64,000 nt of DNA from Aquipuribacter hungaricus (GTDB lineage Bacteria > Actinomycetota > Actinomycetes > Actinomycetales > JBBAYJ01). The notes under the pieces are model-generated. The model ran no database searches. It was not told where the DNA came from and saw only the letters and a list, made by a program, of their open reading frames with translations. The first letter of the stretch is position 1; each line of letters opens with the position of its first letter. Shown one piece after another: positions 1 to 64,000 of the stretch. Where the stretch lies: contig NZ_JBBEOI010000001.1 of assembly GCF_037860755.1 (NCBI RefSeq), positions 62,001 through 126,000 on the forward strand, written 5' to 3'. Position numbers and translations under genes: made by a program.

Positions 1-243
1 ACCGTGCTGCGCGACCCCGCCGCGCTCGACCCCGCGGCCGCCGGCTACGCCGTGCTGCCGGCCGGGCACCCGCAGGGCTACCAGGACAGCTTCGATGCCT
101 TCGTCGCCGACGTCTCGCGCCAGGTACGCGGCGACCAGGTGCCCGGCCTGCCGTCCTTCGCCGACGGCGCACGCGCCGCTCGGATCACTGATGCGGTGCT
201 GCGCTCGGCGCGCACCCGGACCTGGGTGGAGGTACCCGCATGA
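1..243 (+). CDS. Gfo/Idh/MocA-family oxidoreductase, C-terminal part (5' end outside window)
   Basis: The frame is open from base 1, so this is the tail of a longer gene. The last 80 residues carry the usual C-terminal pattern of Gfo/Idh/MocA dehydrogenases acting on sugars or cyclitols: a stretch around GYQDSFDAFV followed by GLPSFADGARAARITDAVL, the helix that closes the substrate domain. The NAD-binding Rossmann domain lies upstream of the window. It overlaps the next gene by ATGA, so it belongs to the same operon as the subunit-3-like protein and the GMC oxidoreductase, suggesting polyol or sugar-acid oxidation. The substrate cannot be told. Confidence 0.85.
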   Translation, partial: TVLRDPAALDPAAAGYAVLPAGHPQGYQDSFDAFVADVSRQVRGDQVPGLPSFADGARAARITDAVLRSARTRTWVEVPA

Positions 244-890
244 CCGACGACACGTTCTTCGACCCGCACCAGCGGGCGACCATCGCCGCGGCTATGGCCC
301 GCATGATCCCTACCGACGACGTGCCCGGCGCGGCCGAGGCCGGGACGATCGACTTCCTCGACCGGTACCTGTCCGGCCCCGGGTACGTCTACGCGGCGCC
401 CGACGGCGACGGCTTCGAGACGCTGACCGGGCGACGGCTCGAGGCCTGGACCCGCCGCATCGCCGTGGTCCGCGAACGGTACGTCGCCGGCGTCGAGCTG
501 CTGGACGCCGCCGCCCGCAGGCGCGGCGCGGACTTCGTCGACCTCGGCCCCGAGGCCCAGGACCAGGTCCTGCGCGAGGTCGAGCGCCCCGAGGGGCGCG
601 AGGAGGAGGCGGACCTCGCCCGCAGCCAGGTCACCCTCTACGGCGCGCCCGTGGAGGTGGCCCTGCAGCAGACCAGCGCCGAGGTCGACCTCGGGTTCCT
701 CCCGCTGCTCGCGCTGCACACGCGCCAAGGCTTCTACGCCGACCCGGTCTACGGCGGCAACCGGGACCACGTCGGCTGGCAGGTGATCGGCTTCCCGGGG
801 CCGGCGAGCCTCGCCGAGGTCCACCAGGGCCTCTACACCACCATCGACTACTTCGCCGACAACCGGGTCCACCCCGGCACGGAGGACTGA
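240..890 (+). CDS. Gluconate 2-dehydrogenase subunit 3-like protein
   Basis: A 216-residue protein opening with FDPHQRATIAAAMARMIPTDD, the pattern of the gluconate 2-dehydrogenase subunit 3 family (small partner of membrane flavoprotein sugar dehydrogenases). No clear signal peptide is visible, unlike the proteobacterial members, which are exported by Tat. It overlaps the gene before it by ATGA and ends one base before the ATG of the GMC oxidoreductase, so the three genes are translationally coupled. Known role of the family: stabilising or assisting the flavin-containing large subunit. The physiological substrate here is unknown. Confidence 0.8.
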   Translation: MTDDTFFDPHQRATIAAAMARMIPTDDVPGAAEAGTIDFLDRYLSGPGYVYAAPDGDGFETLTGRRLEAWTRRIAVVRERYVAGVELLDAAARRRGADFVDLGPEAQDQVLREVERPEGREEEADLARSQVTLYGAPVEVALQQTSAEVDLGFLPLLALHTRQGFYADPVYGGNRDHVGWQVIGFPGPASLAEVHQGLYTTIDYFADNRVHPGTED

Positions 891-891
891 C

Positions 892-2535
892 ATGACCACG
901 ACCCGTCACGACCGCACGGACGTCCTGATCATCGGCGCAGGGGCCTCCGGCGCCACGGCGGCGAAGGTCCTCACCGAGCGCGGGCTGCGTGTCGTCGCCC
1001 TGGAGAAGGGGCCCTGGCGCACCAAGGAGACCTTCAGCGGCGACGAGCTCGCCAGCATCAACCGCTACGACCTGTGGCCCGACCCGCTCCTCAACCCCCG
1101 TACGCACCGCACGGGGGCGGACCAGCCGGCCACCGAGCAGCTGTTCTGCCCCGTCCCGCAGATGGTCGGCGGGGGCACCGTGCACTGGCAGGGCTGGCTG
1201 CCCCGGTTCACCGAGGACGACTTCCGCTTCCACAGCGTCGTGGGGGGCGTCCCGGGGGCCTCCCTGGCCGACTGGCCCATCACCTACGCCGAGCTCGAGC
1301 CCTACTACACCGCGGTCGAGTGGGCCTTCGGTGTCTCGGGCCAGGCCGGGGCCAACGCCTTCGAGTCCTTCCGCTCCAAGGGCTATCCCTGCCCACCGAT
1401 GCCCATGTCGCGGTACGCGGAGAAGTACCACGCCGGTGCGTCCGCGCTCGGCTGGAACTCCTTCCCGACCCCGCAGGCCGCCCTGTCCCAGCCCTTCGAC
1501 GGCCGGCCCGCGACGGTCCTCAGCGCCTTCGCGCAGCAGCACGGCGACCCCACGGGGACCCGGTCGAGCGCTCTCAACGTGTTCGTGCCCCACGCGGTGG
1601 CGACCGGACGGTACGACCTGCGCCCGGACAGCTACGTCCGGGAGATCACCGTCGACGAGCGCGGGCGCGCCCGGGGCGCGGTCTACGAGGACGCGCAGGG
1701 CACCCTGCACGAGCAGCGGGCCGACGTCGTCGTCCTGGCCTGCGGGGCGGTCGAGACGGCCCGGCTGATGCTGCTCTCCACGTCGGCCCGGCACCCGCAC
1801 GGCCTGGCCAACGACAACGACCTGGTGGGCCGCAACGTCACCTTCCACGAGTTCAGCTCGGCCGTGGCCACCTTCGACGACCCGGTCTACGCGTGGGCCG
1901 GCGGGGGCTACGTCAGCGCGAGCTCGTTCCAGTTCTACGCCCACGACGACGACCGCGGGTTCGCCGGCGGCGGGCACATGGCCTCGTCGGGGGTCGGCAT
2001 CCCGCTGCCGATCAACTGGACCATGCCGGACCGGCCGGCCTGGGGCGCAGAGGCCAAGCGCATCGACCGCGAGCTCTTCAACCACTCGATGGCGGCGTCG
2101 ATGGTGGTGCACGACCTGCCGCAGCACGACAACCGCGTCGACCTGGATGACACCGTCGTGGACGACTGGGGCCTGCCGGTCGCGCGGATCACCCTGACCC
2201 CGCACGAGAACGACCTCGCCATGGGCCGGTTCCTCATCGACCGCAGCGCCGAGATCATGGAGGCGGCAGGGGCGACCAGCGTCCAGCGGGTCTACCCCGA
2301 GCGGGTCACCGGCAACTGCTCCCACCAGCACGGCACGACGCGCATGGGCGACGACCCCGCCACCTCGGTGCTCGACCGGGACTGCCGGGCGCACACCGTC
2401 GACAACCTCTTCGTGGTCGACGGCGGCTCGTTCCCGACCGGCACCGGCGCCAACCCGACCCTCACCATCATGGCGAACGCGTGGCGGGTGGCCGACCGCA
2501 TCGCCGACGGGCGCGACGCACGAACCACCAGCTGA
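892..2535 (+). CDS. GMC-family FAD-dependent oxidoreductase (dehydrogenase large subunit)
   Basis: A 547-residue GMC flavoprotein of full length. The N-terminus has the dinucleotide-binding motif GAGASGATAA (about residues 16-25) for FAD. The C-terminus has CSHQHGTTRMG, which contains the conserved histidine region, and GTGANPTLTIMANAWRVADRI, the family's last FAD-contacting segment. With the preceding subunit-3-like gene it matches two-component sugar or polyol dehydrogenases that pass electrons to an acceptor rather than oxygen. No cytochrome subunit follows. The operon ends here: the next gene is convergent with 142 bases between stops. Confidence 0.9.
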   Translation: MTTTRHDRTDVLIIGAGASGATAAKVLTERGLRVVALEKGPWRTKETFSGDELASINRYDLWPDPLLNPRTHRTGADQPATEQLFCPVPQMVGGGTVHWQGWLPRFTEDDFRFHSVVGGVPGASLADWPITYAELEPYYTAVEWAFGVSGQAGANAFESFRSKGYPCPPMPMSRYAEKYHAGASALGWNSFPTPQAALSQPFDGRPATVLSAFAQQHGDPTGTRSSALNVFVPHAVATGRYDLRPDSYVREITVDERGRARGAVYEDAQGTLHEQRADVVVLACGAVETARLMLLSTSARHPHGLANDNDLVGRNVTFHEFSSAVATFDDPVYAWAGGGYVSASSFQFYAHDDDRGFAGGGHMASSGVGIPLPINWTMPDRPAWGAEAKRIDRELFNHSMAASMVVHDLPQHDNRVDLDDTVVDDWGLPVARITLTPHENDLAMGRFLIDRSAEIMEAAGATSVQRVYPERVTGNCSHQHGTTRMGDDPATSVLDRDCRAHTVDNLFVVDGGSFPTGTGANPTLTIMANAWRVADRIADGRDARTTS

Positions 2536-2677
2536 CTCAGGTCCGACCACCCGAGATCTTCGCAGGACGAGACAGGAGCCGCGCGGAGCTCGGCGGCCCG
2601 GCGTCGCGGGACAGCCCGGGCCGGCTCACCCGCCACCGAGGGGCCACGACGCACAGGTGCTGAGGCTGATCCACTTC

Positions 2678-3715
2678 TCAGGCGTCACCGGTGCCTGAGG
2701 GCTGCGCGGCACTCGGCAGCCCGCGACGGACCATGAACTCCACCGGGCCGGTCATGCCGACCGGCGTCACCAGCGTTCCTTCATGCTTCCGCGGCCAGAC
2801 GCGCAGCACCTCGTCGACGAACCCCTGACCGACCTCTTCGACGCCCGTGAAGTCGAGGGTGACCTCCTTGAAGCGGTCGAGCCCACGCATGAGTCGCTTC
2901 GCTTCGGAGCGACTGACGAAGCGGACACCGATCCCGAACAGGCGCACGACCGTTCGAGTACGGGAGAACTGGTGGTCCTCGTCCGTGTAGGCGCCGAAGA
3001 CATCGGCGATCGGAGTCGTGGTAGCGGGATCCATCTCCCAACGCACCCGGGTGCCCACATCGATGTCGCTCGCGCCGACCGCCTGGTCCTGGCGGACGTT
3101 GTCCACGGTCCACCTGAGGCCGGCCGATTCCAGGGTGAAGACGTCCACCGCCTTGGAGGTGAAGAAGATGCCTTCACCGGAGTGGTGCTCCGGGTCTGTC
3201 GTCGTCTTGCCCTTGGTGAGCTCCCCCAGCGCGTCGTACGCGTCTTCGAGGCCCAGTCGCTGCTGCAGATGGTGCAGGGCACCGCGACCGTCGTCCGACA
3301 CCTCGAAGCGGATCTCCAAGCGCGAGGCCCACACAGCCACACGGACGTCGGCCGCACCAGAGTGGTCGATCGCGTTGTTGAGCATCTCGGTGAATGCGTA
3401 GCCGGCGGTCGAACGACCCTCGGGGCTCAGCCGGTCCTGCAGGACGTCGACGACGACGTCACGCCAGACGGCGTCCTCCTGCAGGCCTGCCAGCGGCAGA
3501 AGTCGCTCCCACGTGGGTTCCGTCCATCGGGGTTGCGTGAAGTCGGAACTCGACCGCCGTGCGAGGGCACTGCGAACTGCACCTGGGTCGAACACGCGGT
3601 GCCCGCCAGGCGACCTCTCGGACGGGACGACGCCGCTGTCCGCAAGCTGGCGGAGCCTGGCAGGCGTCACACCGAGCTCGCGTGCGACTTCGCCGACGCG
3701 GACCAGCCTGCTCAT
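2678..3715 (-). CDS. HTH (MerR-type) / HATPase / STAS-like (DUF4325) regulator
   Basis: A 345-residue three-domain protein. Residues 1-55 form a MerR-like winged HTH (RVGEVARELGVTPARLRQL, then SPGGHRVFD). Residues about 85-230 are a GHKL ATPase: N box with E110 and MLNNAIDHSG, G1 box DDGRGA at 141-146, and GEGIFF at 180-185. Residues about 250-330 resemble DUF4325/STAS-like domains (LDFTGVEEVGQGFVDEV). No histidine-phosphoacceptor domain is seen, so it is not a standard sensor kinase; ATP binding may control DNA binding or partner binding. The gene stands alone next to the att-like repeat. Domain order is clear, function is inferred. Confidence 0.8.
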   Translation of the reverse strand: MSRLVRVGEVARELGVTPARLRQLADSGVVPSERSPGGHRVFDPGAVRSALARRSSSDFTQPRWTEPTWERLLPLAGLQEDAVWRDVVVDVLQDRLSPEGRSTAGYAFTEMLNNAIDHSGAADVRVAVWASRLEIRFEVSDDGRGALHHLQQRLGLEDAYDALGELTKGKTTTDPEHHSGEGIFFTSKAVDVFTLESAGLRWTVDNVRQDQAVGASDIDVGTRVRWEMDPATTTPIADVFGAYTDEDHQFSRTRTVVRLFGIGVRFVSRSEAKRLMRGLDRFKEVTLDFTGVEEVGQGFVDEVLRVWPRKHEGTLVTPVGMTGPVEFMVRRGLPSAAQPSGTGDA

Positions 3716-3858
3716 GCGGGGAATCTATGGGATCCAACAAGATCTTCGCACCGTTGAGGCATGGAACTTACGTGCTGGGTCAAGTTCTCAGACGGAGAGA
3801 TGACCGTAACGGTGCCTGCAGGGAAGGTTGCCCCTGGCGGGGAGGCCCGCGGCCCCCC

Positions 3859-3945
3859 TCAGGCAGCGGACGCCACGGCGCGCTCCAAGGAGCAGAACCC
3901 GAGGTGGCCGGCCTGCGGCATCGTCGTGGTCAAGGTCAGCAGCAC
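3859..3945 (-). pseudogene. hen1 5'-end remnant (27 codons)
   Basis: Reading leftwards from a GTG at 3945, the frame gives VLLTLTTTMPQAGHLGF and then diverges, stopping at 3859. The first 17 residues match the start of the intact hen1 gene ending its 5' side at 51610 (VLLTLTTTMPKASDLGF) at nearly every position. The DNA upstream is also shared with that locus. This is therefore a leftover of a second hen1 copy cut after about 17 codons, not a gene in its own right. It marks the left end of a large direct repeat. Confidence 0.85.
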
Positions 3946-4152
3946 CGGGCCAGTCTGCCCGGCGCGGCTTTCGAGCAAGGTGACACGGCGGTCTCAGTCT
4001 CCTGCTGGCGCAGTGAGGGCGAGCCTCCGTCCAGCTGGGGCACTCCTGCAGAGGGCCTCATGACGGCCATCCCCAGGGCACGCTCAGGGCACCGGCTCAG
4101 AATCGTGTCGCCGCGGAGCAGCACGACCAGGCACGGTCGGTGACAGCCGGAC
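3895..4152. repeat. Direct repeat copy A: hen1 start plus upstream region
   Basis: About 260 bases that align with 51560-51823 in the same orientation. Shared blocks include the hen1 start, GGGCCAGTCTGCCCGGCGCG just upstream of it, GCTGGCGCAGTGA, CCTGCAGAGGGCCT, and GCACGGTCGGTGACAGCCGG at the far end. Divergence is by point changes and small indels. The repeat lies immediately beside a tRNA-Ser-derived fragment at both locations. It may hold the hen1 promoter, but no clean -35/-10 pair could be assigned. Confidence 0.85.
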
Positions 4153-4170
4153 CCCGTCGCGGTACGGCCG

Positions 4171-4322
4171 CCTGTGGTTAACCGCAAGCAGCACGTTGAC
4201 GACTCCACACCAGGGCGACACAAGTGTTCGCAGCGGAGGGCGTGGGATTCGAACCCACGAGACGGGTGGTGACCCGCCCAACGGTTTTCAAGACCGTCCG
4301 CTGTACCGCCTCTAACCTGCAC
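4171..4322 (-). repeat. att-like repeat 1: 3' part of tRNA-Ser(UGA) with flanks
   Basis: On the minus strand bases 4297-4234 spell the 3' part of tRNA-Ser: anticodon stem/loop ACGGT-CTTGAAA-ACCGT (anticodon UGA), long variable arm, T arm GTGGG-TTCGAAT-CCCAC and acceptor strand GCCCTCC plus discriminator G, without encoded CCA. The 5' half is not tRNA: upstream sequence (TAGAGGCGGTACAGCGG) cannot pair with the acceptor. The left flank has CCTGTGGTTAACC 64 bases from the acceptor and CGTTGACGACTCCAC. It matches repeats 2 and 3 in order and spacing. It is best read as an attachment-site remnant, not a working tRNA gene. Confidence 0.8.
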
Positions 4323-4656
4323 GTTCGCGGCCAACGGCGGCGTCGATGGCACTGGTCAGGCACGGGGTCAGGAACGCGCTACTCGCGGGGCCGTCAAGGC
4401 ACGCGCAGCAGCGACAGCCGACGAGTGCCACCGGCTGTCAGTGACCGCCGGACTCTCGAAGCACCCGCAGACCCAGTGACGCGGTGGACACAGATGGCTA
4501 CCACCTGTTGATCGACACCTCGGCCCTCACTCAGAGGGCCCCCAACGCCAAGCGTGACCCGCGCGCGACCATCACCATCTGCGACGCCAACCGTCGTAGC
4601 TGCGACGGGTGCCCGCCGCCCGACTCCGATGGGTCGTCGGCGTCTGCCGTGGTTGC
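4323..4656. other. Gene-free stretch right of att-like repeat 1
   Basis: No convincing gene. It begins with sequence also seen right of repeat 4: GGCACTGGTCAGGCAC at 4348-4363 against GGCACTGCTCAGGCAC at 45985-46000, and CAGTGACCGCCGGAC at 4438-4452, which resembles GTCGGTGACAGCCGGAC at 4135-4151 and 51806-51822. These shared short motifs look like arms of integration sites. The rest, up to the stop of the FAD gene at 4657, shows nothing recognisable. Confidence 0.5.
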
Positions 4657-6254
4657 CTACTGCTTGGTCGCCAGGAGGGCACGCGCGGCGGCCTTGCCGC
4701 TGGTGCCGGCGATCCCGCCGACGGGCGCCGTCGATGCGCCGCAGGTGTAGAGGCCCTCGACGCCTGGGACGCGGTGCTTGGACAGACGGCGGGTGGGGCG
4801 TAGGAACGACAGCTGATCGAGGCTGATGTCGAGGTACATGGGGTGCACGCCGGGCCACCTCAGCTGTTCCGACATGCGGGCCGGGGTCCAGATGTCGCGT
4901 CCGAGGATGGTGCTGCGGAAGCCGGGTGCGTGCTCCTCGACCTGGTCGATCATCTTCTCGGTGAACGCCTCGGCGTGCTGTTCCCAGCCTCCCTCGACCT
5001 CGTAGGGGGTGCTGGGGCAGGCGAGGTAGACGGTGTGCTTCCCGGCGGGGGCGAGGCTGTCGTCGTAGACGCTCGGGGTGAAGCAGTACGTCGGGGGCCG
5101 CTCGGGCAGCCGGCGGGCCTCGGCGTCGTGGAAGCCGCGGCTCAGCTGGTCCATGTCGTCGACGAGGGACTGCAGGCCGTTCCAGTCCCCTTCCCGTGCT
5201 CCCCGGTACTGCGGCAGGCGGTCCGTGGCGAGGTGCACGACCATCTGCACGGCGTTGCCGCGGTGGGCAGCGGCCAGCTCCCGTCCGGCGTCGCCCGCCA
5301 GCGGCGGGTCCAGCAGCTGCAGCAGGGCGGTCTGCACGTCGACGGCGGTGATGACCGCGGCAGCCTCGATCCGTTCCCCGCCGGCGAGGGTGACCGAGCG
5401 CGCCCGTCCGCCGCGGGCGTCGATCCGCTCCACGACGGCCTCGGTACGCACCTGCCCGCCCCAGCCGGTCGGGCGGCGCTCGAGGGCGTCGGTCAACGAC
5501 TGCGAGCCGCCGCGCGCGTGCCACTGCCCGTACAGGTGGTAGGCGACCTGCCAGAACACGTAGAAGGCGCCTCCGGGCAGGTGGGGGCCGGCGGAGGAGT
5601 GGCTGGCGAAGGACGAGACGGGCGCGCGGGTGAGGTCGGAGCGGTCTGCAGGAGCGAGCCGTAGGGCGTGACCAGGTCGTGGGCGAGCCCGACCGCGCCG
5701 GACCGCCTCAGCGCCTGCAGGAGTGAGAAGCCCTTGCTGCCGGCTGCGCGGGCGGCCCCGGCGACGCTGGAGCCCCCTTCGAGGGCGGCCACCACCGTCT
5801 TGACGAGCGGGACGGCGCGGTGCATCAGGCGTCGGTAGGCCTCGGCGTCGGCCGGGTCGTGCTCGGCGATGGAGGCCACGGTGGCGTCGATGTCGCGATG
5901 GAACCGGACGACCCGTCCGTCGGCGAACATGCCCGTGGCGAACGGCTCCATCGGCAGGTACTCCAGACCCGCCCCGGCGAGGTCCAGCTCCTCCGGTATC
6001 GAGGTCATGTTGATGATGTTGTGTGCTGCGGAGTGGGTGTTGAACCGGTAGCCAGGGATGGTCTCGTCGGTGCGAGACCCCCCACCGAGCTTGTCGGAGG
6101 CCTCCAGGACCAGGACACGCCGCCCGGCCTTCGCGAGGTAGCAGGCGGCGACGAGCCCGTTGTGCCCGCCACCGACGACGACGACCGGGTCGACCCCGGC
6201 GTCGGTGGTGTTTGTGGTGCCGGTGGTGCCTCTGGTGGCGGGCGCTGGTGTCAT
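4657..6254 (-). pseudogene. Phytoene-desaturase-like FAD oxidoreductase, apparent frameshift
   Basis: Two adjacent frames together make one protein of about 531 residues in the NAD(P)/FAD oxidoreductase family related to carotenoid desaturases. The N-part (from ATG 6254) has the FAD motif VVVVGGGHNGLVAACYLAKAG and LEASDKLGGGSRT. It runs to VTPYGSLLQT. The family then continues in the next frame as SDLTRAPVSSFASHSSAG, leading into FWQVAYHLYGQWHARGGSQ and ending GVEGLYTCGASTAPVGGIAGTSG, the C-terminal FAD segment. The shift is near 5640-5648, where one base seems missing. It may be a real inactivation or a sequencing error; everything else is intact. It overlaps the TauE-type gene by ATGA. Confidence 0.8.
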
Positions 6255-7168
6255 GGCTTGTCCCCCGAGGCGATCAGGTCGGCGGCTTGGTCGTCCACCT
6301 GCCGGCGTCGGCCCCCACCCTTGCGCGGGAGGACGGCCACGGCCACCGTCAGCACGCCCACCGCTGCGGCGATGCCGAGCGAGCCGAGCGGGGGGGTACC
6401 GAGCACCGCACCGGCCTGCTGCGCCAGGACGAAGACGCCCATGACCACGACGAACCAGCCGAACCCGCGCCGCAGGGTGTCGGGTGCGATGCGACCGGTC
6501 AGGGTGCCACCGAGCACGGACCCCAGGACGGCAGCGGCGGTGACCGCGGCGGCCAGACCCCAGTCGATCTGCACGCTGGCCAGATAGCCGCCCAGGCCCG
6601 CGAACGACTTCATCGCGATGACGAGCAGGGACGTGCCGACGGCGATGCTCATGGGCAGCCCACCCAGCAGGACCAGGGCGGGGACGACGAGGAACCCGCC
6701 GCCCGCGCCGACCATTCCCGTCACCAGACCGACGACACCACCTTCGGCCAGGACCAGACCGACGCGCATCTGGCCGTCGTGCTCCTTCATCTCGCGCCGA
6801 CCACGGATCATGGCCACGGCCGTGGCGAGCATCATCAGCGAGAACGCGATGAGCAGGACCGTGCCGGGGATGAACGCGGCCAGCCGCCCGCCGGCGTACG
6901 CGCCGACCATCGCGGCGGCACCGAAGACCAGACCGGTGCGCCAGCGGACCCGCCCGGCCCGGGCGTGCGGCACCAATGCCGCCAGGCTCGTCACCCCGAC
7001 GACGAACAGCGAGGTGGCGATGGCCTCCTTGCTGTCCAGCCCGGCCACGTAGACCAGGAGCGGGACCGCCAGGATCGACCCGCCGCCGCCGAGCAGCCCC
7101 AGGGACACCCCGACGGCCACGGCGAGCAGGAGCACGAGCCACAGGTTCCCGTCGACGATCGCCGCCAC
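6251..7168 (-). CDS. Sulfite exporter TauE/SafE-family membrane protein
   Basis: A 305-residue integral membrane protein with about eight hydrophobic segments arranged as two similar halves. Glycine-rich signatures typical of TauE/SafE are visible: GLLGGGGSILAVPLLVYVAG in the first half and GMVGAGGGFLVVPALVLLGG in the second. The family exports sulfite, sulfoacetate or other sulfur anions. It sits six bases downstream of a rhodanese-DUF2892 gene and beside a persulfide dioxygenase, whose product is sulfite, so sulfite efflux is the natural guess. It overlaps the frameshifted FAD gene by four bases. Confidence 0.9.
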   Translation of the reverse strand: MAAIVDGNLWLVLLLAVAVGVSLGLLGGGGSILAVPLLVYVAGLDSKEAIATSLFVVGVTSLAALVPHARAGRVRWRTGLVFGAAAMVGAYAGGRLAAFIPGTVLLIAFSLMMLATAVAMIRGRREMKEHDGQMRVGLVLAEGGVVGLVTGMVGAGGGFLVVPALVLLGGLPMSIAVGTSLLVIAMKSFAGLGGYLASVQIDWGLAAAVTAAAVLGSVLGGTLTGRIAPDTLRRGFGWFVVVMGVFVLAQQAGAVLGTPPLGSLGIAAAVGVLTVAVAVLPRKGGGRRRQVDDQAADLIASGDKP

Positions 7169-7173
7169 CTGGC

Positions 7174-7803
7174 TCAGCTCCTGGCCGGTGCCGTGGTCGG
7201 GGTGCGGGACGGGGTGCTGGTCGGGGTGGTGGCCAGCTGTCCCATGACGTCGCGGACGTCGTAGGTGGAGGACCGGTTGTAGGGCAGCTTCATGAGGATC
7301 GAGCCCATGAGGCAGCTGTTGGACACGGCCGCGAAGGTCAGTCCCGCCCCGACGGCGCCGGCGACGACCTGCACGCCGGGCTTGAGCAGGGACACCAGGA
7401 CCGAGGAGAGCACCATGGAGCCGGCGACGAGGCGGACCTGCCGCTCCAGCTCCCAGCGCTGCGCGCCTCGGCGGACCTCACCGCCCGCCTGCTCCCAGGC
7501 GAGGATCCCGCCGTCGAGGACCTGGAGGTTCGGCAGTCCGGCGCCGGCCAGCGCCTGCTCGGCCTGGGTGGCGCGGACCCCGGAGCGGCAGACCAGGACG
7601 ACGTCGTCGTCCAGGTGGGCGCTGAGCTCTTCGCGGTGCTCCTTGAGGGTGTCCAACGGGACGTTGTACGCGCCGGGGATGTGCATGGTCTCGAACTCCG
7701 CGGGGGTGCGGACGTCCAGGACCCGGACCTGCCCGGAGGCGAGGGTCTCCTGGAGTGCGGCGGCGTCGGTCGTGCGGGGGCGGGGGGCGGCGGGGGTGCT
7801 CAT
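7174..7803 (-). CDS. Rhodanese-like protein with DUF2892 membrane tail (YgaP-type)
   Basis: A 209-residue protein starting at ATG 7803. Residues about 12-110 are a rhodanese domain with active-site loop CRSGVRA (catalytic Cys) and entry motif VLDVRTPAEFE. The C-terminal half has two hydrophobic segments (LVAGSMVLSSVLVSLL and VVAGAVGAGLTFAAVSNSC) typical of DUF2892, so the sulfurtransferase is anchored at the membrane, as in YgaP. It overlaps the persulfide dioxygenase stop by four bases. Role inferred from family and context: sulfane-sulfur transfer during sulfide or persulfide detoxification. Beyond about residue 185 the tail is Thr/Pro-rich and low complexity. Confidence 0.9.
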   Translation of the reverse strand: MSTPAAPRPRTTDAAALQETLASGQVRVLDVRTPAEFETMHIPGAYNVPLDTLKEHREELSAHLDDDVVLVCRSGVRATQAEQALAGAGLPNLQVLDGGILAWEQAGGEVRRGAQRWELERQVRLVAGSMVLSSVLVSLLKPGVQVVAGAVGAGLTFAAVSNSCLMGSILMKLPYNRSSTYDVRDVMGQLATTPTSTPSRTPTTAPARS

Positions 7804-9185
7804 GCGTCCTTCTCGATGTCCAGGCCGGCGGTCGCGGCGTTGTCGAAGCTGTCGTCGATCAGCACCACGTCGACCCCGGCACGGTCGAGCACGCCGGCGG
7901 CGATCGAGGCGCGGTACCCGCTGGCGCAGTGCACCAGGACCGGCCTGTCGGAGGGGACCTCGTCGAGGCGCTCGAGCAGGCCGTGCAGCGGGATGTGCGT
8001 GGAACCGGTGACGTAGCCGGCCGCGCGCTCGTCGTCGCGGCGCACGTCCAGGACCAGCGGGTCCTGCCCGTCTCGGCGGCGGGCGGCCACGTCCGTGAAG
8101 TCGACCGTCCCGAACCCGGCTGGCTCGCCGCCGCCGTCGATCCAGTCCGGGACGGCGCCGGTGGCGACTGCGGCGGGACGGTCGATGCCGATCCGCGCCA
8201 GGTCGCGCTGTGCGGCCTCGACGTCGTCCGGTGTGCTCGCGAGCAGGGTCACCGGGGTGCCCCAGGGGATGAGCCAGCCGAGGTAGGTGATGAACGACCC
8301 GTCCTGGCCGAAGTTGAAGGTCCCCGGCACGTGCCCGGCGGCGTAGGAGGTGCGGTCCCGCAGGTCCACGACCCACTCCCCGGCCTCGATGCGTCGGCGT
8401 AGCTCGGCCGCGTCGGCCGGTGCGGGCTGCGACAGGTCGACCGGGGCCGGGCCTGAGGCGTTCGCCGGGCCCATGTGGGCGTAGTAGGCCGGGTGCGCGG
8501 TCAGCGCCGCGAGCGTGGCCTCCACCCACTCCTCCACCCCCTGGGTCAGGGCGGGGTTGTCCGTCTTCTGCGAACCGATGGTGGCCGAGTCGCCCGAGGT
8601 CGGGGTCGCGGCGCAGAAGCTGCCGAAACCGTGGGTCGGGTAGATCTCCGTGTCGTCCGGGAGCTCCTCGACCAGACGGTGCGCGGAGGCGTGCTGGTGC
8701 CGGGCGAGCGCCTCGGCGTGCTCGGCGCCGAGCAGGTCCGGCCGACCGGTCGAGCCGTACAGCAGCGACCCACCCGTGAACACCACCGTCCCCTGATCGG
8801 CGTCGCCGGCGGACGAGGCGAGGGACACGGCGTAGGACAGGTGCGTGAAGGTGTGCCCCGGCGTGGCCAGGACCCGCACCACCAGGTCGCCGGTGCGGAA
8901 CTCCTCGCCGTCTCGCAACGGGGTGCGCTCGAACGACACCTCGTCCTCGGCGTTGACGCAGTAGGCCGCTCCGACCTGCTCGGCCAGGGCGTGCCCGCCC
9001 GTGACGTAGTCGTTGTGGATGTGGGTCTCCAGCACGTGCGTGATGCGCACGCCGCGCTCCGCCGCCAGCTCGGTCACCCGGTCGGTGTCGCGCTGCGGGT
9101 CCACGACCACTGCGACCGTGCCGTCGCTGATGAGGTAGCTGCGATCCCCCAGGGACGGGGTCTCGATCGTGATGACGTTGATCAT
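7800..9185 (-). CDS. MBL-fold persulfide dioxygenase fused to two rhodanese domains
   Basis: A 461-residue fusion. The N-terminal metallo-beta-lactamase domain has THIHNDYVTGG (metal-binding HxHxDH-type motif with N replacing one H, as in ETHE1-like enzymes), GHTFTHLSY and YPTHGFGS. Two rhodanese domains follow. The first lacks a catalytic Cys (DLRDRTSYAAGHVPGTFNF), while the second has HCASGYRAS with the Cys. The family oxidises glutathione-type persulfide to sulfite. Start chosen at ATG 9185 because AGGAG lies five bases upstream. A GTG at 9272 that overlaps the previous stop would add 29 residues with no domain. Confidence 0.88.
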   Translation of the reverse strand: MINVITIETPSLGDRSYLISDGTVAVVVDPQRDTDRVTELAAERGVRITHVLETHIHNDYVTGGHALAEQVGAAYCVNAEDEVSFERTPLRDGEEFRTGDLVVRVLATPGHTFTHLSYAVSLASSAGDADQGTVVFTGGSLLYGSTGRPDLLGAEHAEALARHQHASAHRLVEELPDDTEIYPTHGFGSFCAATPTSGDSATIGSQKTDNPALTQGVEEWVEATLAALTAHPAYYAHMGPANASGPAPVDLSQPAPADAAELRRRIEAGEWVVDLRDRTSYAAGHVPGTFNFGQDGSFITYLGWLIPWGTPVTLLASTPDDVEAAQRDLARIGIDRPAAVATGAVPDWIDGGGEPAGFGTVDFTDVAARRRDGQDPLVLDVRRDDERAAGYVTGSTHIPLHGLLERLDEVPSDRPVLVHCASGYRASIAAGVLDRAGVDVVLIDDSFDNAATAGLDIEKDA

Positions 9186-9268
9186 GAGGGCTCCTGCCGG
9201 GTCGGCGGACAGGTCGGACGGGCCGGCGTCGGGTGCTGCGGCCGCCGTCTTCGGGTGCGGTGTGTGGC

Positions 9269-9589
9269 TCACGGGCGTGCGCCGCTGGTGACAGGACGGC
9301 CGTCCTCGACCCATCCCTTGGTGCCGCCGCGAACAGAGACCGCGTCGAGGCCCGCGGCGCGCAAGGTGTCCGTGGCGCTCTTGCTCCGGTTCCCGCTCGC
9401 GCAGACCACGTAGACGCGCCCCTCGGAGGGGACCTCGCCCGAACGTGCAGGCACCTGCGACAGCGGGATGTTGACGGCGCCGGGGACGTGCCCGTCGGCG
9501 TACTCGCCGGGTTCGCGGACGTCGAGGACGGCGGCGGCGCCGTCGGCGTGGGCGCGGATCAGGTCGGCGAGGTCGGTCTCTCGTGTCAC
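9269..9589 (-). CDS. Single-domain rhodanese sulfurtransferase
   Basis: A 106-residue rhodanese. Visible are VLDVREPGEYADGHVPGAVNIPL and the active-site loop CASGNRS with catalytic Cys, then GGTKGWVEDGRPV, the family's C-terminal end. Start chosen at GTG 9589, which has AAGGAG eight bases upstream; the ATG at 9628 lies within the operator region and would add 13 unrelated residues. It is the first gene of the leftward sulfur operon (rhodanese, persulfide dioxygenase, rhodanese-DUF2892, TauE) and is divergent from the GntR gene at 9722. Confidence 0.88.
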   Translation of the reverse strand: MTRETDLADLIRAHADGAAAVLDVREPGEYADGHVPGAVNIPLSQVPARSGEVPSEGRVYVVCASGNRSKSATDTLRAAGLDAVSVRGGTKGWVEDGRPVTSGARP

Positions 9590-9637
9590 GGCTGTGGCTC
9601 CTTGGGGTGTCGGGTGTCTGGTACCCACCCTAACCGC

Positions 9638-9651
9638 AATGTCCGTACATT
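9638..9651. promoter_or_regulatory. Palindromic operator candidate between GntR gene and sulfur operon
   Basis: The sequence AATGT-CCGT-ACATT is a perfect inverted repeat with a 4-base centre, in an otherwise very GC-rich 132-base divergent intergenic region. Its form fits GntR-family operators (short palindrome with AT-rich ends). It sits 49 bases left of the rhodanese GTG and 71 bases before the GntR GTG, so it could control both directions. This is inferred from position and symmetry only. Confidence 0.55.
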
Positions 9652-9721
9652 TACTCCGCCTGCAGCGCCTAAGGTGGCGGCGCCCATCGGACCCCCGTCA
9701 CGAGCAGCAGAAGGAGGCGAC

Positions 9722-10489
9722 GTGCCCGCCCCTCGACCCCTCCCGGGAACGGGCCCGCTGTGGGCCCGGCTCGAAGGGCACATGCGTGCCCGGATCGACG
9801 CCGGCGACTTCGACGGGCCGTTCCCGGGCGAGCACGCCATCGCCGCGGAGTACGGGGTGAGCCGTCACACCGTGCGCGAGGCGCTGCGCCGCATCCGCCA
9901 CGACGGCCTGGTCCTCGCCGCCCGCGGCCGAGCCCCGCGCCTGGCCGACGACGGCGTGCTCCACCAGCCGCTCGGCGCCCTGTACAGCTTGTTCCGCTCC
10001 GTCGAGGACAGCGGGCGCACCCAGCGCAGCGTCGTCCGGGCGCTCGACGTCCGCCGCGACCCCGACGCCGCGGCACGTTTGTCCCTGCCCGCCGACGCCG
10101 ACCTGACCTACCTCGAACGCCTCCGCCTCGCCGACGACGACCCCCTTGCCCTGGATCAGGTCTGGCTGCCCGCCACGCCGACCACCGCACTGCTCGAGGC
10201 CGACTTCTCCCACACGGCGCTGTACGACGAGCTGCGGGCGCGCTGCGCCATCGTCGTCTCCGGTGGCGTCGAGACCATCCGGGCGGTGCTCGTCGACGAG
10301 CGCGAAGCAGACGTCCTGCACCTGGTCGCGCCGGCACCGGCGTTCCTCATCGAACGCACCGGCCACGTCACCGGGGCGCCGTTCGAGCTCCGGCGGACCG
10401 TCGTCCGCAGCGACGGCTTCGCCCTGACCGCCGAGTACTCCTCCCAGGACGGGTACCAGCTGACCCAGGGCCGAGGCCAGACCGGGTGA
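9722..10489 (+). CDS. GntR-family transcriptional regulator with UTRA domain
   Basis: A 255-residue regulator starting at GTG 9722 behind a perfect AAGGAGG. Residues about 12-75 are a GntR winged HTH (LRARIDAGDF-type helix, then GEHAIAAEYGVSRHTVREALRRIRHDGLV). Residues about 90-250 form a UTRA ligand-binding domain (ALDVRRDPDAAARL, LTYLERLRLAD, YDELRARCAI, FELRRTVVRSDGF). It is divergent from the sulfur operon and the palindrome at 9638-9651 lies between, so it probably controls that operon and itself. Using a UTRA/GntR protein rather than a CsoR-like persulfide sensor or a sigma54 activator is unusual for such genes. The effector is unknown. Confidence 0.88.
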   Translation: MPAPRPLPGTGPLWARLEGHMRARIDAGDFDGPFPGEHAIAAEYGVSRHTVREALRRIRHDGLVLAARGRAPRLADDGVLHQPLGALYSLFRSVEDSGRTQRSVVRALDVRRDPDAAARLSLPADADLTYLERLRLADDDPLALDQVWLPATPTTALLEADFSHTALYDELRARCAIVVSGGVETIRAVLVDEREADVLHLVAPAPAFLIERTGHVTGAPFELRRTVVRSDGFALTAEYSSQDGYQLTQGRGQTG

Positions 10490-10880
10490 CGGCGCCTGCA
10501 CACGTCGACCACCACAGAACGCATGGGCACCACACAAGTACCCGCTGATGCTCGCTCCAGCTGCGATCATCCGGCGTCGTGCGTCAGACGTGGACCAGGA
10601 CATCCGGTCACACCGACCACCACGCAGCGTCGTTGCGTCCTTAGCACGCGACCGTCAGCCGGATCGCACGGTGACCGCGGCTGCGGCCAGGAACGAGGCC
10701 GCGCACACGCCTGCCGCGAGCAGGGAAAGCGTCCCGCCGCCCGGACCGGGGACGCCGGTCCTCATTGTCCGCTCGGTCGCGAGCCGGCGTCGCTCGGCGA
10801 GCACCGTGAACGCGCCCGCCCTGAACACGGCGACGAGCGAGACGACAAGGCCGGCGACACCCGACCCGGGCTGCTGGCGA
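10490..10880. other. Intergenic stretch with no clear gene
   Basis: A minus-strand frame at 10655-10820 encodes two hydrophobic runs (around VFRAGAFTVLAERR and LSLLAAGVCAASFLAAAAV), which could be a tiny membrane protein. It has only an internal GTG start and no ribosome-binding site, so it is not called. The segment before it (10490-10650) contains nothing recognisable. Confidence 0.3.
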
Positions 10881-11320
10881 TCAGGCGTCGAAGCGCACGA
10901 ACGCTTGGAGGGTGCCGTCGGCGTACTCGTGGACCTCGGTGTAGCCGAGGCTCTCGTAGAACGCGCGTGGACCGGGCTCGTCGTCCGTGAGGAGCACCTT
11001 CTGGCGCACGCTGCCGTAGGGCTCAGCGCCGCGAGGACCAGTCGCCGGCCGGTCCCGCTTCGCTGCTCGCCGGGGTGCACCAGCACGTCCTGCAGGTAGC
11101 AGATGCTCGCGCCGTCCGAGACGACCCGCGCGAGTCCCACTAGGCGGCCCACTCGGTGAGCAGTGACCACGCGGGTGGAGCCGTCCAGCGCCGCTCGCAG
11201 CGTGTCTGGGTGGTCGGCGTAAATGGTCCAGCCGACAGCTCGGTACAGGGCCACGACCTCGTCAAGGTCCAGGGACGCAGCGGCCGCGATGGTGGCCGGG
11301 ATCCGCTCTACCGGCCGCAC
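10881..11320 (-). pseudogene. GNAT-family N-acetyltransferase, apparent one-base frameshift
   Basis: From GTG 11320 the frame reads a GNAT domain: LDEVVALYRAVGWTIYADHP, then RVVSDGASICYLQDVLVHPG, EQRSGTGRRLVLAAL (acetyl-CoA loop R/Q-x-x-G-x-G). After that the family continues one frame over: PYGSVRQKVLLTDDEPGP, then FYESLGYTEVHEYADGTLQ and stop at 10881. One base appears to be missing near 11027. The full product would be about 146 residues, normal for the family. It could be a pseudogene or a sequencing error. The substrate is not predictable. Confidence 0.75.
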
Positions 11321-11793
11321 GGTAGTGCGGTTCAACCTGGGGGACCGGCTTAAACGCCCAGGGCCAATCGCTTGTTCCGCTTGAGTATCCCTGAGGGAGA
11401 CGGGGTGGTGTCGTTGCGGCAACAGTCGTCCCGTGGCCGGCTCCTTCCGCCGGCAGCAGTCGCTTGTCGCAAGTTGCGCGCCGGGTCGACACGCTCGCCG
11501 AGCTCCCGCCGTAGGACGTGCACCGTCGGCCGCTCTGCAAGTGCTCGGTACTAGACCTCTTCGACCCATTCGGGCGCTGCAACTTCTGAGCCGTACCAAC
11601 TGACGTTGGCTCGATGGGGTGATGTTCCTTGATTGCCGGGGGCCGGAGCGGGCGGGGTCCTAGCGTCGCAGCAGGGAGCCCGTCCGGTTCCCCGTCACGC
11701 CTGCGCTGGCGTGCACGCGGGCGGGCTCCCGCCAGCACCCTTCCCCATGGGTAGAGTCACGGGCCAGTACCCACCCCGATGGAGGGAGTCCGC
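11321..11793. other. Intergenic stretch with no clear gene
   Basis: No frame in this stretch shows a recognisable domain, a conserved start and a ribosome-binding site together. It contains the promoter region of the serine acetyltransferase gene, with GGAGGGAG ahead of the ATG at 11794. Nothing else was identified. Confidence 0.4.
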
Positions 11794-12354
11794 ATGAGGG
11801 CCGCCGTGAGCGACCTGGTCGCGCAGATCCGGGAGGACGCACGGGCGCACGGGCAGCGGACCCGACCGGGGTTCCACGCCATCGCCGTGCACCGGATCGG
11901 CACCTGGGGCGACGGGCAGCCGCGTCCAGCTCGGACGCTGGCGCGTGCCGTGCACCGGGTGCTCAACACGTTCCTCATCCGCAACGTCTACGGGATCGAA
12001 ATCTACCGATCGACGGTGATCGGGCGGCGCGTGATCCTCCCCCACCACTACGGCGTGGTCCTGGGGCGATGGGCCGTGGTCGGTGACGACTGCATCATCC
12101 GCCAGCACGTGACCCTCGGGAAGGCCACGGACCTGGGTCCCGACCGAGAGCAGCCGCGCCTGGAAGACAGGGTCGAGGTGGGTGCCGGCGCGACCATCAT
12201 GGGCGGCATCACGGTCGGCGCCGGGGCGAAGATCGGTCCGAACGCCGTGGTCATGCGTGACGTGCCGCCCGGGGCGACGGCGTTCGCACCCCTCACGAAG
12301 ATCATGCGCCCGGCGGACCCGGTCGCGACGGTCGCCCCGGAGTCGACGGCATGA
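11794..12354 (+). CDS. Serine O-acetyltransferase-like (CysE-type) hexapeptide-repeat enzyme
   Basis: A 186-residue protein starting at the ATG behind GGAGGGAG. A short helical N-terminal part (VAQIREDARAHGQRTRPGFHAI) is followed by the left-handed beta-helix of CysE-type enzymes: IEIYRSTVIGRRVILPHHYGVV, GDDCIIRQHVTLG with the catalytic-region His, then VEVGAGATIMGGITVGAGAKIGPNAVV. The enzyme class makes O-acetylserine for cysteine synthesis. Here His replaces some residues of the usual HHP..HG motif, so another acyl acceptor is possible. It overlaps the MerR gene by four bases. Confidence 0.8.
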   Translation: MRAAVSDLVAQIREDARAHGQRTRPGFHAIAVHRIGTWGDGQPRPARTLARAVHRVLNTFLIRNVYGIEIYRSTVIGRRVILPHHYGVVLGRWAVVGDDCIIRQHVTLGKATDLGPDREQPRLEDRVEVGAGATIMGGITVGAGAKIGPNAVVMRDVPPGATAFAPLTKIMRPADPVATVAPESTA

Positions 12355-12746
12355 CGCGGGGGGACAGGCTGCAGATCGGTGAGATCGCCGCGCGCACGGG
12401 GCTCAGCCTGAAGTCGATCCGGTACTACGAGGAGATGGGCCTGCTCACGTCGGTGCGCAGCGCCGGCGGCTTCCGGCTGTACACCGAGGACGCCGTCGCG
12501 CGGGTGCTCCTGATCATGCACATGAAGCCGCTGGACTTCTCTCTTGCGGACATGAAGGAGCTGCTCGACGCCGTCGATCCGTTCCCGGGCCAGGAGCGCG
12601 TGCCGGCGGGCAGGGCGGAGCTGCGGGCGCTCGTGCAGCGCTACCGGGACGAGGTCGACGCCCGGACCATTAAGCTGCGCAAGCGGCTGTCCGACGCCGA
12701 GGCCTTCGGCGCCCAGCTCAGCCGGCAGCTCGACGACCTCGCCTGA
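12351..12746 (+). CDS. MerR-family transcriptional regulator
   Basis: A 131-residue regulator with a MerR winged HTH at residues about 7-75: QIGEIAARTGLSLKSIRYYEEMGLL, then GGFRLYTEDAVARVLLI. A coiled-coil dimer helix lies near the C-terminus (RYRDEVDARTIKLRKRLSDAEAFGAQL). There is no cysteine in the sensing region, so it is not a metal sensor of the MerR/CueR type. Translationally coupled (ATGA) to the acetyltransferase, which it may control. No 19-20 bp spaced promoter palindrome was confidently found. Confidence 0.85.
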   Translation: MTRGDRLQIGEIAARTGLSLKSIRYYEEMGLLTSVRSAGGFRLYTEDAVARVLLIMHMKPLDFSLADMKELLDAVDPFPGQERVPAGRAELRALVQRYRDEVDARTIKLRKRLSDAEAFGAQLSRQLDDLA

Positions 12747-12797
12747 CGGGCACGCAGGCAGGGGCAACGAGCAGCCGCCGGGGCTGGCTGGTGGACG

Positions 12798-13517
12798 TCA
12801 GGCGGTGGTTCCGGCGTCGACCGTCAGGACCGTCCCGGTGACGCCTGCCGCGCCGGAAGAGAGCAGGTACTCCACGGCCGCGGCCACCTCGTCGGGCGCC
12901 GCGAACCGCGACAGCGGGCTGCGGCGACGGATCTTGTCCATGTCGCCCCCGGCGAGGGTGGCGGTCATCTCGGTGTCGACGAACCCGGGGGCGACGCAGT
13001 TGACGGTGACGCCGCGGGGGCCGATGTCCCGGGCCAGGGAGCGGGTCATGCCCTCGAGCCCCGCCTTGGCTGCCCCGTAGACGGCGAGCCCGCGGAACCC
13101 GGTCCGGGCGACGATCGAGGAGATGCTCACCACGCGGCCGCGCCCCTTGGCGACCATCTGCCGCGAGACGTACTTGGTGAGCACGATCGGGGAGACCAGG
13201 TCCAGGGTGATGGCGCGCTCAATGTCGCTGTTGTGCATGGTCGCGAGCAGCCCGTCGGAGCCGCTCGCCGCGTTGTTGACCAGCCCCCACGGCACACCGT
13301 GCTCGGCGACGACGGCCCGCACCATGGCCGGGATGGCGTCGGTGTCGGACAGGTCCTGGCAGACGTGGGCGTAGTGCTCGCCGTCCTCGCCCCAGGTGGC
13401 GGGGTCGACCGGTCGCCTGCTCACCCCGACGACGCGGTAGCCGGCGCCGAGCAGCCGCGCGGCGGTCGCGCTGCCCAGGCCGCTGCTGGTGCCGGTGACG
13501 AGGACCAGGTCCCTCAT
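12798..13517 (-). CDS. Short-chain dehydrogenase/reductase (FabG-like)
   Basis: A 239-residue classical SDR. It has the NAD(P) motif TGTSSGLGSATA at about residues 8-19, NNAAS at the NNAG position, catalytic Ser in VSISSIVA, and YGAAKAG carrying the Tyr-x-x-x-Lys pair, then PGFVDTEM. The ATG at 13517 overlaps the stop of the AMP-ligase by four bases. Placed behind a ligase and a carrier protein, it most likely reduces a carrier-bound or released keto intermediate. Confidence 0.9.
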   Translation of the reverse strand: MRDLVLVTGTSSGLGSATAARLLGAGYRVVGVSRRPVDPATWGEDGEHYAHVCQDLSDTDAIPAMVRAVVAEHGVPWGLVNNAASGSDGLLATMHNSDIERAITLDLVSPIVLTKYVSRQMVAKGRGRVVSISSIVARTGFRGLAVYGAAKAGLEGMTRSLARDIGPRGVTVNCVAPGFVDTEMTATLAGGDMDKIRRRSPLSRFAAPDEVAAAVEYLLSSGAAGVTGTVLTVDAGTTA

Positions 13518-14794
13518 CGGCGGGCCAGCTTGCCGTTGGCGGTCACCGGCAGGACGTCGACGACGCGCACGACGGCGGGTACCGCAGCGGCGGGCACCCG
13601 GGCGGCGCAGTGCTGCCGCAGCTGCCGGGCGAGGTCCGCGGGCACGTCGCTCAACGAGGTGGTGACCGCGGCGGTGAGGATGGACCCGCTCATCGGGTTG
13701 CTGCGGGAGGAGACCAGGGCGTCGGCGACGGCGGGGTGCTCGCGGAGCACCTGCTCCACCTGCTCCGGCCACACCTTGACGCCACCGACGTTGACGACGC
13801 CGCCCACGCGGCCGCGGAAGTGCAACCGGTCGTCGGCGACCTCGACGAGGTCGCCGGTGGAGACCCAGCCGTCGGCCGGGGCGCTGGGCACGTCGGGGGC
13901 GTGCACGTGGAGGATGCCGTCCCTGACCTGGAGCCTCACCCCGCCCGGGGCCTGCTCGAGGTAGCCCCGCGGGAAGCCGGCCCGCCCGTCGCCGACGGAG
14001 AACGCGGCGCCCGTCTCGGTCGAGGCGAACACGTGCGTCACCCGGGCGCGCGGGTAGGCGCGGGACAGCGCGTCGAGGAGCTTCTGGTCCGCCGTCTCCC
14101 CGCCCAGGGTGACCTGGCGCAGGTCCAGGGCGGCCGCGGCCGGGGTCTGCAGGAGCAGCCGCCACAGCGTCGGCGTCGCCGAGAGCGCGTCGACGCCGCC
14201 GTCGACCAGGGCCTGCACCCGCTGGGCGAGCGGCTCGTGGCCCGAGGCGTCCACCAGCCCCGCGCCCCCGAGCATGGCGTGCAGGACGACCTGCACCCCG
14301 GCCATCCGGGTCGGCTCGTACAGCAGCCCCCACGTGAACGGCTCGGCACGCACGTCACGACGCACGGTGCGGGCCAGGCTGGCCAGGGTGTGGCGCGTCG
14401 GCGTCGGCGTCCCGGTCGTGCCCGAGCTGTAGAGCACCCACCGGGTCGGCTCGCTGGCCCCGACGGGGTCGGCGGGGTAGCGCGTCGGCCGGCCTGCCCC
14501 CATGACGGCCTCCGGGGCGGCGGGGGCGTCGGGCAGCACCACGGCGTGCACGGTCCCCAGACCGGCGTCCGTGAGCACGGCCGCTCCCTGCGGGACGGGC
14601 GCGGTCGCGTCGACGTCGAGCAGGTGCACCTCGGTCGCGACGCCGTCGAGGCGGCAGAACGCCGCCCACACCGACGCTGCGGACCCGGTCCGGACGACGG
14701 CGGCCTGGCCCCGGTACCGCGTCAGGTCCGGTACCGAGGTCGCTGCGGGCATGCCCACCGACGTGCTCGTGACGGTGGCCTGCGACACCGTCAC
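13514..14794 (-). CDS. AMP-dependent acyl/amino-acid synthetase (ligase) of a carrier-protein pathway
   Basis: A 426-residue ANL-superfamily enzyme. The P-loop LYSSGTTGTPTPT lies near residue 125, with THVFASTETGAAFSVG (A5), DGWVSTGDLVEV (A7), FRGRVGGVVNVGGVKV (A8), and VTANGKLARR with the catalytic Lys at the C-terminal end (A10). The N-terminal part is shorter than in most members (usual length 500 or more). Start at GTG 14794, which overlaps the carrier-protein stop as GTGA. It presumably adenylates an acid and loads it on the neighbouring carrier protein. The acid is not identifiable from this reading. Confidence 0.85.
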   Translation of the reverse strand: MTVSQATVTSTSVGMPAATSVPDLTRYRGQAAVVRTGSAASVWAAFCRLDGVATEVHLLDVDATAPVPQGAAVLTDAGLGTVHAVVLPDAPAAPEAVMGAGRPTRYPADPVGASEPTRWVLYSSGTTGTPTPTRHTLASLARTVRRDVRAEPFTWGLLYEPTRMAGVQVVLHAMLGGAGLVDASGHEPLAQRVQALVDGGVDALSATPTLWRLLLQTPAAAALDLRQVTLGGETADQKLLDALSRAYPRARVTHVFASTETGAAFSVGDGRAGFPRGYLEQAPGGVRLQVRDGILHVHAPDVPSAPADGWVSTGDLVEVADDRLHFRGRVGGVVNVGGVKVWPEQVEQVLREHPAVADALVSSRSNPMSGSILTAAVTTSLSDVPADLARQLRQHCAARVPAAAVPAVVRVVDVLPVTANGKLARR

Positions 14795-15057
14795 CGCTCG
14801 TAGACGGCGACGAACTCGCCGACCGTCCGCGGGTACACCGCGTCCTCGAGGTCGGTGAACGGGTCGTAGCCCAACGAGTCCTCCAGCCGGGTGACGAGCA
14901 CCGCGAACCCGAGGCTGTCCAGGCCGGTGTCGAGGAGGACGGAGTCGTCGTCCAGCTCGGGGACGGGCTTGCCGTCGTCCGCGAGGGTCCCCCTGAGCTC
15001 GTCGAGCACCACGGTCCGCACCGCCCCCGGCTCCTGCTCTGCTGCCTGTCCGGTCAT
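14791..15057 (-). CDS. Acyl carrier protein
   Basis: An 88-residue acidic carrier protein. LLDTGLDSLGFAVLVTRLED carries the phosphopantetheine-attachment Ser in the D-S-L motif, and the C-terminal helix ends in YPRTVGEFVAVYE, the usual pattern for discrete ACPs of secondary metabolism. First gene of the leftward operon ACP / AMP-ligase / SDR. No phosphopantetheinyl transferase, ketosynthase or thioesterase is present nearby. Confidence 0.9.
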   Translation of the reverse strand: MTGQAAEQEPGAVRTVVLDELRGTLADDGKPVPELDDDSVLLDTGLDSLGFAVLVTRLEDSLGYDPFTDLEDAVYPRTVGEFVAVYER

Positions 15058-15184
15058 CGACGTGCTCCTTCGTCCAGCCCCGAGCGTGAGAGGCCAACCC
15101 TACTGTCACGGGAGGGACGAGTAGCAGCCAGCACAGGTGAACATCCGGTGCTCGGGCGTGCCGACAACCCGGAGCGGCGCGGAC

Positions 15185-15227
15185 TGGACACCCAACCCTG
15201 ACGTAAGGGTAGTGTCTGGTTTGTCCA
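15185..15227. promoter_or_regulatory. Nested inverted repeat upstream of SulP and carrier-protein operons
   Basis: Nested symmetric arms surround a centre at about 15200-15205: ACCCT (15195-15199) with AGGGT (15206-15210), GACAC (15187-15191) with GTGTC (15212-15216), and outer TGGACA (15185-15190) with TGTCCA (15222-15227). It lies in the 341-base divergent gap between the ACP gene and the SulP gene, so it may be an operator or a structured leader. The regulator is unknown; the MerR protein at 12351 is the nearest candidate. Confidence 0.5.
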
Positions 15228-15280
15228 GTGCGAGCCGCCGTCGTCCCGCGCCCACTGCCTCCGACCTCCGGGGTCCGCCC

Positions 15281-15308
15281 CGAGCACGACCGAGCACGAC
15301 CGAGCACC
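15281..15308. repeat. Short direct repeat, CGAGCACGAC units
   Basis: The ten-base unit CGAGCACGAC occurs twice in tandem, with a partial third copy (CGAGCACC). It sits between the nested palindrome and the SulP start. It may be a slippage product or part of a regulatory region. Nothing in it is coding. Confidence 0.6.
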
Positions 15309-15398
15309 TCCTGGGCGTCCGACCCGCGGCCCTGCCGCCGGGTGCGTGCGCCTGCGCCCGCGCGCGCCGTCCTGGCGCCCGACCCTGAGACCAGGTAG

Positions 15399-16943
15399 AT
15401 GTCGATCCCCCCTGAGCCCACCGCCCTGCCCGACGTCGCCGTGCCGCGTGCGCTGCGCCGTCGCCCGCTCCCCCGCCCCGGCCGGCCCGACTGGCTGTCG
15501 CCGCGGGTGCTCCGCACGGAGGTCCTCGCCGGCCTCGTCGTCGCCCTGGCCCTCATCCCCGAGGCCATCAGCTTCTCGATCATCGCCGGCGTCGACCCCC
15601 GGGTAGGGCTCTTCGCCTCGTTCACGATGGCGGTGACGATCAGCATCGTGGGCGGCCGGAAGGCGATGATCAGCGCCGCCACGGCTGCCGTCGCCCTGGT
15701 CCTGGCGCCGCTGTCGCGCGAGCACGGCCTGGAGTACCTGCTCGCCGCCGTGGTCCTCGGCGGTGTCGTCCAGGTCCTGCTCGGCGCCGCGGGCGTGGCC
15801 CGGCTCATGCGGTTCATCCCGCGCAGCGTCATGGTCGGCTTCGTCAACAGCCTGGCGATCCTCATCTTCCTCGCCCAGATCCCCCACCTGGTCGGTGTCC
15901 CGTGCCTGGTCTACCCGCTCGTCGGCGCAGGCCTGCTCGTCATCTACGGCCTCCCCCGCCTCACCACCGCCGTGCCGGCCCCGCTGGTCGCCATCGTCCT
16001 GCTCACCACGCTCACGGTGGCCGCGGCGGTCCGGGTGCCCACGGTGGACGAGATGGGCGAGCTGCCGTCCACGCTGCCGTCCTTCGGCATCCCCACGGTG
16101 CCGTTCACCGTGGAGACGCTGCGGATCGTCGCCCCCTACGCCGTGGGCGTGGCATTGGTGGGGCTCATCGAGTCCCTGCTGACCGCCAAGCTCGTCGACG
16201 ACATCACCGACACCCGCTCGGACAAGACCCGCGAGTCCTGGGGGCAGGGCGTCGCCAACATAATCACCGGACTCACCGGCGGCATGGGCGGCTGCGCCAT
16301 GATCGGCCAGACCATCATCAACGTGCGCTCCGGCGCCCGCACCCGCCTGTCGACCTTCCTCGCCGGCGTCCTCCTCCTCCTGCTGGTGGTGTCCCTCGGC
16401 GACGTGGTCGGGCTTATCCCCATGGCCGCCCTGGTCGCGGTGATGGTCTTCGTCAGCGTCAGCACCTTCGACTGGCACTCTGTCGCCCCGGCCACGCTCC
16501 GCCGGATGCCGAAGTCCGAGACCACCGTCATGGTCGTCACCGTCACCGTCGCCGTGGTCGTGGCCAGCCACAACCTCGCCTACGGCGTCGGCGCCGGCGT
16601 GCTCACCGCCATGGTCCTGTTCGCCCGACGCGTCGCCCACCTCGCCGAGGTCACCGCCGTCACCGACCCCGACGGCCACCAGGTCGTCTACACCGTCCAC
16701 GGCGAGCTGTTCTTTGCCTCCAGCAACGACCTCGTCCATCAGTTCGACTACGCCGGCGACCCACACCACGTCGTCATCGACATGTCCCGCACCCACGTCT
16801 GGGACGCCTCCTCCGTCGCCGCGCTCGACGCCGTGACGACGAAGTACGCCCGCCGGGGCAAGGCCGTCACCATCACCGGCCTGGACGAGCACAGCGCCCG
16901 CATCCACGACCGGCTCGCCGGCGAGCTGGCCGGGAGCCACTGA
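15399..16943 (+). CDS. SulP-family anion transporter with STAS domain
   Basis: A 514-residue SulP/SLC26-type transporter. The N-terminal part has EVLAGLVVALALIPEAISFSIIAGVDP, the family's signature first helix, then about ten to twelve hydrophobic segments. GGMGGCAMIGQTIINVRSGA matches the conserved region near helix 8. Residues about 420-510 are a cytoplasmic STAS domain (ELFFASSNDLVHQF, VVIDMSRTHVWDASSVAALD). SulP proteins take up sulfate, bicarbonate or related anions. No carbonic anhydrase is adjacent; the sulfur genes nearby make sulfate plausible. It overlaps the following acyltransferase gene by one base (TGATG). Confidence 0.9.
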   Translation: MSIPPEPTALPDVAVPRALRRRPLPRPGRPDWLSPRVLRTEVLAGLVVALALIPEAISFSIIAGVDPRVGLFASFTMAVTISIVGGRKAMISAATAAVALVLAPLSREHGLEYLLAAVVLGGVVQVLLGAAGVARLMRFIPRSVMVGFVNSLAILIFLAQIPHLVGVPCLVYPLVGAGLLVIYGLPRLTTAVPAPLVAIVLLTTLTVAAAVRVPTVDEMGELPSTLPSFGIPTVPFTVETLRIVAPYAVGVALVGLIESLLTAKLVDDITDTRSDKTRESWGQGVANIITGLTGGMGGCAMIGQTIINVRSGARTRLSTFLAGVLLLLLVVSLGDVVGLIPMAALVAVMVFVSVSTFDWHSVAPATLRRMPKSETTVMVVTVTVAVVVASHNLAYGVGAGVLTAMVLFARRVAHLAEVTAVTDPDGHQVVYTVHGELFFASSNDLVHQFDYAGDPHHVVIDMSRTHVWDASSVAALDAVTTKYARRGKAVTITGLDEHSARIHDRLAGELAGSH

Positions 16944-18289
16944 TGAGCACCAGCACCCCCGTACTGCCCGGCCCGCCCGCGACCGGGCGGCTGCACTTCC
17001 TCGACGGACTGCGCGGGGCCCTGATGATCGTCGGCATCCCGTTCCACGCCGCGATGGGCCTGTCCGGCGAGGACTGGGTCGTCAGGAACGACGAGCAGTC
17101 CCTCCCGCTGGAGCTGCTCGCGGCGTTCCTGCACCTGTGGCGCATGCCCGCCTTCTTCGTCGTCGCCGGCTTCTTCGCCGTCCTCGTGCTGCACCGCCGC
17201 ACCCCCGGGCGCTGGTTCCGGAGCCGCCTCGAGCGTCTCGGCATCCCCCTGCTGTTCGGGCTGCTGGCCATCAACCCCGTGCAGGCCCTCATCCGGGGCC
17301 GCTCCGAGCTCGGGTCCTGGGCCGCCGCCGTCGACAGCTGGGGAGAGCTCATGGTGCTGGGCGGCGCCGTTCACCTGTGGTTCTTGCGCGACCTGCTCGT
17401 CTACTGCCTCGTCCTGGCCCTGCTGGCCGCGTCCCCCTGGCGCTCCGCCCTGGCCCGGGCAGCCGACCGGGCCGTCGCCCGCGCCATGGCCTCGACGTGG
17501 CTCGCCGCTGTCGTGACGGTGGGGGCCGGCGTCGCGGTCGTCGCGATGCTGGCGGCATGGCGGCTGTCCGGCGTCGGCGGCCTCACCGAGGTCGTCCTCG
17601 GCAACCAGGTCCTGCTCAACAGCCCGTTCTTCGTCATCGGCGCAGCCCTCGCGGTCCAGCCGGGCCGGCTGCGGCAGCTGGCGGGACGCCCCCTCGCTCT
17701 ACCCGCCGCGGTGGCCGCCGCCTGCCTGGTGGTCCTCGTGCTGATCGCGCGAGGGGTGCTGGGCAGCGGTGCTGTCGTCGATGCGACCGAGGCCGCGGCG
17801 GCGACCGTCGGCGGCCTCACCGGCGCCCTCGTCATCGTCGGGCTGGCCCTGCGCCACGGTGACCGCGACAGCGTGGCCGTCACCTGGGTGGTCGACTCCT
17901 CCCTGGTCGTCTACCTGCTCCACCACGTCGTCGTGCTCGCCATGGTGGCCTGGCTCATCTCGACCGACGTCCCCGCCGAGCTCGGCTTCATCCTGGTCGT
18001 CGCGGTGGCCCTGGTCACCTCGGTGCTCGCCTACGAGGCCGTCAACGCCACACCCGGTCTGCGGTACCTCCTGACTGGAAGGCGCTCTCGCGCCACGAGC
18101 CTCTCCGACGTGCTCCGCGGCCGTCGAGCTGCCACGCGGGCAGCACGGCCGGAACTGGTCACCCGCCCGGGTCAGTCGACGCCTCCACGCCTCGTGGGAC
18201 GACCGCACCACAGCCCCGCCCGCAGGACTTTCGCTGGTCCGACGAGCGCAGGCAAGCAGCACGGCCGCCGTCGGCCAAGCCGTCGTTGA
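16943..18289 (+). CDS. Acyltransferase-3-family integral membrane protein (MdoC-like)
   Basis: A 448-residue membrane protein starting at the ATG that overlaps the SulP stop. The N-terminus RLHFLDGLRGALMIVGIPFHA and HLWRMPAFFVVAGFFAVLVLHRR are acyltransferase-3 signatures (catalytic-region His and Arg), followed by about ten hydrophobic helices. The family moves acyl groups onto cell-surface sugars or lipids. The last 70 residues are Arg/Pro/Ser-rich with no pattern and approach the att-like repeat, so the natural C-terminus may have been changed by an insertion. Confidence 0.85.
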   Translation: MSTSTPVLPGPPATGRLHFLDGLRGALMIVGIPFHAAMGLSGEDWVVRNDEQSLPLELLAAFLHLWRMPAFFVVAGFFAVLVLHRRTPGRWFRSRLERLGIPLLFGLLAINPVQALIRGRSELGSWAAAVDSWGELMVLGGAVHLWFLRDLLVYCLVLALLAASPWRSALARAADRAVARAMASTWLAAVVTVGAGVAVVAMLAAWRLSGVGGLTEVVLGNQVLLNSPFFVIGAALAVQPGRLRQLAGRPLALPAAVAAACLVVLVLIARGVLGSGAVVDATEAAAATVGGLTGALVIVGLALRHGDRDSVAVTWVVDSSLVVYLLHHVVVLAMVAWLISTDVPAELGFILVVAVALVTSVLAYEAVNATPGLRYLLTGRRSRATSLSDVLRGRRAATRAARPELVTRPGQSTPPRLVGRPHHSPARRTFAGPTSAGKQHGRRRPSRR

Positions 18290-18412
18290 CGTCCTCCTCG
18301 CCGTCCCCGCCGGGCATCCTCCCGTTCCACCACGAAGCATGTGCTGGCCCACGTCGGACAAGGCGCCTGTTCAAGAACTGGCGGGGCGGGACAACACCGA
18401 CCTTGTCCTCAT

Positions 18413-18564
18413 CCTGTGGATAACGACTGCCGGGCGCGTTGACGAAGAACCCAGCCCGGCAGCAAACTTCCCTAGCGGAGGGCGTGGGATTCGAACCCAC
18501 GAAACGTTGTGGTTGAACGTTCAACGGTTTTCAAGACCGCCCGTTGTACCGCGTCTGACCTGCA
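18413..18564 (-). repeat. att-like repeat 2: 3' part of tRNA-Ser(UGA) with flanks
   Basis: Minus-strand bases 18540-18476 give the anticodon loop CTTGAAA (UGA), a variable arm with GAACGTT/AACGTTC pairing, T arm GTGGG-TTCGAAT-CCCAC and acceptor GCCCTCC-G. The 5' half is replaced by GACGCGGTACAACGG, homologous to the other copies. CCTGTGGATAACG starts 64 bases left of the acceptor strand, the same distance as in repeats 1 and 3, and contains a perfect DnaA-box consensus TGTGGATAA (18415-18423). It marks the left edge of the ubiquitin-like module. Confidence 0.8.
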
Positions 18565-19268
18565 GACTTGCCGGACTGACGGGGACCGGGGGCACAGATG
18601 GGGCACCAGTAACGAGGCTTGGGGCACCACGACGCCATCAGCAGCTGCTGCTCGACATCGGACACCAACGGACGTGCAGCGACGCAACGCGCTCGTCAGA
18701 TGGCGCACCCTCTCGGGACGCGGCAGCGGACGGGGCTGACGGCAAAGCCGCGTGGGGCGCGACGTGGGTCGAGCCGCTTACCAGGGCGGTCAGTCGCGGG
18801 TCGGACACCGAGACGACGGAACGTCTGTCAGCCGTAGAGGCAGCCGTCAGCCGGGGGGCTTCAGGTGCTGCGACTGACTTGGGGAACGAGGCCCGCGCTC
18901 GCGCTCGAGCCGGTCCACGTCCGCCAGCGGAGGCAGCGAGCTGGTTGCCTCATCGCACGTGCCCGGCTACCCGCCCTCCCGGGTCGGCGATAGGCCCTGG
19001 AGGCCGTCACCTCAGGACGACCCGGCGGCGAGGGGTGTCGAGCCGCTCCCACGATTGCGACGCGCGCTCTTCCCTGGGGCCTGCGGAGCCGCTCCCGGAG
19101 GGCTCAGGGCTGCACGGGGTCGGCTGCTGCCGGCAGCCGGCCCGTGGCGACCAGGTGGTCGGCGAGGGCCCGGACCTTGATGTTGCCCTGGCTTGGAGCA
19201 CGCTGGGCGGCATGAGCGAGTGGTCGGAACCGCTCCCATGGTTCAGCGCGACTTGAGAGGATGCCGGC
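18565..19268. other. Gene-free stretch between att-like repeat 2 and the ubiquitin-like module
   Basis: No frame has a recognisable domain. The left part contains GGGGCAC-type repeats at 18586-18632 (GGGGGCAC, TGGGGCAC, TTGGGGCAC), similar in style to arm repeats next to other copies. Right of that the sequence is GC-rich without coding character. The end carries the upstream region of the zinc-ribbon gene. Confidence 0.4.
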
Positions 19269-19646
19269 ATGGGGATTCTCGATCGCATCGGCGGCTTCGT
19301 GACTGGGCTTAGCAGCAGCGGCAGTTCCGGTGAGACCTGCCCTGAGTGCGGTTCTCCGCTCCGCAGCGACGGTGGACCCGACGACCGGGGCACCGAGCGC
19401 TTTGAGTGCACGAGCGGCATTGGCGAGTGCGGCGAGCCTGTCTGGTTCCGCGAGAGCGGGGGACCACTTATCACCCCCTGGGCGCGCGGCGGCAGTGGCA
19501 GTCCCCAGCCATGCGAGTCGTGCCAGCAAGACATGTCGGGTTCGGAGATCACCGACGCAGGGGAGGACGGCGACAACAGCAACGCTTATGTCACCTGCCG
19601 TCACTGTGGGCACCAGAACGTGCAGTGGGGCTGGGGTGGCGACTAG
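19269..19646 (+). CDS. Small zinc-ribbon protein of unknown function
   Basis: A 125-residue protein with three cysteine pairs or clusters: CPECG near residue 24, CTSGIGEC around 47, CESCQ near 82 and CRHCGH near 110. The pattern suggests two zinc ribbons. Ribosome-binding site AGAGGA is eight bases before the ATG. The Gly/Ser-rich N-terminus has no signal. It points the same way as the sigma-like/Ubl operon 400 bases downstream and lies inside the same pair of att-like repeats, so it may belong to that module, but the family is not recognised. Confidence 0.6.
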   Translation: MGILDRIGGFVTGLSSSGSSGETCPECGSPLRSDGGPDDRGTERFECTSGIGECGEPVWFRESGGPLITPWARGGSGSPQPCESCQQDMSGSEITDAGEDGDNSNAYVTCRHCGHQNVQWGWGGD

Positions 19647-20049
19647 CCAGGTGTGCATCGTCGGTGGGATTCGTCGCCGAGGCGCGCCCTCGAGCGTCGC
19701 AGTGTGGGTGACCACCGAACGCAGCTCACCCAGCGCATCGGCAGTAGCCCGCAACGCGGCAGTTGCGCAGGCCGCCCCTGCAGGTAGTGATTGCAGGTTC
19801 TGACCTTCAGACGCCTAGCACCTCGCCGGGCGTCGTTTCAGATCTGCCCGGCGGACCGGTGGTGAGTGTGTCAACCCGATGTGGCCCCAGGGTGGCGCCC
19901 TGAACTGGCCCCATGCGGGGCGCGATGGCTCGCGCTGTCACGGTGGCCTGCGTGTCCCGCGCAGCACGGCCGCCCGGCGGGCAGGATCAGCCGCGACGCG
20001 GCTGCAGGGCCCATCGCGCGGGCGTGACGGGACGGGTGGGAGGTGACCG
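19647..20049. other. Leader region of the ubiquitin-like operon
   Basis: No gene was found here. It must hold the promoter of the operon that starts at 20050. A ribosome-binding site GGGAGGTG lies just before the ATG. No -35/-10 pair can be assigned with confidence. Confidence 0.4.
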
Positions 20050-20994
20050 ATGAGCGTGCCCGATGAGCTGCGCGCGCTCGGGCACCTTGGTGGGCCCGCG
20101 ACGATAGCGATGCTCACCGCCCGGTTTCGTAGCGCCGTCCAGCCGTTCCCTACCCTGAAGCCTCCGGGCGGCTGGACGGCTGGGGCGCTTGAGGACGTCC
20201 TGCACGACTTTCTTGCCGAGAAACTCGAGGACCTCACAAACGCGGTGTTGACCGTCCGCGACGACGAGACCGCCACCCTCAAGGTCACGAGCCGCGTCAT
20301 GAAGCGCTGGCTCATCGACCAGGCTCGCAAGACCGACACCGGCGCGATCCGTGTTCGCCTCGAGGAACTCGTCCACGAAAGCGACCTGTTCGTGAAGCCG
20401 AACGGTCAGGGGGAACGCTGGGCGCTGGTCGGAGCGGAGCAGGTTAGTAGCGTCGACATCGAGAGCCTCGTCGCGGCCGCGAGGGCGGTGCCTGGGGTGA
20501 AGCCGGTGCGGTGGCGCGACGAGAACCGCCGGGCCCCGATGGCGAGCGGCCCGGACCTGCTCCGCGTCCTCGAGGCCGTCTTGGAACGCGCTGGGGGCAG
20601 CGTGGAGAGCGGCGTGCTGGTCACCGTATTTCAGCGCCGGTTCGGCGTGACCCTCACCTCGTTCGTGCCGCTCGAGGAGGACGACACCCTGCCTGAGCGG
20701 CTGGCTGAGCCGCCGGTGTTCAACTCCGTCGAGCTTGACGAGGCCGCGGTTCGCGCTGCGCAGGCGTACGCGCAGCTCAGCGATCGCGAGCGGCGCATCC
20801 TGCTTCACCTGCACGATCACCGCGCCGTGCAGGACGCCCTGGGGGTCGGACGCACCACGGCCTACACCCTTATCGGCAAGGTCAACGAGGCGTTGCAGGC
20901 TCTGGCCGGCCAGGACGTCGACCATGCGGCCGTCGCCGCCGCGCTCGTCCGACTCGCCGAGCGTGACTTCGGTGCATACGGCGACGACCCCTGA
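20050..20994 (+). CDS. Sigma-factor-like protein, first gene of the ubiquitin-like operon
   Basis: A 314-residue protein. Residues about 55-115 (LEDVLHDFLAEKLEDLTNAV then TSRVMKRWLIDQARKTDTGA) resemble sigma region 2 of ECF-type factors. The C-terminal part LSDRERRILLHLHDHRAVQDALGVGRTTAYTLIGKV looks like a sigma region 4 / LuxR-type HTH. The middle portion is unusual, about 120 residues longer than normal spacing. It may direct or activate transcription of the operon. No anti-sigma gene is present. The assignment is by pattern only. Confidence 0.6.
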   Translation: MSVPDELRALGHLGGPATIAMLTARFRSAVQPFPTLKPPGGWTAGALEDVLHDFLAEKLEDLTNAVLTVRDDETATLKVTSRVMKRWLIDQARKTDTGAIRVRLEELVHESDLFVKPNGQGERWALVGAEQVSSVDIESLVAAARAVPGVKPVRWRDENRRAPMASGPDLLRVLEAVLERAGGSVESGVLVTVFQRRFGVTLTSFVPLEEDDTLPERLAEPPVFNSVELDEAAVRAAQAYAQLSDRERRILLHLHDHRAVQDALGVGRTTAYTLIGKVNEALQALAGQDVDHAAVAAALVRLAERDFGAYGDDP

Positions 20995-21058
20995 ACGGAC
21001 GATGTCAGCGTTGCCACGTCAGATGCACCGTGACACAGAACTATGAGGGAGGTCAGCA

Positions 21059-21946
21059 GTGAGCGAGTACGAGTACCGACTGAGCGCCAAGCTCAGCAGC
21101 TACCGGGCTCCCGACGCACTGCTTGACGCCCTCGACCGCTCCGAGCAGCCCGACCCTGCTGTCGGGCAGATGTGGCGCGCCCACGTCGAGGGCACCGCCC
21201 TGCTCGTGCTCCTTCTCGACGAGTTCGCGAGCGGCTCCCTCGAGGTCGTCGTCGCCACTCCCGGCGAGACACCGCCGGTCGGCAGCGCCGTCGAGCACGT
21301 CGTCGCGCGAACCGACACTTACCAGCGGCTTACGGTGTGGCCCGGGCTGCGCGGTCCGCTGCACCAGCGCGTCCTCGACGTCCTCATCGAGGATTCCGCC
21401 GCCACGCAGGCACTCAGCACCACCCTGCGGACTCGTCCAAGAGCGGAGGCGCCGGTCGACGTGCTCGACCCGGGCGCTGAGCTGCTCGCCGAGCTGGGCG
21501 ATGACCTGCACACGCTGCAGGACGCACCTGCCGTGCCGGTCCGCCCGAAGAACCCCGCCAAGCTCAGCAGCCTTCTCCCCGGGGAGCCAGGGGCACAACT
21601 GACCCTCCTGATCGAGAGCCTAGAACTTGGGCAGCCGATCGCGATGGAGCTGCTGCGGAGCAAGCGTGAGCTAACCGACGCGCAGGCCCGCAGCCTCGAA
21701 CAGCGGCTCGGGCTCGCCAACGGCACCCTGCCCGCCGCAGGGGGCCTCGAGCCAGCACTAGTCGCCGAGGTCGAGCACCCCCGCTGGCGTTCGGCCGCGC
21801 GAACCCGCGCGCGACGCCAAGGCGTGCCGGAGGTTGAGGCCCGCACCAGCCTCGCCGCGGAGGCCTACGCCCTCGCCGCACGGGAGAGCACCAGCACACC
21901 CGACTGGCGCCAGCGGCTGTCGATCATCGTCGCGGGTGAGTCGTGA
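21059..21946 (+). CDS. Protein of unknown function with a possible HTH, partner of ImmA/IrrE peptidase
   Basis: A 295-residue protein, start GTG 21059 behind GGGAGGT. Not recognised. The first 150 residues are acidic and alpha/beta-like. Residues about 195-230 (AMELLRSKRELTDAQARSLEQRLGLANGTL) have the spacing of an XRE-type HTH. This would fit the common pairing of an XRE regulator with an ImmA/IrrE metallopeptidase, which is the next gene and overlaps by GTGA. Alternatively it is the substrate or adaptor of the conjugation system. Confidence 0.5.
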   Translation: MSEYEYRLSAKLSSYRAPDALLDALDRSEQPDPAVGQMWRAHVEGTALLVLLLDEFASGSLEVVVATPGETPPVGSAVEHVVARTDTYQRLTVWPGLRGPLHQRVLDVLIEDSAATQALSTTLRTRPRAEAPVDVLDPGAELLAELGDDLHTLQDAPAVPVRPKNPAKLSSLLPGEPGAQLTLLIESLELGQPIAMELLRSKRELTDAQARSLEQRLGLANGTLPAAGGLEPALVAEVEHPRWRSAARTRARRQGVPEVEARTSLAAEAYALAARESTSTPDWRQRLSIIVAGES

Positions 21947-22995
21947 CCCGTCCGTCGTTCGCTGCCCTGCGCCCGGCTACGCGCGAGCAGGCCGGTCGGA
22001 TGATCGCCCTCCTCGAGGCCACGGACCGTGACCTCCTTGATGCCCTCAGCACCGACCCGCTCGGTGCGCTCGCCGAGCACCCGGACGTGAACCTGCGGCT
22101 AGTGCCGGAAACCGACACCGGCGCCGGCTGCACCGTCGCTGGCGGGTACCGGCACAACGAGACACCCCCGGCGTTGCTGGTGACCGCGTCGCTGTCGCGG
22201 CGCAGGCAGGCGTTCACCGCCCTGCACGAGTACGGCCACCACCTGCAGCAGACCAACCTCGACCTCGGGGTCGCGCTGCTCGAGCACGACAGCGACGAAC
22301 AACTGGAAGAGGCGTCCTGCCAGGTCTTCGCCAGCCGTGTCCTGCTCCCCGACAGTCTAATCAGCAGCCTTACACCGCAGCGCGGCCCCGACGCGACCAC
22401 GGTCGCGGCGTACTACGACAGCAGCCGCGCCTCCCGCGCGGCCTGCTGTGTCCGGGCTGCGGAGCTCCTCGTCGGGGGCGGCGCCGTCGTGCTGTACCGG
22501 GAGGACGGAATCGTCGACGCGACCGCCAGCACCGGGCTCATCCCACCCGCCCGCGGCAGCAACCAGGCCAGCACCCCACTCGTGGCCCGGGCACTCTCCC
22601 GACCCGGTGAGACCGTCGAGCACGACCAGACGCACATCATCTACAGCACCGGCACGTCCGCACCGCTGTACGGGCAGGCGACGTGGGTCGACGGGTACGC
22701 AGTCGCCGTCTTGCAGCAGGACAACGCCAGCTGGAAGGCGTTCGCCCCGACCCGCACTGCCCCGGGCACCTACACCGGCCCGAGCAAGTTCCTCACCTGC
22801 GACGTCTGCCTGCAGGACTACATCCGCACCGACGACCTCTGCCGCACCTGTCAGACCCCGCGCTGCCCGAGCAGGCACTGCTCGTGCCCCATCAGCGCCC
22901 GCGAACGCCCCTGCCCCCGGTGCGGCCTCACCCTGCACAAGGCCCGGTACACGGCGTTCGACGACCCGACGACGCCCTGCCGCGACTGCGCCTAG
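21943..22995 (+). CDS. ImmA/IrrE-type zinc metallopeptidase with Cys-rich RING-like tail
   Basis: A 350-residue protein. The ImmA/IrrE peptidase domain shows HEYGH at residues 95-99 and a third-ligand candidate in EEASCQVFAS (122-130). The C-terminal 65 residues hold CDVC, CRTC, CPSRHCSC and CPRC, then CRDC: at least eight Cys plus His in treble-clef or RING-like spacing. Such binuclear zinc domains are known in prokaryotic ubiquitin-like operons. The domain could act as an E3-like or substrate-binding part, and the peptidase could process the Ubl or cleave a repressor. Overlaps the gene before it; a 101-base gap follows before the Ubl gene. Confidence 0.75.
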   Translation: MTRPSFAALRPATREQAGRMIALLEATDRDLLDALSTDPLGALAEHPDVNLRLVPETDTGAGCTVAGGYRHNETPPALLVTASLSRRRQAFTALHEYGHHLQQTNLDLGVALLEHDSDEQLEEASCQVFASRVLLPDSLISSLTPQRGPDATTVAAYYDSSRASRAACCVRAAELLVGGGAVVLYREDGIVDATASTGLIPPARGSNQASTPLVARALSRPGETVEHDQTHIIYSTGTSAPLYGQATWVDGYAVAVLQQDNASWKAFAPTRTAPGTYTGPSKFLTCDVCLQDYIRTDDLCRTCQTPRCPSRHCSCPISARERPCPRCGLTLHKARYTAFDDPTTPCRDCA

Positions 22996-23096
22996 CCCCG
23001 CGCCGGACGATCCGGCACTTCCTACGTCAGACCTCATCGAAGGGGCAGCAGCCCCACGTCCCCACCGGGACGAACGACTGATGAGGAGAACACAGC

Positions 23097-23399
23097 ATGA
23101 GCGCTCAGACGCACAACGAAAGCAGCAAGGACGACCACGGCAAGGGCAGCGACGAGACCGGGCGCCCGGTCACGTTCATCGTCAACGCCCGCGAGCACAC
23201 CACCAGCGCGAAGACCATGCCCTTTGAGCAGGTCGTCGCCCTGGCCTTCCCCGACACCCCGAGCGGCCCGAACGTGCTGTTCACCGTGTCCTACCGCCGC
23301 GGGCAGGGCAACAAGCCCGAGGGCTCCCTGCTCGCCGGTGACAGCGTCAAGGTCAAGGACGGGATGGTGTTCGTTGTCTCCGCGACCGACAAGTCGTAG
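23097..23399 (+). CDS. Ubiquitin-like (multiubiquitin-family) beta-grasp protein
   Basis: A 100-residue protein behind ATGAGGAG. The first 22 residues are polar and disordered (Ser, Lys, Asp, Gly). Then follows one beta-grasp domain of the multiubiquitin type: VTFIVNAREHTTSAKTMPFE, AFPDTPSG, FTVSYRRG, EGSLLAGDSVKVKDGMVF and VSATDK. Only one domain is present, whereas many relatives carry two or three. The C-terminus is DKS, without the di-glycine of eukaryotic ubiquitin, so either it is used unprocessed or the linkage differs. Its end overlaps the E1-like gene by 26 bases. Likely modifier of the operon. Confidence 0.8.
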   Translation: MSAQTHNESSKDDHGKGSDETGRPVTFIVNAREHTTSAKTMPFEQVVALAFPDTPSGPNVLFTVSYRRGQGNKPEGSLLAGDSVKVKDGMVFVVSATDKS

Positions 23400-24612
23400 C
23401 CGCGACCTCAAGCGGCTCATCGACGACGGCTACGACGTCGAGATTCGTGACGGGCACCTGCTCATCCACGGCGTGCCCTATGTGACCTCCACCATGGAGG
23501 TCGCGCTGGGCACGCTCGTGAGCACCCTCGACCTTGCCGGCGACGTCACAGTCACCCCGGGCACCCACGTCGCGATGTGGATCGGTGAGCACCCCTGCCA
23601 CGCCGACGGGACCGTCCTGCACGAGATTGCGCACGCGCCCGCGCCGGCCAGCGCGTCGCTGCAGATGCAGTGGAGCTTCTCCAGCAAGCCCGTCGGCAGC
23701 AGCGGCTACGCCAACTACCACGAGAAGATGACCACCTACATCGCGATGATCAGCGCCCCCGCGCTGGCCGTCTACCCGACCGTCACCGCCCGCACATACC
23801 CGGTGCAGCGGCCGGTCGGCGACCCGGCACCGTTCCTGTTCGAGGACACCTCCTCAGCCCGCGCCGGTCTCGGCGCGGTCACCGACAAGATCCGCGGGAT
23901 GAAGATCGCCATCGTCGGGCTGGGCGGCACCGGCAGCTGGGTCCTCGACCTTGTCGCCCGCTGTCCGGTCGGGGAGATCCACCTGTTCGACGACGACCGC
24001 TTCCTGCAGCACAACACGTTCCGCTCACCCGGCCCGACCTCGGTCGAGGAGCTGACCGGCGGCCCGTTCAAGGTCGACATCTACGCGAAGCGGTGGGCGG
24101 TCATGCGCACCGGCGTCATCGCGCACCCCGAGCGTCTCGGCCCGCAGCACACCAAGCTGCTCGCGCAAATGGACTTCGTGTTCGTCTGCGTCGACACCGG
24201 CGCCTCCCGACGCGGGGTCGTCGAGCTCCTCGAGCGGGTCGGGTGCGACTTCATCGACACCGGCATGGGGCTGCTGCTGGACGAGGACCGCGCCCAGGTT
24301 CTCGGGCAGGTCCGCACCACGCTCAGCACCGCCACCACCCGCGAGCAGGCCCGTCAGCACCTGCCGCTGACGGGCAGCCTCGCCGACGACATCTACGACC
24401 AGAACATCCAGACCAGCGAGATGAACGCGCTCAACGCCGTCGAAGCCGTGACCCGGTGGAAGAAGGCGGTCGGCTTCTACACGGACCTCGAGTGTGAGGG
24501 CAGCGCGACGTACGTCATCGACGGCAACCACATCGTCAACACCCCGGTCCGCCTCACGGACGCTGCGGCCGATGCGGGCGAGGGCGAGTCCCTGTTGGAC
24601 GGTGCGGCGTGA
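23374..24612 (+). CDS. E1-like ThiF adenylyltransferase with N-terminal DUF6791-like domain
   Basis: Start taken at TTG 23374 inside the Ubl gene, giving 412 residues; the upstream frame overlaps the Ubl too far to be real. Residues 10-145 resemble the domain found on ThiF proteins of multiubiquitin operons (DUF6791-like), including GEHPCHADGTVLHEIAH at 71-87. Residues 175-380 are the E1/ThiF fold: IAIVGLGGTGSWV (179-191), FDDDRFLQHNTFR with N214 and R217, VCVDTGASRR (271-280). No CxxC zinc site is present. Cys291 or Cys373 could carry a thioester; Cys75 is another candidate. It would adenylate the Ubl C-terminus. Overlaps the last gene by GTGA. Confidence 0.8.
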   Translation: MSPRPTSRSRDLKRLIDDGYDVEIRDGHLLIHGVPYVTSTMEVALGTLVSTLDLAGDVTVTPGTHVAMWIGEHPCHADGTVLHEIAHAPAPASASLQMQWSFSSKPVGSSGYANYHEKMTTYIAMISAPALAVYPTVTARTYPVQRPVGDPAPFLFEDTSSARAGLGAVTDKIRGMKIAIVGLGGTGSWVLDLVARCPVGEIHLFDDDRFLQHNTFRSPGPTSVEELTGGPFKVDIYAKRWAVMRTGVIAHPERLGPQHTKLLAQMDFVFVCVDTGASRRGVVELLERVGCDFIDTGMGLLLDEDRAQVLGQVRTTLSTATTREQARQHLPLTGSLADDIYDQNIQTSEMNALNAVEAVTRWKKAVGFYTDLECEGSATYVIDGNHIVNTPVRLTDAAADAGEGESLLDGAA

Positions 24613-25022
24613 TCGCGCAGATCCGGCCCGTCCTCGTCACCACGGTCCCGGCGCAGCCCGAACCGGGCGTGCTTTACGTCTCGGTCGAATACGCCACCAC
24701 GCTGCACCTGTGCGCCTGCGGCTGCGGCCACGAGGTCGTCCTCGGCATCTCCCCGCACGACTGGACCTTGAATTGGGACGGCGAGACCGTGAGCCTGGAC
24801 CACTCCGTCGGGAACTGGAGCTTCCCGTGCCAGTCGCACTACTGCATCCGCCGCAACCGGATCGTCCGGGCGGGCCCGTGGACCGACGAGCAGATCACCC
24901 GCGGGCGAGCCCGCGACGCCGCCTTCCGGCGCGGGAACCCCACACCAGCCGTGCCCGACGTGCCGTCCGCCCCCAGCGGCAGCTGGCTGTTGCGCTGGCT
25001 GCGCCGGCTCCCGCACCGCTGA
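24609..25022 (+). CDS. DUF6527-like small protein, last gene of the ubiquitin-like operon
   Basis: A 137-residue protein starting at GTG 24609. It has a Cys/His set CACGCGHEVV, then SLDHSVGNWSFPCQSHYCIRRNRIVRAGPW, the conserved pattern of DUF6527 proteins, which occur beside E1 and multiubiquitin genes. The paired Cys/His residues suggest one bound zinc. The biochemical role is not established to my knowledge. Overlap with the E1 stop and the strong hairpin 33 bases after its stop mark it as the operon's end. Confidence 0.75.
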   Translation: MIAQIRPVLVTTVPAQPEPGVLYVSVEYATTLHLCACGCGHEVVLGISPHDWTLNWDGETVSLDHSVGNWSFPCQSHYCIRRNRIVRAGPWTDEQITRGRARDAAFRRGNPTPAVPDVPSAPSGSWLLRWLRRLPHR

Positions 25023-25054
25023 CACCTGCAACGGGCCGCCCTTAAGGGCAGCGG

Positions 25055-25085
25055 AGGCTCCTCGCCGTAGCGCGGCGAGGAGCCT
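25055..25085 (+). terminator. Strong hairpin terminator after the ubiquitin-like operon
   Basis: A perfect 13-bp stem, AGGCTCCTCGCCG / CGGCGAGGAGCCT, with a 5-base loop TAGCG. It sits 33 bases past the stop of the DUF6527-like gene. There is no U-tract, which is usual for actinobacterial terminators. It insulates the module from the sequence downstream. Confidence 0.8.
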
Positions 25086-25525
25086 CACGCATCGTGAGTG
25101 CCCGGGCACGGAGGAGCACACGGGGCACGGTCGCGTGGGATGCGGGCCGGCGCTGGGGTGCCCGTCTGCAGTCCTCAGACACTTGCCGCACCGCTTGTTG
25201 AGTAGACCGGGACTGCTGTGTCAACGACGGCCGAAATTGAAGGGACTGCTGCACGGAAAGGTGACACCTGACCTCTGACGCTCACGGCGCCTGCCACCCG
25301 CTGATCGGCACAGCTCCGTCCCGGACTGCCCCCTGCAGAGACGGGCCTTGCGGGTCTCAGCCGACAAGCAGAGGCAGATGGGACCCCTTGTCTCCTGCGC
25401 CCGAACCAACTGCAGGACTGCTCCCCGCGGCGCGGACCAGTCGACGGGTCCACAGGCTTCCCGGTCGCCAGCGCACGCTGCACATCGCCCCGACGGCGAC
25501 CACCGTCGTCGTCGTGGTGCGTACG

Positions 25526-25677
25526 CCTGTGGATAACGGCTAGCCGTGCGTTGACGACTCCACCGCGCGGCGGCAGAGTCGTCTTCAGCGGAGGGCGTGG
25601 GATTCGAACCCACGGAACGTTTTGGTTGAACGTTCAACGGTTTTCAAGACCGTCCGCTGTACCGGCTGTGACCTGCG
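25526..25677 (-). repeat. att-like repeat 3: 3' part of tRNA-Ser(UGA) with flanks
   Basis: Minus-strand bases 25653-25589 encode the anticodon stem/loop ACGGT-CTTGAAA-ACCGT, the variable arm (GTTGAACGTTCAAC), the T arm and acceptor GCCCTCC-G. The 5' half is replaced by CAGCCGGTACAGCGG. CCTGTGGATAACGG starts 64 bases left of the acceptor strand, with a perfect DnaA-box consensus (25528-25536), followed by CGTTGACGACTCCAC shared with repeat 1. It closes the 7-kb ubiquitin-like module opened by repeat 2. Confidence 0.8.
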
Positions 25678-26080
25678 ACCTTAATGGGTGGATTGACGTC
25701 CAAGGGCACTGCACGGGCACCGCCAATCTGGTGACAACCGCCGTCAGCCAGTGAGGGCCGAACAAGGACGGGCACGTGTGCGCCCGCCGTGCCGGAGGGC
25801 AGCACAGGCGCGACGCCGGCCGAGGGCGAGGCTTCAAGGTGAATCGCGCCCAGGTGAGGAGCCCGTCTCAGGGTGGTCCGGCGGACGGGCGATCTGGCAG
25901 GACGCGATCGTGGTTGGCGACGGCCAAGTCCCTGCTGGCCGGCCTTCGAGTACCGGTGGTCATCCGGGGCGGCCGCGCCCGCGCCGGGAAGGTATTGCTC
26001 GACGCGCGGACCTCCGCGCGGCTGGGCTGCTTGGGCGCGCCCACGCGCCTCTTGGATCGCGTCGCACAAGCGGGGGACGG
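25678..26080. other. Gene-free stretch right of att-like repeat 3
   Basis: Starts with GGGCACTGCACGGGCACC (25705-25722), like the arm motifs near repeats 1 and 4. Several long frames run through because of GC bias, but none shows a known domain or a convincing start. It may contain the decayed remains of a gene. Confidence 0.35.
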
Positions 26081-26248
26081 CTACCCAGCGCGGCCGCGCA
26101 GCAGAGCCCAGACCGCGCACCGGCGACAGATGAACACTCCGGGCGTGCTGCCCAGCTCGGCCACCCGACGGCGTGGCAGCGTCCGCCCGCAACAGCCGCA
26201 CGAGACGTGAGCCGCCGTGGGCACGACCGGGTTAGGTCGTCCCGTCAT
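26081..26248 (-). CDS. Small zinc-finger protein, mercury-cluster associated
   Basis: A 55-residue protein starting at ATG 26248, which overlaps the previous stop (ATGA). It has CGCCGRTLPRRRVAEL, then TPGVFICRRCAVWALLR: two Cys pairs forming one zinc site. Coupling to the thioredoxin-like gene and position beside MerR suggest a metal-response role. I do not know a characterised member. Confidence 0.6.
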   Translation of the reverse strand: MTGRPNPVVPTAAHVSCGCCGRTLPRRRVAELGSTPGVFICRRCAVWALLRGRAG

Positions 26249-26544
26249 CGCATGGCCGCGACCAGCTGCTCGACCGTCGGCGCGCCGAGCAGCCCGTCCG
26301 GGGTCTGGAAGAGCCTGCACGCGAGGCCCACGGGCGCAGCCGCGTCGGCGAAGGGGTCCTCCCCGTCGACCAGGATGGTGGGGGACCCCCGGAACCGCAG
26401 ACGCTGAGCGTCCTCCGGCGTGATCACGCGCTCGGCACGGAGGTCCGACACCGGCCGGCCGGCCCTACGCATCGCTTCGTGCAGGCGGTCCTCGGCCTCC
26501 TGCCAGTTCGGGCAGCCGTCGAAGTACAGCAGCGTCACGGTCAT
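26245..26544 (-). CDS. Thioredoxin-fold protein of the mercury cluster
   Basis: A 99-residue protein: VTLLYFDGCPNWQEAEDRL is the thioredoxin-like start with one Cys in the CxxW position, then FRGSPTILVDGEDPF with the cis-Pro loop. Relatives are found in actinobacterial mercury operons, sometimes annotated as alkylmercury-lyase-associated. It lacks the second active-site Cys of a disulfide reductase, so it may bind rather than reduce. Start at the second ATG (26544); the first (26553) adds three residues. Divergent from the gene at 26678. Confidence 0.7.
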   Translation of the reverse strand: MTVTLLYFDGCPNWQEAEDRLHEAMRRAGRPVSDLRAERVITPEDAQRLRFRGSPTILVDGEDPFADAAAPVGLACRLFQTPDGLLGAPTVEQLVAAMR

Positions 26545-26642
26545 GGACGGCATCGTGCACGGCGCGCCTGCCCCGCGCAGCGCGCTGCGGTGAGTGCTCG
26601 TGATGGTCGTCGCGCCTGTGGCTCCGTCATCTCGAGGGCTTG

Positions 26643-26661
26643 CATCCGGTACCCAGGTACC
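26643..26661. promoter_or_regulatory. Candidate MerR-controlled promoter/operator
   Basis: GCATCC-GGTACC-CA-GGTACC lies 17-35 bases before the ATG at 26678. The two GGTACC palindromes, separated by two bases, form an extended inverted repeat, and TTGCAT (26640-26645) upstream resembles a -35. This is the type of site a MerR regulator holds between -35 and -10. It could serve both the rightward merR operon and the leftward pair. Inference from symmetry. Confidence 0.45.
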
Positions 26662-26677
26662 GCCTTACCGTCGTGCC

Positions 26678-27025
26678 ATGACAGAGACAGCCCCGGTCGA
26701 TTGGGTCCCCGCCGAGTGCTCGCTGCCGACGCAGCAGCACCCCCTGCGGGTGGCCGAGCTCGACGAGCTCCTCTCGCACGCCACGGCGCTCGACCGGGTA
26801 GGACCGACCGTCCTCACGGTGCGGCTCGACGCCGCCCCCGGGACGGAGGAGCTGGTCCGTGACCTCGTGCGGCGCGAGACGGGCTGCTGCTCGTTCTTCA
26901 CCTTCTCCCTGGACCGCGTCGAGCCCGCCACGCTCCTCCTGACCGTCTCGGTCCCCCCGACCCAAGTCCAGGTGCTCGACGGGATCGCGGCCCGGGCGGG
27001 CCAGCTGCCCAGGACGACGGCATGA
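26678..27025 (+). CDS. Conserved mercury-cluster protein of unknown function
   Basis: A 115-residue protein with DWVPAECSLPTQQHPLRVAELDEL at its start and VRRETGCCSFFTFSL in the second half. One Cys near the start plus a CC pair suggest thiol metal binding. Proteins of this kind occur directly upstream of merR in actinobacteria. It overlaps merR by ATGA. The function is not known; a cytosolic mercury-binding or carrier role is a guess from the cysteines and context. Confidence 0.65.
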   Translation: MTETAPVDWVPAECSLPTQQHPLRVAELDELLSHATALDRVGPTVLTVRLDAAPGTEELVRDLVRRETGCCSFFTFSLDRVEPATLLLTVSVPPTQVQVLDGIAARAGQLPRTTA

Positions 27026-27456
27026 GCGCCGCGGGCCTGCGCACGGGGCAGGTCGCCGACGCGGCCGGCGTCAACGTGCAGACGCTGCGGTACTACGAAC
27101 GACGAGGGCTGCTGCAGGAGCCCGACCGGACGCTGGGCGGGCACCGGGTCTACCCGCCCGAGGCGGTCACGGCGCTGCGGGTGATCAAGGCTGCGCAGCG
27201 GCTGGGGTTCACCCTCGACGAGGTCGCGGAGCTGCTGGAGGTCGGTCGGCGCCGCGGGCGTGACCGCGGGCTCCAGGCGAGGGCGCAGGAGAAGCTGGTG
27301 GAGGTCGAGCAGCGCATCACCGACCTCGTCACCATCCGGGAGACCCTGCTCGCCACGGTGGCGGCGGGCTGCGACGACCTCCACGAGTGCGCCGGTCGGG
27401 AGTGCTGCCCCATCCCGTTCGTCCCGCTCGCCGACGTGCAGGCGGGACTCCGGTGA
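27022..27456 (+). CDS. MerR-family mercury-type regulator
   Basis: A 144-residue MerR protein. HTH: RTGQVADAAGVNVQTLRYYERRGLL, then GGHRVYPPEAVTALRVI. The dimerisation helix follows and the C-terminal loop AGCDDLHECAGRECCPIPF supplies several cysteines, as in mercury-sensing MerR proteins (three Cys across the dimer). Both neighbours overlap by four bases. It likely controls this small operon in response to Hg(II) or a related soft metal. No mercuric reductase (merA) gene is found in the window. Confidence 0.85.
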   Translation: MSAAGLRTGQVADAAGVNVQTLRYYERRGLLQEPDRTLGGHRVYPPEAVTALRVIKAAQRLGFTLDEVAELLEVGRRRGRDRGLQARAQEKLVEVEQRITDLVTIRETLLATVAAGCDDLHECAGRECCPIPFVPLADVQAGLR

Positions 27457-27845
27457 CCGGCCAGGGACCCATCGGCGTCGACGGGGTCTCGGCGCCGGCG
27501 GACCGACCGGCGGAGCCGACCACGAGCCGACGGGACCGCCGCCTGGTCGGCGGCGCGGCAGCTGCGTGCGCGGTGTGCTGCGCCCCGCCCGTCCTGGGCC
27601 TGCTCGGCATCGCCGGCGGCGGCCTGGTGGCGACGGCAGCAACCCTGGCCTTCGCGGGCCTCGCCTTCGCGGTGGTCGTCGCCGCCCTGTCCGTGGTGGG
27701 CCTGCTGCTGCGCCGTCGCGCCCTGGTCAGGGCGTCGCACGTTCCACGCGTCGGCGCGGGCGCGGCCGCCGGCCGGGTCAGCGACCTCGGGATGCCCGAA
27801 CGACCGGGGCGGGGCGAGGACGGGCTTGGGGCCCGCTCTCGCTGA
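27453..27845 (+). CDS. MerT/MerF-like small membrane transport protein
   Basis: A 130-residue protein from GTG 27453. Two hydrophobic segments are visible: GGAAAACAVCCAPPVLGLLGIAGGGL, carrying a Cys pair in the first helix as in MerT/MerF, and AGLAFAVVVAALSVVGLLL. The N-terminal 35 residues and the C-terminal tail are polar. In mer systems such proteins bring Hg(II) in for reduction. Without a reductase here the role is uncertain, and it may work with genes elsewhere. Confidence 0.65.
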   Translation: MTGQGPIGVDGVSAPADRPAEPTTSRRDRRLVGGAAAACAVCCAPPVLGLLGIAGGGLVATAATLAFAGLAFAVVVAALSVVGLLLRRRALVRASHVPRVGAGAAAGRVSDLGMPERPGRGEDGLGARSR

Positions 27846-27872
27846 AGCGGCGAAGGGTCGGCGGCCGTCGGC

Positions 27873-28211
27873 TCAGGCGGCTCGGGGCGCGTACATGATG
27901 ACCGCGACGCCGGCCAGGCAGACCAGGGCGCCGGTCACGTCGTAGCGGTCGGGGCGGAAGCCGTCGGCGACCATGCCCCACACCAGCGACCCGGCGACGA
28001 ACACCCCTCCGTACGCGGCGAGGATGCGGCCGAAGTTCGCGTCCGGCTGGAGCGTGGCGACGAAGCCGTAGACCCCGAGAGCCAGCACGCCAGCCCCGAT
28101 CCACACCCAGCCCCGGTGCTCACGGACCCCCTGCCACACCAGCCAGGCGCCGCCGATCTCCGCGACGGCAGCGAGGGCGAACAGGAGCAGGGACCGGGCG
28201 ACGTCCGACAT
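27873..28211 (-). CDS. YnfA-family membrane protein
   Basis: A 112-residue protein with four hydrophobic helices: [20 protein letters not shown] at the start, the family's signature, then [40 protein letters not shown] with DRYD, and [19 protein letters not shown]. YnfA proteins belong to the small drug-resistance-like fold. Convergent with the MerT-like gene. Substrate unknown. Confidence 0.9.
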
Positions 28212-28389
28212 CTCGTCAGGGTGTCAGGTCCTCCGCCAGGCGAGGCCTCACCCGGGAGCGGCTCTGACTGACTGTCCCCGAGGGCGACCGACCGACGGAG
28301 ACGAAGGCCGTCACGGGGCGAGAGAGGGGGGCGGTGAGGCCGGGCCGCCGACCGCCACGGCGCGCCGTGGGGTGGCGGCACCCATCAGC

Positions 28390-29199
28390 TCACCACCGCT
28401 CGACCGCCGCTCGACCGCGGTCGGCCGCCGGCGGCCCGGACGACACCGTGTTGACGGGTGTCTCGGTCCCGGCGCAGCACGCGGAGGTGCAGCCCGAGGA
28501 GCAGCCGCCCGAGTAGCCAGCATCGCTGTCGGCGCCGACGTCCTCCGGGGTCATGAGGGTGGGCAGCGGGGCGCAGCAGTTGTCCCCGCGCCAGGCCTCC
28601 ACACCCTCCTTGAGGGCCACCACGGCGATCACCAGGCCGGCGATCGGGTCGGCCCACGACCAGCCGAGCGTGGCGTTGAGGACGAGTCCGAGCAGCAGGA
28701 CCGCCGACAGGTAGGTGCACAGCAGCGTCTGGGTGCCGTCGGCGACCACCGAGCCCGACCCGAGCTGGCGACCTGTGCGGCGCTGGGCCCAGGACAGCAA
28801 CGGCATCACCAGCAGCGACGCCGCCGCCAGGACGATCCCCACGCGGGACGCCTCCACGTCCGCCTGCCCCAGGAGCGACCGCACTGACTCCACGCTCACG
28901 TAGGCGGCGAGCCCGAAGAAGGACACGGCGATCAGGCGCAGCGCCTGCCGCTCACGGGCCTGGGGGACCCTGTGGCGGAACTGCCAAAGGATCACCAGCC
29001 CGGAGAACACCTCGACGATCGAGTCCAACCCGAAACCGATCAGCGCGACCGACCCAGCAGCGGCGCCGGCGGTCAGGGCCACGACCGCCTCCACGGCGTT
29101 GTAGGTCACCGCCGCCCCGGCGATCAGCTGCGCACGTCGCCCCAGCAGCGATCGGCGCTCCGCCGTCAGCGTCTGTGGGACGACCTTGCGGCCGCTCAC
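28390..29199 (-). CDS. Cation transporter of the CDF/TMEM163-like type with Cys-rich tail
   Basis: A 269-residue membrane protein from GTG 29199, overlapping the ArsR stop. It has five to six helices with GFGLDSIVEVFSGLVILWQFRH (the metal-site D and E of helix 2), and WADPIAGLVIAVVALKEGVEAW with a D/E in helix 5. The soluble tail carries CC at GDNCCAPLP and a cluster GGCSSGCTSACCAGT: a soft-metal-binding element not found in zinc CDF proteins. Co-transcribed with a CmtR-like sensor, so Cd/Pb efflux is likely. Confidence 0.8.
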   Translation of the reverse strand: MSGRKVVPQTLTAERRSLLGRRAQLIAGAAVTYNAVEAVVALTAGAAAGSVALIGFGLDSIVEVFSGLVILWQFRHRVPQARERQALRLIAVSFFGLAAYVSVESVRSLLGQADVEASRVGIVLAAASLLVMPLLSWAQRRTGRQLGSGSVVADGTQTLLCTYLSAVLLLGLVLNATLGWSWADPIAGLVIAVVALKEGVEAWRGDNCCAPLPTLMTPEDVGADSDAGYSGGCSSGCTSACCAGTETPVNTVSSGPPAADRGRAAVERW

Positions 29200-29561
29200 G
29201 CGTCGGCCCCCGGCCCGTACGCCGGGCACAGCAGCACCCCGTCACCCGTGGCGTCGAGCACCTTCTCCGCCGCGGCGAACAGATCCATCAGTCCCACCTC
29301 GGCCAGCGAGTACAACGAGGCCCGACCGGCCGGGCGGGACGTGATCAGGCCGCAGTCCCGCAGGCACGCCAGGTGCCCCGACACAGTCGACTGCGCCAGC
29401 CCGAGGTGCTGCGTCAGCTCAACCACACGGTGCTCACCCAAGGCCAGGTGGCGGAGGATCGCCAAGCGCGTGGGGTCACCCAGTCCCCGGAACAGTGCCG
29501 CGGCGATGTCCAGTGTTTGCACCCCTTGCGCACCCTGGACGGGGCCATTCGGGATCGGCAT
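29196..29561 (-). CDS. ArsR/SmtB-family metal sensor, CmtR-like
   Basis: A 121-residue ArsR repressor. Winged HTH: LFRGLGDPTRLAILRHLALGEHRV, HLGLAQSTVSGHLACLRDCGLI. Two cysteines four residues apart in the recognition-helix region (ACLRDC) plus a third in LLCPAYG near the C-terminus match the ligand set of CmtR, which senses Cd(II)/Pb(II). It overlaps the cation transporter by GTGA and would repress both. An inverted repeat sits on its start codon. Confidence 0.8.
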   Translation of the reverse strand: MPIPNGPVQGAQGVQTLDIAAALFRGLGDPTRLAILRHLALGEHRVVELTQHLGLAQSTVSGHLACLRDCGLITSRPAGRASLYSLAEVGLMDLFAAAEKVLDATGDGVLLCPAYGPGADA

Positions 29562-29571
29562 CTACCGATGC
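29558..29571. promoter_or_regulatory. Inverted repeat over the ArsR start codon
   Basis: GCATC-TACC-GATGC, perfect arms with a four-base centre, covers the ATG of the ArsR gene and the bases just upstream. Autoregulation by operators close to the start is common in this family. Assigned on symmetry only. Confidence 0.4.
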
Positions 29572-29792
29572 TAGCGCGTGTAAGCGATGTGTCACGCATT
29601 CGTCGTCGGAAGGGGCCGCCGCACGAGCAGACGACTCCCCCCCCCCCGCGTTCGGCTGCGCGAGCGCGCTTGGCTTCGCGTCGGTCGTCGGCTCGGGCTC
29701 AATGCCAACCCGACCACGCCGCCCGCGCGGGGCGACGGCCGGCCGGCCCTCGGCCGGGCTTTCCAAGCGCCCCCTTCCGGGCTAAGGTGGCA

Positions 29793-29809
29793 ATACCCCC
29801 TAGGGGTAT
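29793..29809. promoter_or_regulatory. CsoR-type copper operator upstream of P-type ATPase
   Basis: ATACCCCCTAGGGGTAT is a near-perfect inverted repeat of the TACCCC-N-GGGGTA kind bound by CsoR-family copper repressors. It ends 15 bases before the ATPase ATG, with AAGGAGGAG between. A CsoR bound here would block transcription or initiation. No csoR gene is present in the window, so the regulator would act from elsewhere. Confidence 0.7.
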
Positions 29810-29824
29810 CAAGGAGGAGTTGTC

Positions 29825-32185
29825 ATGGCCACACACCTGACCGACACGCTGCAGGTGGAGGGGATGCTCCGGTCGTCCTCGGAGCCCGCCGTCACCCGCA
29901 GCCTGAGACGCCGACCTGGTGTCCTAGCGGCTGACACCAACGCGGTGTCGCAGACCGCGACCGTCACCTACGACCCGTCGCAGACGTCGCTCGAGGAGCT
30001 GTCCGGCTGGGTGAGGGAGTGCGGCTACCACTGCGAGGGCCGCTCGGTCCCCGATCACGTCTGCGACCCCATGAGCGATAGCCACTCCCGCCCTCCGGCC
30101 GACGGACCGCAGGACGCCATGGGTCACGGCGAGCACGGTGGCGGCCACCACGGCGGGATGTCGATGGCCGCGATGGCCAGGGACATGCGCAACCGCTTCG
30201 TCGCCGCCGCGGTCCTGTCCGTGCCGATCCTGCTGTTCTCCCCCATCGGGCGCGAGGTGCTTGGTTTCACCGCCGCCACGCCGTTCGGGCTGCGCGACGA
30301 CGTGCTCTCGCTCCTGCTGTCCCTGCCGGTCATCTTCTACAGCGCGTGGATCTTCTACGACGGCGCCTGGCGGGCGCTGCGCGCGCGGACCCTGGACATG
30401 ATGGTGCTGGTCGCCGTCGCGGTGAGCGCGGGCTGGCTCTACAGCCTCGGCGTGACCCTGACCGGCGGCGGCGAGGTCTTCTACGAGGCCGCCACCGTCC
30501 TCACCGCGTTCGTCCTGCTGGGTCACTGGTTCGAGATGCGCGCCCGCGGCGGGGCCAACGACGCGATCCGCTCGCTCTTGCAGCTCGCGCCGCCGATGGC
30601 GGTCGTCCTGCGCGGGCCCGACAGGCAGGAGCAGGTCGAGGTCCCGACGGCCGAGGTCGTCGTCGGCGACGTCGTCCTGGTCCGCCCCGGCGCGAAGATC
30701 CCGGTGGACGGGGTCGTCGTGCACGGCGAGTCCGAGGTCGACGAGTCGATGGTGACGGGCGAGAGCCTGCCCGTGGCCAAGTCCGAGGGCTCCGACGTCA
30801 TCGGGGCATCGGTCAACACCACCGGGACGCTCCGGGTCCGGGCCAGCAAGGTGGGCTCCGACACGGCGCTCGCGCAGATCGTGGCGATGGTGCAGGAGGC
30901 GCAGAACAGCAAGGCCCCCGGGCAGCGCCTCGCCGACCGCGCCGCGTTCTGGCTGGTCCTCGTCGCCCTCGTCGGCGGGGCGCTGACGTTCGGCGTCTGG
31001 TTCGCCGCTGGCGCCGGTGTGGAGATGGCCCTGCTCTTCGCGATCACGGTGGTGGTCATCACCTGCCCCGACGCGCTGGGGCTGGCCACCCCGACCGCGA
31101 TCATGGTCGGCTCTGGCTTGGGCGCCCGACGCGGGGTGCTGTTCAAGAACGCGACCGCGCTGGAGACCTCGGCGCGCATCGACACCGCCGTCATGGACAA
31201 GACCGGCACCCTCACACTCGGCAGGCCCGAGGTCACCGACGTGGTCGTCATCGGCTTGGCCGAGCCGGACGTCCTCCGCCTGGTCGCGGCGGTCGAGCGC
31301 GAGTCCGAGCACCCCCTCGCTGGTGCTGTCGTCGCGTACGCAGAGGGACGAGGGGTCCCCTCTGCCGTGGCCGCAGACTTCCGAAACGTGCCGGGGCACG
31401 GCGCCGTCGCCACCGTCGAGGGCCGCAGGGTCCTCGTCGGCAACCGCCGCCTGATGGCGGCCCAGGGCGTCGAGCTCGGCGAGCTCGCCGCCCACCGGGA
31501 CGACCTGTCAGCTTCCGGTCGCACCGCCGTTCTCGTAGCTGTGGACGGCGCGGCCGTCGCGGTCGTCGCCATGGCCGACGCGGTCCGGCCCAGCGCCGCT
31601 GCGGCCGTCGCGGCGCTGCACGAGGCCGGCGTCCAGGTGGTGATGCTCACCGGTGACAACGAGCAGACCGCGCGCCGGATCGGTGACCAGCTCGGCATCG
31701 ACACGGTCATCGCGGAGGTGCTCCCCGGGGACAAGGCCGCCGAGGTCTCCCGGCTCCAGGGCGCGGGCCGGCGGGTCGCCATGGTCGGCGACGGCGTCAA
31801 CGACGCCCCTGCGCTCGCCCAGGCCGACCTCGGCGTCGCCATCGGCGCCGGCACCGACGTCGCCATCGAGACCGCCGACGTCGTCCTTATGCGCTCCGAC
31901 CCGCTCGACGTCGCCACGGCGCTGCGGATCGGCCGGGGCACCCTGCGGAAGATGCGGCAGAACCTCGGCTGGGCGATCGGCTACAACGCCATCGCCCTGC
32001 CTATCGCGGCAGGGGTGTTCGAGCCGGCCTTCGGGCTGGTCCTGCGCCCGGAGATCGCGGCGCTGTCCATGTCCGGCTCCAGCGTCCTGGTCGCCGTCAA
32101 CGCCCTGCTGCTCAAGCGGCTGCGCCTTCCGGAGCCCGCGGACGCGGTGAGGGCAGGGTCCCGACCGGTCACCGAGGCCAGATGA
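29825..32185 (+). CDS. Heavy-metal P1B-type ATPase (copper-type, CPD variant)
   Basis: A 786-residue ATPase. The N-terminal 75 residues form an HMA-like domain that lacks CxxC: GMLRSSSE stands at the usual metal loop. A His/Met/Gly-rich linker [14 protein letters not shown] precedes the eight-helix transporter core. The transmembrane metal motif is CPD at 414-416 rather than CPC. The phosphorylation site is D458 in DKTGTLT; TGES, HPLAGA (the HP motif) and GDGVNDAP are intact. The CsoR-like operator argues for copper. Overlaps the SGNH hydrolase gene by ATGA. Confidence 0.9.
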
Positions 32186-32934
32186 GGACGCGGGCGACGA
32201 ACCATGACGAGCCGGTGACCCGGACGGTGAGCAGGTGGCGGCGGCACCCCGTCCTGACCGCGGCCGGGTGCCTGCTGCTGCTGACGGTCGTAATCGTGGT
32301 CTTCCGGGCCGTCGGCACCCAGCAGAGCGTCGCCCGGACACGGGCGTACTGGTCCGAGCCGCAGGGCGAGCCGGACGGGCTGCTCTACGTCGCCCTCGGC
32401 GACTCCGCCGCCCAGGGCGTGGGTGCGAGCAGCCCTGACAAGGGATACGTTGGCCTGCTCGCCGAGCGGCTGCGCACCAGCACCGGCCGGCCCGTCCAGG
32501 TGGTCAACCTCAGCGTCTCCGGCGCCCGCGTGGCCGACGTGGTCGAGGAGCAGCTGCCCCAGCTCGAGGGACTGGAGCCGGACCTCGTCACGGTGGCCAT
32601 CGGGGGCAACGACGTCCGCCGCTACGAGACTGACCGCTTCGCCGCCGACGTCGACCGCCTCGTCGCCGGGCTCCCGCCAGGGACCTACGTCGCGGACGTC
32701 CCGTACTTCATGCACGGTCGCTGGGAGACGGACTCCGCGCAGGCGGCCGGCACGGTACGGACGGCAGCGGGCGAGGCCGGACTGGTCGTGGTGCCCCTCA
32801 ACGACCGGCTCCGCGCCGAGGGTTTCCGCGGGATGTTCACCCAGACCTCGGGCGACCTGTTCCACCCCAACGACCGGGGGTACGAGATCTGGACGGACGC
32901 GTTCTGGACGGAGATCTGCCGCTCGTCGCTGTGA
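32182..32934 (+). CDS. Membrane-anchored SGNH/GDSL hydrolase
   Basis: A 250-residue protein with an N-terminal hydrophobic anchor ([17 protein letters not shown], about residues 27-43). SGNH blocks: [13 protein letters not shown] (block I with catalytic Ser), [11 protein letters not shown] (II), [11 protein letters not shown] (III) and [12 protein letters not shown] (V, with the catalytic Asp/His position). Extracytoplasmic lipase or esterase activity is expected. It is coupled to the metal ATPase by ATGA, an arrangement whose logic is unclear. Confidence 0.85.
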
Positions 32935-32959
32935 CGACGGGCCGCGGGACAGCGTGCGT

Positions 32960-33820
32960 CTAGCGAGCCTGCTCGTCCTGCGGTGCGTGCTCCACGGTGG
33001 TCTCGCGACCGGGCCGCAGCCGGGCGCTGACGGCGATGTAGACCACGGCCAGCACGACGACGAGCAGGGCGACGAGCTGGTTCACGCGCAGCCCCAGCAC
33101 GATATTGGCCTCGTCGGTGCGCAGCAGCTCCAGCGCCGCGCGAGCGGTGCCGTACATCGCCAGGTAGAGCGCGAAGGCCCGGCCGTGGCCGAGGCGGAAC
33201 CGCCGGTCGGCCCACATGACCACCACCGCGGTGAGGAGGCTCCACAACGACTCGTACAGAAACGTGGGGTGGAAGGTCTCCGCCTCCGGGTAGGCCGCCG
33301 GCCGGTTCTCCGGATTGATCCGCAGGCCCCACGGCAGGGTGGTCGGCGTGCCGTAGATCTCCTGGTTGAAGTAGTTCCCCCACCGCCCGAACGCCTGCCC
33401 GACCGCCATCCCGGGAGCCAGCGCGTCGGCGAACGCAGGCAGCGGGATCCCGCGTCGGCGGCAGGCGAACCAGGCCCCGAGCGCTCCCCCGAGCAGTCCC
33501 CCGAAGATGGCCAGGCCGCCCTCCCACAGCCGGAGCGCCTCCCACGGGTCCTGCCAGGTGTAGTCCTGCAGGTGGGTGAGGACGTGCCACACGCGGGAGC
33601 CGACGATGCCTGACGGGACCGCCCAGGTCAGGACGTCGACGACGGTGCCCGGGCGGCCACCCCTGGCGATCCATCGCCGGTCCGCCAGACAACCGCCGGC
33701 GAAGATGCCGGCGATGATGAACAGTGCGTAGGCCCGGACCGGGACGACCCCGAGGTACCAGGTCCCCTGCGGAGGGCTTGGGATCCCGGGGTCGGCCGCG
33801 AGGGCGAGGAGCCCGGTCAC
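32960..33820 (-). CDS. lgt: Prolipoprotein diacylglyceryl transferase
   Basis: A 286-residue Lgt from GTG 33820. About seven hydrophobic helices are present. Signature GMAVGQAFGRWGNYFNQEIYG contains the R and N residues of the Lgt motif, and FHPTFLYESLW the conserved H and Y. It transfers diacylglycerol to the lipobox Cys of prelipoproteins in the membrane. The neighbourhood encodes several lipoproteins (34775, 35683, 37853, 38363), so it may be a second, cluster-specific copy; whether another lgt exists elsewhere cannot be seen. Confidence 0.9.
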   Translation of the reverse strand: MTGLLALAADPGIPSPPQGTWYLGVVPVRAYALFIIAGIFAGGCLADRRWIARGGRPGTVVDVLTWAVPSGIVGSRVWHVLTHLQDYTWQDPWEALRLWEGGLAIFGGLLGGALGAWFACRRRGIPLPAFADALAPGMAVGQAFGRWGNYFNQEIYGTPTTLPWGLRINPENRPAAYPEAETFHPTFLYESLWSLLTAVVVMWADRRFRLGHGRAFALYLAMYGTARAALELLRTDEANIVLGLRVNQLVALLVVVLAVVYIAVSARLRPGRETTVEHAPQDEQAR

Positions 33821-34251
33821 GAGGACCTCCTCGACCAGACGGCCAGCATCCACGTGTAGAGCAGCACCGCGGAGCAGGCGAGGACCAGCCACGTGCGGTC
33901 GCCGCCGGGGACGTAGTGGCTGCTGATGTGGCCGAGGAAGACGTCCATCCACCGGTAGTGCGGCACGCCGGCCCGGAACATCAGGTCCGGCGCCATCGCC
34001 ACCATGTGGAAGCCGAGGACGGAGAAGAGCTGCGCGGGCGCGGGCCGTCCCCGGACCCGCAGGTACGCCGCGTTCCAGGCCACGGTGGCGATCACCCCGA
34101 CCAAGAAGTGGGTGGACCAGTGGAACGAGGCGTCGTGGCCGGTGTAGGTCCGGTAGAGGACCACCTCTGCGGCGACGAGCCCGACCGCCTGCAGCGCGAG
34201 GCTCGCCGGGCGCAGGCAGCGCGGGCACGCCCGTCCGGTCACCCGGGTCAT
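33817..34251 (-). CDS. Small multi-pass membrane protein of unknown function
   Basis: A 144-residue protein from ATG 34251. It begins with CPRC (VTGRACPRCLRPASL), a possible zinc or disulfide pair, followed by about four hydrophobic helices (AVGLVAAEVVLY, FLVGVIATVAWNAAYL, LFSVLGFHMVAMAPDLMF, WLVLACSAVLLYTWMLAVW) and His residues between helices (GHDASFHWSTHF, GHISSHYVPGG). It overlaps both neighbours by four bases. The histidines might bind metal. Not recognised. Confidence 0.7.
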   Translation of the reverse strand: MTRVTGRACPRCLRPASLALQAVGLVAAEVVLYRTYTGHDASFHWSTHFLVGVIATVAWNAAYLRVRGRPAPAQLFSVLGFHMVAMAPDLMFRAGVPHYRWMDVFLGHISSHYVPGGDRTWLVLACSAVLLYTWMLAVWSRRSS

Positions 34252-34775
34252 GAGGTGGCTCCCACGATGGTGTCGACCTCGAACGCGTTGTCGGGCCAGG
34301 CCGGGTCGAGGGTGGAGTAGCGGACCACGCCTTCGGTGTCGACGACGGCGTAGCCGATGCCCGGGCCTCCGTCGACGGGCTCGGGCAGGTCCACGGCGTG
34401 TGCGAGGCGTCCGACCTCGTCCACGACCAGGTCGACGCCCGCCGCCGCGGCCGCGGACGCGGGGCCGCTGGAGGTGGCGCCGGGCTCCTGCACGACCAGG
34501 ACGACGTGGGCCGCGGCGGGCAGCGTGCCGCGCCAGTCCTGCAGGACGTCCCCCTCGGGGGCGGCCCGCACGAACAGCAGCACCGTGGGGCCCCGCCCGC
34601 GGGTGAGCCCCGGCAGGGACGGCTCGACAGTCGGCCAGCTCAGCAGCAGGCCGTTGCGCTGGTTGGCGCGGTCCGGCTGGTCCCGCGGCCCGGGACCGCG
34701 GGAGCCCACGAGCACCGCCGCCACGAGCAGCAGGCACATCAGCACCCCCCCGACGGCGACGCTCGTGGGGCGCAT
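34248..34775 (-). CDS. Secreted or anchored protein with possible thioredoxin-like fold
   Basis: A 175-residue protein from ATG 34775 with an N-terminal hydrophobic segment (VGGVLMCLLLVAAVLVG). The remainder, TVLLFVRAAPEGDVLQDWRGT, HVVLVVQEPGA, VDEVGRLAHAVDL and GIGYAVVDTEGVVRYSTLD, has the order of a peroxiredoxin/TlpA-like fold, but no CxxC is found. The upstream gene's stop and this ATG share TGATG. Role unknown. Confidence 0.55.
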   Translation of the reverse strand: MRPTSVAVGGVLMCLLLVAAVLVGSRGPGPRDQPDRANQRNGLLLSWPTVEPSLPGLTRGRGPTVLLFVRAAPEGDVLQDWRGTLPAAAHVVLVVQEPGATSSGPASAAAAAGVDLVVDEVGRLAHAVDLPEPVDGGPGIGYAVVDTEGVVRYSTLDPAWPDNAFEVDTIVGATS

Positions 34776-35683
34776 CACGGCATGCCGGCCACGTCCGCGA
34801 GGACGGTCCACGTCCCGCCGTCCAGGCGGAGGACCTCCTCCGCCGTCGCGGCCAGCAAGGTGCCGTCGGCCGACGCGGAGAACGCGGTCGGCGGCGCCCC
34901 GATCGACCCCTGCGACACCCAGGCGTCCCCGGCGAGGTCCCAGACCACGCCCTCCACGTCTACCCCGGTCACGGTCGGTCCCGCGCCCTCGACGTGGACA
35001 AGGGTGGTGGGTGGGGCCGGGGCGAACGCCTCGAACGTACGACCCGAGTCCCGGCTGACGAGCAGGCCGTCCGCGGTCGTCGCCAGAAGGCCCGCGCCGT
35101 CACGCAGGTGCTCCAGGTCGGCGACCACGTCCAGCTCGGCGCCCACCGCCCAGGAGCGCCCGCCGTCGCCGCTGGTGAGCACCGCGCCCGAGAGGCTGTC
35201 CCACCCGACGACCTCCTCGCCGGACACCGTCAGGGCGTGGAAGTCCGCGTCCCCCTGCAGCGACACGGCGGTCCAGGTCTCACCGGCGTCGGAGCTCTCG
35301 ACGAGGCCCAGGTGGGACGGGAGCCCCTCGCGGGCGTCGGGGTGGCCGCTGCCCAGCAGGCGGTCCCCGTCGATGGTGAAGCCCATGGTGTCCTGACGGC
35401 GGTCGGCGACCCGCTGCGGCTCTGCACCATCCTTCACGCGGAACAGGCCGGTGTGGGTCGCCACGAGGACGTCGCCGCTGGCCCGGTCGACCCCGAGCCC
35501 GTGGACGTGACCCATCCCGGGGTCGTCGGTGGCACCGGAACGGTCGGCGGCGGCCGTGCCGCCCGTGCCCTCCTGCTCGCCCGAGCACGCGGCGAGCAGG
35601 AGGACGGCGACCGCCCCGAAGGCGGTCCGGGCGACGACCGGCCGCAGGCCCGCTGACGGGCGAGAGCGGTCCTGGGGTCGCAT
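34775..35683 (-). CDS. Exported lipoprotein with BNR/sialidase-like repeats (F510_1955-type)
   Basis: A 302-residue lipoprotein. Signal peptide with lipobox LLAAC near residue 33, then repeated beta-propeller elements: GMGHVHGLGVDRASGDVLVATHTGLF, SSDAGETW, TSGDGGRSW, SRDSGRTFEAF. These Asp-box repeats resemble the F510_1955 glycosylhydrolase-like family, often next to DUF305 genes. The HVHGL motif may bind metal. No proven enzymatic activity. Its ATG overlaps the DUF305 stop (TGATG). Confidence 0.8.
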   Translation of the reverse strand: MRPQDRSRPSAGLRPVVARTAFGAVAVLLLAACSGEQEGTGGTAAADRSGATDDPGMGHVHGLGVDRASGDVLVATHTGLFRVKDGAEPQRVADRRQDTMGFTIDGDRLLGSGHPDAREGLPSHLGLVESSDAGETWTAVSLQGDADFHALTVSGEEVVGWDSLSGAVLTSGDGGRSWAVGAELDVVADLEHLRDGAGLLATTADGLLVSRDSGRTFEAFAPAPPTTLVHVEGAGPTVTGVDVEGVVWDLAGDAWVSQGSIGAPPTAFSASADGTLLAATAEEVLRLDGGTWTVLADVAGMP

Positions 35684-36312
35684 CAGGAGTCGAGCAGGTC
35701 CTGCATGCGGGCGATCTCCGACTCCTGGGTGTCGACGATCGCCTGCGCGAGCTCCTTCGCCGCGGGGTTCTGCCCCTCGTCGTGCTCCGTCTCGGCCATG
35801 GCCACGGCACCCTCGTGGTGCTCGACCATCATCGACAGGAACATCTCGTCGAAGGCAGCACCCTCGGCCGTCTCGAGCTCGGCCATCTGCTCCGGGCTCA
35901 TCATCCCGGCCATGCCGCCGCTGTCCATGCCCTCCATCTCCATGGACATCTCCATGTCCTCGGCGGGCACCTCGGCGCCCCACGCCTCGAGGAACGCGGT
36001 CATGGTGAGGATCTCGGGCTCCTGGGCCGCGGCGATCTCCTCGGCCAGCGCGAGGACCTCGGGGTCCTCGGCCCGGTCGAGCGCGAGCTCGGACATCTGC
36101 ACTGCCTGCCGGTGGTGGGGGAGCATCCCCTGGGCGAAGGTGACGTCAGCCTCGTTGTTCTCTCCCTCCACCTGCTCGGCGGTGGTGGGCAGGTCGGCGG
36201 GGGTCGCCCCGCCTGCGGTCTCGGTGGCGGCGTCCCCACCGCAGGCAGCGAGGACGATGGACAGGGTCACGGCAGCCGTCAGGGCTGCCGCACCGCGAAG
36301 CGGCGTGGTCAT
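35683..36312 (-). CDS. DUF305-family lipoprotein
   Basis: A 209-residue lipoprotein with lipobox LAAC near residue 24. DUF305 motifs: DVTFAQGMLPHHRQAVQMSELAL with the HH pair, and MFLSMMVEHHEGAVAMAE with a second HH. Between them is a Met-rich run (MEMSMEMEGMDSGGMAGMM), a typical copper-binding composition. The family is ferritin-like and linked to periplasmic metal handling. First of a five-gene run to Lgt. Confidence 0.9.
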   Translation of the reverse strand: MTTPLRGAAALTAAVTLSIVLAACGGDAATETAGGATPADLPTTAEQVEGENNEADVTFAQGMLPHHRQAVQMSELALDRAEDPEVLALAEEIAAAQEPEILTMTAFLEAWGAEVPAEDMEMSMEMEGMDSGGMAGMMSPEQMAELETAEGAAFDEMFLSMMVEHHEGAVAMAETEHDEGQNPAAKELAQAIVDTQESEIARMQDLLDS

Positions 36313-36378
36313 GGGTGGTGCTCCTCAGGTCATGGGTGGGTGTGCGAGCGCAGGCGTCGACAGACGCCGTGGCGTCGG

Positions 36379-36843
36379 CTACACCCGGATGACGCAGAGG
36401 GCGATGCGGGGAGGGGGTGGAGCAGGGGCGTGGTCGCCCACCCAGGACACGACACGGGCGACGGTGACCCGCGACCGGCCCACGACGAGCGGGCCGCGTC
36501 GGCTGAGCAGGTGCGCCAGCGTCAGGACGGCGATGCCCACGAGAGCCACCACGCACCCGGCCAGCAGGTCGTGGTGGTCCGCGGGGTGCGGCGACGGCGG
36601 CGGTGCGCCGTTCGACCCCGGCTGCGGGGTGTCCCCTGCGGCAGGGGCATCCACGAGCGTCGTCATCACCGGGTCGGCGGGGTGACCCCAGGCGTGGCCG
36701 CCCGAGACGGACACGCCCGACTCGGCCGACACGGTCCCCGTGCTCTGCTCGTCCGCACCCGCGGACACGGCGAAGAACCCATGCATCGTGAGGAAGCCGG
36801 CGACGAGGACCACGAGCAACGCCAGACGACCCGGCAGGGTCAT
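36379..36843 (-). CDS. DUF6153-family secreted/membrane protein
   Basis: A 154-residue protein. The N-terminal signal or anchor LALLVVLVAGFLTMHGFFAVSAG is followed by a His/Pro-rich stretch (GHAWGHPADP and SPHPADHHDL) and a second helix LLAGCVVALVGIAVLTLAHLL. This matches DUF6153, found with DUF305 genes in actinobacteria. It probably sits at the membrane and may bind copper through His. Sixty-six bases separate it from the DUF305 gene. Confidence 0.75.
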   Translation of the reverse strand: MTLPGRLALLVVLVAGFLTMHGFFAVSAGADEQSTGTVSAESGVSVSGGHAWGHPADPVMTTLVDAPAAGDTPQPGSNGAPPPSPHPADHHDLLAGCVVALVGIAVLTLAHLLSRRGPLVVGRSRVTVARVVSWVGDHAPAPPPPRIALCVIRV

Positions 36844-37162
36844 CTGGGTCTCTCGCGGTCGTGGTCGTCGCACACGTCGAGGGTACGACTGCGTGAGGTG
36901 ACCGCGAACTGGGTCAGACCTACCCCATGGCGCCGCGCCTCGACCAGCGCGGCGACGGCATGGTGATCGTGCGGCGCCGCCGCGCCGGTCGGCGCCCGTC
37001 ATTGCTGCGTCTGGTGCCTCGGACGCGCCGACGTCACGTAGGCGTCGGTGCACGGCAGCCGGTGTCCGGGTCCGCACATCCAGCGAGGAGCCGCCCGGCA
37101 GCCGAGCGGGACCCGGACCGCGACGCCCGGGTCCCGCCATCAGCGCGTCTGCCGGCCTGCGG
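36844..37162. other. Intergenic stretch with no clear gene
   Basis: Three hundred bases between two leftward genes. No frame shows a domain or start with a ribosome-binding site. It should hold the promoter of the DUF6153-DUF305-Lgt run, but no consensus is evident. Confidence 0.35.
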
Positions 37163-37732
37163 TCAGCTGTGCCCGGGGGCGGTGCACTGCGATCCGCCCT
37201 GCTCGGGTTCACGGCAGCCGCCGTCACCGGTGATCTCGCCAGGGGCGGCCGCGGTGAAGGTGCCGCCGGCGGGGTTGGGTGCGCCGGTCCGGGTCGCCTG
37301 CGCGACCACGGTCCCTGAGGAGTCCAGCAGCTGGGCGACCGCGAGGGCACGCAGCTCGAGGAAGCTGCCGGTGCAGGTGCCGGTCCCCGTAGCGGTGGCG
37401 GTGAACGTGCAGATGGTCCGGTCGCGGCTGCCGGGGACCACCTCTGCGTCCCCCTCGCCCCGCTTGACCACCACCGAGTACGCGACGCCGGCATCCAGGC
37501 CGGTGAAGCGCAGCGACTGCTGCCAGAGCGAGGTCTCCTCGGAGTCGCCCGAGGCGCCCTTGACGTAGTTGATCCGGCCGCCTCCGTCGGCGCTGGACGA
37601 GCCGACGGCGTCGAAGTCCAGGCGGTTGCTGCTCTCGTGCGCAGCCGACGCGGTGGGGGCCAGGGCGAGGACGGGCAGGGCGGCCAGGAGGGCCACCGCG
37701 CTCAGGCGCCGGGTGTGTCGCAGGACGTTCAT
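37163..37732 (-). CDS. Secreted protein of unknown function
   Basis: A 189-residue protein with a signal peptide (VALLAALPVLALAPTASAA, cleavage after ASA at about residue 30). The mature part is Gly/Ser/Thr-rich and beta-like, with INYVKGASGD, YSVVVKRGEGDAE and TICTFTATATGTGTCTGSF, which includes a Cys pair likely to form a disulfide. No family recognised. It lies among copper-type secreted proteins. Confidence 0.7.
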   Translation of the reverse strand: MNVLRHTRRLSAVALLAALPVLALAPTASAAHESSNRLDFDAVGSSSADGGGRINYVKGASGDSEETSLWQQSLRFTGLDAGVAYSVVVKRGEGDAEVVPGSRDRTICTFTATATGTGTCTGSFLELRALAVAQLLDSSGTVVAQATRTGAPNPAGGTFTAAAPGEITGDGGCREPEQGGSQCTAPGHS

Positions 37733-37852
37733 GGGGTCTCCAGGTGAGGGGTGAGGGGTATGCGGTCATGCACTGACACGGACGGTTCGGAGGATCGGTT
37801 CAGCCACGGCCGGTCGGGGTCCGGGACGGGGAGGACGTCGAGGGTCCGGGCG

Positions 37853-38347
37853 TCAGCCCACGCTCAGGGTGAGCATCTGCATGACCGGCATCTCGCCGTC
37901 GAGCACGGGCAGGTCGGCCCCCTCGACCGCAAGGAACTCGTACTCGCCGGGCGTCGTGTCATCGACGTGCAGCATCGGCCAGTAGTCCCCGGTGAGCACC
38001 GGCTCGTCCAGCTCGACCACGAGGTCGGTGGTGGATCCCTGCTCCACCTGCAGCGTCCCTACGACCGGGCCGGGCTTGCCGTCCAGGTCCTGGTGGACAG
38101 CGATCCAGCCCTGCTCCGCCCCCGCGAGCTCGACGGAGGCGACGGTCAGGGTCGTGCCGTCGCCGGACTGGTCTTCGGCGGTGACCGCACCCGTGACCGC
38201 ACCGGCGGCGGGGGCTGAGGCTGGGGCGGGGCTGGCCGATGGGGCGGCGGGGCTGCTGGCGGCACCGGTGTCGTCGGTGCCGCAGGCGGCGAGCCCTGCG
38301 ACGAGCATCAGGCCGAGCGCGACGGTGCGGGTCGTGGTCCGGGTCAT
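37853..38347 (-). CDS. Lipoprotein of unknown function
   Basis: A 164-residue lipoprotein: lipobox GLAACG near residue 21, then an Ala/Pro/Ser linker and a beta-rich domain with VASVELAGAEQGWIAVHQDLDGKPGPVVG and DYWPMLHVDDTTPGEYEF. This pattern (WIAVHxD, MLHxD) recalls the DUF7282-type domain of secreted proteins that occur with cupredoxins. It is followed after 15 bases by the cupredoxin gene in the upstream direction. Confidence 0.75.
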   Translation of the reverse strand: MTRTTTRTVALGLMLVAGLAACGTDDTGAASSPAAPSASPAPASAPAAGAVTGAVTAEDQSGDGTTLTVASVELAGAEQGWIAVHQDLDGKPGPVVGTLQVEQGSTTDLVVELDEPVLTGDYWPMLHVDDTTPGEYEFLAVEGADLPVLDGEMPVMQMLTLSVG

Positions 38348-38362
38348 GCGTGGTCTCCTTGG

Positions 38363-38758
38363 TCAGCGGACGGTGAGCGTGCCGGTCATGGACGGGTGGA
38401 CGGTGCAGGTGAAGTCGTAGGTGCCCGGTGTCGTCGGCGCGGTGAAGCGACCAGGCTCGGCGGCGTCGAAGCTGCCGGTGTCGAAAGAGCCGTCGACCGC
38501 GGTGACCGTGTGCGGCTCGGCGTCACCGTCCACCACGTCGACCACCTGGCCCGGTGCGACGGTCAGCGGCGCGAACGCGAAGCCCTCGACCACGTAGCTG
38601 ACGCCGTCAGGGAGTTCGACTGCCCCGGCGCTCTCGACGGTCTCGACGCTCTCGGCGGTCCCGGCGGTCTCGCCGGCCGGCGCGGAGCCGCACCCGACGA
38701 GCAGTGCCGCCGCCGCGACAGAGACGAGCGTGAGGGACAGGGGAGCGTGTCGGTTCAT
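38363..38758 (-). CDS. Cupredoxin-domain lipoprotein
   Basis: A 131-residue lipoprotein with lipobox LLVGC near residue 23. The cupredoxin domain shows the type 1 copper ligands: His in AEPHTVTA and the C-terminal set C-x2-H-x2-M in FTCTVHPSM. FAFAPLTVAPGQVV is the usual first strand of plastocyanin/amicyanin-like proteins. It probably carries electrons or copper outside the membrane. Divergent from the sigma-factor gene, which may control it. Confidence 0.9.
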   Translation of the reverse strand: MNRHAPLSLTLVSVAAAALLVGCGSAPAGETAGTAESVETVESAGAVELPDGVSYVVEGFAFAPLTVAPGQVVDVVDGDAEPHTVTAVDGSFDTGSFDAAEPGRFTAPTTPGTYDFTCTVHPSMTGTLTVR

Positions 38759-38955
38759 GGTGAGAGACACGGACCGTGGGTCCAGATGGTTCACCGGCCC
38801 GACGGTGAACCACCGAAGGTCCTGAGCCGTGTCTCCTGCCGAGACCGCTCCCCACCACCCGGAGGCACCATGGCCCTCGTGCTCCGTGTCACGACGTCCG
38901 CGAGCCCGGCGGACCTGACCGGCGCCCGCCCCGTGGCGCACCGCGACCCCAGCCG

Positions 38956-39471
38956 GTGACCAACGACGTGTCGCACGACGCCGAGCTGGTCCGCGTGCTC
39001 TACCAGGAGCACGCCGGGCCCCTCTTCGTGTTCTGCGTGCGCTACACCGGCGACGCCCAACGCGCCGAGGACGTCGTGCAAGAAGTCTTCGTCCGGGCAT
39101 GGCGATCGCTGTCCCGGGTGGACCTGGAGACCCGCCCCGTCCGCCCGTGGCTGCTCGCCGTGGCACGCAACCTGCTCACCGACCTGCACCGGGCGCAGAC
39201 GAGCCGGCCCGCGACACTCGACGAGGCGGTGCTGGCCCAGCTGCCCGCCCCCGACGAGCTGGACCGTGCGGTCGAGTCGTGGCGGGTCGCCGCCGCCCTG
39301 CAGCAGCTCAGCGCCGCCCACCGGGAGGTGCTCGTCCACGCGCACTGGCTGGGCCGCAGCGTCGCGGAGACCGCGACGGCCCTCGGTGTCCCACCTGGCA
39401 CCGTGAAGTCCCGGACGTACTACGCGCTGCGCGCGCTACGGCTCGCGCTGGAAGAAGGAGATGCACCATGA
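38956..39471 (+). CDS. ECF sigma factor
   Basis: A 171-residue sigma-70 family ECF factor from GTG 38956. Region 2: LYQEHAGPLFVFCVRYTGDAQRAEDVVQEVFVRAWRSL and RPWLLAVARNLLTDLHRA. Region 4: LQQLSAAHREVLVHAHWLGRSVAETATALGVPPGTVKSR. It overlaps a zinc-finger anti-sigma gene by ATGA, the standard arrangement. Probable targets are itself and the divergent cupredoxin/lipoprotein genes. Confidence 0.92.
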   Translation: MTNDVSHDAELVRVLYQEHAGPLFVFCVRYTGDAQRAEDVVQEVFVRAWRSLSRVDLETRPVRPWLLAVARNLLTDLHRAQTSRPATLDEAVLAQLPAPDELDRAVESWRVAAALQQLSAAHREVLVHAHWLGRSVAETATALGVPPGTVKSRTYYALRALRLALEEGDAP

Positions 39472-40172
39472 CCAGCCACGAGGAGCAGCGTCGGGCCCTC
39501 GGCTCCTACGTCGTCGGGGCCCTCGACCCCGCCGAGCGCGCCGAGATCGAGGTCCACCTGTCCGGCTGCGCGTCGTGCCGCGAAGACCTCGCCGGGCTTG
39601 CCGGGCTGCCCGGCCTGCTGTCACGGCTGTCGGTCGACGAGGCCCTGGGCACGAGCCTCGTCCCCCCGCCGACGCTCCTGCCCCGGGTGCTCGACGCGGT
39701 CCAGGACGAACGCCGTCGCACCCGCACCGCCGTACGGCGATGGCGCGCCGCCACCGCAGGTCTCGCCGCCGTCATGGTCGCCGCCACCCTCGCGGGCGTG
39801 CTGGTCCTGGGGCCCGACCGGGACGCGGCACCCCCGCCCCAGCTGTTCGTCGCGGCGGCCGGGGTGGGCGCCGAGGGCAGCGCGTCGTTCGAGGACCGGG
39901 CCTGGGGAACCTCCGTCCGGCTGCAGGTCACCGGGCTGCCCGAGGACGCCGGCCCCTTCCTGGCCTGGGCCGAGGACCCCGCCGGACGCCGGACCGCGGT
40001 CGCCACGTGGGGTGCGACCCCGAACGGGGCCGCCGACGTCACCGGCGCCACCGCCGTGACCCGCCAGGAGCTGTCGCTGCTGGTCGTCACGACGGCCGAC
40101 GGAGAACCTCTCTTGCGGCTAGAACCCGAGCCGGCCGCCGCTCACAGCCCGAGCAGGAGGACACCGACGTAG
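39468..40172 (+). CDS. Membrane anti-sigma factor with zinc-finger (zf-HC2-like) domain
   Basis: A 234-residue protein. The N-terminal part has ALGSYVVGALDPAERAEIEVHLSGCASCREDL, the H-x3-C-x2-C anti-sigma zinc motif. One membrane helix follows at about residues 97-117 (AATAGLAAVMVAATLAGVLVL), and the extracytoplasmic half is an anti-sigma-K-like domain (WGTSVRLQVTGLPEDAGPFLAW). It would hold the ECF factor inactive. Its 3' end overlaps the convergent exporter gene by 31 bases. Confidence 0.9.
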   Translation: MTSHEEQRRALGSYVVGALDPAERAEIEVHLSGCASCREDLAGLAGLPGLLSRLSVDEALGTSLVPPPTLLPRVLDAVQDERRRTRTAVRRWRAATAGLAAVMVAATLAGVLVLGPDRDAAPPPQLFVAAAGVGAEGSASFEDRAWGTSVRLQVTGLPEDAGPFLAWAEDPAGRRTAVATWGATPNGAADVTGATAVTRQELSLLVVTTADGEPLLRLEPEPAAAHSPSRRTPT

Positions 40173-41158
40173 GCCACGCCGCCCACGAGCACCCAGCTGA
40201 CCAGGCCCAGGACCAGGGCCCGACCGCCGGTGCGGACCAGGCTCGGCAGGTGGATGCCGGTGCCCAGGCCCACCAGCGCGGCGGCCAGCAGGACCTCCTG
40301 GACCGTCTTGGCCCCGGCGAGGACCGGGGACGGCAGCAGGCCCGTGCTGCTCAGGGCGATCGCGGCGAGGAACCCGGCCACGAACAACGGCAGGAGCGGG
40401 GGACGACGACCGGTGGTGGACGCCGAGCGGGAGCGGCGGCGCCGCTGGGCGACGGCAACCAGGGCCACCAGCGGAGCGAGCATCACGACACGGCTGAGCT
40501 TGACGACCACGGCGGCCGTCAGCGCACCAGGGACCCGGTCGGCGGTGGCGACGGTCTGGCCGACGTCGTGGACGCTCGCGCCCACCCAGCTGCCGAACGC
40601 GACGGGGTCCAGGCCCAACGGTCCGCGCAGCAGCGGCAGCAGGAAGATCGCCACGCTGCCGCACAACGTGACCAACGCGATCGCGACGGCGGTGTCGTCC
40701 TCGTCGCCCTCGGCGACCTCCTCCATCGCAGCAACGGCCGACGCGCCGCAGATGGAGAAGCCGGTCGCGATGAGCAAGGACCGGGGTCCGGACACCCCGA
40801 GGAGCCGGCCGAGCAGCCGGGTCCCGGTGAACGTGACCGCGACGGTCACCACCACGACCGCGAGACCCCCCAGGCCCAGGTCGACGAGCTGGGGCAGCGC
40901 CAGCTGCAGCCCCAGCAGGACCACGGCCACGCGCAGCAGCCGCCGGGACGCGAACCTCGTCCCGGCGTGCAGGGGCGCCCGGTGCAGGCCGAGGTTCACC
41001 GCCAGCGCACCCAGGACCACCGCCACCGTGGACGCGTTCAGCCCCGGGACCAGTGGCGCCACCGCGAACGCCACCGCCGTCGCGGCCGCGACGACCACCA
41101 GCCCGGGGACCAGCACCACGAGCGCACCCCACCGTGGCGCCGGGGCTCGTGTGCTCAT
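40142..41158 (-). CDS. YeiH-family putative sulfate exporter
   Basis: A 338-residue membrane protein with about ten helices. Family motifs include LLIATGFSICGASAVAAMEEVAEG (the ICGxSA motif) and SWVGASVHDVGQTVATAD (GxxVHDVGQV-like). The family is annotated as putative sulfate exporters, with little direct evidence. The only visible link with sulfur genes is distant (4.6-18 kb). Convergent with the anti-sigma gene. Confidence 0.88.
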   Translation of the reverse strand: MSTRAPAPRWGALVVLVPGLVVVAAATAVAFAVAPLVPGLNASTVAVVLGALAVNLGLHRAPLHAGTRFASRRLLRVAVVLLGLQLALPQLVDLGLGGLAVVVVTVAVTFTGTRLLGRLLGVSGPRSLLIATGFSICGASAVAAMEEVAEGDEDDTAVAIALVTLCGSVAIFLLPLLRGPLGLDPVAFGSWVGASVHDVGQTVATADRVPGALTAAVVVKLSRVVMLAPLVALVAVAQRRRRSRSASTTGRRPPLLPLFVAGFLAAIALSSTGLLPSPVLAGAKTVQEVLLAAALVGLGTGIHLPSLVRTGGRALVLGLVSWVLVGGVAYVGVLLLGL

Positions 41159-41499
41159 GACACCTCGTCAGGTCCGGGGGCTGGTCCGTCGGTGTCGACG
41201 CGGGCGCGATGCGCCGCCGGGCGGCAGTCTGCACGCCCCGATGGACATGTCCCACATCCTCACGTCTCAGGGGCCGTGTCGGACCGCCCGGTGGGCCGGG
41301 CTCGGAGACCACGACGCAGGGCCCACCGAAGACGGCCCTCCGCGCGGCCGGGCGACCCGAGCGGGACAGCACGATCGGACTCGCCAAGGCCCGCTCAGCC
41401 GCCGGTTCCCAGGCACTCCTCAGGCACTGGCCTCACGCACGGACGCCACCGGTGGCCGTGGTCACAGCTGACCCAGCAGCACCAGCACCCCGACCCCGC
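41159..41499. other. Intergenic stretch with an isolated arm-type motif
   Basis: No gene is seen. It contains GGCACTCCTCAGGCAC at 41412-41427, which differs at only one or two positions from the motifs next to att-like repeats 1 (4348) and 4 (45985), but no tRNA-like sequence lies beside it. Confidence 0.4.
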
Positions 41500-41838
41500 T
41501 CACCTCGACGGCGACAGCACCGGCGACAGCACCGGCGACAGCACCGGCGCGGGGACCCCGTCCCGCGCCGCCCGCTCCGTCCGTGCCCACGACACCCACG
41601 CCAGCACCGGCACCAAGGCCCCGAGGACCAGGCACAGCACCGAGGCGCCTATCCGCAGCCCCGCCTCGCGGGGCACGCCGAGCGCCTCCAGGGCCACGCC
41701 GCCGACCGTGAGCGCCAGGGCCGTGCGCACCCATGCCAGGTACGTGCGCTCGTTCGCCATGCTGCACCGGGCGTCCGGCTCCTCGCCGTGGTCATAGACC
41801 CACGCGCGGATGCGTCGCGACGAAGACGGGCGTGCCAC
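41500..41838 (-). CDS. DUF202-family (YidH-like) membrane protein
   Basis: A 112-residue protein from GTG 41838. It has VYDHGEEPDARCSMANERTYLAWVRTALAL, the DUF202 signature, and three hydrophobic helices. The last 15 residues, APVLSPVLSPVLSPSR, come from a 12-base repeat in the DNA and extend past the normal family end. Function of the family unknown. Divergent from the molybdopterin oxidoreductase gene. Confidence 0.85.
   Translation of the reverse strand: MARPSSSRRIRAWVYDHGEEPDARCSMANERTYLAWVRTALALTVGGVALEALGVPREAGLRIGASVLCLVLGALVPVLAWVSWARTERAARDGVPAPVLSPVLSPVLSPSR
41510..41545. repeat. 12-base tandem repeat inside the DUF202 gene 3' end
   Basis: GGCGACAGCACC occurs three times in tandem. 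On the coding (minus) strand it gives Pro-Val-Leu-Ser repeated at the protein end. In-frame unit length means copy-number change would not break the gene. Likely a slippage-prone site. Confidence 0.85.
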
Positions 41839-41955
41839 CCCGACACCGTAGGACCGTGCCCCCCGGACCTCCGGCTGCAGGAGATAGCGAGCCGCGCCGG
41901 ACCGTGGCAGCGTCGACGCTCCACGGTGGAGGGCGACGCCCGGGAGGCGGTCGAG

Positions 41956-44421
41956 ATGACACGGGTCGACAGGATCGCTGCGCCGTGGGGCAGCCGGACC
42001 CCATACGGCCCCGGCGAGCGCTGGCCCGTGAGGACCGACACGTTCCTCGCCGACGGGCTCGCCCCCGAGGACGTGGACCGCTGGGTGCAGTCGGCGACGA
42101 TCCTGCACTCCAACGGCGACGGCCTCGACATCGCCGTCAAGGACGGCTCGATCGTCGGCGTGCGGGGCCGGGCGCAGGACCGGGTCAACCACGGCCGGCT
42201 CGGCCCCAAGGACCTTTACGGCTGGCAGGCCAACGCCTCACCGGAGCGACTGACCCGCCCCCTCGTGCGCCGCCGCGGCGAGCTGGTCGAGACGGACTGG
42301 GACACCGCGATGGACCTCGTCGTGCGGCGCAGCCAGGAGCTGCTGGAGGAGCAAGGACCCAGCGCGCTCGGCTTCTACACCACGGGTCAGCTGTTCCTCG
42401 AGGAGTACTACACGCTCGGGATGATGGCGCACGGCGGCATCGGCACCAACCACGTCGACGGCAACACCCGCCTGTGCACCGCGACGGCCGCCGCCGCGCT
42501 CAAGGAGTCGTTCGGCTGCGACGGGCAGCCCGGCTCGTACACCGACATCGACCACGCCGACGCGATCGCCCTGTACGGGCACAACATGGCCGAGACCCAG
42601 ACCGTGCTGTGGACGCGCGTCCTCGACCGGCTGGCCGGGCCGCACCCGCCCCGCATCGTCTGCGTGGACCCCCGCCTCACCGAGGTGGCACGGCACGCGG
42701 ACGTCCACCTGGCCCCCCGGCCCGGGACGAACGTCGCGCTCATGAACGGCCTGCTGAGCGAGATCCTGGCCAACGGCTGGGTCGACGAGGCGTACGTGGC
42801 CGCCCACGCCGTCGGGATCGACGAGCTCCGCGAGCAGCTCGCCCCGTGGTCGGCCGAGATGTCCGCGCGCATCTGCGACGTCCCGATCGAGGCGCTGCGC
42901 GAGGCTGCGCGGATCGTGGGGACCGCAGAGCGGCTGGTGTCCACCGTGCTGCAGGGGTTCTACCAGTCCAACCAGGCCACCGCCGCGGCCGTGCAGGTCA
43001 ACAACGTCCACATCCTCCGCGGCCAGCTCGGCGCCCCCGGTCGCGGCATCCTGCAGATGAACGGCCAGCCCACGGCCCAGAACACCCGCGAGGCCGGCGC
43101 CGACGGCGACCTCGCCGGGTTCCGCAACTGGAGCAACGACGCACAGGTCGCCGACCTGGCGCGGGTCTGGAACATCGACCCGATGCAGATCCCGCACTAC
43201 TCGCCACCCACCCACGTCATGCAGCAGCTGCGCTACATCGAGGACGGCTCGCTGCGCTTCTGGTGGGTCCAGGCGACCAACCCGCTGGTCTCGCTGCCGG
43301 AGCTGCAGCGGGTGCGGTCGATCCTCTCCCAGCAGCGGCTGTTCCTCGTCGTGCAGGACATCTTCCTCACCGAGACCGCCCAGATCGCCGACGTCGTGCT
43401 CCCCGCAGCCACGTGGGGCGAGAAGGAAGGGACGTTCACCAACGTGGACCGGACCGTGCACTACTCCGGCAAGGCGGTCGAGCCACCGGGCGAGGCGCGA
43501 CCCGACCTCGACATCTTCCTGGACTACGCCCGCCGGATGGGCTTCCGCGACAAGGACGGCGACCCTCTCGTGCACTGGCACGACCCGCGCTCCGCCTTCG
43601 AGGCGTGGAAGGAGTGCAGCCGGGGCCGGCCGTGCGACTACAGCGGTCTGAGCTACGAGAAGCTCCAGGGCGGGTCGGGGGTCCAGTGGCCCTGCACCGA
43701 CGACGCGCCCGAGGGCACGGAACGGATCTACGCCGACGGCGCCTTCTGGAGCAGCCCGGACTACTGCGAGAGCTACGGCCGGGACCTCGTGACGGGGGCA
43801 CCTCTCAGCGAGACGGAGTACCGGGCGCTCAACCCGGATGGCAAGGCCGTCCTCAAGTACGCCCGTTACGTCCCGCCGCACGAGCTGCCGAGCGAGGAGT
43901 ACCCGCTGCAGCTGACCACGGGGCGGACGCTGTACCACTTCCACACCCGCACCAAGACGGCCCGGGCGCCGCAGCTGCAGGCCGCCGCGCCCGAGGTCTG
44001 GGTCGAGATGTCCGAGCAGGACGCCGGTGCCCACGGCTTCCAGGAGGGGGACCTGCTTGAGGTGGCGTCGCCGCGCGCGGCCGTCCGGGCCCGGTTGCGC
44101 ATCAGCGGCATCCGTCCGGGCGTGGTCTTCCTGCCCTTCCACTACGGCTACTGGGACACCCCCGCCGGCCACGAGCCGGACGGTGGCGCCCGCGCGGCGA
44201 ACGAGCTGACGATCACCGAGTGGGACGCCTGCTCCAAGCAGCCGATCTTCAAGACCGCGGCGGCGCGGGTGACGCTGGTGCGCCGCGGTGACGGGACACC
44301 GTCGGCAGCGCCGACCACGACCGCGTCCCGCCCGAGCAGGGGCGGCGTCCCCGCCACCAGGGGCGGTGAGTCAGCCATGGCCGAGGAGGACGTCCGTGCC
44401 CACGCCGGAGGGCTGGCATGA
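41956..44421 (+). CDS. Molybdopterin-dependent oxidoreductase lacking the N-terminal Fe-S cysteines
   Basis: An 821-residue protein of the DMSO-reductase superfamily (assimilatory nitrate reductase/formate dehydrogenase-like). ATG behind GGAGG. At residues 47-56 it has ATILHSNGDG where relatives show C-x2-C-x3-C-G for a [4Fe-4S] cluster; those cysteines are Thr, His and Asp here. The Mo-bis-MGD fold is otherwise complete: GFYTTGQLFLEEYY, GHNMAETQTVLW, VDPRLTEVARHADVHL, NPLVSLPELQRV, VLPAATWGEKEGTFTN and LTTGRTLYHFHTRTKT. The C-terminal 40 residues are a Ser/Thr/Ala-rich tail. Two small genes follow with overlaps. The substrate is unknown. Confidence 0.85.
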   Translation: MTRVDRIAAPWGSRTPYGPGERWPVRTDTFLADGLAPEDVDRWVQSATILHSNGDGLDIAVKDGSIVGVRGRAQDRVNHGRLGPKDLYGWQANASPERLTRPLVRRRGELVETDWDTAMDLVVRRSQELLEEQGPSALGFYTTGQLFLEEYYTLGMMAHGGIGTNHVDGNTRLCTATAAAALKESFGCDGQPGSYTDIDHADAIALYGHNMAETQTVLWTRVLDRLAGPHPPRIVCVDPRLTEVARHADVHLAPRPGTNVALMNGLLSEILANGWVDEAYVAAHAVGIDELREQLAPWSAEMSARICDVPIEALREAARIVGTAERLVSTVLQGFYQSNQATAAAVQVNNVHILRGQLGAPGRGILQMNGQPTAQNTREAGADGDLAGFRNWSNDAQVADLARVWNIDPMQIPHYSPPTHVMQQLRYIEDGSLRFWWVQATNPLVSLPELQRVRSILSQQRLFLVVQDIFLTETAQIADVVLPAATWGEKEGTFTNVDRTVHYSGKAVEPPGEARPDLDIFLDYARRMGFRDKDGDPLVHWHDPRSAFEAWKECSRGRPCDYSGLSYEKLQGGSGVQWPCTDDAPEGTERIYADGAFWSSPDYCESYGRDLVTGAPLSETEYRALNPDGKAVLKYARYVPPHELPSEEYPLQLTTGRTLYHFHTRTKTARAPQLQAAAPEVWVEMSEQDAGAHGFQEGDLLEVASPRAAVRARLRISGIRPGVVFLPFHYGYWDTPAGHEPDGGARAANELTITEWDACSKQPIFKTAAARVTLVRRGDGTPSAAPTTTASRPSRGGVPATRGGESAMAEEDVRAHAGGLA

Positions 44422-44900
44422 AGATCGGGCTCGCGCTGCGAGAGCTCCACCGCTCCGAGGACGAGCTGGCGCACAAGCTGCTCCAGGTGTCCGACCGTCA
44501 CAAGGTCGACCACGACGTCTTCTACCTGGGCCAGGAGCTCGCCCTGTGGTCCCAGCAGCACGTCCGCGCGCTCAGCGAGGCAGCCGCCCGCTACGACGTC
44601 CGCCTGGACCCCGAGCCACGGACGGAGAGCCGGGTCGCGGCCAGGGCCAGGGACGCGGTGAGCCAGGCGGTGGGCCGCGCCCCGCAGGCTGGCCTGCTGC
44701 TGCTGCTCGACATGCGCGAGGTCTACGTCCGCGCCAGCGGCGTCTCGGTCGACTGGGAGCTGGTCGCGCAGGTCGCCCAGGGGGTCAGGGACCACGACCT
44801 GCTGCAGCTGGCGAAGACCTGCCACCCGGAGACGCTGCGTCAGGTGCGCTGGGCCGACAGCAAGCTTAAGGAGTCCGCGACCCAGGTCCTCTGCTCGTGA
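44418..44900 (+). CDS. Small helical protein partnered with the molybdopterin enzyme
   Basis: A 160-residue, largely alpha-helical protein: LRELHRSEDELAHKLLQVSDRHKVDHDVFYLG with several His/Asp/Glu, then AGLLLLLDMREVYVRASGVSVDWELVAQVAQ. The spacing of acidic and His residues could fit a four-helix bundle. It overlaps both neighbours by four bases, so it is probably needed together with the oxidoreductase, for example as a chaperone or electron-transfer partner. Not recognised. Confidence 0.65.
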   Translation: MKIGLALRELHRSEDELAHKLLQVSDRHKVDHDVFYLGQELALWSQQHVRALSEAAARYDVRLDPEPRTESRVAARARDAVSQAVGRAPQAGLLLLLDMREVYVRASGVSVDWELVAQVAQGVRDHDLLQLAKTCHPETLRQVRWADSKLKESATQVLCS

Positions 44901-45586
44901 GCGACCCCGCCGCCGCGGTCCTGCCCGGGGGGCAGCTCTCCACGAGGATCGTCCTCCGCCCGGTCGCGACCCCCTTGCCGCTGGGGTTCCTCGGGCTGTT
45001 CGTCGCCACGTCCGCGTTCGCCTGCCTCCAGCTCGGGTGGCTGCCACCCGAGCAGGGCCGGGGCGTCGCCGTCGCCGCCCTCGCCCTCACCGTCCCGCTG
45101 CAGCTGCTGGCGTCCGTCCTCGGGTTCCTCGCCCGGGACCCCGTCGCGGGCACCGGGATGGGGATCCTGGCCGGCACCTGGGCCGCCGTCGGGTACCTCA
45201 CCTTGACCGCGCCGCCCGGGACATCCAGCGCCGGCCTCGGCGTCGTCCTCCTCCTCTCGGCCGCCAGCCTCCTGGTGCCGGCCGCTGCCGCGACGAGCAA
45301 GCTCGTCCCGGCAGCCGTCATCGCCCTGTCCGCGCTCCGCTTCGCCGTGACGGGCATCGCCGAGCTGACCGCCTCACGCACCTGGTACGACGTCGCAGGC
45401 ACCGTCGGCCTGCTGCTGGGCCTGCTCGCGCTGTACGCCGCGACCGCCCTCGAGCTCGAGGACGTGCAGCACCGGACCGTGCTGCCCCTGCTGCGACGCG
45501 GCCCGGCCCAGCAGGCGCTCCAGGGAGACGGTGCGGACCAGACCGACCAGCTCCGCCACGAGGCGGGGGTCCGCAACCAGCTGTGA
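44897..45586 (+). CDS. GPR1/FUN34/YaaH-like multi-pass membrane protein
   Basis: A 229-residue protein from GTG 44897 with about six hydrophobic segments. VLRPVATPLPLGFLGLFVATSAFACLQLGWLP resembles the start of acetate/succinate transporters of the YaaH type, though the signature NPAPLGL is changed to ATPLPLGFLGL. It may move the substrate or product of the adjacent oxidoreductase. Last gene of the operon. Confidence 0.7.
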   Translation: MSDPAAAVLPGGQLSTRIVLRPVATPLPLGFLGLFVATSAFACLQLGWLPPEQGRGVAVAALALTVPLQLLASVLGFLARDPVAGTGMGILAGTWAAVGYLTLTAPPGTSSAGLGVVLLLSAASLLVPAAAATSKLVPAAVIALSALRFAVTGIAELTASRTWYDVAGTVGLLLGLLALYAATALELEDVQHRTVLPLLRRGPAQQALQGDGADQTDQLRHEAGVRNQL

Positions 45587-45840
45587 CGAGCGCCCACCCG
45601 ACCGACGACCCTGAGCCCCAGGAGCCGACGTGACCCACCGTCCTGACGTAATCTTCTTCGACGGTGCTGCCGAGGACCACGAGCCCGCCGGCCGACAGCA
45701 CCGGCGGGTCGACACCGAGGCTCCGCCTCGAGCGTCAGGTAGAACCGCGCGGACACCCCGACCGGCCCGGATCAGCCCAGGTGGAGGGCGGCCGGCCACG
45801 TCAGCCGGAGGGGCCGCGCGAGGGCGAGCACCGCGGGGAG
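45587..45840. other. Short region with uncertain coding
   Basis: A minus-strand frame near 45700-45630 (containing LSAGGLVVLGSTVEEDYVRTVGHVGSWG) could be a small protein or a gene remnant, but no start, domain or ribosome-binding site supports it. Nothing else is recognisable. Confidence 0.25.
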
Positions 45841-45960
45841 CCGTCGGCGTGGGATTCGAACCCACGAAACGTTGTGGTTAAACGTTCAACGGTTTCCAAG
45901 ACCCTCCGCTCTTTCTTGTCAAGATGCTCGCCGTCCGCTGTACCGCCTCTGACCTGCAGG
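45841..45960 (-). repeat. att-like repeat 4: decayed tRNA-Ser fragment with insertion
   Basis: Contains the T arm GTGGG-TTCGAAT-CCCAC (minus strand), the variable arm and a mutated anticodon loop CTTGGAA. The acceptor strand has changed (CGTCGGC in plus, against GGAGGGC). A segment of about 26 bases (45907-45932, including CTTTCTTGTCAAGATGCTCG) interrupts the site before GTCCGCTGTACCGCCTCTGACCTGCA, the part shared with the other copies. The 64-base left flank is not conserved. It separates the metal/molybdopterin module from the Fic-Pnkp-Hen1 module. Confidence 0.75.
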
Positions 45961-46279
45961 TTCGTCGCCGTTCTGGGTCGCGAGGGCACTGCTCAGGCAC
46001 GAGCCAGCACCCACAGCCGACAACGGCCGTCTGCAGTCGGTGACCACCGGACACCGCCGTTCTCCGTGCAAGGACCGGGCCGACGGACGCCGGCTGCTGT
46101 GTCCGCGTGGGGGTGCTGCCGACGGCATGAATACGACACGGCGGCTGTACCGGCCGGCGCAATCACCATGCGCGGTCTGCTCGGAGACAACAGGCCCAGC
46201 TCCTGGGGCAGCCAGCCGCCCATACGTCCTGGGAGCGAAAGAGCCTCGGCGGGACCGTCGAGGCGCCGCGAGTGAGCCG
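45961..46279. other. Gene-free stretch right of att-like repeat 4
   Basis: Carries GGCACTGCTCAGGCAC (45985-46000) and CAGTCGGTGACCACCGGAC (46035-46053), motifs also near repeats 1 and 5. The rest, up to the Fic stop at 46280, shows no gene. Confidence 0.4.
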
Positions 46280-47452
46280 TCAGAGCGATTCAACCAAGTC
46301 CATAACTGGAGTTGCACCAAAAATGCGGCGGTAAGGACCTTCGCTCACCTGCTTCAGGATGGCGACCTCGACGAGGCGGTCCACGGCAGATTTTGCGGTG
46401 GGGCCTGAAACGCCATATTTCTCCGCGACGAACGGCATGCTTATCATCGGCCAATCGATGAGGTCCTCGACGATCTGCACCACCACACCACTCCAGTGGC
46501 GACTATTAAGTGCGGCGCGGGATTCGGACAACCAGTCCATAAGCTGATCCACGACACTCACCGCGCGACGGGCCTGCTCACAGATCGCAAGACAGAAGAA
46601 CTCGACCCACGGGTCCCACTCCCCCGTCTGACTGACTCGGAGCAGGTGGTCCTGATACTCCGTGCGGCGCTTCAGGAACCACGGGGACAAGGTGATTGCT
46701 GGCTCCTTGAGGTCACCTGACTGCAGCAGCTGCAGCGTCGCTACCAGCCGTCCGACTCTTCCGTTTCCATCTCCGAAGGGATGCAGGGACTCGAACTGGT
46801 AATGGGCGACCGCCGCCTTCAGCGGTCCCGGCAAGAAGCTGTCCGCATTGATCCAACGCGTCCATTGCTCCAGACCGGACGTGAGGCGATCGTCAGGCGG
46901 CGGGGGTATGTACCGTGCTTCTCGAACGGTACAGTCCCTCGGCCCGATCACGACCTGATGTCGGCGCACTTGTCCCGCGTCCTTGACGGGGACCCGCGAA
47001 CCCTCCGCCAATATGCCCTGCAGGTCGCACAACATATTGACCGACAACGGGCGCTCGGTGACCCATTCGAAGGCGGCATTAGCCATCCGCTCATAGGCGC
47101 GAATCTCAAGGACCTCGGCTGAAGTCGGTCGCGTCTGCGGCAGCCGCGCCTCGAGGACCTCAGGCAGGGCCGCGTAGGTCCCCTCGAGCGCAGATGTGTC
47201 GAGCGCCTCCCTGATGAGAGCTGGCTGGATGAGCAGCCTCGGGTTGGGAAGGCTGGCGCAGGCCTGTCGTAGCTGGCCGAGTGCGCCAGTGGCCTGAGCG
47301 ACCGCCGCCCAAGCCCGGGGCGACACCTCAGGCACCTGGGGCAGGGGGTTCGGGAGGTATGCGAAGTACTCGTACGTCCGCAGCCGTTCGTCAGTCCCGC
47401 TGATCGGGACGAGCTGTCCGACGGGGCTACTACGGAGTGCTTCAAGGTCCAC
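46280..47452 (-). CDS. Fic-domain protein (AMPylator type) with winged helix
   Basis: A 390-residue Fic protein. The catalytic motif HPFGDGNGRVGR begins at residue 224 and is complete. An N-terminal inhibitory helix motif TSALEG at 86-91 matches [S/T]xxxE[G/N], placing it with self-inhibited class II Fic enzymes that transfer AMP from ATP onto target proteins. The C-terminus (FVAEKYGVSGPTAKSAVDRLVEVAIL) is a winged HTH. Base composition is lower in GC than its neighbours, a sign of transfer. It stands next to the RNA-repair genes; a link is possible but not shown. Confidence 0.9.
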   Translation of the reverse strand: MDLEALRSSPVGQLVPISGTDERLRTYEYFAYLPNPLPQVPEVSPRAWAAVAQATGALGQLRQACASLPNPRLLIQPALIREALDTSALEGTYAALPEVLEARLPQTRPTSAEVLEIRAYERMANAAFEWVTERPLSVNMLCDLQGILAEGSRVPVKDAGQVRRHQVVIGPRDCTVREARYIPPPPDDRLTSGLEQWTRWINADSFLPGPLKAAVAHYQFESLHPFGDGNGRVGRLVATLQLLQSGDLKEPAITLSPWFLKRRTEYQDHLLRVSQTGEWDPWVEFFCLAICEQARRAVSVVDQLMDWLSESRAALNSRHWSGVVVQIVEDLIDWPMISMPFVAEKYGVSGPTAKSAVDRLVEVAILKQVSEGPYRRIFGATPVMDLVESL

Positions 47453-47603
47453 AACGTTAGGTTACTGCCAACTGGACCTAATGTGTGGCCGCCAAGGTGT
47501 GCAGGGGCCTTAGATCACAGTTGTGTAACTTAGGACCTCGACGCCATGTCCCAATGTTGCGGGGCCAACGTTAGGTCGCTCCTACCGAGGCGCATGGCAT
47601 CGG

Positions 47604-50201
47604 TCACAGCCTGGGGTCCACCGGCTCGGACTCCAGCGCGAGCACCGCAAACACGGCCTCGTGGACCCGCCACAGCGGCTCCCGGGCCACGGCGCGCTCG
47701 AGGGACTCGACGCCGAGGGCGTACTCGCGGGCGGCCATGGACCGCTTATGCCCGACCTGCCGATCGCGCAGGCGCTCGAGGTTGCCCGGCTCGGTGTAGT
47801 CGGGGCCGTAGATGATGCGCAAGTACTCCCGGCCGCGGACCTTGATGCCCGGCTGGGCCCAGCCGCGCCTGGCCTTGACGAGGTTGGCCAGCGGCTTGAC
47901 GACCATGCCCTCACCGCCGGCTGCGGTCATGTCCTCCCACCAGGTCGTGCCCTCGACCAGCGACGCGGCGTCGTCGGTGTCGACGAGGAGCCGTCGGGTC
48001 GTGCGGACGAGCTCCGGGTCCGCCTCGACGAGGCGGTCGGCGATGCCCAGGTGCCAGAGGTGGTCGTGGTCGGCCCAGGTCCGTCCCTCGGTGGCGAGCA
48101 GCTGGAACGGGGCCAACTGGACGCCGGTCAGCCCGTCGGTCGGCCAGACGTAGCGCCGGTAGGCATCGGTGTAAGCGAGCGCGTTGGCCGCGCGCGAGCG
48201 GGTGCGCGCGAGCAGGTCGGCGACGTCGACGCCTGACGGCGCCTCGCCGTCGAGCGCGCGGGCGGCGACTCGCTCCAGGACGTCGACTGCGGCGGGGACC
48301 GCGGCGCGCGCGGCGGCGCCGACGGCGGCGTACTGGTCCCGCAGCAGCGCCTCAGCCTTCGCCGACCAGGGCAGCAGCTCCGCGTCCAGCAGGAGCCAGT
48401 CGGTGTCGAGCTCCTCCCACAGACCTGTCGCAGTCACGGCGGCACGCAGCCGGGCCAGGAGCTGCTCGGTGAGGCCGCGGTCGAAGAACGGTCGGCCGGT
48501 ACGGGTGTGCACGGCGCCGCTCGCGCCGTCGGTGGCGCCGAACCGGGTGCGGGCGGTGTCGGCGTCGCGGCAGACGAGAACGACGGCGCGGGAGCCCATG
48601 TGCTTCTCCTCGCACAGCAGGCGGGTGACGCCCCCCTTGGCGTAGAAGTCGAACGCCGAGACGGGGTGCTCGAGCAGCTCCCCGTCCGGTGCGGTGGCGG
48701 TCGGGGCCATGGTCGGAGGCAGGTAGAGCAGCCACCGCGGTTCCATGGCGAAGCGGCTTATCACCTCCAGCGCGCCGGCGGCGTTGTCCTCACGAACCGT
48801 GACGCGCCCGGCGAGACGCGTCTCGACCCCTCGGGCGCCGAGGACGTCGGTGAGGGCGAGGTCGTCGTGGCCCCGGCTTTCGGTCGGTGCCGAGGAGGCG
48901 CCCGGGTCCTCTATGCCGGCGGGCGGGAACGGCTTGACCGGCTCGTACCAGATCTGCTGGGCGGGGACCTGGACGATCTCCTTCTCGGGGTAGCGCAGCG
49001 CGGTGAGGTGCCCACCGAAGACGGCGCCGGTGTCCAGGCACATGGTGCCGTTGACCCACTCCGGCTCTGGGGTGGGCGTGTGGCCGTAGAGGACGGTCGC
49101 GGCTCCGCGGTACTCCTGCGCCCACGGGTAGCGGACGGGCAGGCCGAACTCGTCGGTCTCGCCGGTGGTGTCGCCGTAGAGGGCGAAGCTGCGCACCCGG
49201 GCCGAGGCCCGACCGTGGTACTTCTCGACCAGGCCGGCGTGGGCGACGACCAGGCGCCCGGCGTCTAGAACCAGGTGGGACACGAGGCCGTGGCAGAACC
49301 GTTCGACCTCGGTGCGGAACTCCGGTGTCTCCGCAGCGAGCTGGACGAGGGTCTCCTCCAGGCCGTGGCTGACCTGCACGTCGCGGCCCTGCAGCGCCCG
49401 CACGAGCTTGGACTCGTGGTTGCCCGGGACGGCGAGCGCGTGTCCCGCGGCGACCATCCCCATCACCAGGCGCAGCACGCCCGGGGAGTCCGGACCCCGG
49501 TCGACCAGGTCGCCGACGAACACCGCCGTCCGCCCGTCCGGCGGCACCGCGTCTACCGGCCGATCCTGCTCGTCGCGCACAAGGGCGTAGCCAAGGTCTT
49601 CCAGGAGCTGCTCGAGCTCGGCCCGGCAGCCGTGGACGTCCCCGACCACGTCGAAGGGACCCGGCCGGTCCCGGAAGTCGTTGAGCAGCTTCTCCCGCAC
49701 GACGACAGCGGCGGCGACCTCCTCCTCGCTCCGGAGCACGTGCACCGCGCGGAAGCCCTCCTTGCGCAGGGACCGCAGCGAGCGGCGCAGCTGGTCGCGC
49801 TGGCGCTTGACGACCCGGTCGCCGAAGTCGCGGTCAGGGCGGGCGGCGTTCCGGTCTAGGCACACCCGCTCCGGCAGGTCGAGCACGACGGCGACCGGGA
49901 GCACGTCGTGCTCGCGGGCCAGCGCGACGAGGCTGCGCCGGGCGTCGGGCTGGACGTTGGTGGCGTCGACCACGGTCAGCCGGCCGGCGTCCAGCCGCTT
50001 GCCGGCGATGTGGTGCAGCACCTCGAAAGCGGCCGTGGTGGCGGACTGGTCGTTCGGGTCGTCGGAGACGAGACCACGGCAGTAGTCGCTGGACAGCACC
50101 TCGAACGGGCCGAAGTGGGCGGCGGCGAACGTCGACTTGCCGGAGCCGCTGGCCCCGACGAGGCAGACCAGCGACAGCTCGGGGACGGTGAGGTCGCTCA
50201 T
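47604..50201 (-). CDS. pnkp: Polynucleotide kinase-phosphatase (bacterial RNA repair, Pnkp)
   Basis: An 865-residue three-domain enzyme. The N-terminal 5'-kinase has P-loop GASGSGKS (16-23). The central metallophosphatase has GDVHG, GDLVDRGP, GNHE and YGHTPTPEPEW, removing 2',3'-cyclic phosphates. The C-terminal ligase/adenylyltransferase domain has the nucleotidyl lysine K533 in EEKHMGSRA. Pnkp repairs RNA cut by ribotoxins, typically tRNA anticodon loops, and needs Hen1 for ligation. Its ATG overlaps the hen1 stop (ATGA). Full length for the family. Confidence 0.95.
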   Translation of the reverse strand: MSDLTVPELSLVCLVGASGSGKSTFAAAHFGPFEVLSSDYCRGLVSDDPNDQSATTAAFEVLHHIAGKRLDAGRLTVVDATNVQPDARRSLVALAREHDVLPVAVVLDLPERVCLDRNAARPDRDFGDRVVKRQRDQLRRSLRSLRKEGFRAVHVLRSEEEVAAAVVVREKLLNDFRDRPGPFDVVGDVHGCRAELEQLLEDLGYALVRDEQDRPVDAVPPDGRTAVFVGDLVDRGPDSPGVLRLVMGMVAAGHALAVPGNHESKLVRALQGRDVQVSHGLEETLVQLAAETPEFRTEVERFCHGLVSHLVLDAGRLVVAHAGLVEKYHGRASARVRSFALYGDTTGETDEFGLPVRYPWAQEYRGAATVLYGHTPTPEPEWVNGTMCLDTGAVFGGHLTALRYPEKEIVQVPAQQIWYEPVKPFPPAGIEDPGASSAPTESRGHDDLALTDVLGARGVETRLAGRVTVREDNAAGALEVISRFAMEPRWLLYLPPTMAPTATAPDGELLEHPVSAFDFYAKGGVTRLLCEEKHMGSRAVVLVCRDADTARTRFGATDGASGAVHTRTGRPFFDRGLTEQLLARLRAAVTATGLWEELDTDWLLLDAELLPWSAKAEALLRDQYAAVGAAARAAVPAAVDVLERVAARALDGEAPSGVDVADLLARTRSRAANALAYTDAYRRYVWPTDGLTGVQLAPFQLLATEGRTWADHDHLWHLGIADRLVEADPELVRTTRRLLVDTDDAASLVEGTTWWEDMTAAGGEGMVVKPLANLVKARRGWAQPGIKVRGREYLRIIYGPDYTEPGNLERLRDRQVGHKRSMAAREYALGVESLERAVAREPLWRVHEAVFAVLALESEPVDPRL

Positions 50202-51610
50202 GCCGCGACCTTCCGGAAGACCGCCATCTGGGTGGGCGGTCCCACCTCGGGGTCGTCGTCGCCCACGGGCCGGTAGTCGACCCGGTACCCGTGCCGCTCC
50301 GCCACCGCGTCGGCCCAGGCGCGGAACTCCGCGCGGGTCCACTCGAACCGGTGGTCCGGGTGTCGCACCGTCCCCGCCGCGAGAGTCTCGAAGCGCATGT
50401 TGTGCTCCACGTTGGGGGTCGTCACCACGACGGACGTCGGGCGCGCGTGGCCGAAGACGCTGCGCTCCAGGGCGGGCAGACGGTCCAGGTCGACGTGCTC
50501 GATGACCTCCATCAGCACGACCGCGTCGTGGCCCACCAGCCGGTCGTCGCGGTAGGTCACCGACGATTGCAGCAGCCGCAGCCTGGCCCGCTGCGAGTCG
50601 GGCATCCGGTCCAGGTGCAGCCGCCGCTCCGCGGTCTCGAGGGCTCTGTGCGACACGTCCACGCCGAGGACCGACGTGAAACTCGGGTCGGGCACCAGCT
50701 CGCGAAGCAGGAACCCCTCCCCGCACCCGAGGTCGACCACGCTCTTCGCGCCCTCGTCGCGCAGCGCCTGCAGGACCGCGGCCCGCCGCCGCACGGCCAA
50801 GGGCGCAGGACGGGCCTCCGCCTCGCCGTCGGCCTCGACGGTGTCCGCCCCTACGAGCTCGACGGGCGCGGCGTCGTCGAGCTCCGCAAGGCGGGCCACC
50901 GCGTCGGTTACGAGGCCGGGCTGATGCTTGAGGTACCGCCGGGTCACCAGCTCGCGTTCCGGGTGGCCCTCGAGCCAGCCGGCTCCCGCGCGCAGGAGCT
51001 TGTCGACCTCGTCGCCGGTCACCCAGTAGTGCTTGCCGTCGTCCAGCACTGGGATGAGGACGTACAGCTGGGTCAGGGCCGCCTCCACCGTCATGGTGCC
51101 GCTCAGGCGGAGGTCGACGTACGGGGAGGCACCCCAGGCCGGGACGGTCTCGTCCAGCGGCAGCGGGGCCGCCTCGACCTGCCACCCCAGCGGCTCGAAC
51201 AGCCGCCTGACGAGCTCCGGCCCCCCGCGGCTCGGGAGCGCGGGCACGGACACCTCGAGCGGGACGGGCGTGCCGACCAGGTCCGGGCGCGCGTCGCACC
51301 GGCCTGCCATCGCTGTGCGAAACACCTTGCCCAGCGCCACCGCCAGCATCGAAGACGCCGCGTGTGGGCGGTCGTTCACGTACTGCTGCAGCGAGAACCC
51401 TTCACCTTGCCGGCCCCGACCACGCACCAAGGCGACCGGGTCGACCTCCAGCAGCAGCGCGACGGTGCTCCGCTCGGCCGACACCTCCGGCCACACCACG
51501 TGGGCCGTGCCCACGGCGACGTCGAAGGACTGCGCGCGGTCCGGGTGCTTGTGCAGCAAGAACCCGAGGTCGCTGGCCTTCGGCATCGTCGTGGTCAGGG
51601 TCAGCAGCAC
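50198..51610 (-). CDS. hen1: 3'-terminal RNA ribose 2'-O-methyltransferase Hen1
   Basis: A 470-residue protein starting at GTG 51610 (VLLTLTTTMPKASDLGFLLHK, the conserved Hen1 start). The N-terminal half (to about 240) is the bacterial Hen1 domain that activates Pnkp ligase. The C-terminal methyltransferase has VVDLGCGEGF near residue 290 for SAM and EVIEH near 366-370, which with downstream His residues binds the metal. It methylates the 2'-OH at the break before sealing, protecting repaired RNA from a second cut. A longer frame to 51748 exists but has no homology. Its start and upstream region are duplicated at 3859-4152. Confidence 0.95.
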   Translation of the reverse strand: MLLTLTTTMPKASDLGFLLHKHPDRAQSFDVAVGTAHVVWPEVSAERSTVALLLEVDPVALVRGRGRQGEGFSLQQYVNDRPHAASSMLAVALGKVFRTAMAGRCDARPDLVGTPVPLEVSVPALPSRGGPELVRRLFEPLGWQVEAAPLPLDETVPAWGASPYVDLRLSGTMTVEAALTQLYVLIPVLDDGKHYWVTGDEVDKLLRAGAGWLEGHPERELVTRRYLKHQPGLVTDAVARLAELDDAAPVELVGADTVEADGEAEARPAPLAVRRRAAVLQALRDEGAKSVVDLGCGEGFLLRELVPDPSFTSVLGVDVSHRALETAERRLHLDRMPDSQRARLRLLQSSVTYRDDRLVGHDAVVLMEVIEHVDLDRLPALERSVFGHARPTSVVVTTPNVEHNMRFETLAAGTVRHPDHRFEWTRAEFRAWADAVAERHGYRVDYRPVGDDDPEVGPPTQMAVFRKVAA

Positions 51611-51823
51611 CGGGCCAGTCTGCCCGGCGCGCTTGCGAGCAAGGTGGCGGGAAGGTCTCCGTCCCCTCGCTGGCGCAGTGATGCAGTGCCTCCCTCCAGC
51701 TGGCGGCACCCCTGCAGAGGGCCTTGTGGCGGCAATCTCCGAGAGCACGCATAGGGCACTGGCTCGGAATCGCGTCGCCGCGGACCGGCACGACCACGCA
51801 CGGTCGGTGACAGCCGGACACCA
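51560..51823. repeat. Direct repeat copy B: hen1 start plus upstream region
   Basis: Aligns with 3895-4152 in the same orientation, from the first codons of hen1 through GGGCCAGTCTGCCCGGCGCG to GCACGGTCGGTGACAGCCGG. Here the gene is intact; in copy A it is cut after about 17 codons. The pair bounds 47.7 kb. Recombination between copies would delete everything between and leave one hen1 start. Confidence 0.85.
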
Positions 51824-51929
51824 GGAGGCAGCAACTGCACGGTTGCTGAGACCGTGTCCATCTCGACCCCTGGAGCACCGACGTGCATCGCTGAAGGTCA
51901 GAGAATAAGCGCAGGTCAGGCCCGCATTT

Positions 51930-51970
51930 CCGTTTCAGGACCGTCCGCGGTACCGCCTCTGACCTCTGGC
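51930..51970 (-). repeat. att-like repeat 5: short tRNA-Ser anticodon-arm remnant
   Basis: TTTCAGGACCGTCCGCGGTA and CCGCCTCTGACCT (51933-51966) match the anticodon-loop edge and the non-tRNA right part of the other copies (GACCGTCCGCTGTACCGCCTCTGACCT). The T arm, variable arm and acceptor strand are gone. It lies about 110 bases from the end of the hen1 repeat, as repeat 1 lies beside copy A. Confidence 0.6.
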
Positions 51971-52298
51971 CCTCCACCTCTACCACCGGATCATCGACGC
52001 CTACGCATGAGCCGAATCAGTCCCGGCGAGGGACCCGCAATCGGAAGCAAGACGCCGAGCACGGGCGGCGATGATCCGGCACCGCCAGCGTCGTTCGGCG
52101 GAACGCCCAGCACCCCCGGCCTTTCGCTCGACTCAGCGTCGTCGTGATAGCGGGGCCCTCCCTTCCATGCCCCATCCGTGCCCCCGCAGCGAGACACCAC
52201 AGCGTGCCGCAGGCCCTGGTCCGGGTACAGCCCGGGTGTGGCCGCTCCGAGCTCGGCGCGTGATGCCCGTAGTCCCGCTTAACGTGGACCTTATGGCG

Positions 52299-52321
52299 GG
52301 TACCGCGAGTTTCGCGGTACC
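52299..52321. repeat. Perfect 10-bp inverted repeat
   Basis: GGTACCGCGA-GTT-TCGCGGTACC, a perfect hairpin with a three-base loop, 161 bases before the 815-codon gene. It may be a terminator for something to the left on either strand or an operator. No T-tract follows. Confidence 0.7.
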
Positions 52322-52481
52322 GACCGTGCCCAGGTCGTCTAAGAACTGACAGGTCCCTCCAACCGGTCCGAACGTCGTCAATCATAGCTATTGTGACTGG
52401 CGTATTGAGGGGGCGCTGTTGCTGCCGGCCTGCAGAGATGAGCTTCACAGCAGGGACCGTGACGAGGCGGGCTAGAGGGGC

Positions 52482-54929
52482 ATGATGGTGGCTCAAGAGA
52501 CTCGGGGCTCGGCAAGATTTGGTCGGGTGCTCGGTGATATCGATGTTAATGACTTCGGGGACCCGGCGCAGGAGCTTGCTCTCTTCGCTGGCTGTGCGTC
52601 CTTCGCGGACGTGCGAGCTGTCTTGCGCGAGCAGGTGGAGATTGAGTCTTCCAAGATGCTCGCTCTTGTCTCGGAGGCGGACGCGTTCGATGTGATAGAG
52701 CTAATGCGTATGCGTGAGTTCCCACCGGTTCCTGACCCGCGAATGATCATGCCGGGCGGGTCTGCCTTAGCGGTGGAGCTGGTGGCTGCTGCGCTACTTT
52801 CCCGATCCAGCCGAAAGCCGAGCGATGTCCCGCGTGAGGAGACTCGTCCGCACGAGCAGATCGCGGAACTGCACACACGTGCTAAGCGACTCGCGCGATT
52901 GGCAACGTACAGGCAACAATATGAGGCTCGCCTCAGCGAGCACCCGCTGGCGCGTCTCGCATCGGAATACCAGGGTGCCGTTCTGAACATCCGGAACCTG
53001 CAATATGACCACATCCGAGATGAGCAGGAGCGTCGTCTCTTCAAGCATCCCGTGGTCGACGAGCTAATGAGTCAGCACCTGGGCTACGGCTATGACGACG
53101 TGGTCGGTGTTCGGGATGCCCTGAAGACCCTATCCGCACACCGAATGACGAGCCTCCGTGACGAGACCGGAGATATCGTGCTCGAGTATCAGGGGGTTTC
53201 GCCCGAGGAGATACCTGCAGGGGTGATCGCTCGGTTCCGAGATGCCATGATCAACCTCATGTTCCTGCCCGGAGAGCGGGCGACGATCGCCGCCAGAGAA
53301 CTCGCCGAAATTGGACGCCTAAGTGAGAAGCAAGTACTCACCGTCTTGAGCTCCTACTCCCAGACCTTTGACAGCTCCATCTCTGCAGGCAGGAGGGTCT
53401 TCGACTTGCTGACGGCGACCAACCCGTTCCTCATCACCCCGCTGGTCGCAGACGGTGCAGGCGGCTTTGCGTCCACGGCCAACGATCCTGGGCTCGACTC
53501 ACTGCGGCGCATCCTCGAGCGAGCGCTCACGCCACACCAGTCCGCTATGCGTCGATACGACAAGCGAGTCCGGCAGTCGGTTAGCGAGAGCCTGGCCATT
53601 GCGAGTCTCGAACGTGTCCTCGGGTGCCCTGCGCTGCATACCGGATTCTACTACTACGCACCCAAAAAGGGCCGGACCGAGACTGAGGTCAACGCTGAAT
53701 GCATTGACGTGAACCTCGTGGCAGACCGTGTTGAAGGAGACGGTCTCTTCCTGGTGGACGATGTCGCGATTATCACCGAGGTCAAGGCAAAGTCCGTTGC
53801 CAGTCAGTCTCGCCGCGGTGACGTTCGCAGGCTTGAATCTGACCTCAGAGCGACGATAGGCGAGGCCAACGATCAAGCCATACGGCTGCAACGTCTAATC
53901 GAAGTAAACGGCGGTGTCTGGCTCACGTCAGACTCATGGCTAGACCTCTCTCAGATACGTGAGGTGCGCTCCACCATCATCTTGTTGGACGACGTGGGTC
54001 CGCTCGGTGTTGCCATTGGTGATCTTCAGGCCGCCGGACTGCTGGCGGAGCAGAGGCCCCCGTGGGTGGCGTCATTGCACGACCTGATGGTGATTGCCGA
54101 GATCTGCGATCGACCCAGTGAATTCCTCCTGTATCTACGGCGTCGAACCGACACCGAGGTCGCCACGTTTTACCGCAGTTCCGACGAGCTGGATCTTTTT
54201 ATGCTCTTTCTCGGTGGGGGACTCTTCGTCGAAGATGATCCGGATGCCGTGCGTCGTCAACATCCATCCGTGCCGCCAACGAGGGCGCGCGACAGAAGGA
54301 CTCGCGACGAGAGCGCAGTCGGCACACTGGTTGCCGATCACTGTCAACCGCTGAGCGAATGGTACTTGCGAGATCAGCTCCCCGAAACGGTATCGCAACC
54401 GTCGAAGCCAACATTCAACCTCGCACAGGAAATCGTCCCACTTGTGGATATGATTGCCGGCCTCGGTGAAACTGGCTGGTTACGGTGCACGACTGATCTA
54501 CTCAGTCTCTCCGGTGAGACTCAGAAGCGACTCATGAAAAGCATTCGTGAGTGTCGCCGCAGGACCTCCGCGGACGGCAAATACCACGACATGCTCATGT
54601 CCTTCGCGGGGACTTTTGGGCATCCGGCGGTCTTCATAGGAGTAGCGCCGGAGACTGACGACAGCATCGCTCACCGCACCCAGCTGTCCCAGTACATTCG
54701 GGCGAAGAGTTACCAATTGCAGTCGGACCGCGCATACGGTCTGCTTCTCGACACCGGAGGCAGCCTCCTCGAGTTCATCTACTCGACTGACCCGCCGCTT
54801 TCCGATTCGAGACTTGACAGGTTGGTGATGGAGATGGGCCTCCAGCCTGTTGGGCAAACTGGCAGACCCACTCCGCCGTCCGCGCGGCGATCGACCAAAA
54901 GGTTGCGCGGGAAAGGCAAGCGCCTCTGA
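52482..54929 (+). CDS. Large protein of unknown function with PD-(D/E)xK-like nuclease motif
   Basis: An 815-residue protein, clearly lower in GC and with different codon use than its surroundings. Not recognised as a named family. The central part has LFLVDDVAIITEVKAKS: D426/D427 and E433-x-K435 in the order of a PD-(D/E)xK nuclease core, followed by a helix with RRGDVRRLESDLRATIGEANDQAIRL, as in nuclease/NERD-like proteins. The first 350 residues are helical, the C-terminus basic (RRSTKRLRGKGKRL). Placed alone between integrative modules, it fits a defence or restriction-like effector. Function is inference. Confidence 0.65.
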   Translation: MMVAQETRGSARFGRVLGDIDVNDFGDPAQELALFAGCASFADVRAVLREQVEIESSKMLALVSEADAFDVIELMRMREFPPVPDPRMIMPGGSALAVELVAAALLSRSSRKPSDVPREETRPHEQIAELHTRAKRLARLATYRQQYEARLSEHPLARLASEYQGAVLNIRNLQYDHIRDEQERRLFKHPVVDELMSQHLGYGYDDVVGVRDALKTLSAHRMTSLRDETGDIVLEYQGVSPEEIPAGVIARFRDAMINLMFLPGERATIAARELAEIGRLSEKQVLTVLSSYSQTFDSSISAGRRVFDLLTATNPFLITPLVADGAGGFASTANDPGLDSLRRILERALTPHQSAMRRYDKRVRQSVSESLAIASLERVLGCPALHTGFYYYAPKKGRTETEVNAECIDVNLVADRVEGDGLFLVDDVAIITEVKAKSVASQSRRGDVRRLESDLRATIGEANDQAIRLQRLIEVNGGVWLTSDSWLDLSQIREVRSTIILLDDVGPLGVAIGDLQAAGLLAEQRPPWVASLHDLMVIAEICDRPSEFLLYLRRRTDTEVATFYRSSDELDLFMLFLGGGLFVEDDPDAVRRQHPSVPPTRARDRRTRDESAVGTLVADHCQPLSEWYLRDQLPETVSQPSKPTFNLAQEIVPLVDMIAGLGETGWLRCTTDLLSLSGETQKRLMKSIRECRRRTSADGKYHDMLMSFAGTFGHPAVFIGVAPETDDSIAHRTQLSQYIRAKSYQLQSDRAYGLLLDTGGSLLEFIYSTDPPLSDSRLDRLVMEMGLQPVGQTGRPTPPSARRSTKRLRGKGKRL

Positions 54930-55199
54930 AGTCGGCAGGCTGGCGAAGCCGCGCTGTGCTGCTCCGGCCGCCTGGTGTGAAAGTAGCCCGCGTCGCCCCG
55001 GGGGGGGGTGAGGCATCGGACTTTTCTGCATCCCGCCACCTGAGAACCCGCATTGCGCTATGTGCGGGCGCCTGCACAGGCCCAGCACCAGTCGAACGTC
55101 TCCGCTGGGCCTCGTCGCAACGGGTCGACGCACCGTCCAGCCTGATGCAGATCCGCGCGTGCACTTTCGAGGTATGCCCGTCGCGATTAGGGTCTTGAT
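54930..55199. other. Intergenic region in the lower-GC segment
   Basis: No gene is seen. A run of nine G (55001-55009) follows four C. The end carries TCTTGATATG just before the next ATG, too close to be a promoter on its own. Confidence 0.35.
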
Positions 55200-55730
55200 A
55201 TGTACTTGGCTGACTTCACCGGCATCGCCATAGCGTCTCGTGAGGCTGGAGGGGGGTTTGAAGCGTTCCGTAAGACTTCCCGAGTCGTCGGTCTCGGGTG
55301 GCCGGCTGACGTCGCTGAGCAATGGCTATACGATCACTCGGGCAATGAACTGTTTCTCCGAGATTACGGTGATGTCGAATTGTCGCGGGTGCGCTGGCAA
55401 CTTGAAGCGCTACACGCCGCGGACATCGCCACCATGCCGACGGGGCCTTCGGAGCACGACGTGATCGACGAAATTGCGGCGGACTGGGATCACTGGATCC
55501 GTGTGCGCAACTTGGGCGTCCACCTTGGTGTCGCCCAGATGTGGGAGGTTCACGGCACTTGGAAGCGGTGGCCGGTGTTGCTCGACCGCAGGTTGCTCAG
55601 GTCCTCCGGCGCTGGACTCCAGGTCGTCGAGGGTCGGACTCGTGTTGCAATCCTCAGGGGCCGCCTCAAGCAGGGCGCCTTCGTTGCGGAACAGCACCTG
55701 GCATGGGTCGGACGCCCGACCTCGACATGA
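55200..55730 (+). CDS. Protein of unknown function
   Basis: A 176-residue protein not matched to a family by inspection. The first half is acidic and alpha/beta (VAEQWLYDHSGNELFLRDYGD). The second half, HGTWKRWPVLLDRRLL then LQVVEGRTRVAILRGRLKQG, has a basic, ParB/Srx-like feel: a conserved Asp-Arg pair followed by EGRTR, the phosphate-binding G-E/R-x-R pattern of ParB nucleases (GxxR). It could bind DNA or nucleotides. It is lower in GC, like the 815-residue protein, and in the same direction. Confidence 0.5.
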   Translation: MYLADFTGIAIASREAGGGFEAFRKTSRVVGLGWPADVAEQWLYDHSGNELFLRDYGDVELSRVRWQLEALHAADIATMPTGPSEHDVIDEIAADWDHWIRVRNLGVHLGVAQMWEVHGTWKRWPVLLDRRLLRSSGAGLQVVEGRTRVAILRGRLKQGAFVAEQHLAWVGRPTST

Positions 55731-55917
55731 GGTTGAACAGCTTCGTTGCTCCAAAGACACACGGTGGCGGGGCCTGCTGCCTCGTGGGCCGACGCCCTTG
55801 ATGCGCTCCTTACCTCAAACCGATCCTCCGTGCGACGGGCATCGCGTCATGCCGCTACTCCCCCAGTCGGGTCAGCCCCGTCGGGTTGCGGCTGGGGGCG
55901 CCTCCTCAGGCACCCCC

Positions 55918-56439
55918 TCATCCCGCTGCATCAGCCCCGGAGTTCTGAATGTCCGCCGCCGGCGGCACCGCTGCATCCATGGCAGTTGGAAGACGGGCCA
56001 GTTGACTGCGTGGTCGGCCCCGCCGCCGGTTGCCTTCCATCTTGATGGTCAGGTCGATCATGTCGCTGACGAGATCCAGCGCCTCGGGGGAGAGGTTCGC
56101 GGCGCGGAGCGCGATGGATCGCACGCCGGCGTCCCGCATGGCCGCGAGCATGGCGAGCTGTGCGTCGGTCTGCTCGGCGATCTCGTCGTCGGTGAAGTAG
56201 GCAACCTCGACGCCAAAGTACTTGGCCAAGGCCTGCACGTGGCGGAGCGTCGGGTTGGCCCGGATCCCCGAGCGAAGTTGATAGATGTAGCTGGGGCTGA
56301 TCGTCGGCCCGCCCTGTCTGGCGATGGCCGTCGCTACCTCGCGGTAGGACGCCTCTTCACCGTGGGCGGGACGCACGGTCGCGAAGAGGTGGTTGAGCTT
56401 CGCGGCGAACGAGCGGTCGTCGCCGCTGTCGCTGCTCAC
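55918..56439 (-). CDS. XRE-type HTH regulator (EspR-like)
   Basis: A 173-residue protein starting at GTG 56439, behind AGGGAG. HTH at about residues 10-75: FAAKLNHLFATVRPAHGEEASYREVATAIARQGGPTISPSYIYQLRSG, the pattern of EspR/XRE regulators of actinobacteria, then NPTLRHVQALAKYFGVEVAYF. The remainder is a helical dimerisation part and a flexible Ala/Pro-rich end. It probably controls the conjugation genes alongside. A longer start at 56502 would add 21 unrelated residues. Confidence 0.85.
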   Translation of the reverse strand: MSSDSGDDRSFAAKLNHLFATVRPAHGEEASYREVATAIARQGGPTISPSYIYQLRSGIRANPTLRHVQALAKYFGVEVAYFTDDEIAEQTDAQLAMLAAMRDAGVRSIALRAANLSPEALDLVSDMIDLTIKMEGNRRRGRPRSQLARLPTAMDAAVPPAADIQNSGADAAG

Positions 56440-56541
56440 GCTGGCGTCTCCCTCGCAGTCCGGTCGATGAAGGCTCGATGATGCCGCAAGCGGCAAGATC
56501 AAGACCTCGATCCGGCAACGTAGCGTGACGTCCGCTCGCGT

Positions 56542-57546
56542 TCACAAGGTGACGCCGAGCGACCTCAGGAACGGCTCTGGGTCGATGCGCTCTCCCGCCC
56601 TGACCACCTCGAGGTGGAGGTGGCAGCCGGTGCTGTCGCCGTTGCTGCCTACTCGACCGATGACCTGGCCACCGGTCAGGGTCGCACCGACGGTGGTCAA
56701 GACGTCCTCGTTCCACATGTGGGCGTAGCGGGTCAGGACCCCGCTCCCGTGGTCGATGACGACGAGGGTGCCGTAGCTGGCGGCTGGGCCGGCCTGGACG
56801 ACGACGCCCGGCCCGGCGGCGTAGATCGGGGTGCCACAGGGCGAGCCGATGTCGGTGCCCCCGTGGAGCTTCCGTCGGCCCGTGATCGGGTGGATGCGGT
56901 ACCCATAGCTGCTGGTCACCGGGCCGACGGCCGGCCTGATCCAGCCGTCGGTTGACAGGTCAGCCGGTGGTGCCGTGGTGCAGTCGCCGGCGGCACCAGG
57001 GACGGTCGTCGTGCCGGACAGTGCGGCGACCACCTCGAGCGCGGCGGGCCAGTACCGCTCGTAGTGATACGGGTCGGCGTTGCGCTGGGTCTTGTGCGCC
57101 GCGAGGGTCGGCGCCAGCGTCTCCCAGCCGTTGACGGCCAGAAGTGCCCGGTAGAAGTTCGTCGCCGACGTCGCGGGGTCCATCCGGTCGGCGTAGGACC
57201 CCCAGGCCCCGTTGTCGCGCTGCTGGAACACGCCCCGGCTGTCCGGGCCGACGCCGTCCCCGTAGTCGAGGACACGCAGCCCGGACTCACCCATGGCCGT
57301 CATTACCGCGATGACCTGAGCCCGGGCCGGGACACCCAGAGCACCCCCGGCGGTGACGATGGCGGCCGCGTTGGCCAGCTGCTCGGGGCCGTAGCCGGCG
57401 ACCGGCTCGACCGGGAAGCCGCCTCCGTCCAGCACGAGCGGCGCGCCGCACGCCGCCCCGGCAGGCGGTGGTTGCAGCGCGACCCCTGTGACGCAGCCAC
57501 CGAACAGCAGGGTCGCTGCGGCGATGCCCCCGATGAGCGCTCTCAC
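56542..57546 (-). CDS. Secreted cell-wall hydrolase: lysozyme-like plus M23 peptidase
   Basis: A 334-residue protein with a signal or lipobox-like N-terminus (ATLLFGGCVTG). Residues about 55-165 resemble a transglycosylase-type domain (ANAAAIVTAGGALGVPARAQVIAVMTAMGESGL). Residues about 210-330 are an M23 LytM-type endopeptidase: HGGTDIGSPCG with the zinc His/Asp, and GCHLHLEVV with the second pair. Such two-domain enzymes open the wall for conjugation, in the role of VirB1. Overlaps the lipoprotein gene by four bases. Confidence 0.9.
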   Translation of the reverse strand: MRALIGGIAAATLLFGGCVTGVALQPPPAGAACGAPLVLDGGGFPVEPVAGYGPEQLANAAAIVTAGGALGVPARAQVIAVMTAMGESGLRVLDYGDGVGPDSRGVFQQRDNGAWGSYADRMDPATSATNFYRALLAVNGWETLAPTLAAHKTQRNADPYHYERYWPAALEVVAALSGTTTVPGAAGDCTTAPPADLSTDGWIRPAVGPVTSSYGYRIHPITGRRKLHGGTDIGSPCGTPIYAAGPGVVVQAGPAASYGTLVVIDHGSGVLTRYAHMWNEDVLTTVGATLTGGQVIGRVGSNGDSTGCHLHLEVVRAGERIDPEPFLRSLGVTL

Positions 57547-58097
57547 GGGGTGACCGTCGGCTCAGGCAGCCAGAACCGTTCCACCAGCCAACGGTCGCCC
57601 CCGGCAGAACGAGAGAGCAGGACTCCGTAGTCGCCGGCGTCGGTAGGGATGACGACGTCGGCGAGGTACGCGCTGCCCGCACCGTCGGTGACCGTCGGAG
57701 GCCCGGTCAACGTGCGTCCGGGGACGTTCGCCGGGTCGGTGCCGGCGTAGGCCTGCTGCGCGGTGGGGGAGAGCAGGCGAGCGAGCTCGCTCCACCACGC
57801 TTCCTGGTCGCGACCGCTGATGTAGGCCGCCACGGCCACCCGCGCCGCGTCGCTGGCCGCCGCCTGATCGGTGGGGCCCCAGGACGGCGCGGCGCCAATG
57901 GTCGGCTCGGGCAGCTCGTCCTGCGGCACCAGCGCGGGCGCGGTGCCAGGGCTCCTGGGGCTGCTGAGCAGCGCGATCGCCGACTGCTTGTCCGTGCTGG
58001 GTAAAGGGACTGTTGCCGGTGCTGTGCTGCACCCCGCAGCAAGCAGCAGACACGCGCTGACCCCGACACCGATGGTCAGGAGCGGCCTCCGCCTCAT
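57543..58097 (-). CDS. Lipoprotein of the conjugation module
   Basis: A 184-residue lipoprotein with lipobox LLAAGCS near residue 20. The mature part has AARVAVAAYISGRDQEAWWSEL and ends GDRWLVERFWLP, a pattern shared with NTF2/VirB8-like periplasmic domains of actinobacterial conjugation. It overlaps the excisionase-like gene by ATGA and the M23 gene by four bases, so the three are one operon. Confidence 0.7.
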   Translation of the reverse strand: MRRRPLLTIGVGVSACLLLAAGCSTAPATVPLPSTDKQSAIALLSSPRSPGTAPALVPQDELPEPTIGAAPSWGPTDQAAASDAARVAVAAYISGRDQEAWWSELARLLSPTAQQAYAGTDPANVPGRTLTGPPTVTDGAGSAYLADVVIPTDAGDYGVLLSRSAGGDRWLVERFWLPEPTVTP

Positions 58098-58309
58098 GGC
58101 GCGGACCTCACCTGGTTGTGACGTGCCTCGAGGTGGTCGCAGACCTCGTCGCGCAGGATCACCCAGGACGCACCGACCTTGTACGCCGGTATCTGCCCGT
58201 CCCGTAGCCAGCGATAGATCGTCTGCGGCGGCACCGCGAGCACCTGGCTGACCTGCTCGACCGTGAGCCGTGTCGGGAGCCCCGAGAGCAGACGTCGGAT
58301 CTCAGTCAC
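58094..58309 (-). CDS. Excisionase-family helix-turn-helix protein
   Basis: A 71-residue protein with LTVEQVSQVLAVPPQTIYRWLRDGQIPAYKVGASWVILRDEV, the MerR-like winged HTH of excisionase (Xis)/AlpA proteins. Such proteins bend DNA at attachment sites or control integrase genes. No integrase is adjacent here. First gene of the leftward operon; the inverted repeat at 58368-58389 may be its binding site. Confidence 0.85.
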   Translation of the reverse strand: MTEIRRLLSGLPTRLTVEQVSQVLAVPPQTIYRWLRDGQIPAYKVGASWVILRDEVCDHLEARHNQVRSAP

Positions 58310-58367
58310 AGGACGGCCTCTCTGCCGGTTCGAGGGGATGAGCCGTGCACCCAGGTCATGCTATCTA

Positions 58368-58389
58368 ACACAGCAGTGCACATCTGTGT
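58368..58389. promoter_or_regulatory. Inverted repeat in the divergent promoter of the conjugation genes
   Basis: ACACAG-N10-CTGTGT (arms at 58368-58373 and 58384-58389) lies in the 132-base gap between the excisionase-like gene and the VirB2-like gene. The region is the most AT-rich part of this segment. It is a likely operator for the excisionase-like or EspR-like protein. Confidence 0.5.
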
Positions 58390-58441
58390 ACTCTGGACAT
58401 AGCCCGTTCGGGCACTTCATCCGGATCGAAAGGCGCGTCTC

Positions 58442-58711
58442 ATGACCGGTCTCGCGAACGTCCTGCTGCCGATGGTCCCCGTCCCGACGCCCGGCGCCCC
58501 GCCCGGTTCAGCCCAGTTCCTCACGATCCTCAACTGGGTGTCGTGGGTCGCCCTGGCGGTCTGCGTCGCGGGCGTGATCTTCGCCGGGCTGGCGATGATC
58601 ATCTCCAGCCGGCGCGGTGAGGGCGGCGAGCACATGGGGAAGCTCGGAACGGTGTTGGCAGGCTGCGTCATCGTCGGCGCTGCATCGGGCTTCGTCGGCG
58701 CCCTGGTCTGA
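58442..58711 (+). CDS. VirB2/TrbC-like small membrane protein
   Basis: An 89-residue protein with two hydrophobic helices: FLTILNWVSWVALAVCVAGVIFAGLAMII and LGTVLAGCVIVGAASGFVGALV. A short polar loop with SSRRGEGGEHM separates them. This layout is that of pilin-like VirB2 or TrbC proteins of conjugation systems. First gene of the rightward transfer operon. Confidence 0.7.
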   Translation: MTGLANVLLPMVPVPTPGAPPGSAQFLTILNWVSWVALAVCVAGVIFAGLAMIISSRRGEGGEHMGKLGTVLAGCVIVGAASGFVGALV

Positions 58712-58747
58712 GGACCGGGGGACAGGCTGATGAAGGGGACCATCACC

Positions 58748-59530
58748 ATGAGCGCACCCGAGCAGTCCACCGGCCACAGCGAGCGGGACCAGGCGGCTGC
58801 GGCGACGAGGCAGGGGCGCCGCGGCCTCGTCCTGGCAGGCGTGTTCCTGATGGTGGTCCTCGCGGTCGGGCTCTTCCTGGCCGTCGCGCCGTCCCGCGAC
58901 CCAGAGCCGATCGCCGGCGACAATCCCTCGGCCGCGCCGGTCACCTCGGCTGCTCCCAGTCAGGCGACGGCGCCTTCGGGGTGCGAGCTGCCCGCGGGCG
59001 ACCGGACAGTCCCGGTGACCCCGCCGTCGGACACGGAGTGGGAGCTCGTCGGTCGCGTCGTCGCGCCGACCGCACCCGAGGTCTACGGCCCGGGTGTCAC
59101 CGACCCCGTGCGCTCCTGCTTCGCGCGCACGCCGACCGGCGCCCTGTACGCCGCTGTGAACGCCTTGGCAACGACCACGCTGCCCGACGCTCCCCGCCTG
59201 CTCGCCGAGGACTTGGGCGCCGAGGGCCCGGGCCGCGACGCTGCCCTGGAGCAGCTACCGGCCGACGGCTCCGTTGTGCCCGCAGACGACACTGCAGCCC
59301 AGGTCCAGCTCGCCGGGTTCCAGTTCCTCTCCTACACGGAAGACGAGACCGTGATCGATCTAGCTGTCCTGGGAGTGAGTGATGGGCAGACCGTCACGGC
59401 ACACACCGCCTTCACGCTGCGCTGGGAGCGTGGTGACTGGCGCGTGGTCCACAACTCCAACGGTGCGCCCTTCTCGCCGATCCAGGCGATCCCGGGCCTG
59501 GCCGGGTACGTGCCATGGAGCGGAACATGA
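58748..59530 (+). CDS. Membrane-anchored conjugation protein, VirB8/TcpC-like
   Basis: About 260 residues. A cytoplasmic N-terminus is followed by one helix (LVLAGVFLMVVLAVGLFLAV) and an extracytoplasmic domain with DTEWELVGRVVAPTAPEVYGPGV, PVRSCFARTPTGALYAAVNAL and a C-terminal WERGDWRVVHNSNGAPF. The last pattern is typical of NTF2-like VirB8/TcpC domains. Start chosen at the ATG behind AAGGGG; an ATG 18 bases earlier is possible. Overlaps the next gene slightly. Confidence 0.7.
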   Translation: MSAPEQSTGHSERDQAAAATRQGRRGLVLAGVFLMVVLAVGLFLAVAPSRDPEPIAGDNPSAAPVTSAAPSQATAPSGCELPAGDRTVPVTPPSDTEWELVGRVVAPTAPEVYGPGVTDPVRSCFARTPTGALYAAVNALATTTLPDAPRLLAEDLGAEGPGRDAALEQLPADGSVVPADDTAAQVQLAGFQFLSYTEDETVIDLAVLGVSDGQTVTAHTAFTLRWERGDWRVVHNSNGAPFSPIQAIPGLAGYVPWSGT

Positions 59531-60795
59531 CGGCCCCCGCGGCAACAGCGGCCGAGTGCGCCGTCTGGCAGCTCACCTGCAACCTGGCTGAGGTCGCCAA
59601 CGGTGTCGTCGGTGACGCGCTCGGCGCGCTGGCCAAGGCAGTGGGGGACGCGGTCGGGTCCGTCCTGACGAACCTGGCCACCGTGTGGGTGGACGTCGGC
59701 ACGCCGAACCTGACGACGTCGGGCAACAACCCCTCGGACGCGGTGGCTTTCCTGCAGGACTCGCTGTGGTGGTACATGGCCGCCGCCGCGGTGCTGTCGG
59801 TGATGGTCGGCGGCGCACGGATGGCGTGGACGATGCGCGCCGAGCCCGGCAAGGACGTCCTGCGGTCGCTGATGACCCTGACTGCCGTGTCCGGCGCAGG
59901 GCTGGCGGTCGTGGCACTGGCCGTGGAGGCCGCCGACCGCTTCGCCGAGTGGATCATCGACCGCTCCACGGTCGGGACGAACTTCGGGGAAAACCTCGGT
60001 GCGCTCATCCTCGCGCCGCTGCTGACGCAGCCACCCGGGCAAGGGACGACGCAACCGGTGCTGATCGTCATCCTTTTGGGGCTCGTCGCCCTGATCTCCT
60101 CGTTCGTGCAGATCGTGCTGATGATCGTGCGCTCGGGGATGCTGGTGATCCTGGCCGGGATCTTCCCGCTGGCGGCGTCGTTCACCACGACCGAGACCGG
60201 GCGGACCTGGTTCCGCCGCTGCTGCGCCTGGCTGATCGCGTTCATCCTCTACAAGCCGGCCGCGGCCATCGTCTACGCGACAGCGTTCCGGCTGGCCGGG
60301 GCGGACCTGTTTTCCGGAAGCGACGGCAGCGGTGTCCTCGACGTCCTGGTCGGCGTGACGATGATGGTGCTGGCGATCCTTGCTCTGCCCGCGCTGATGC
60401 GCTTCGTCACCCCCGCCGTGGCGGTCATGTCCGGCTCCGGGGGTGGCGGCGCGGGCATGGCTGCCGCCGCGGCGATCCCGACGGGTGCGGCGTTCGCGCG
60501 GTCCGGGCGAGACGGCCCCTCAGGCACCAGGGGCGGCCAGGGTCCCTCTGGCGCTCCGACTTCCGGTGGCGGGCCGAGCAGCACGACAGGTGGGACCGGG
60601 GCGGCGCAGGTGCCCGCTCAGAGCGGCAGCACCGGTGCCTCGGCTGCAGCGGGTGCCGGGACCGCAGGTGCCGGGCGCGCCGCGACTGCCGCGACCGGCG
60701 TCGGTGCCGCTGTGGCCGCAGGCGCGGTGGCGACGCAGGTCGCACAGAAGGCCGCCACGGGCGCGGCCACTCGAAGCACGGGGGAGGGGTCCTGA
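59527..60795 (+). CDS. VirB6/TrbL-like polytopic conjugation protein
   Basis: A 422-residue protein. About seven hydrophobic helices are visible between residues 75 and 310, including MAAAAVLSVMVGGARMAW, LIVILLGLVALISSFVQIVLMIV and VTMMVLAILALPALMRFV. The C-terminal 110 residues are Gly/Ala/Ser/Thr-rich and disordered, as in VirB6/TrbL homologues. Start at the second ATG (59527), which has GGAG six bases upstream. Overlaps the SCO6880-like gene by one base. Confidence 0.8.
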   Translation: MTAPAATAAECAVWQLTCNLAEVANGVVGDALGALAKAVGDAVGSVLTNLATVWVDVGTPNLTTSGNNPSDAVAFLQDSLWWYMAAAAVLSVMVGGARMAWTMRAEPGKDVLRSLMTLTAVSGAGLAVVALAVEAADRFAEWIIDRSTVGTNFGENLGALILAPLLTQPPGQGTTQPVLIVILLGLVALISSFVQIVLMIVRSGMLVILAGIFPLAASFTTTETGRTWFRRCCAWLIAFILYKPAAAIVYATAFRLAGADLFSGSDGSGVLDVLVGVTMMVLAILALPALMRFVTPAVAVMSGSGGGGAGMAAAAAIPTGAAFARSGRDGPSGTRGGQGPSGAPTSGGGPSSTTGGTGAAQVPAQSGSTGASAAAGAGTAGAGRAATAATGVGAAVAAGAVATQVAQKAATGAATRSTGEGS

Positions 60796-62327
60796 TGAGC
60801 ATGGTCGAGCAGAGCTTCCAGACGTACGAGCAGCAGGCTCGACGTCAGCGGACCTACGGCAACTGGCGCAAGCCGACCACGCCCGGCCTGCTGGGCATGG
60901 GCTCCCTCGGCACCACGATCCTGTTCGTCGGCCTGGTCTCGCTCATCGTCGCCTGGTTCGTCGGCGGCTACCGGGCCGCGATCCCCACGGTGCTCGGCTT
61001 CGGTGTCGTGCTGGGGCTGTTGGCCTTCAAGGATCGGCACCAGAGCACCACGGCGGAGCGGGCGGGCAAGTGGCTCACCTGGGCTCTCGCGCGCCGGCGG
61101 GGGCTGCACCTGTACCGCTCGGGCCCGGTGTCGCACGTGCCATGGGGGACCCACCAGCTGCCGGGCCTGCTCGCGGCGTCGGAGCTGAGCGAGTGGACCG
61201 ACTCGTGGGGCCGCCCCTTCGCCCTGCTGCGGGTGCCCTCGACCGGGCACTACTCCGTCATCTTCGCCACCGAGCCGGACGGGGCGTCGCTGGTTGACCC
61301 CGAGCAGGTCGACCAGTGGGTCGCTCAGTGGGGCGCCTGGCTGGCGTCGCTGTCGTCCGAGCCCGGCCTCGTGGGGGCCTCGGTCACGGTGGAGACCGCG
61401 CCTGACTCCGGGGCCCGGCTCAAGCAGGAGGTCGAGCTGCAGGTACACCCCGATGCGCCGGCCGTCGCCCTGGCCATGCTGGCGGAGGTGGTGGCCCGCT
61501 ACCCGGAGGGCTCGGCCACGATCCGGGCGTGGGTGTCGCTGACGTTCAGCGCCGCGACCCGCCCCGGCGCCCGACGTCGGTCGGCGGCCGAGGTCGGCCG
61601 TGACCTCGCGTCCCGGCTGACGACCCTGTCGCAGGGGCTGATGGCTACCGGCGCCGGTGGCGCGCGTCCGGTCGCGGCGCAGGAGCTGTGCGAGTTCGTC
61701 CGCGTCGCCTACGACCCGGCCGTGGCGCTCACCCTGGACGAGGCCCGCCAGCAGGGCCAGGTGCCCGAGCTGCGCTGGAGCGACGTCGGGCCGGTCGCAG
61801 CGGAGTCCGGCTGGTCCACCTACCGCCACGACAGCGCGGTCTCCACGACGTGGGGCATGACGGCACCCCCGCGGGGCGAGGTGTTCAGCTCCGTCCTGCA
61901 CGGCCTGCTCAACCCCCACGCCGACATCGACCGCAAGCGCGTCACCATGCTGTTCCGACCGCTCGACCCGGCACGGGCGGCGCGGGTCGTCGACCTGGAC
62001 AAGCGGGCCGCGGACTTCCGCGCCACCGTCAGCGACCGCCCCACCGCTCGAGCCATGAACGAGCAGCGCGCCGCCGCCGCCACCGCGGCCGAGGAGGCCC
62101 TGGGTGCGGGGCTGCTGGACTTCGCCGTGATGGTCACGGCCACCGTGGCCAGCGAGGACCGGCTGCCCGACGCCGTCTCCGCGATCGACATGCTCGCCGC
62201 CTCCTCCCGGCTGCAGCTGCGTCCCATGTACGGCTCCCAGGACGTCGCCTTCACCGGCACCCTCCCGCTCGGCCTCATGCTCCCCTCGCACTCCGCCCTC
62301 CCGTCGTCGATCCGCGGCGCGCTGTGA
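60795..62327 (+). CDS. SCO6880-family conjugation protein
   Basis: A 510-residue protein with SFQTYEQQARRQRTYGNWRKPTTPGLLGMG at its start and two adjacent helices at about residues 37-75 (TTILFVGLVSLIVAWFVGGY, AIPTVLGFGVVLGLLAF). The long soluble part has LPGLLAASELSEWTDSWGRPFALL and TTWGMTAPPRGEV, typical of SCO6880 proteins, the EccE- or PrgI-like subunit of actinobacterial transfer systems. It pairs with the VirB4-like ATPase, whose GTG overlaps its stop. Confidence 0.85.
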   Translation: MSMVEQSFQTYEQQARRQRTYGNWRKPTTPGLLGMGSLGTTILFVGLVSLIVAWFVGGYRAAIPTVLGFGVVLGLLAFKDRHQSTTAERAGKWLTWALARRRGLHLYRSGPVSHVPWGTHQLPGLLAASELSEWTDSWGRPFALLRVPSTGHYSVIFATEPDGASLVDPEQVDQWVAQWGAWLASLSSEPGLVGASVTVETAPDSGARLKQEVELQVHPDAPAVALAMLAEVVARYPEGSATIRAWVSLTFSAATRPGARRRSAAEVGRDLASRLTTLSQGLMATGAGGARPVAAQELCEFVRVAYDPAVALTLDEARQQGQVPELRWSDVGPVAAESGWSTYRHDSAVSTTWGMTAPPRGEVFSSVLHGLLNPHADIDRKRVTMLFRPLDPARAARVVDLDKRAADFRATVSDRPTARAMNEQRAAAATAAEEALGAGLLDFAVMVTATVASEDRLPDAVSAIDMLAASSRLQLRPMYGSQDVAFTGTLPLGLMLPSHSALPSSIRGAL

Positions 62328-64000
62328 ACCGCCGCGCTGCCACCTCCAGCCAGACCCCCGCCCACGACTCCAGCCAGAACCTCGGCGGAGACCACGGGAC
62401 GAAGCCCCGGAGGCGGCCCATGGGTCGCCGGCCCGGTCCTCGTGGTTGGAACGGACGCGGCGTCGGCCGGGCAGGGATGGTCGACCCGGCGCCAGAGTTC
62501 CGCGGCACCACCGTGCAGGTGTGCGGGCTCTACCCGTTCGCGGCCGGCACGGGCTCACCCATCGTGGGGGTGCCGCTGGGGCAGAACCTCATCAGCGGCG
62601 CCACCGTGGGATGCGACCCGATCTCTTGGTTCCGCCGCGCCAACCTCATCGCGAACCCCTCGGCGTTCGTGCTGGGCCTGCCCGGGCTCGGCAAGTCCAC
62701 CGTCGTCCGGCGGATGGCCCTCGGCCTCGCCGGATACGGCGTGCACCCCTTCATCCTCGGAGACCTCAAGCCGGACTACCTGGACCTGGTCACCGCCATG
62801 GGCGGCGACGTCCTGCCGCTGGGCCGAGGTCGCGGGCACCTCAACGTCCTCGACCCCGGCGAGTCCACCGCGGCCGCCCGACGGCTCACCGGCAAGGCCC
62901 GCGACGAGGTCCTCGCCGACGCCCACGGCCGCCGCCTCACCATCGTCAGCGCCCTGCTCACCATCGCCCGCGCCGCGCCGCCCACCGACCGGGAGGAAGC
63001 CATCCTCGACCGGGCCCTGCGCGTGCTGGACGAACGGCACGACCGTGGTGTCACGAGCAGCGGCCAGGTCAAGGTGCCGGTGCTGGGCGACCTCGTCGCC
63101 GTCATCCGGTCCGCACCGGAGGACGTCCGCCAGGTCGCCCTCGACCGCGGCGACATCGACCGCTACCGCACCATCACCGAGGGCCTCGAGGCGTCCCTGG
63201 TCGCCCTCGTGGAGGGCGGCCGTTTCGGGCGGGTGTTCTCCGAGCAGACCACCACCCCGATGCGACGCGACCGTCCCGTCGTGTTCGACGTGTCCGCGGT
63301 CGGGGACGGGGAGACCGACCTGCAGGCCGCGATCCTCCTCGCGTGCTGGTCGACCGGCTTCGGGACCATCAACGTGGCCAACGCCCTGGCCGAGGCAGGG
63401 CTGGAGCCTCGGCGGCACTACTTCGTCGTCCTCGACGAGCTGTGGCGGGCCCTCCGCGCGGGCCGCGGCATCGTCGACCGGGTCGACGCCCTCACACGCC
63501 TCAATCGCCAGCGAGGCGTGGGCATGGCCATGGTCTCCCACACCATGAGCGACCTGCTCGCCCTGCCGACCGAGGAAGACCGGATGAAGGCGCGCGGGTT
63601 CGTCGAGCGCGCCGGCATGGTCATCTGCGGCGGCCTGCCCGCCGCAGAGATCCCCATGCTGACCTCGGCGGTCGGCATGTCCCGCGCCGAGCGGAACCTG
63701 GTCACCAGCTGGACCACCCCCCCGGCATGGGACTCCACCCTCGGCGACGCCGGCGCCCCTCCCGGACAGGGCAAGTTCCTCATCAAGGTGGGCGGTCGCC
63801 CCGGCATCCCCGTCCAGGTCGCCCTGACCTCCGTGGAGGGAGGCCTCAACGACACCAACAAGAAGTGGCGCGACGTCCCCGCCACCGACGTCGTCGACGT
63901 CGACAGCACCGGCAACGTCAGCCTGCAGACCGGGACACCCCCCGACCTGACCGTCGACCTCACCGAGACCGGCGGGCCGGACGAGGACGACGCCGCGTCG
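62324..64000 (+). CDS. VirB4-like conjugation ATPase, incomplete at window end
   Basis: Read from GTG 62324 (GTGA overlap with the previous stop), 559 codons without a stop to the last base. After a basic 45-residue N-terminus comes the ATPase domain: Walker A LGLPGLGKSTVVRR near residue 130, FILGDLKPDYLDL, Walker B HYFVVLDELWRAL and RLNRQRGVGMAMVSHTMSDL (Q/R motif). VERAGMVICGGLPAAEIPML and KFLIKVGG are further family features. It powers the transfer channel. The gene continues outside, with probably the coupling ATPase and relaxase beyond. Confidence 0.88.
   Translation, partial: MNRRAATSSQTPAHDSSQNLGGDHGTKPRRRPMGRRPGPRGWNGRGVGRAGMVDPAPEFRGTTVQVCGLYPFAAGTGSPIVGVPLGQNLISGATVGCDPISWFRRANLIANPSAFVLGLPGLGKSTVVRRMALGLAGYGVHPFILGDLKPDYLDLVTAMGGDVLPLGRGRGHLNVLDPGESTAAARRLTGKARDEVLADAHGRRLTIVSALLTIARAAPPTDREEAILDRALRVLDERHDRGVTSSGQVKVPVLGDLVAVIRSAPEDVRQVALDRGDIDRYRTITEGLEASLVALVEGGRFGRVFSEQTTTPMRRDRPVVFDVSAVGDGETDLQAAILLACWSTGFGTINVANALAEAGLEPRRHYFVVLDELWRALRAGRGIVDRVDALTRLNRQRGVGMAMVSHTMSDLLALPTEEDRMKARGFVERAGMVICGGLPAAEIPMLTSAVGMSRAERNLVTSWTTPPAWDSTLGDAGAPPGQGKFLIKVGGRPGIPVQVALTSVEGGLNDTNKKWRDVPATDVVDVDSTGNVSLQTGTPPDLTVDLTETGGPDEDDAAS

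Follow-up and report, generated by a model that had tools for sequence, protein, structure and literature searches.

A putative portable controller with paired DNA elements in front of exchangeable immune operons in actinobacteria

Six closely spaced genes were analysed in a 64,000-nucleotide stretch of the Aquipuribacter hungaricus genome (contig NZ_JBBEOI010000001.1, positions 62,001 to 126,000), here called the window. The first three encode a sigma-factor-like protein (G1), a protein with a predicted MazF fold and an XRE-type HTH (G2) and an M78 metallopeptidase (G3), and the last three encode a ubiquitin-like protein (Ubl), an E1 enzyme and a DUF6527 protein. All six open reading frames showed a strong GC3 codon bias. 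The features and the evidence for each of them are collected in the table. The first-pass annotation had described these six genes followed by a strong hairpin, and this observation was confirmed.

Table. Features of the locus; positions are those of the window.
Position	Strand	Feature	Evidence
18475-18563	-	tRNA-Ser(TGA), left boundary of the cassette	ARAGORN; 90-nt repeat, 92% identical to the right boundary
20050-20994	+	G1, sigma-factor-like protein, 314 aa; sigma2-like N-terminal and sigma4-like C-terminal helices with a long insert between them	No Pfam family; AlphaFold2 model (pLDDT 81) matches sigma32 8hkc (E 0.04), sigmaA and SigL sigma4 3hug (prob 0.92) best; family members match PHROG sigma factors at 1.1e-4 and 0.005
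20997-21020	+	Control element copy 1, GGACGATGTCAGCGTTGCCACGTC (GGAC-N16-CGTC), just after the G1 stop and 38 nt before G2	Rank 1 of 127,948 positions with a PWM trained on other loci only
21059-21946	+	G2, predicted MazF-fold N-terminal domain, XRE/cI-type HTH and C-terminal helices, 295 aa; probable substrate of G3	No Pfam family; AlphaFold2 model (pLDDT 85) matches MazF structures, prob 0.99-1.00; family profile matches HigA 1.2e-4 and lambda cI 0.0025 in the HTH
21943-22995	+	G3, M78 (ImmA/IrrE/CapP-like) metallopeptidase, LHEYGHHLQ active site, C-terminal Cys-rich zinc tail, 350 aa	Pfam Peptidase_M78 4e-11; PADLOC capP 2.8e-13; family profile vs IrrE 3dte 2.9e-14 and CapP 7t5t 7.6e-7; HExxHH invariant and most tail cysteines at least 90% conserved in 27 sequences
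23005-23028	+	Control element copy 2, GGACGATCCGGCACTTCCTACGTC (GGAC-N16-CGTC), 68 nt before the Ubl gene	Rank 3 of 127,948 positions; same place as in 20+ other loci
23097-23399	+	Ubl, single multiubiquitin (beta-grasp) domain, 100 aa, ending in ATDKS instead of Gly-Gly	Pfam Multi_ubiq 2.4e-17; best PDB match 9cd2, a multi-ubiquitin-domain protein, 1.9e-9; terminal Ser in 14 of 14 Ubls compared
23374-24612	+	E1, DUF6791 + ThiF adenylating enzyme, 412 aa from the inferred TTG start	Pfam DUF6791 1.2e-48 and ThiF 2.1e-14; BubCD 1.3e-8; invariant Cys75 in DUF6791 and no invariant Cys in the ThiF part in 14 E1s
24609-25022	+	DUF6527 protein, 137 aa, invariant HxCxCGCG ... CxSHY (probable metal site)	Pfam DUF6527 1.2e-19; invariant residues in 11 sequences
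25051-25090 (about)	+	Strong hairpin, probable transcription end of the operon	-56.6 kcal/mol for the 88-nt stretch; z = -5.5; 0 of 200 shuffles as good
25588-25676	-	tRNA-Ser(TGA), right boundary of the cassette	ARAGORN; repeat of the left boundary

The E1 start is best put at TTG 23374. Nine other loci from several phyla overlap the Ubl and E1 genes by exactly 26 nt, and 23374 is the codon that gives this overlap here. The flanking repeats, which had been taken as att-like, are complete tRNA-Ser(TGA) genes. A third full copy is found at 4233-4320 and a partial one at 45846-45903, whereas no tyrosine integrase lies inside the cassette or elsewhere in the window.

The Ubl is a true beta-grasp relative. 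The order Ubl, DUF6791-ThiF E1 and DUF6527 was found in nine or more other loci. Such operons, often with upstream regulators, are common on plasmids of many phyla. This part of the locus therefore belongs to a known, widespread Bub-related type and is not new in itself.

To study the first three genes, we compared their neighbourhoods in other genomes. The order G1-G2-G3 was kept in about 25 actinobacterial loci, on plasmids as well as on chromosomes, and also in the held-out genome G282. A further genome, G135, was the M. crocinum plasmid already used and gave no independent test, and genome G409 has a G1 relative only. The genes behind the trio differed. Besides Ubl-E1-DUF6527, we observed Ubl-E2-E1 (BubCD-like), type II CBASS (cyclase 8.6e-167, E2 5.8e-80, 1TM effector 5.7e-72), FRG and DUF3892 payloads. 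Among viral contigs, only three remote M78 matches were found, without G1, G2 or the DNA element described below. In the literature searched, no description of this trio was found.

We then asked whether the trio and the payload share a control sequence. Shared words between the region upstream of G1 and the gap before the payload showed nothing consistent, but a second copy of the element proved to be at the G1/G2 junction. The element occurs before G2 and before the payload. When scored with PWMs trained without the locus in question, the two sites ranked 1 and 2 of about 42,000 positions, in either order, in 19 of 21 loci. In the window, the second site ranked third, behind one unrelated site at 44288. 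The word GGACGAT-N13-CGTCA occurs exactly twice in the 4.3 Mb of this genome, at these two places, and the reversed control occurs 0 times. The contiguous 24-mer identity between the two window sites was not significant (15/24, 96 of 100 shuffles as good), and the case for the window rests on the bipartite pattern and on the PWM from other loci. G282 has its own two-copy word at these places (16/20, 2 of 200 shuffles). However, the loci numbered L022, L040, L041 and L043-L046 lack a recognisable element, and in several loci site 1 lies in the coding 3' end of G1, so that part of its conservation could be protein-driven. On the G3 tree, the element class changes once and the payload at least eight times.

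The class A elements look like ECF-sigma promoters with the hallmark AAC/CGT (PMC8103513). They have an AC-type -35 box and a CGT -10 box at fixed spacing, and GGAC-N16-CGT[CT] was present in 15 of 18 sites, the exceptions being both sites of L025 (TGTC) and site 1 of L026 (GGAT). The class B elements are one block without the clear -35/-10 split. G1 is only weakly sigma-like by sequence and fold, with a best Foldseek E of 0.04 and a Pfam r4 match of 0.048 in one member, and its linker is far longer than in ECF sigmas. At the syntenic place in L021 sits a protein with Sigma70_r2 and r4, but the profile comparison of G1 with this protein gave only E 0.03.

Taken together, our results suggest a two-part defence cassette, consisting of a portable transcriptional controller (G1-G2-G3 with two copies of its own DNA element) and an exchangeable payload, which is here a Ubl-E1-DUF6527 conjugation operon. 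In this model, to which we give a probability of about 0.7, G2 would keep the two elements silent at rest, either by holding the sigma-like G1 or by occupying the DNA, with the MazF fold as a sensor or dimer domain. On DNA damage or phage attack, G3 would be activated, probably by single-stranded DNA by analogy with IrrE/PprI (PMC10904395) and CapP (PMC13373217), and would cleave G2. G1 with RNA polymerase would then fire both elements and raise G2-G3, for feedback and reset, together with the payload. The E1 would adenylate the Ser-ended Ubl and probably pass it over Cys75 of DUF6791 onto targets, and DUF6527 would process or remove it. The conserved trio, the two-site element and the payload exchange are shown by the computational comparison, whereas the sensing of damage, the activation of G3 and its cleavage of G2, the protein that reads the element and the conjugation chemistry with its Ubl-target adducts are inferred.

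It remains possible, although we regard this as somewhat less likely than not, that the trio is a cytoplasmic sigma switch for bacterial immunity. A dedicated alternative sigma factor, held by a MazF-XRE partner that a DNA-damage-activated metallopeptidase destroys, would drive exactly two promoters, that of its own feedback genes and that of whatever immune operon has been plugged in behind it. The controller and its promoter would then evolve together and swap payloads between CBASS, Ubl conjugation and other systems.

The interpretation in the first-pass annotation was only partly supported. It was right on a Ubl-E1-DUF6527 conjugation operon with upstream sigma-like, HTH-like and ImmA/IrrE genes in a tRNA-flanked cassette without an E2 or JAB gene. 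However, it had joined all six genes in one system and missed the paired DNA element. The trio also stands in front of CBASS and other payloads that have no Ubl, so it is a separable controller and not part of the conjugation machine. The zinc tail of the peptidase is not an E3-like RING of this system, as it is conserved in the CBASS-linked loci too.

A tentative alternative is that G2 is a plain repressor of the CapH/DdrO kind that binds the two elements as operators and is cleaved by G3, whereas G1 is an accessory or anti-repressor that does not read them. The trio would then be a CapH+CapP variant with an extra gene. The XRE/cI-type HTH of G2 and the CapP/IrrE-like G3 correspond to the classical repressor-protease pair, and in seven class A loci GGAC-N12-GTCC is a partial dyad. 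However, the dyad symmetry is weak throughout, and the window, L016 and L024 lack the GTCC half but keep GGAC-N16-CGTC. G1 is as constant a member of the module as G2 and G3 and is conserved in nearly all loci, and no housekeeping -10 is apparent by eye between element and gene. It is unlikely that the trio is a toxin-antitoxin-like unit that merely neighbours defence genes. The predicted MazF fold, from which RNase activity could only be inferred, and the frequent TA pairs in defence islands would fit, but the element directly precedes payloads of different kinds close behind G3, and gene order and orientation with the payload are constant. A single six-gene conjugation system, with the zinc tail of G3 as an E3-like RING and G1 as its specific target or regulator, is suggested by the tight spacing but is very unlikely, since the same trio with its tail fronts CBASS and DUF3892 loci, the weak PDB matches of the tail are FYVE-type zinc fingers, and Ubl-E1-DUF6527 operons elsewhere use other controllers (HTH+ImmA/IrrE, WYL) or none of these.

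The controllers of immune operons known so far, CapW, CapH+CapP and CapK+CapS, work by derepression. The trio would be a further family, specific to Actinomycetota as far as searched, that may use a dedicated sigma factor. Since unlike payloads share the controller and its element, the element can serve as a signpost to unknown defence genes. The poorly understood Ubl-E1-DUF6527 operons are also given a predicted trigger, DNA damage or phage attack, in an experimentally usable setting.

CapH+CapP, which controls CBASS and Bub operons (PMC13373217 and references there), likewise has an HTH protein beside an M78 peptidase before immune operons. The trio differs from it by the extra conserved sigma-like gene, the predicted MazF-fold N-terminus of the HTH protein, the C-terminal zinc tail of the peptidase and the two-copy element before G2 and payload, and was found here only in Actinomycetota. 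CapK+CapS (PMC13373217) also has two binding sites, one inside the controller and one before the payload, and fronts Bub, CBASS and others, but consists of kinase/STAS proteins. No STAS/GHKL kinase pair and no WYL domain, as in CapW, was found in G1-G3. IrrE(PprI)-DdrO of Deinococcus (PMC10904395) has a peptidase related to G3 and an HTH protein as presumed substrate, but there it serves a DNA-damage regulon and here one dedicated two-site regulon. ECF sigma/anti-sigma pairs (PMC8103513) resemble the trio in the class A element and in a partner gene that lies next to the sigma-like gene and is itself behind the element. However, G1 is diverged with a long insert, and the partner is an XRE protein, not a known anti-sigma, which an M78 peptidase would release.

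We also tested by hhalign whether DUF6791 is an E2-like domain. The comparison with CBASS E2s and Prok-E2_E found nothing, but the E2-E2 control also failed, and the HxxxxxGxxPC motif with the invariant Cys75 is only suggestive. The Bub operon of Citrobacter (BubCD, PDB 9eav, 9ea4) shares the multiubiquitin Ubl and the ThiF E1, and BubCD is the best PDB match of the E1. In the window, the E1 has DUF6791 instead of the N-terminal part of BubCD, no E2 gene is present and a DUF6527 gene is added. The layout with a separate E2 gene and an E1 with a long non-DUF6791 N-terminal part was found behind the trio in L017, L020 and L023.

To verify the six genes, the ORFs were first examined for coding bias and compared with Pfam. 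All six ORFs exist at the given coordinates (20050-25022) and show a strong coding bias. Pfam named four of them as Peptidase_M78, Multi_ubiq, DUF6791 with ThiF, and DUF6527, whereas genes 1 and 2 (G1 and G2) matched no family. The strong hairpin following gene 6 was also confirmed. The repeats that the first-pass annotation had described as att-like are whole tRNA-Ser(TGA) genes 7.1 kb apart. The observation of the six-gene cluster therefore held. Its interpretation as a ubiquitin-like conjugation operon together with a sigma-like factor and a peptidase was only partly supported, since genes 4 to 6 are of this type but genes 1 to 3 were also found in front of other kinds of genes.

The start of the E1 gene was placed at TTG 23374. 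In Tritonibacter, Acidiphilium, Klebsiella, Runella, Acinetobacter, Mesorhizobium, Leptolyngbya and two actinobacterial loci (numbered L038 and L042 in our comparison of loci) the Ubl and E1 genes overlap by exactly 26 nt, and this overlap predicts the TTG codon. The last Ubl codons are therefore double-coding in loci from several phyla. The coordinates of the features discussed here are collected in the table.

Coordinates of the features discussed in this section, in the window unless stated otherwise
Position	Strand	Feature
4233-4320		tRNA-Ser(TGA)-like copy
18475-18563		tRNA-Ser(TGA) gene, one of the pair first described as att-like
19269-19646	+	125-aa protein with two Cys pairs of zinc-ribbon type, inside the tRNA-flanked cassette and upstream of G1
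23029-23096		Leader between the element and the payload start, with a small hairpin
23374-23399		Overlap of the Ubl and E1 genes
25588-25676		tRNA-Ser(TGA) gene, the other of the pair
44288	-	Further class A-like site (score 17.3)
45846-45903		tRNA-Ser(TGA)-like copy
G000:C1:139681-145136		Locus L086, listed with the recurring tRNA-Ser(TGA)-like copies

To study how common the Ubl-E1-DUF6527 genes are, plasmid records were searched with the E1. Relatives were found in 149 plasmid records of many phyla, usually beside multiubiquitin and often beside DUF6527 genes. They stand under other controllers, such as HTH with ImmA/IrrE in Tritonibacter or a WYL protein in Acidiphilium, or behind UvrD-helicase genes. 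The relatives in the PDB are Citrobacter BubCD for the E1 (1.3e-8) and the multi-ubiquitin protein 9cd2 for the Ubl (1.9e-9). A survey counts 544 Bub operons, which may or may not include the DUF6527 type, and of these 219 have CapW or CapH+CapP and 59 have CapK+CapS (PMC13373217). The Ubls of the window and of L002, L017, L020, L023, L029, L038, L042 and L048-L053 were then compared. In all 14 the last residue is Ser without the usual terminal Gly-Gly, also where the E1 gene does not overlap. In 14 E1s the only invariant cysteine is Cys75 in DUF6791, and DUF6527 keeps HxCxCGCG ... CxSHY. We conclude that this half of the locus is of an already known type. Bub operons have not been shown to protect against phage (PMC13373217).

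The searches with genes 1 to 3 led elsewhere. On actinobacterial plasmids and in 26 further loci of GTDB genomes the same three genes mostly stand in the same order, whereas the genes that follow vary. Ubl-E1-DUF6527 was found in L019, L029, L036, L038, L039, L042 and the window, and Ubl-E2-ThiF of the BubCD layout in L017, L020 and L023. Type II CBASS with cyclase, E2 and 1TM effector was found in L016, L018, L022, L024-L028 and L031-L035, with PADLOC E-values down to 8.6e-167. FRG followed in L041, and DUF3892 without E1 in L030 and L037. In L019, L030, L036-L039 and L047 a DUF3892 gene sits directly behind the class B form of the DNA element described below, either alone or before the Ubl genes, and may be an unknown effector or accessory protein.

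The peptidase G3 is nearest to IrrE and CapP and has a Cys-rich tail that is conserved in all groups. G2 has an N-terminus with a predicted MazF fold and an XRE HTH. G1 is sigma-like, although this assignment is weak. It is supported by fold matches to sigma32, sigmaA and SigL sigma4, by scattered sigma matches in family members and by a syntenic protein with Sigma70_r2 and r4 in L021. The structure models rest on only 20-22 sequences. Strong G1 matches occurred in 4 of 396 sampled genomes of the phylum, the genome of the window included. We found no description of the three genes in a literature search confined to open-licence papers, which is not a proof of novelty, and it remains possible that earlier surveys filed the G2-G3 pair under CapH+CapP without the sigma-like gene.

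We also examined the gap between G3 and the payload, and a conserved DNA element was found there. Each locus was scanned with a matrix trained on the other loci. This site came first in 21 of 24 loci, and the best other site was nearly always at the G1/G2 junction. When both sites of the other loci were included in the training, the two ranked 1 and 2, in either order, of 30,000 to 42,000 positions in 19 of 21 loci. The exceptions were the window (1 and 3 of 127,948) and L016 (1 and 12). In the window the class A-like site at 44288 ranks between the two operon sites, but it lies over an ORF and may be due to chance. The diverged loci L040, L041 and L043-L046 as well as L022 lack a recognisable element, and in several loci site 1 overlaps the coding end of G1. 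Between the element and the payload start a small hairpin was observed in several loci of different sequence.

The elements fall into two classes. Class A is GGACGAT-N12-TGTCCCGTCA with a fixed GGAC-N16-CGTC, whereas class B is GAGTTACGTCGTCYGTCCCAGGTGA and is not split into two boxes. In the host genome GGACGATN13CGTCA occurs exactly twice, at these two places, and never in the reversed control. However, this pattern was chosen after both sites had been seen, so the unbiased test is the matrix scan trained with both sites. On the G3 tree class A lies in one fully supported clade, and the element class needs one change whereas the payload needs eight. A held-out genome (G282) has the three genes before Ubl-E1-DUF6527 and, at the same two places, a different shared word around GCGCGTTGAA (16/20, 2 of 200 shuffles). 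Taken together, each controller carries its own two-site address, and the payload is exchanged behind it.

The conserved gene order, the paired sites and the exchange of payloads come from sequence comparison, whereas the mechanism is inferred without experimental data. M78 peptidases of this kind cleave HTH repressors when activated by single-stranded DNA, as described for PprI/IrrE (PMC10904395) and CapP (PMC13373217), and we infer that G3 cleaves G2. The class A element has the layout of ECF promoters with AAC and CGT boxes (PMC8103513) and only a weak dyad symmetry, which favours reading by the sigma-like G1 over a palindromic operator. However, the XRE HTH of G2 favours the operator, and it remains possible that either protein reads the element. 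One site before G2-G3 and one before the payload would make a self-resetting switch, as in CapK+CapS, where CapS binds before capS and before the payload (PMC13373217).

The tRNA-Ser(TGA)-like copies recur along the contig and also in two sister genomes, in the loci L082-L089 of G001 and G002. Contig 5 of G002 has eight or more copies over 127 kb and contig 16 of G001 has three. In all three genomes orthologous tyrosine recombinases of about 465 aa, 75-81% identical, lie 4-9 kb from one more diverged tRNA-Ser(TGA), which is perhaps the resident gene. This looks like an integron-like array of tRNA-bounded cassettes, of which the Bub cassette would be one.
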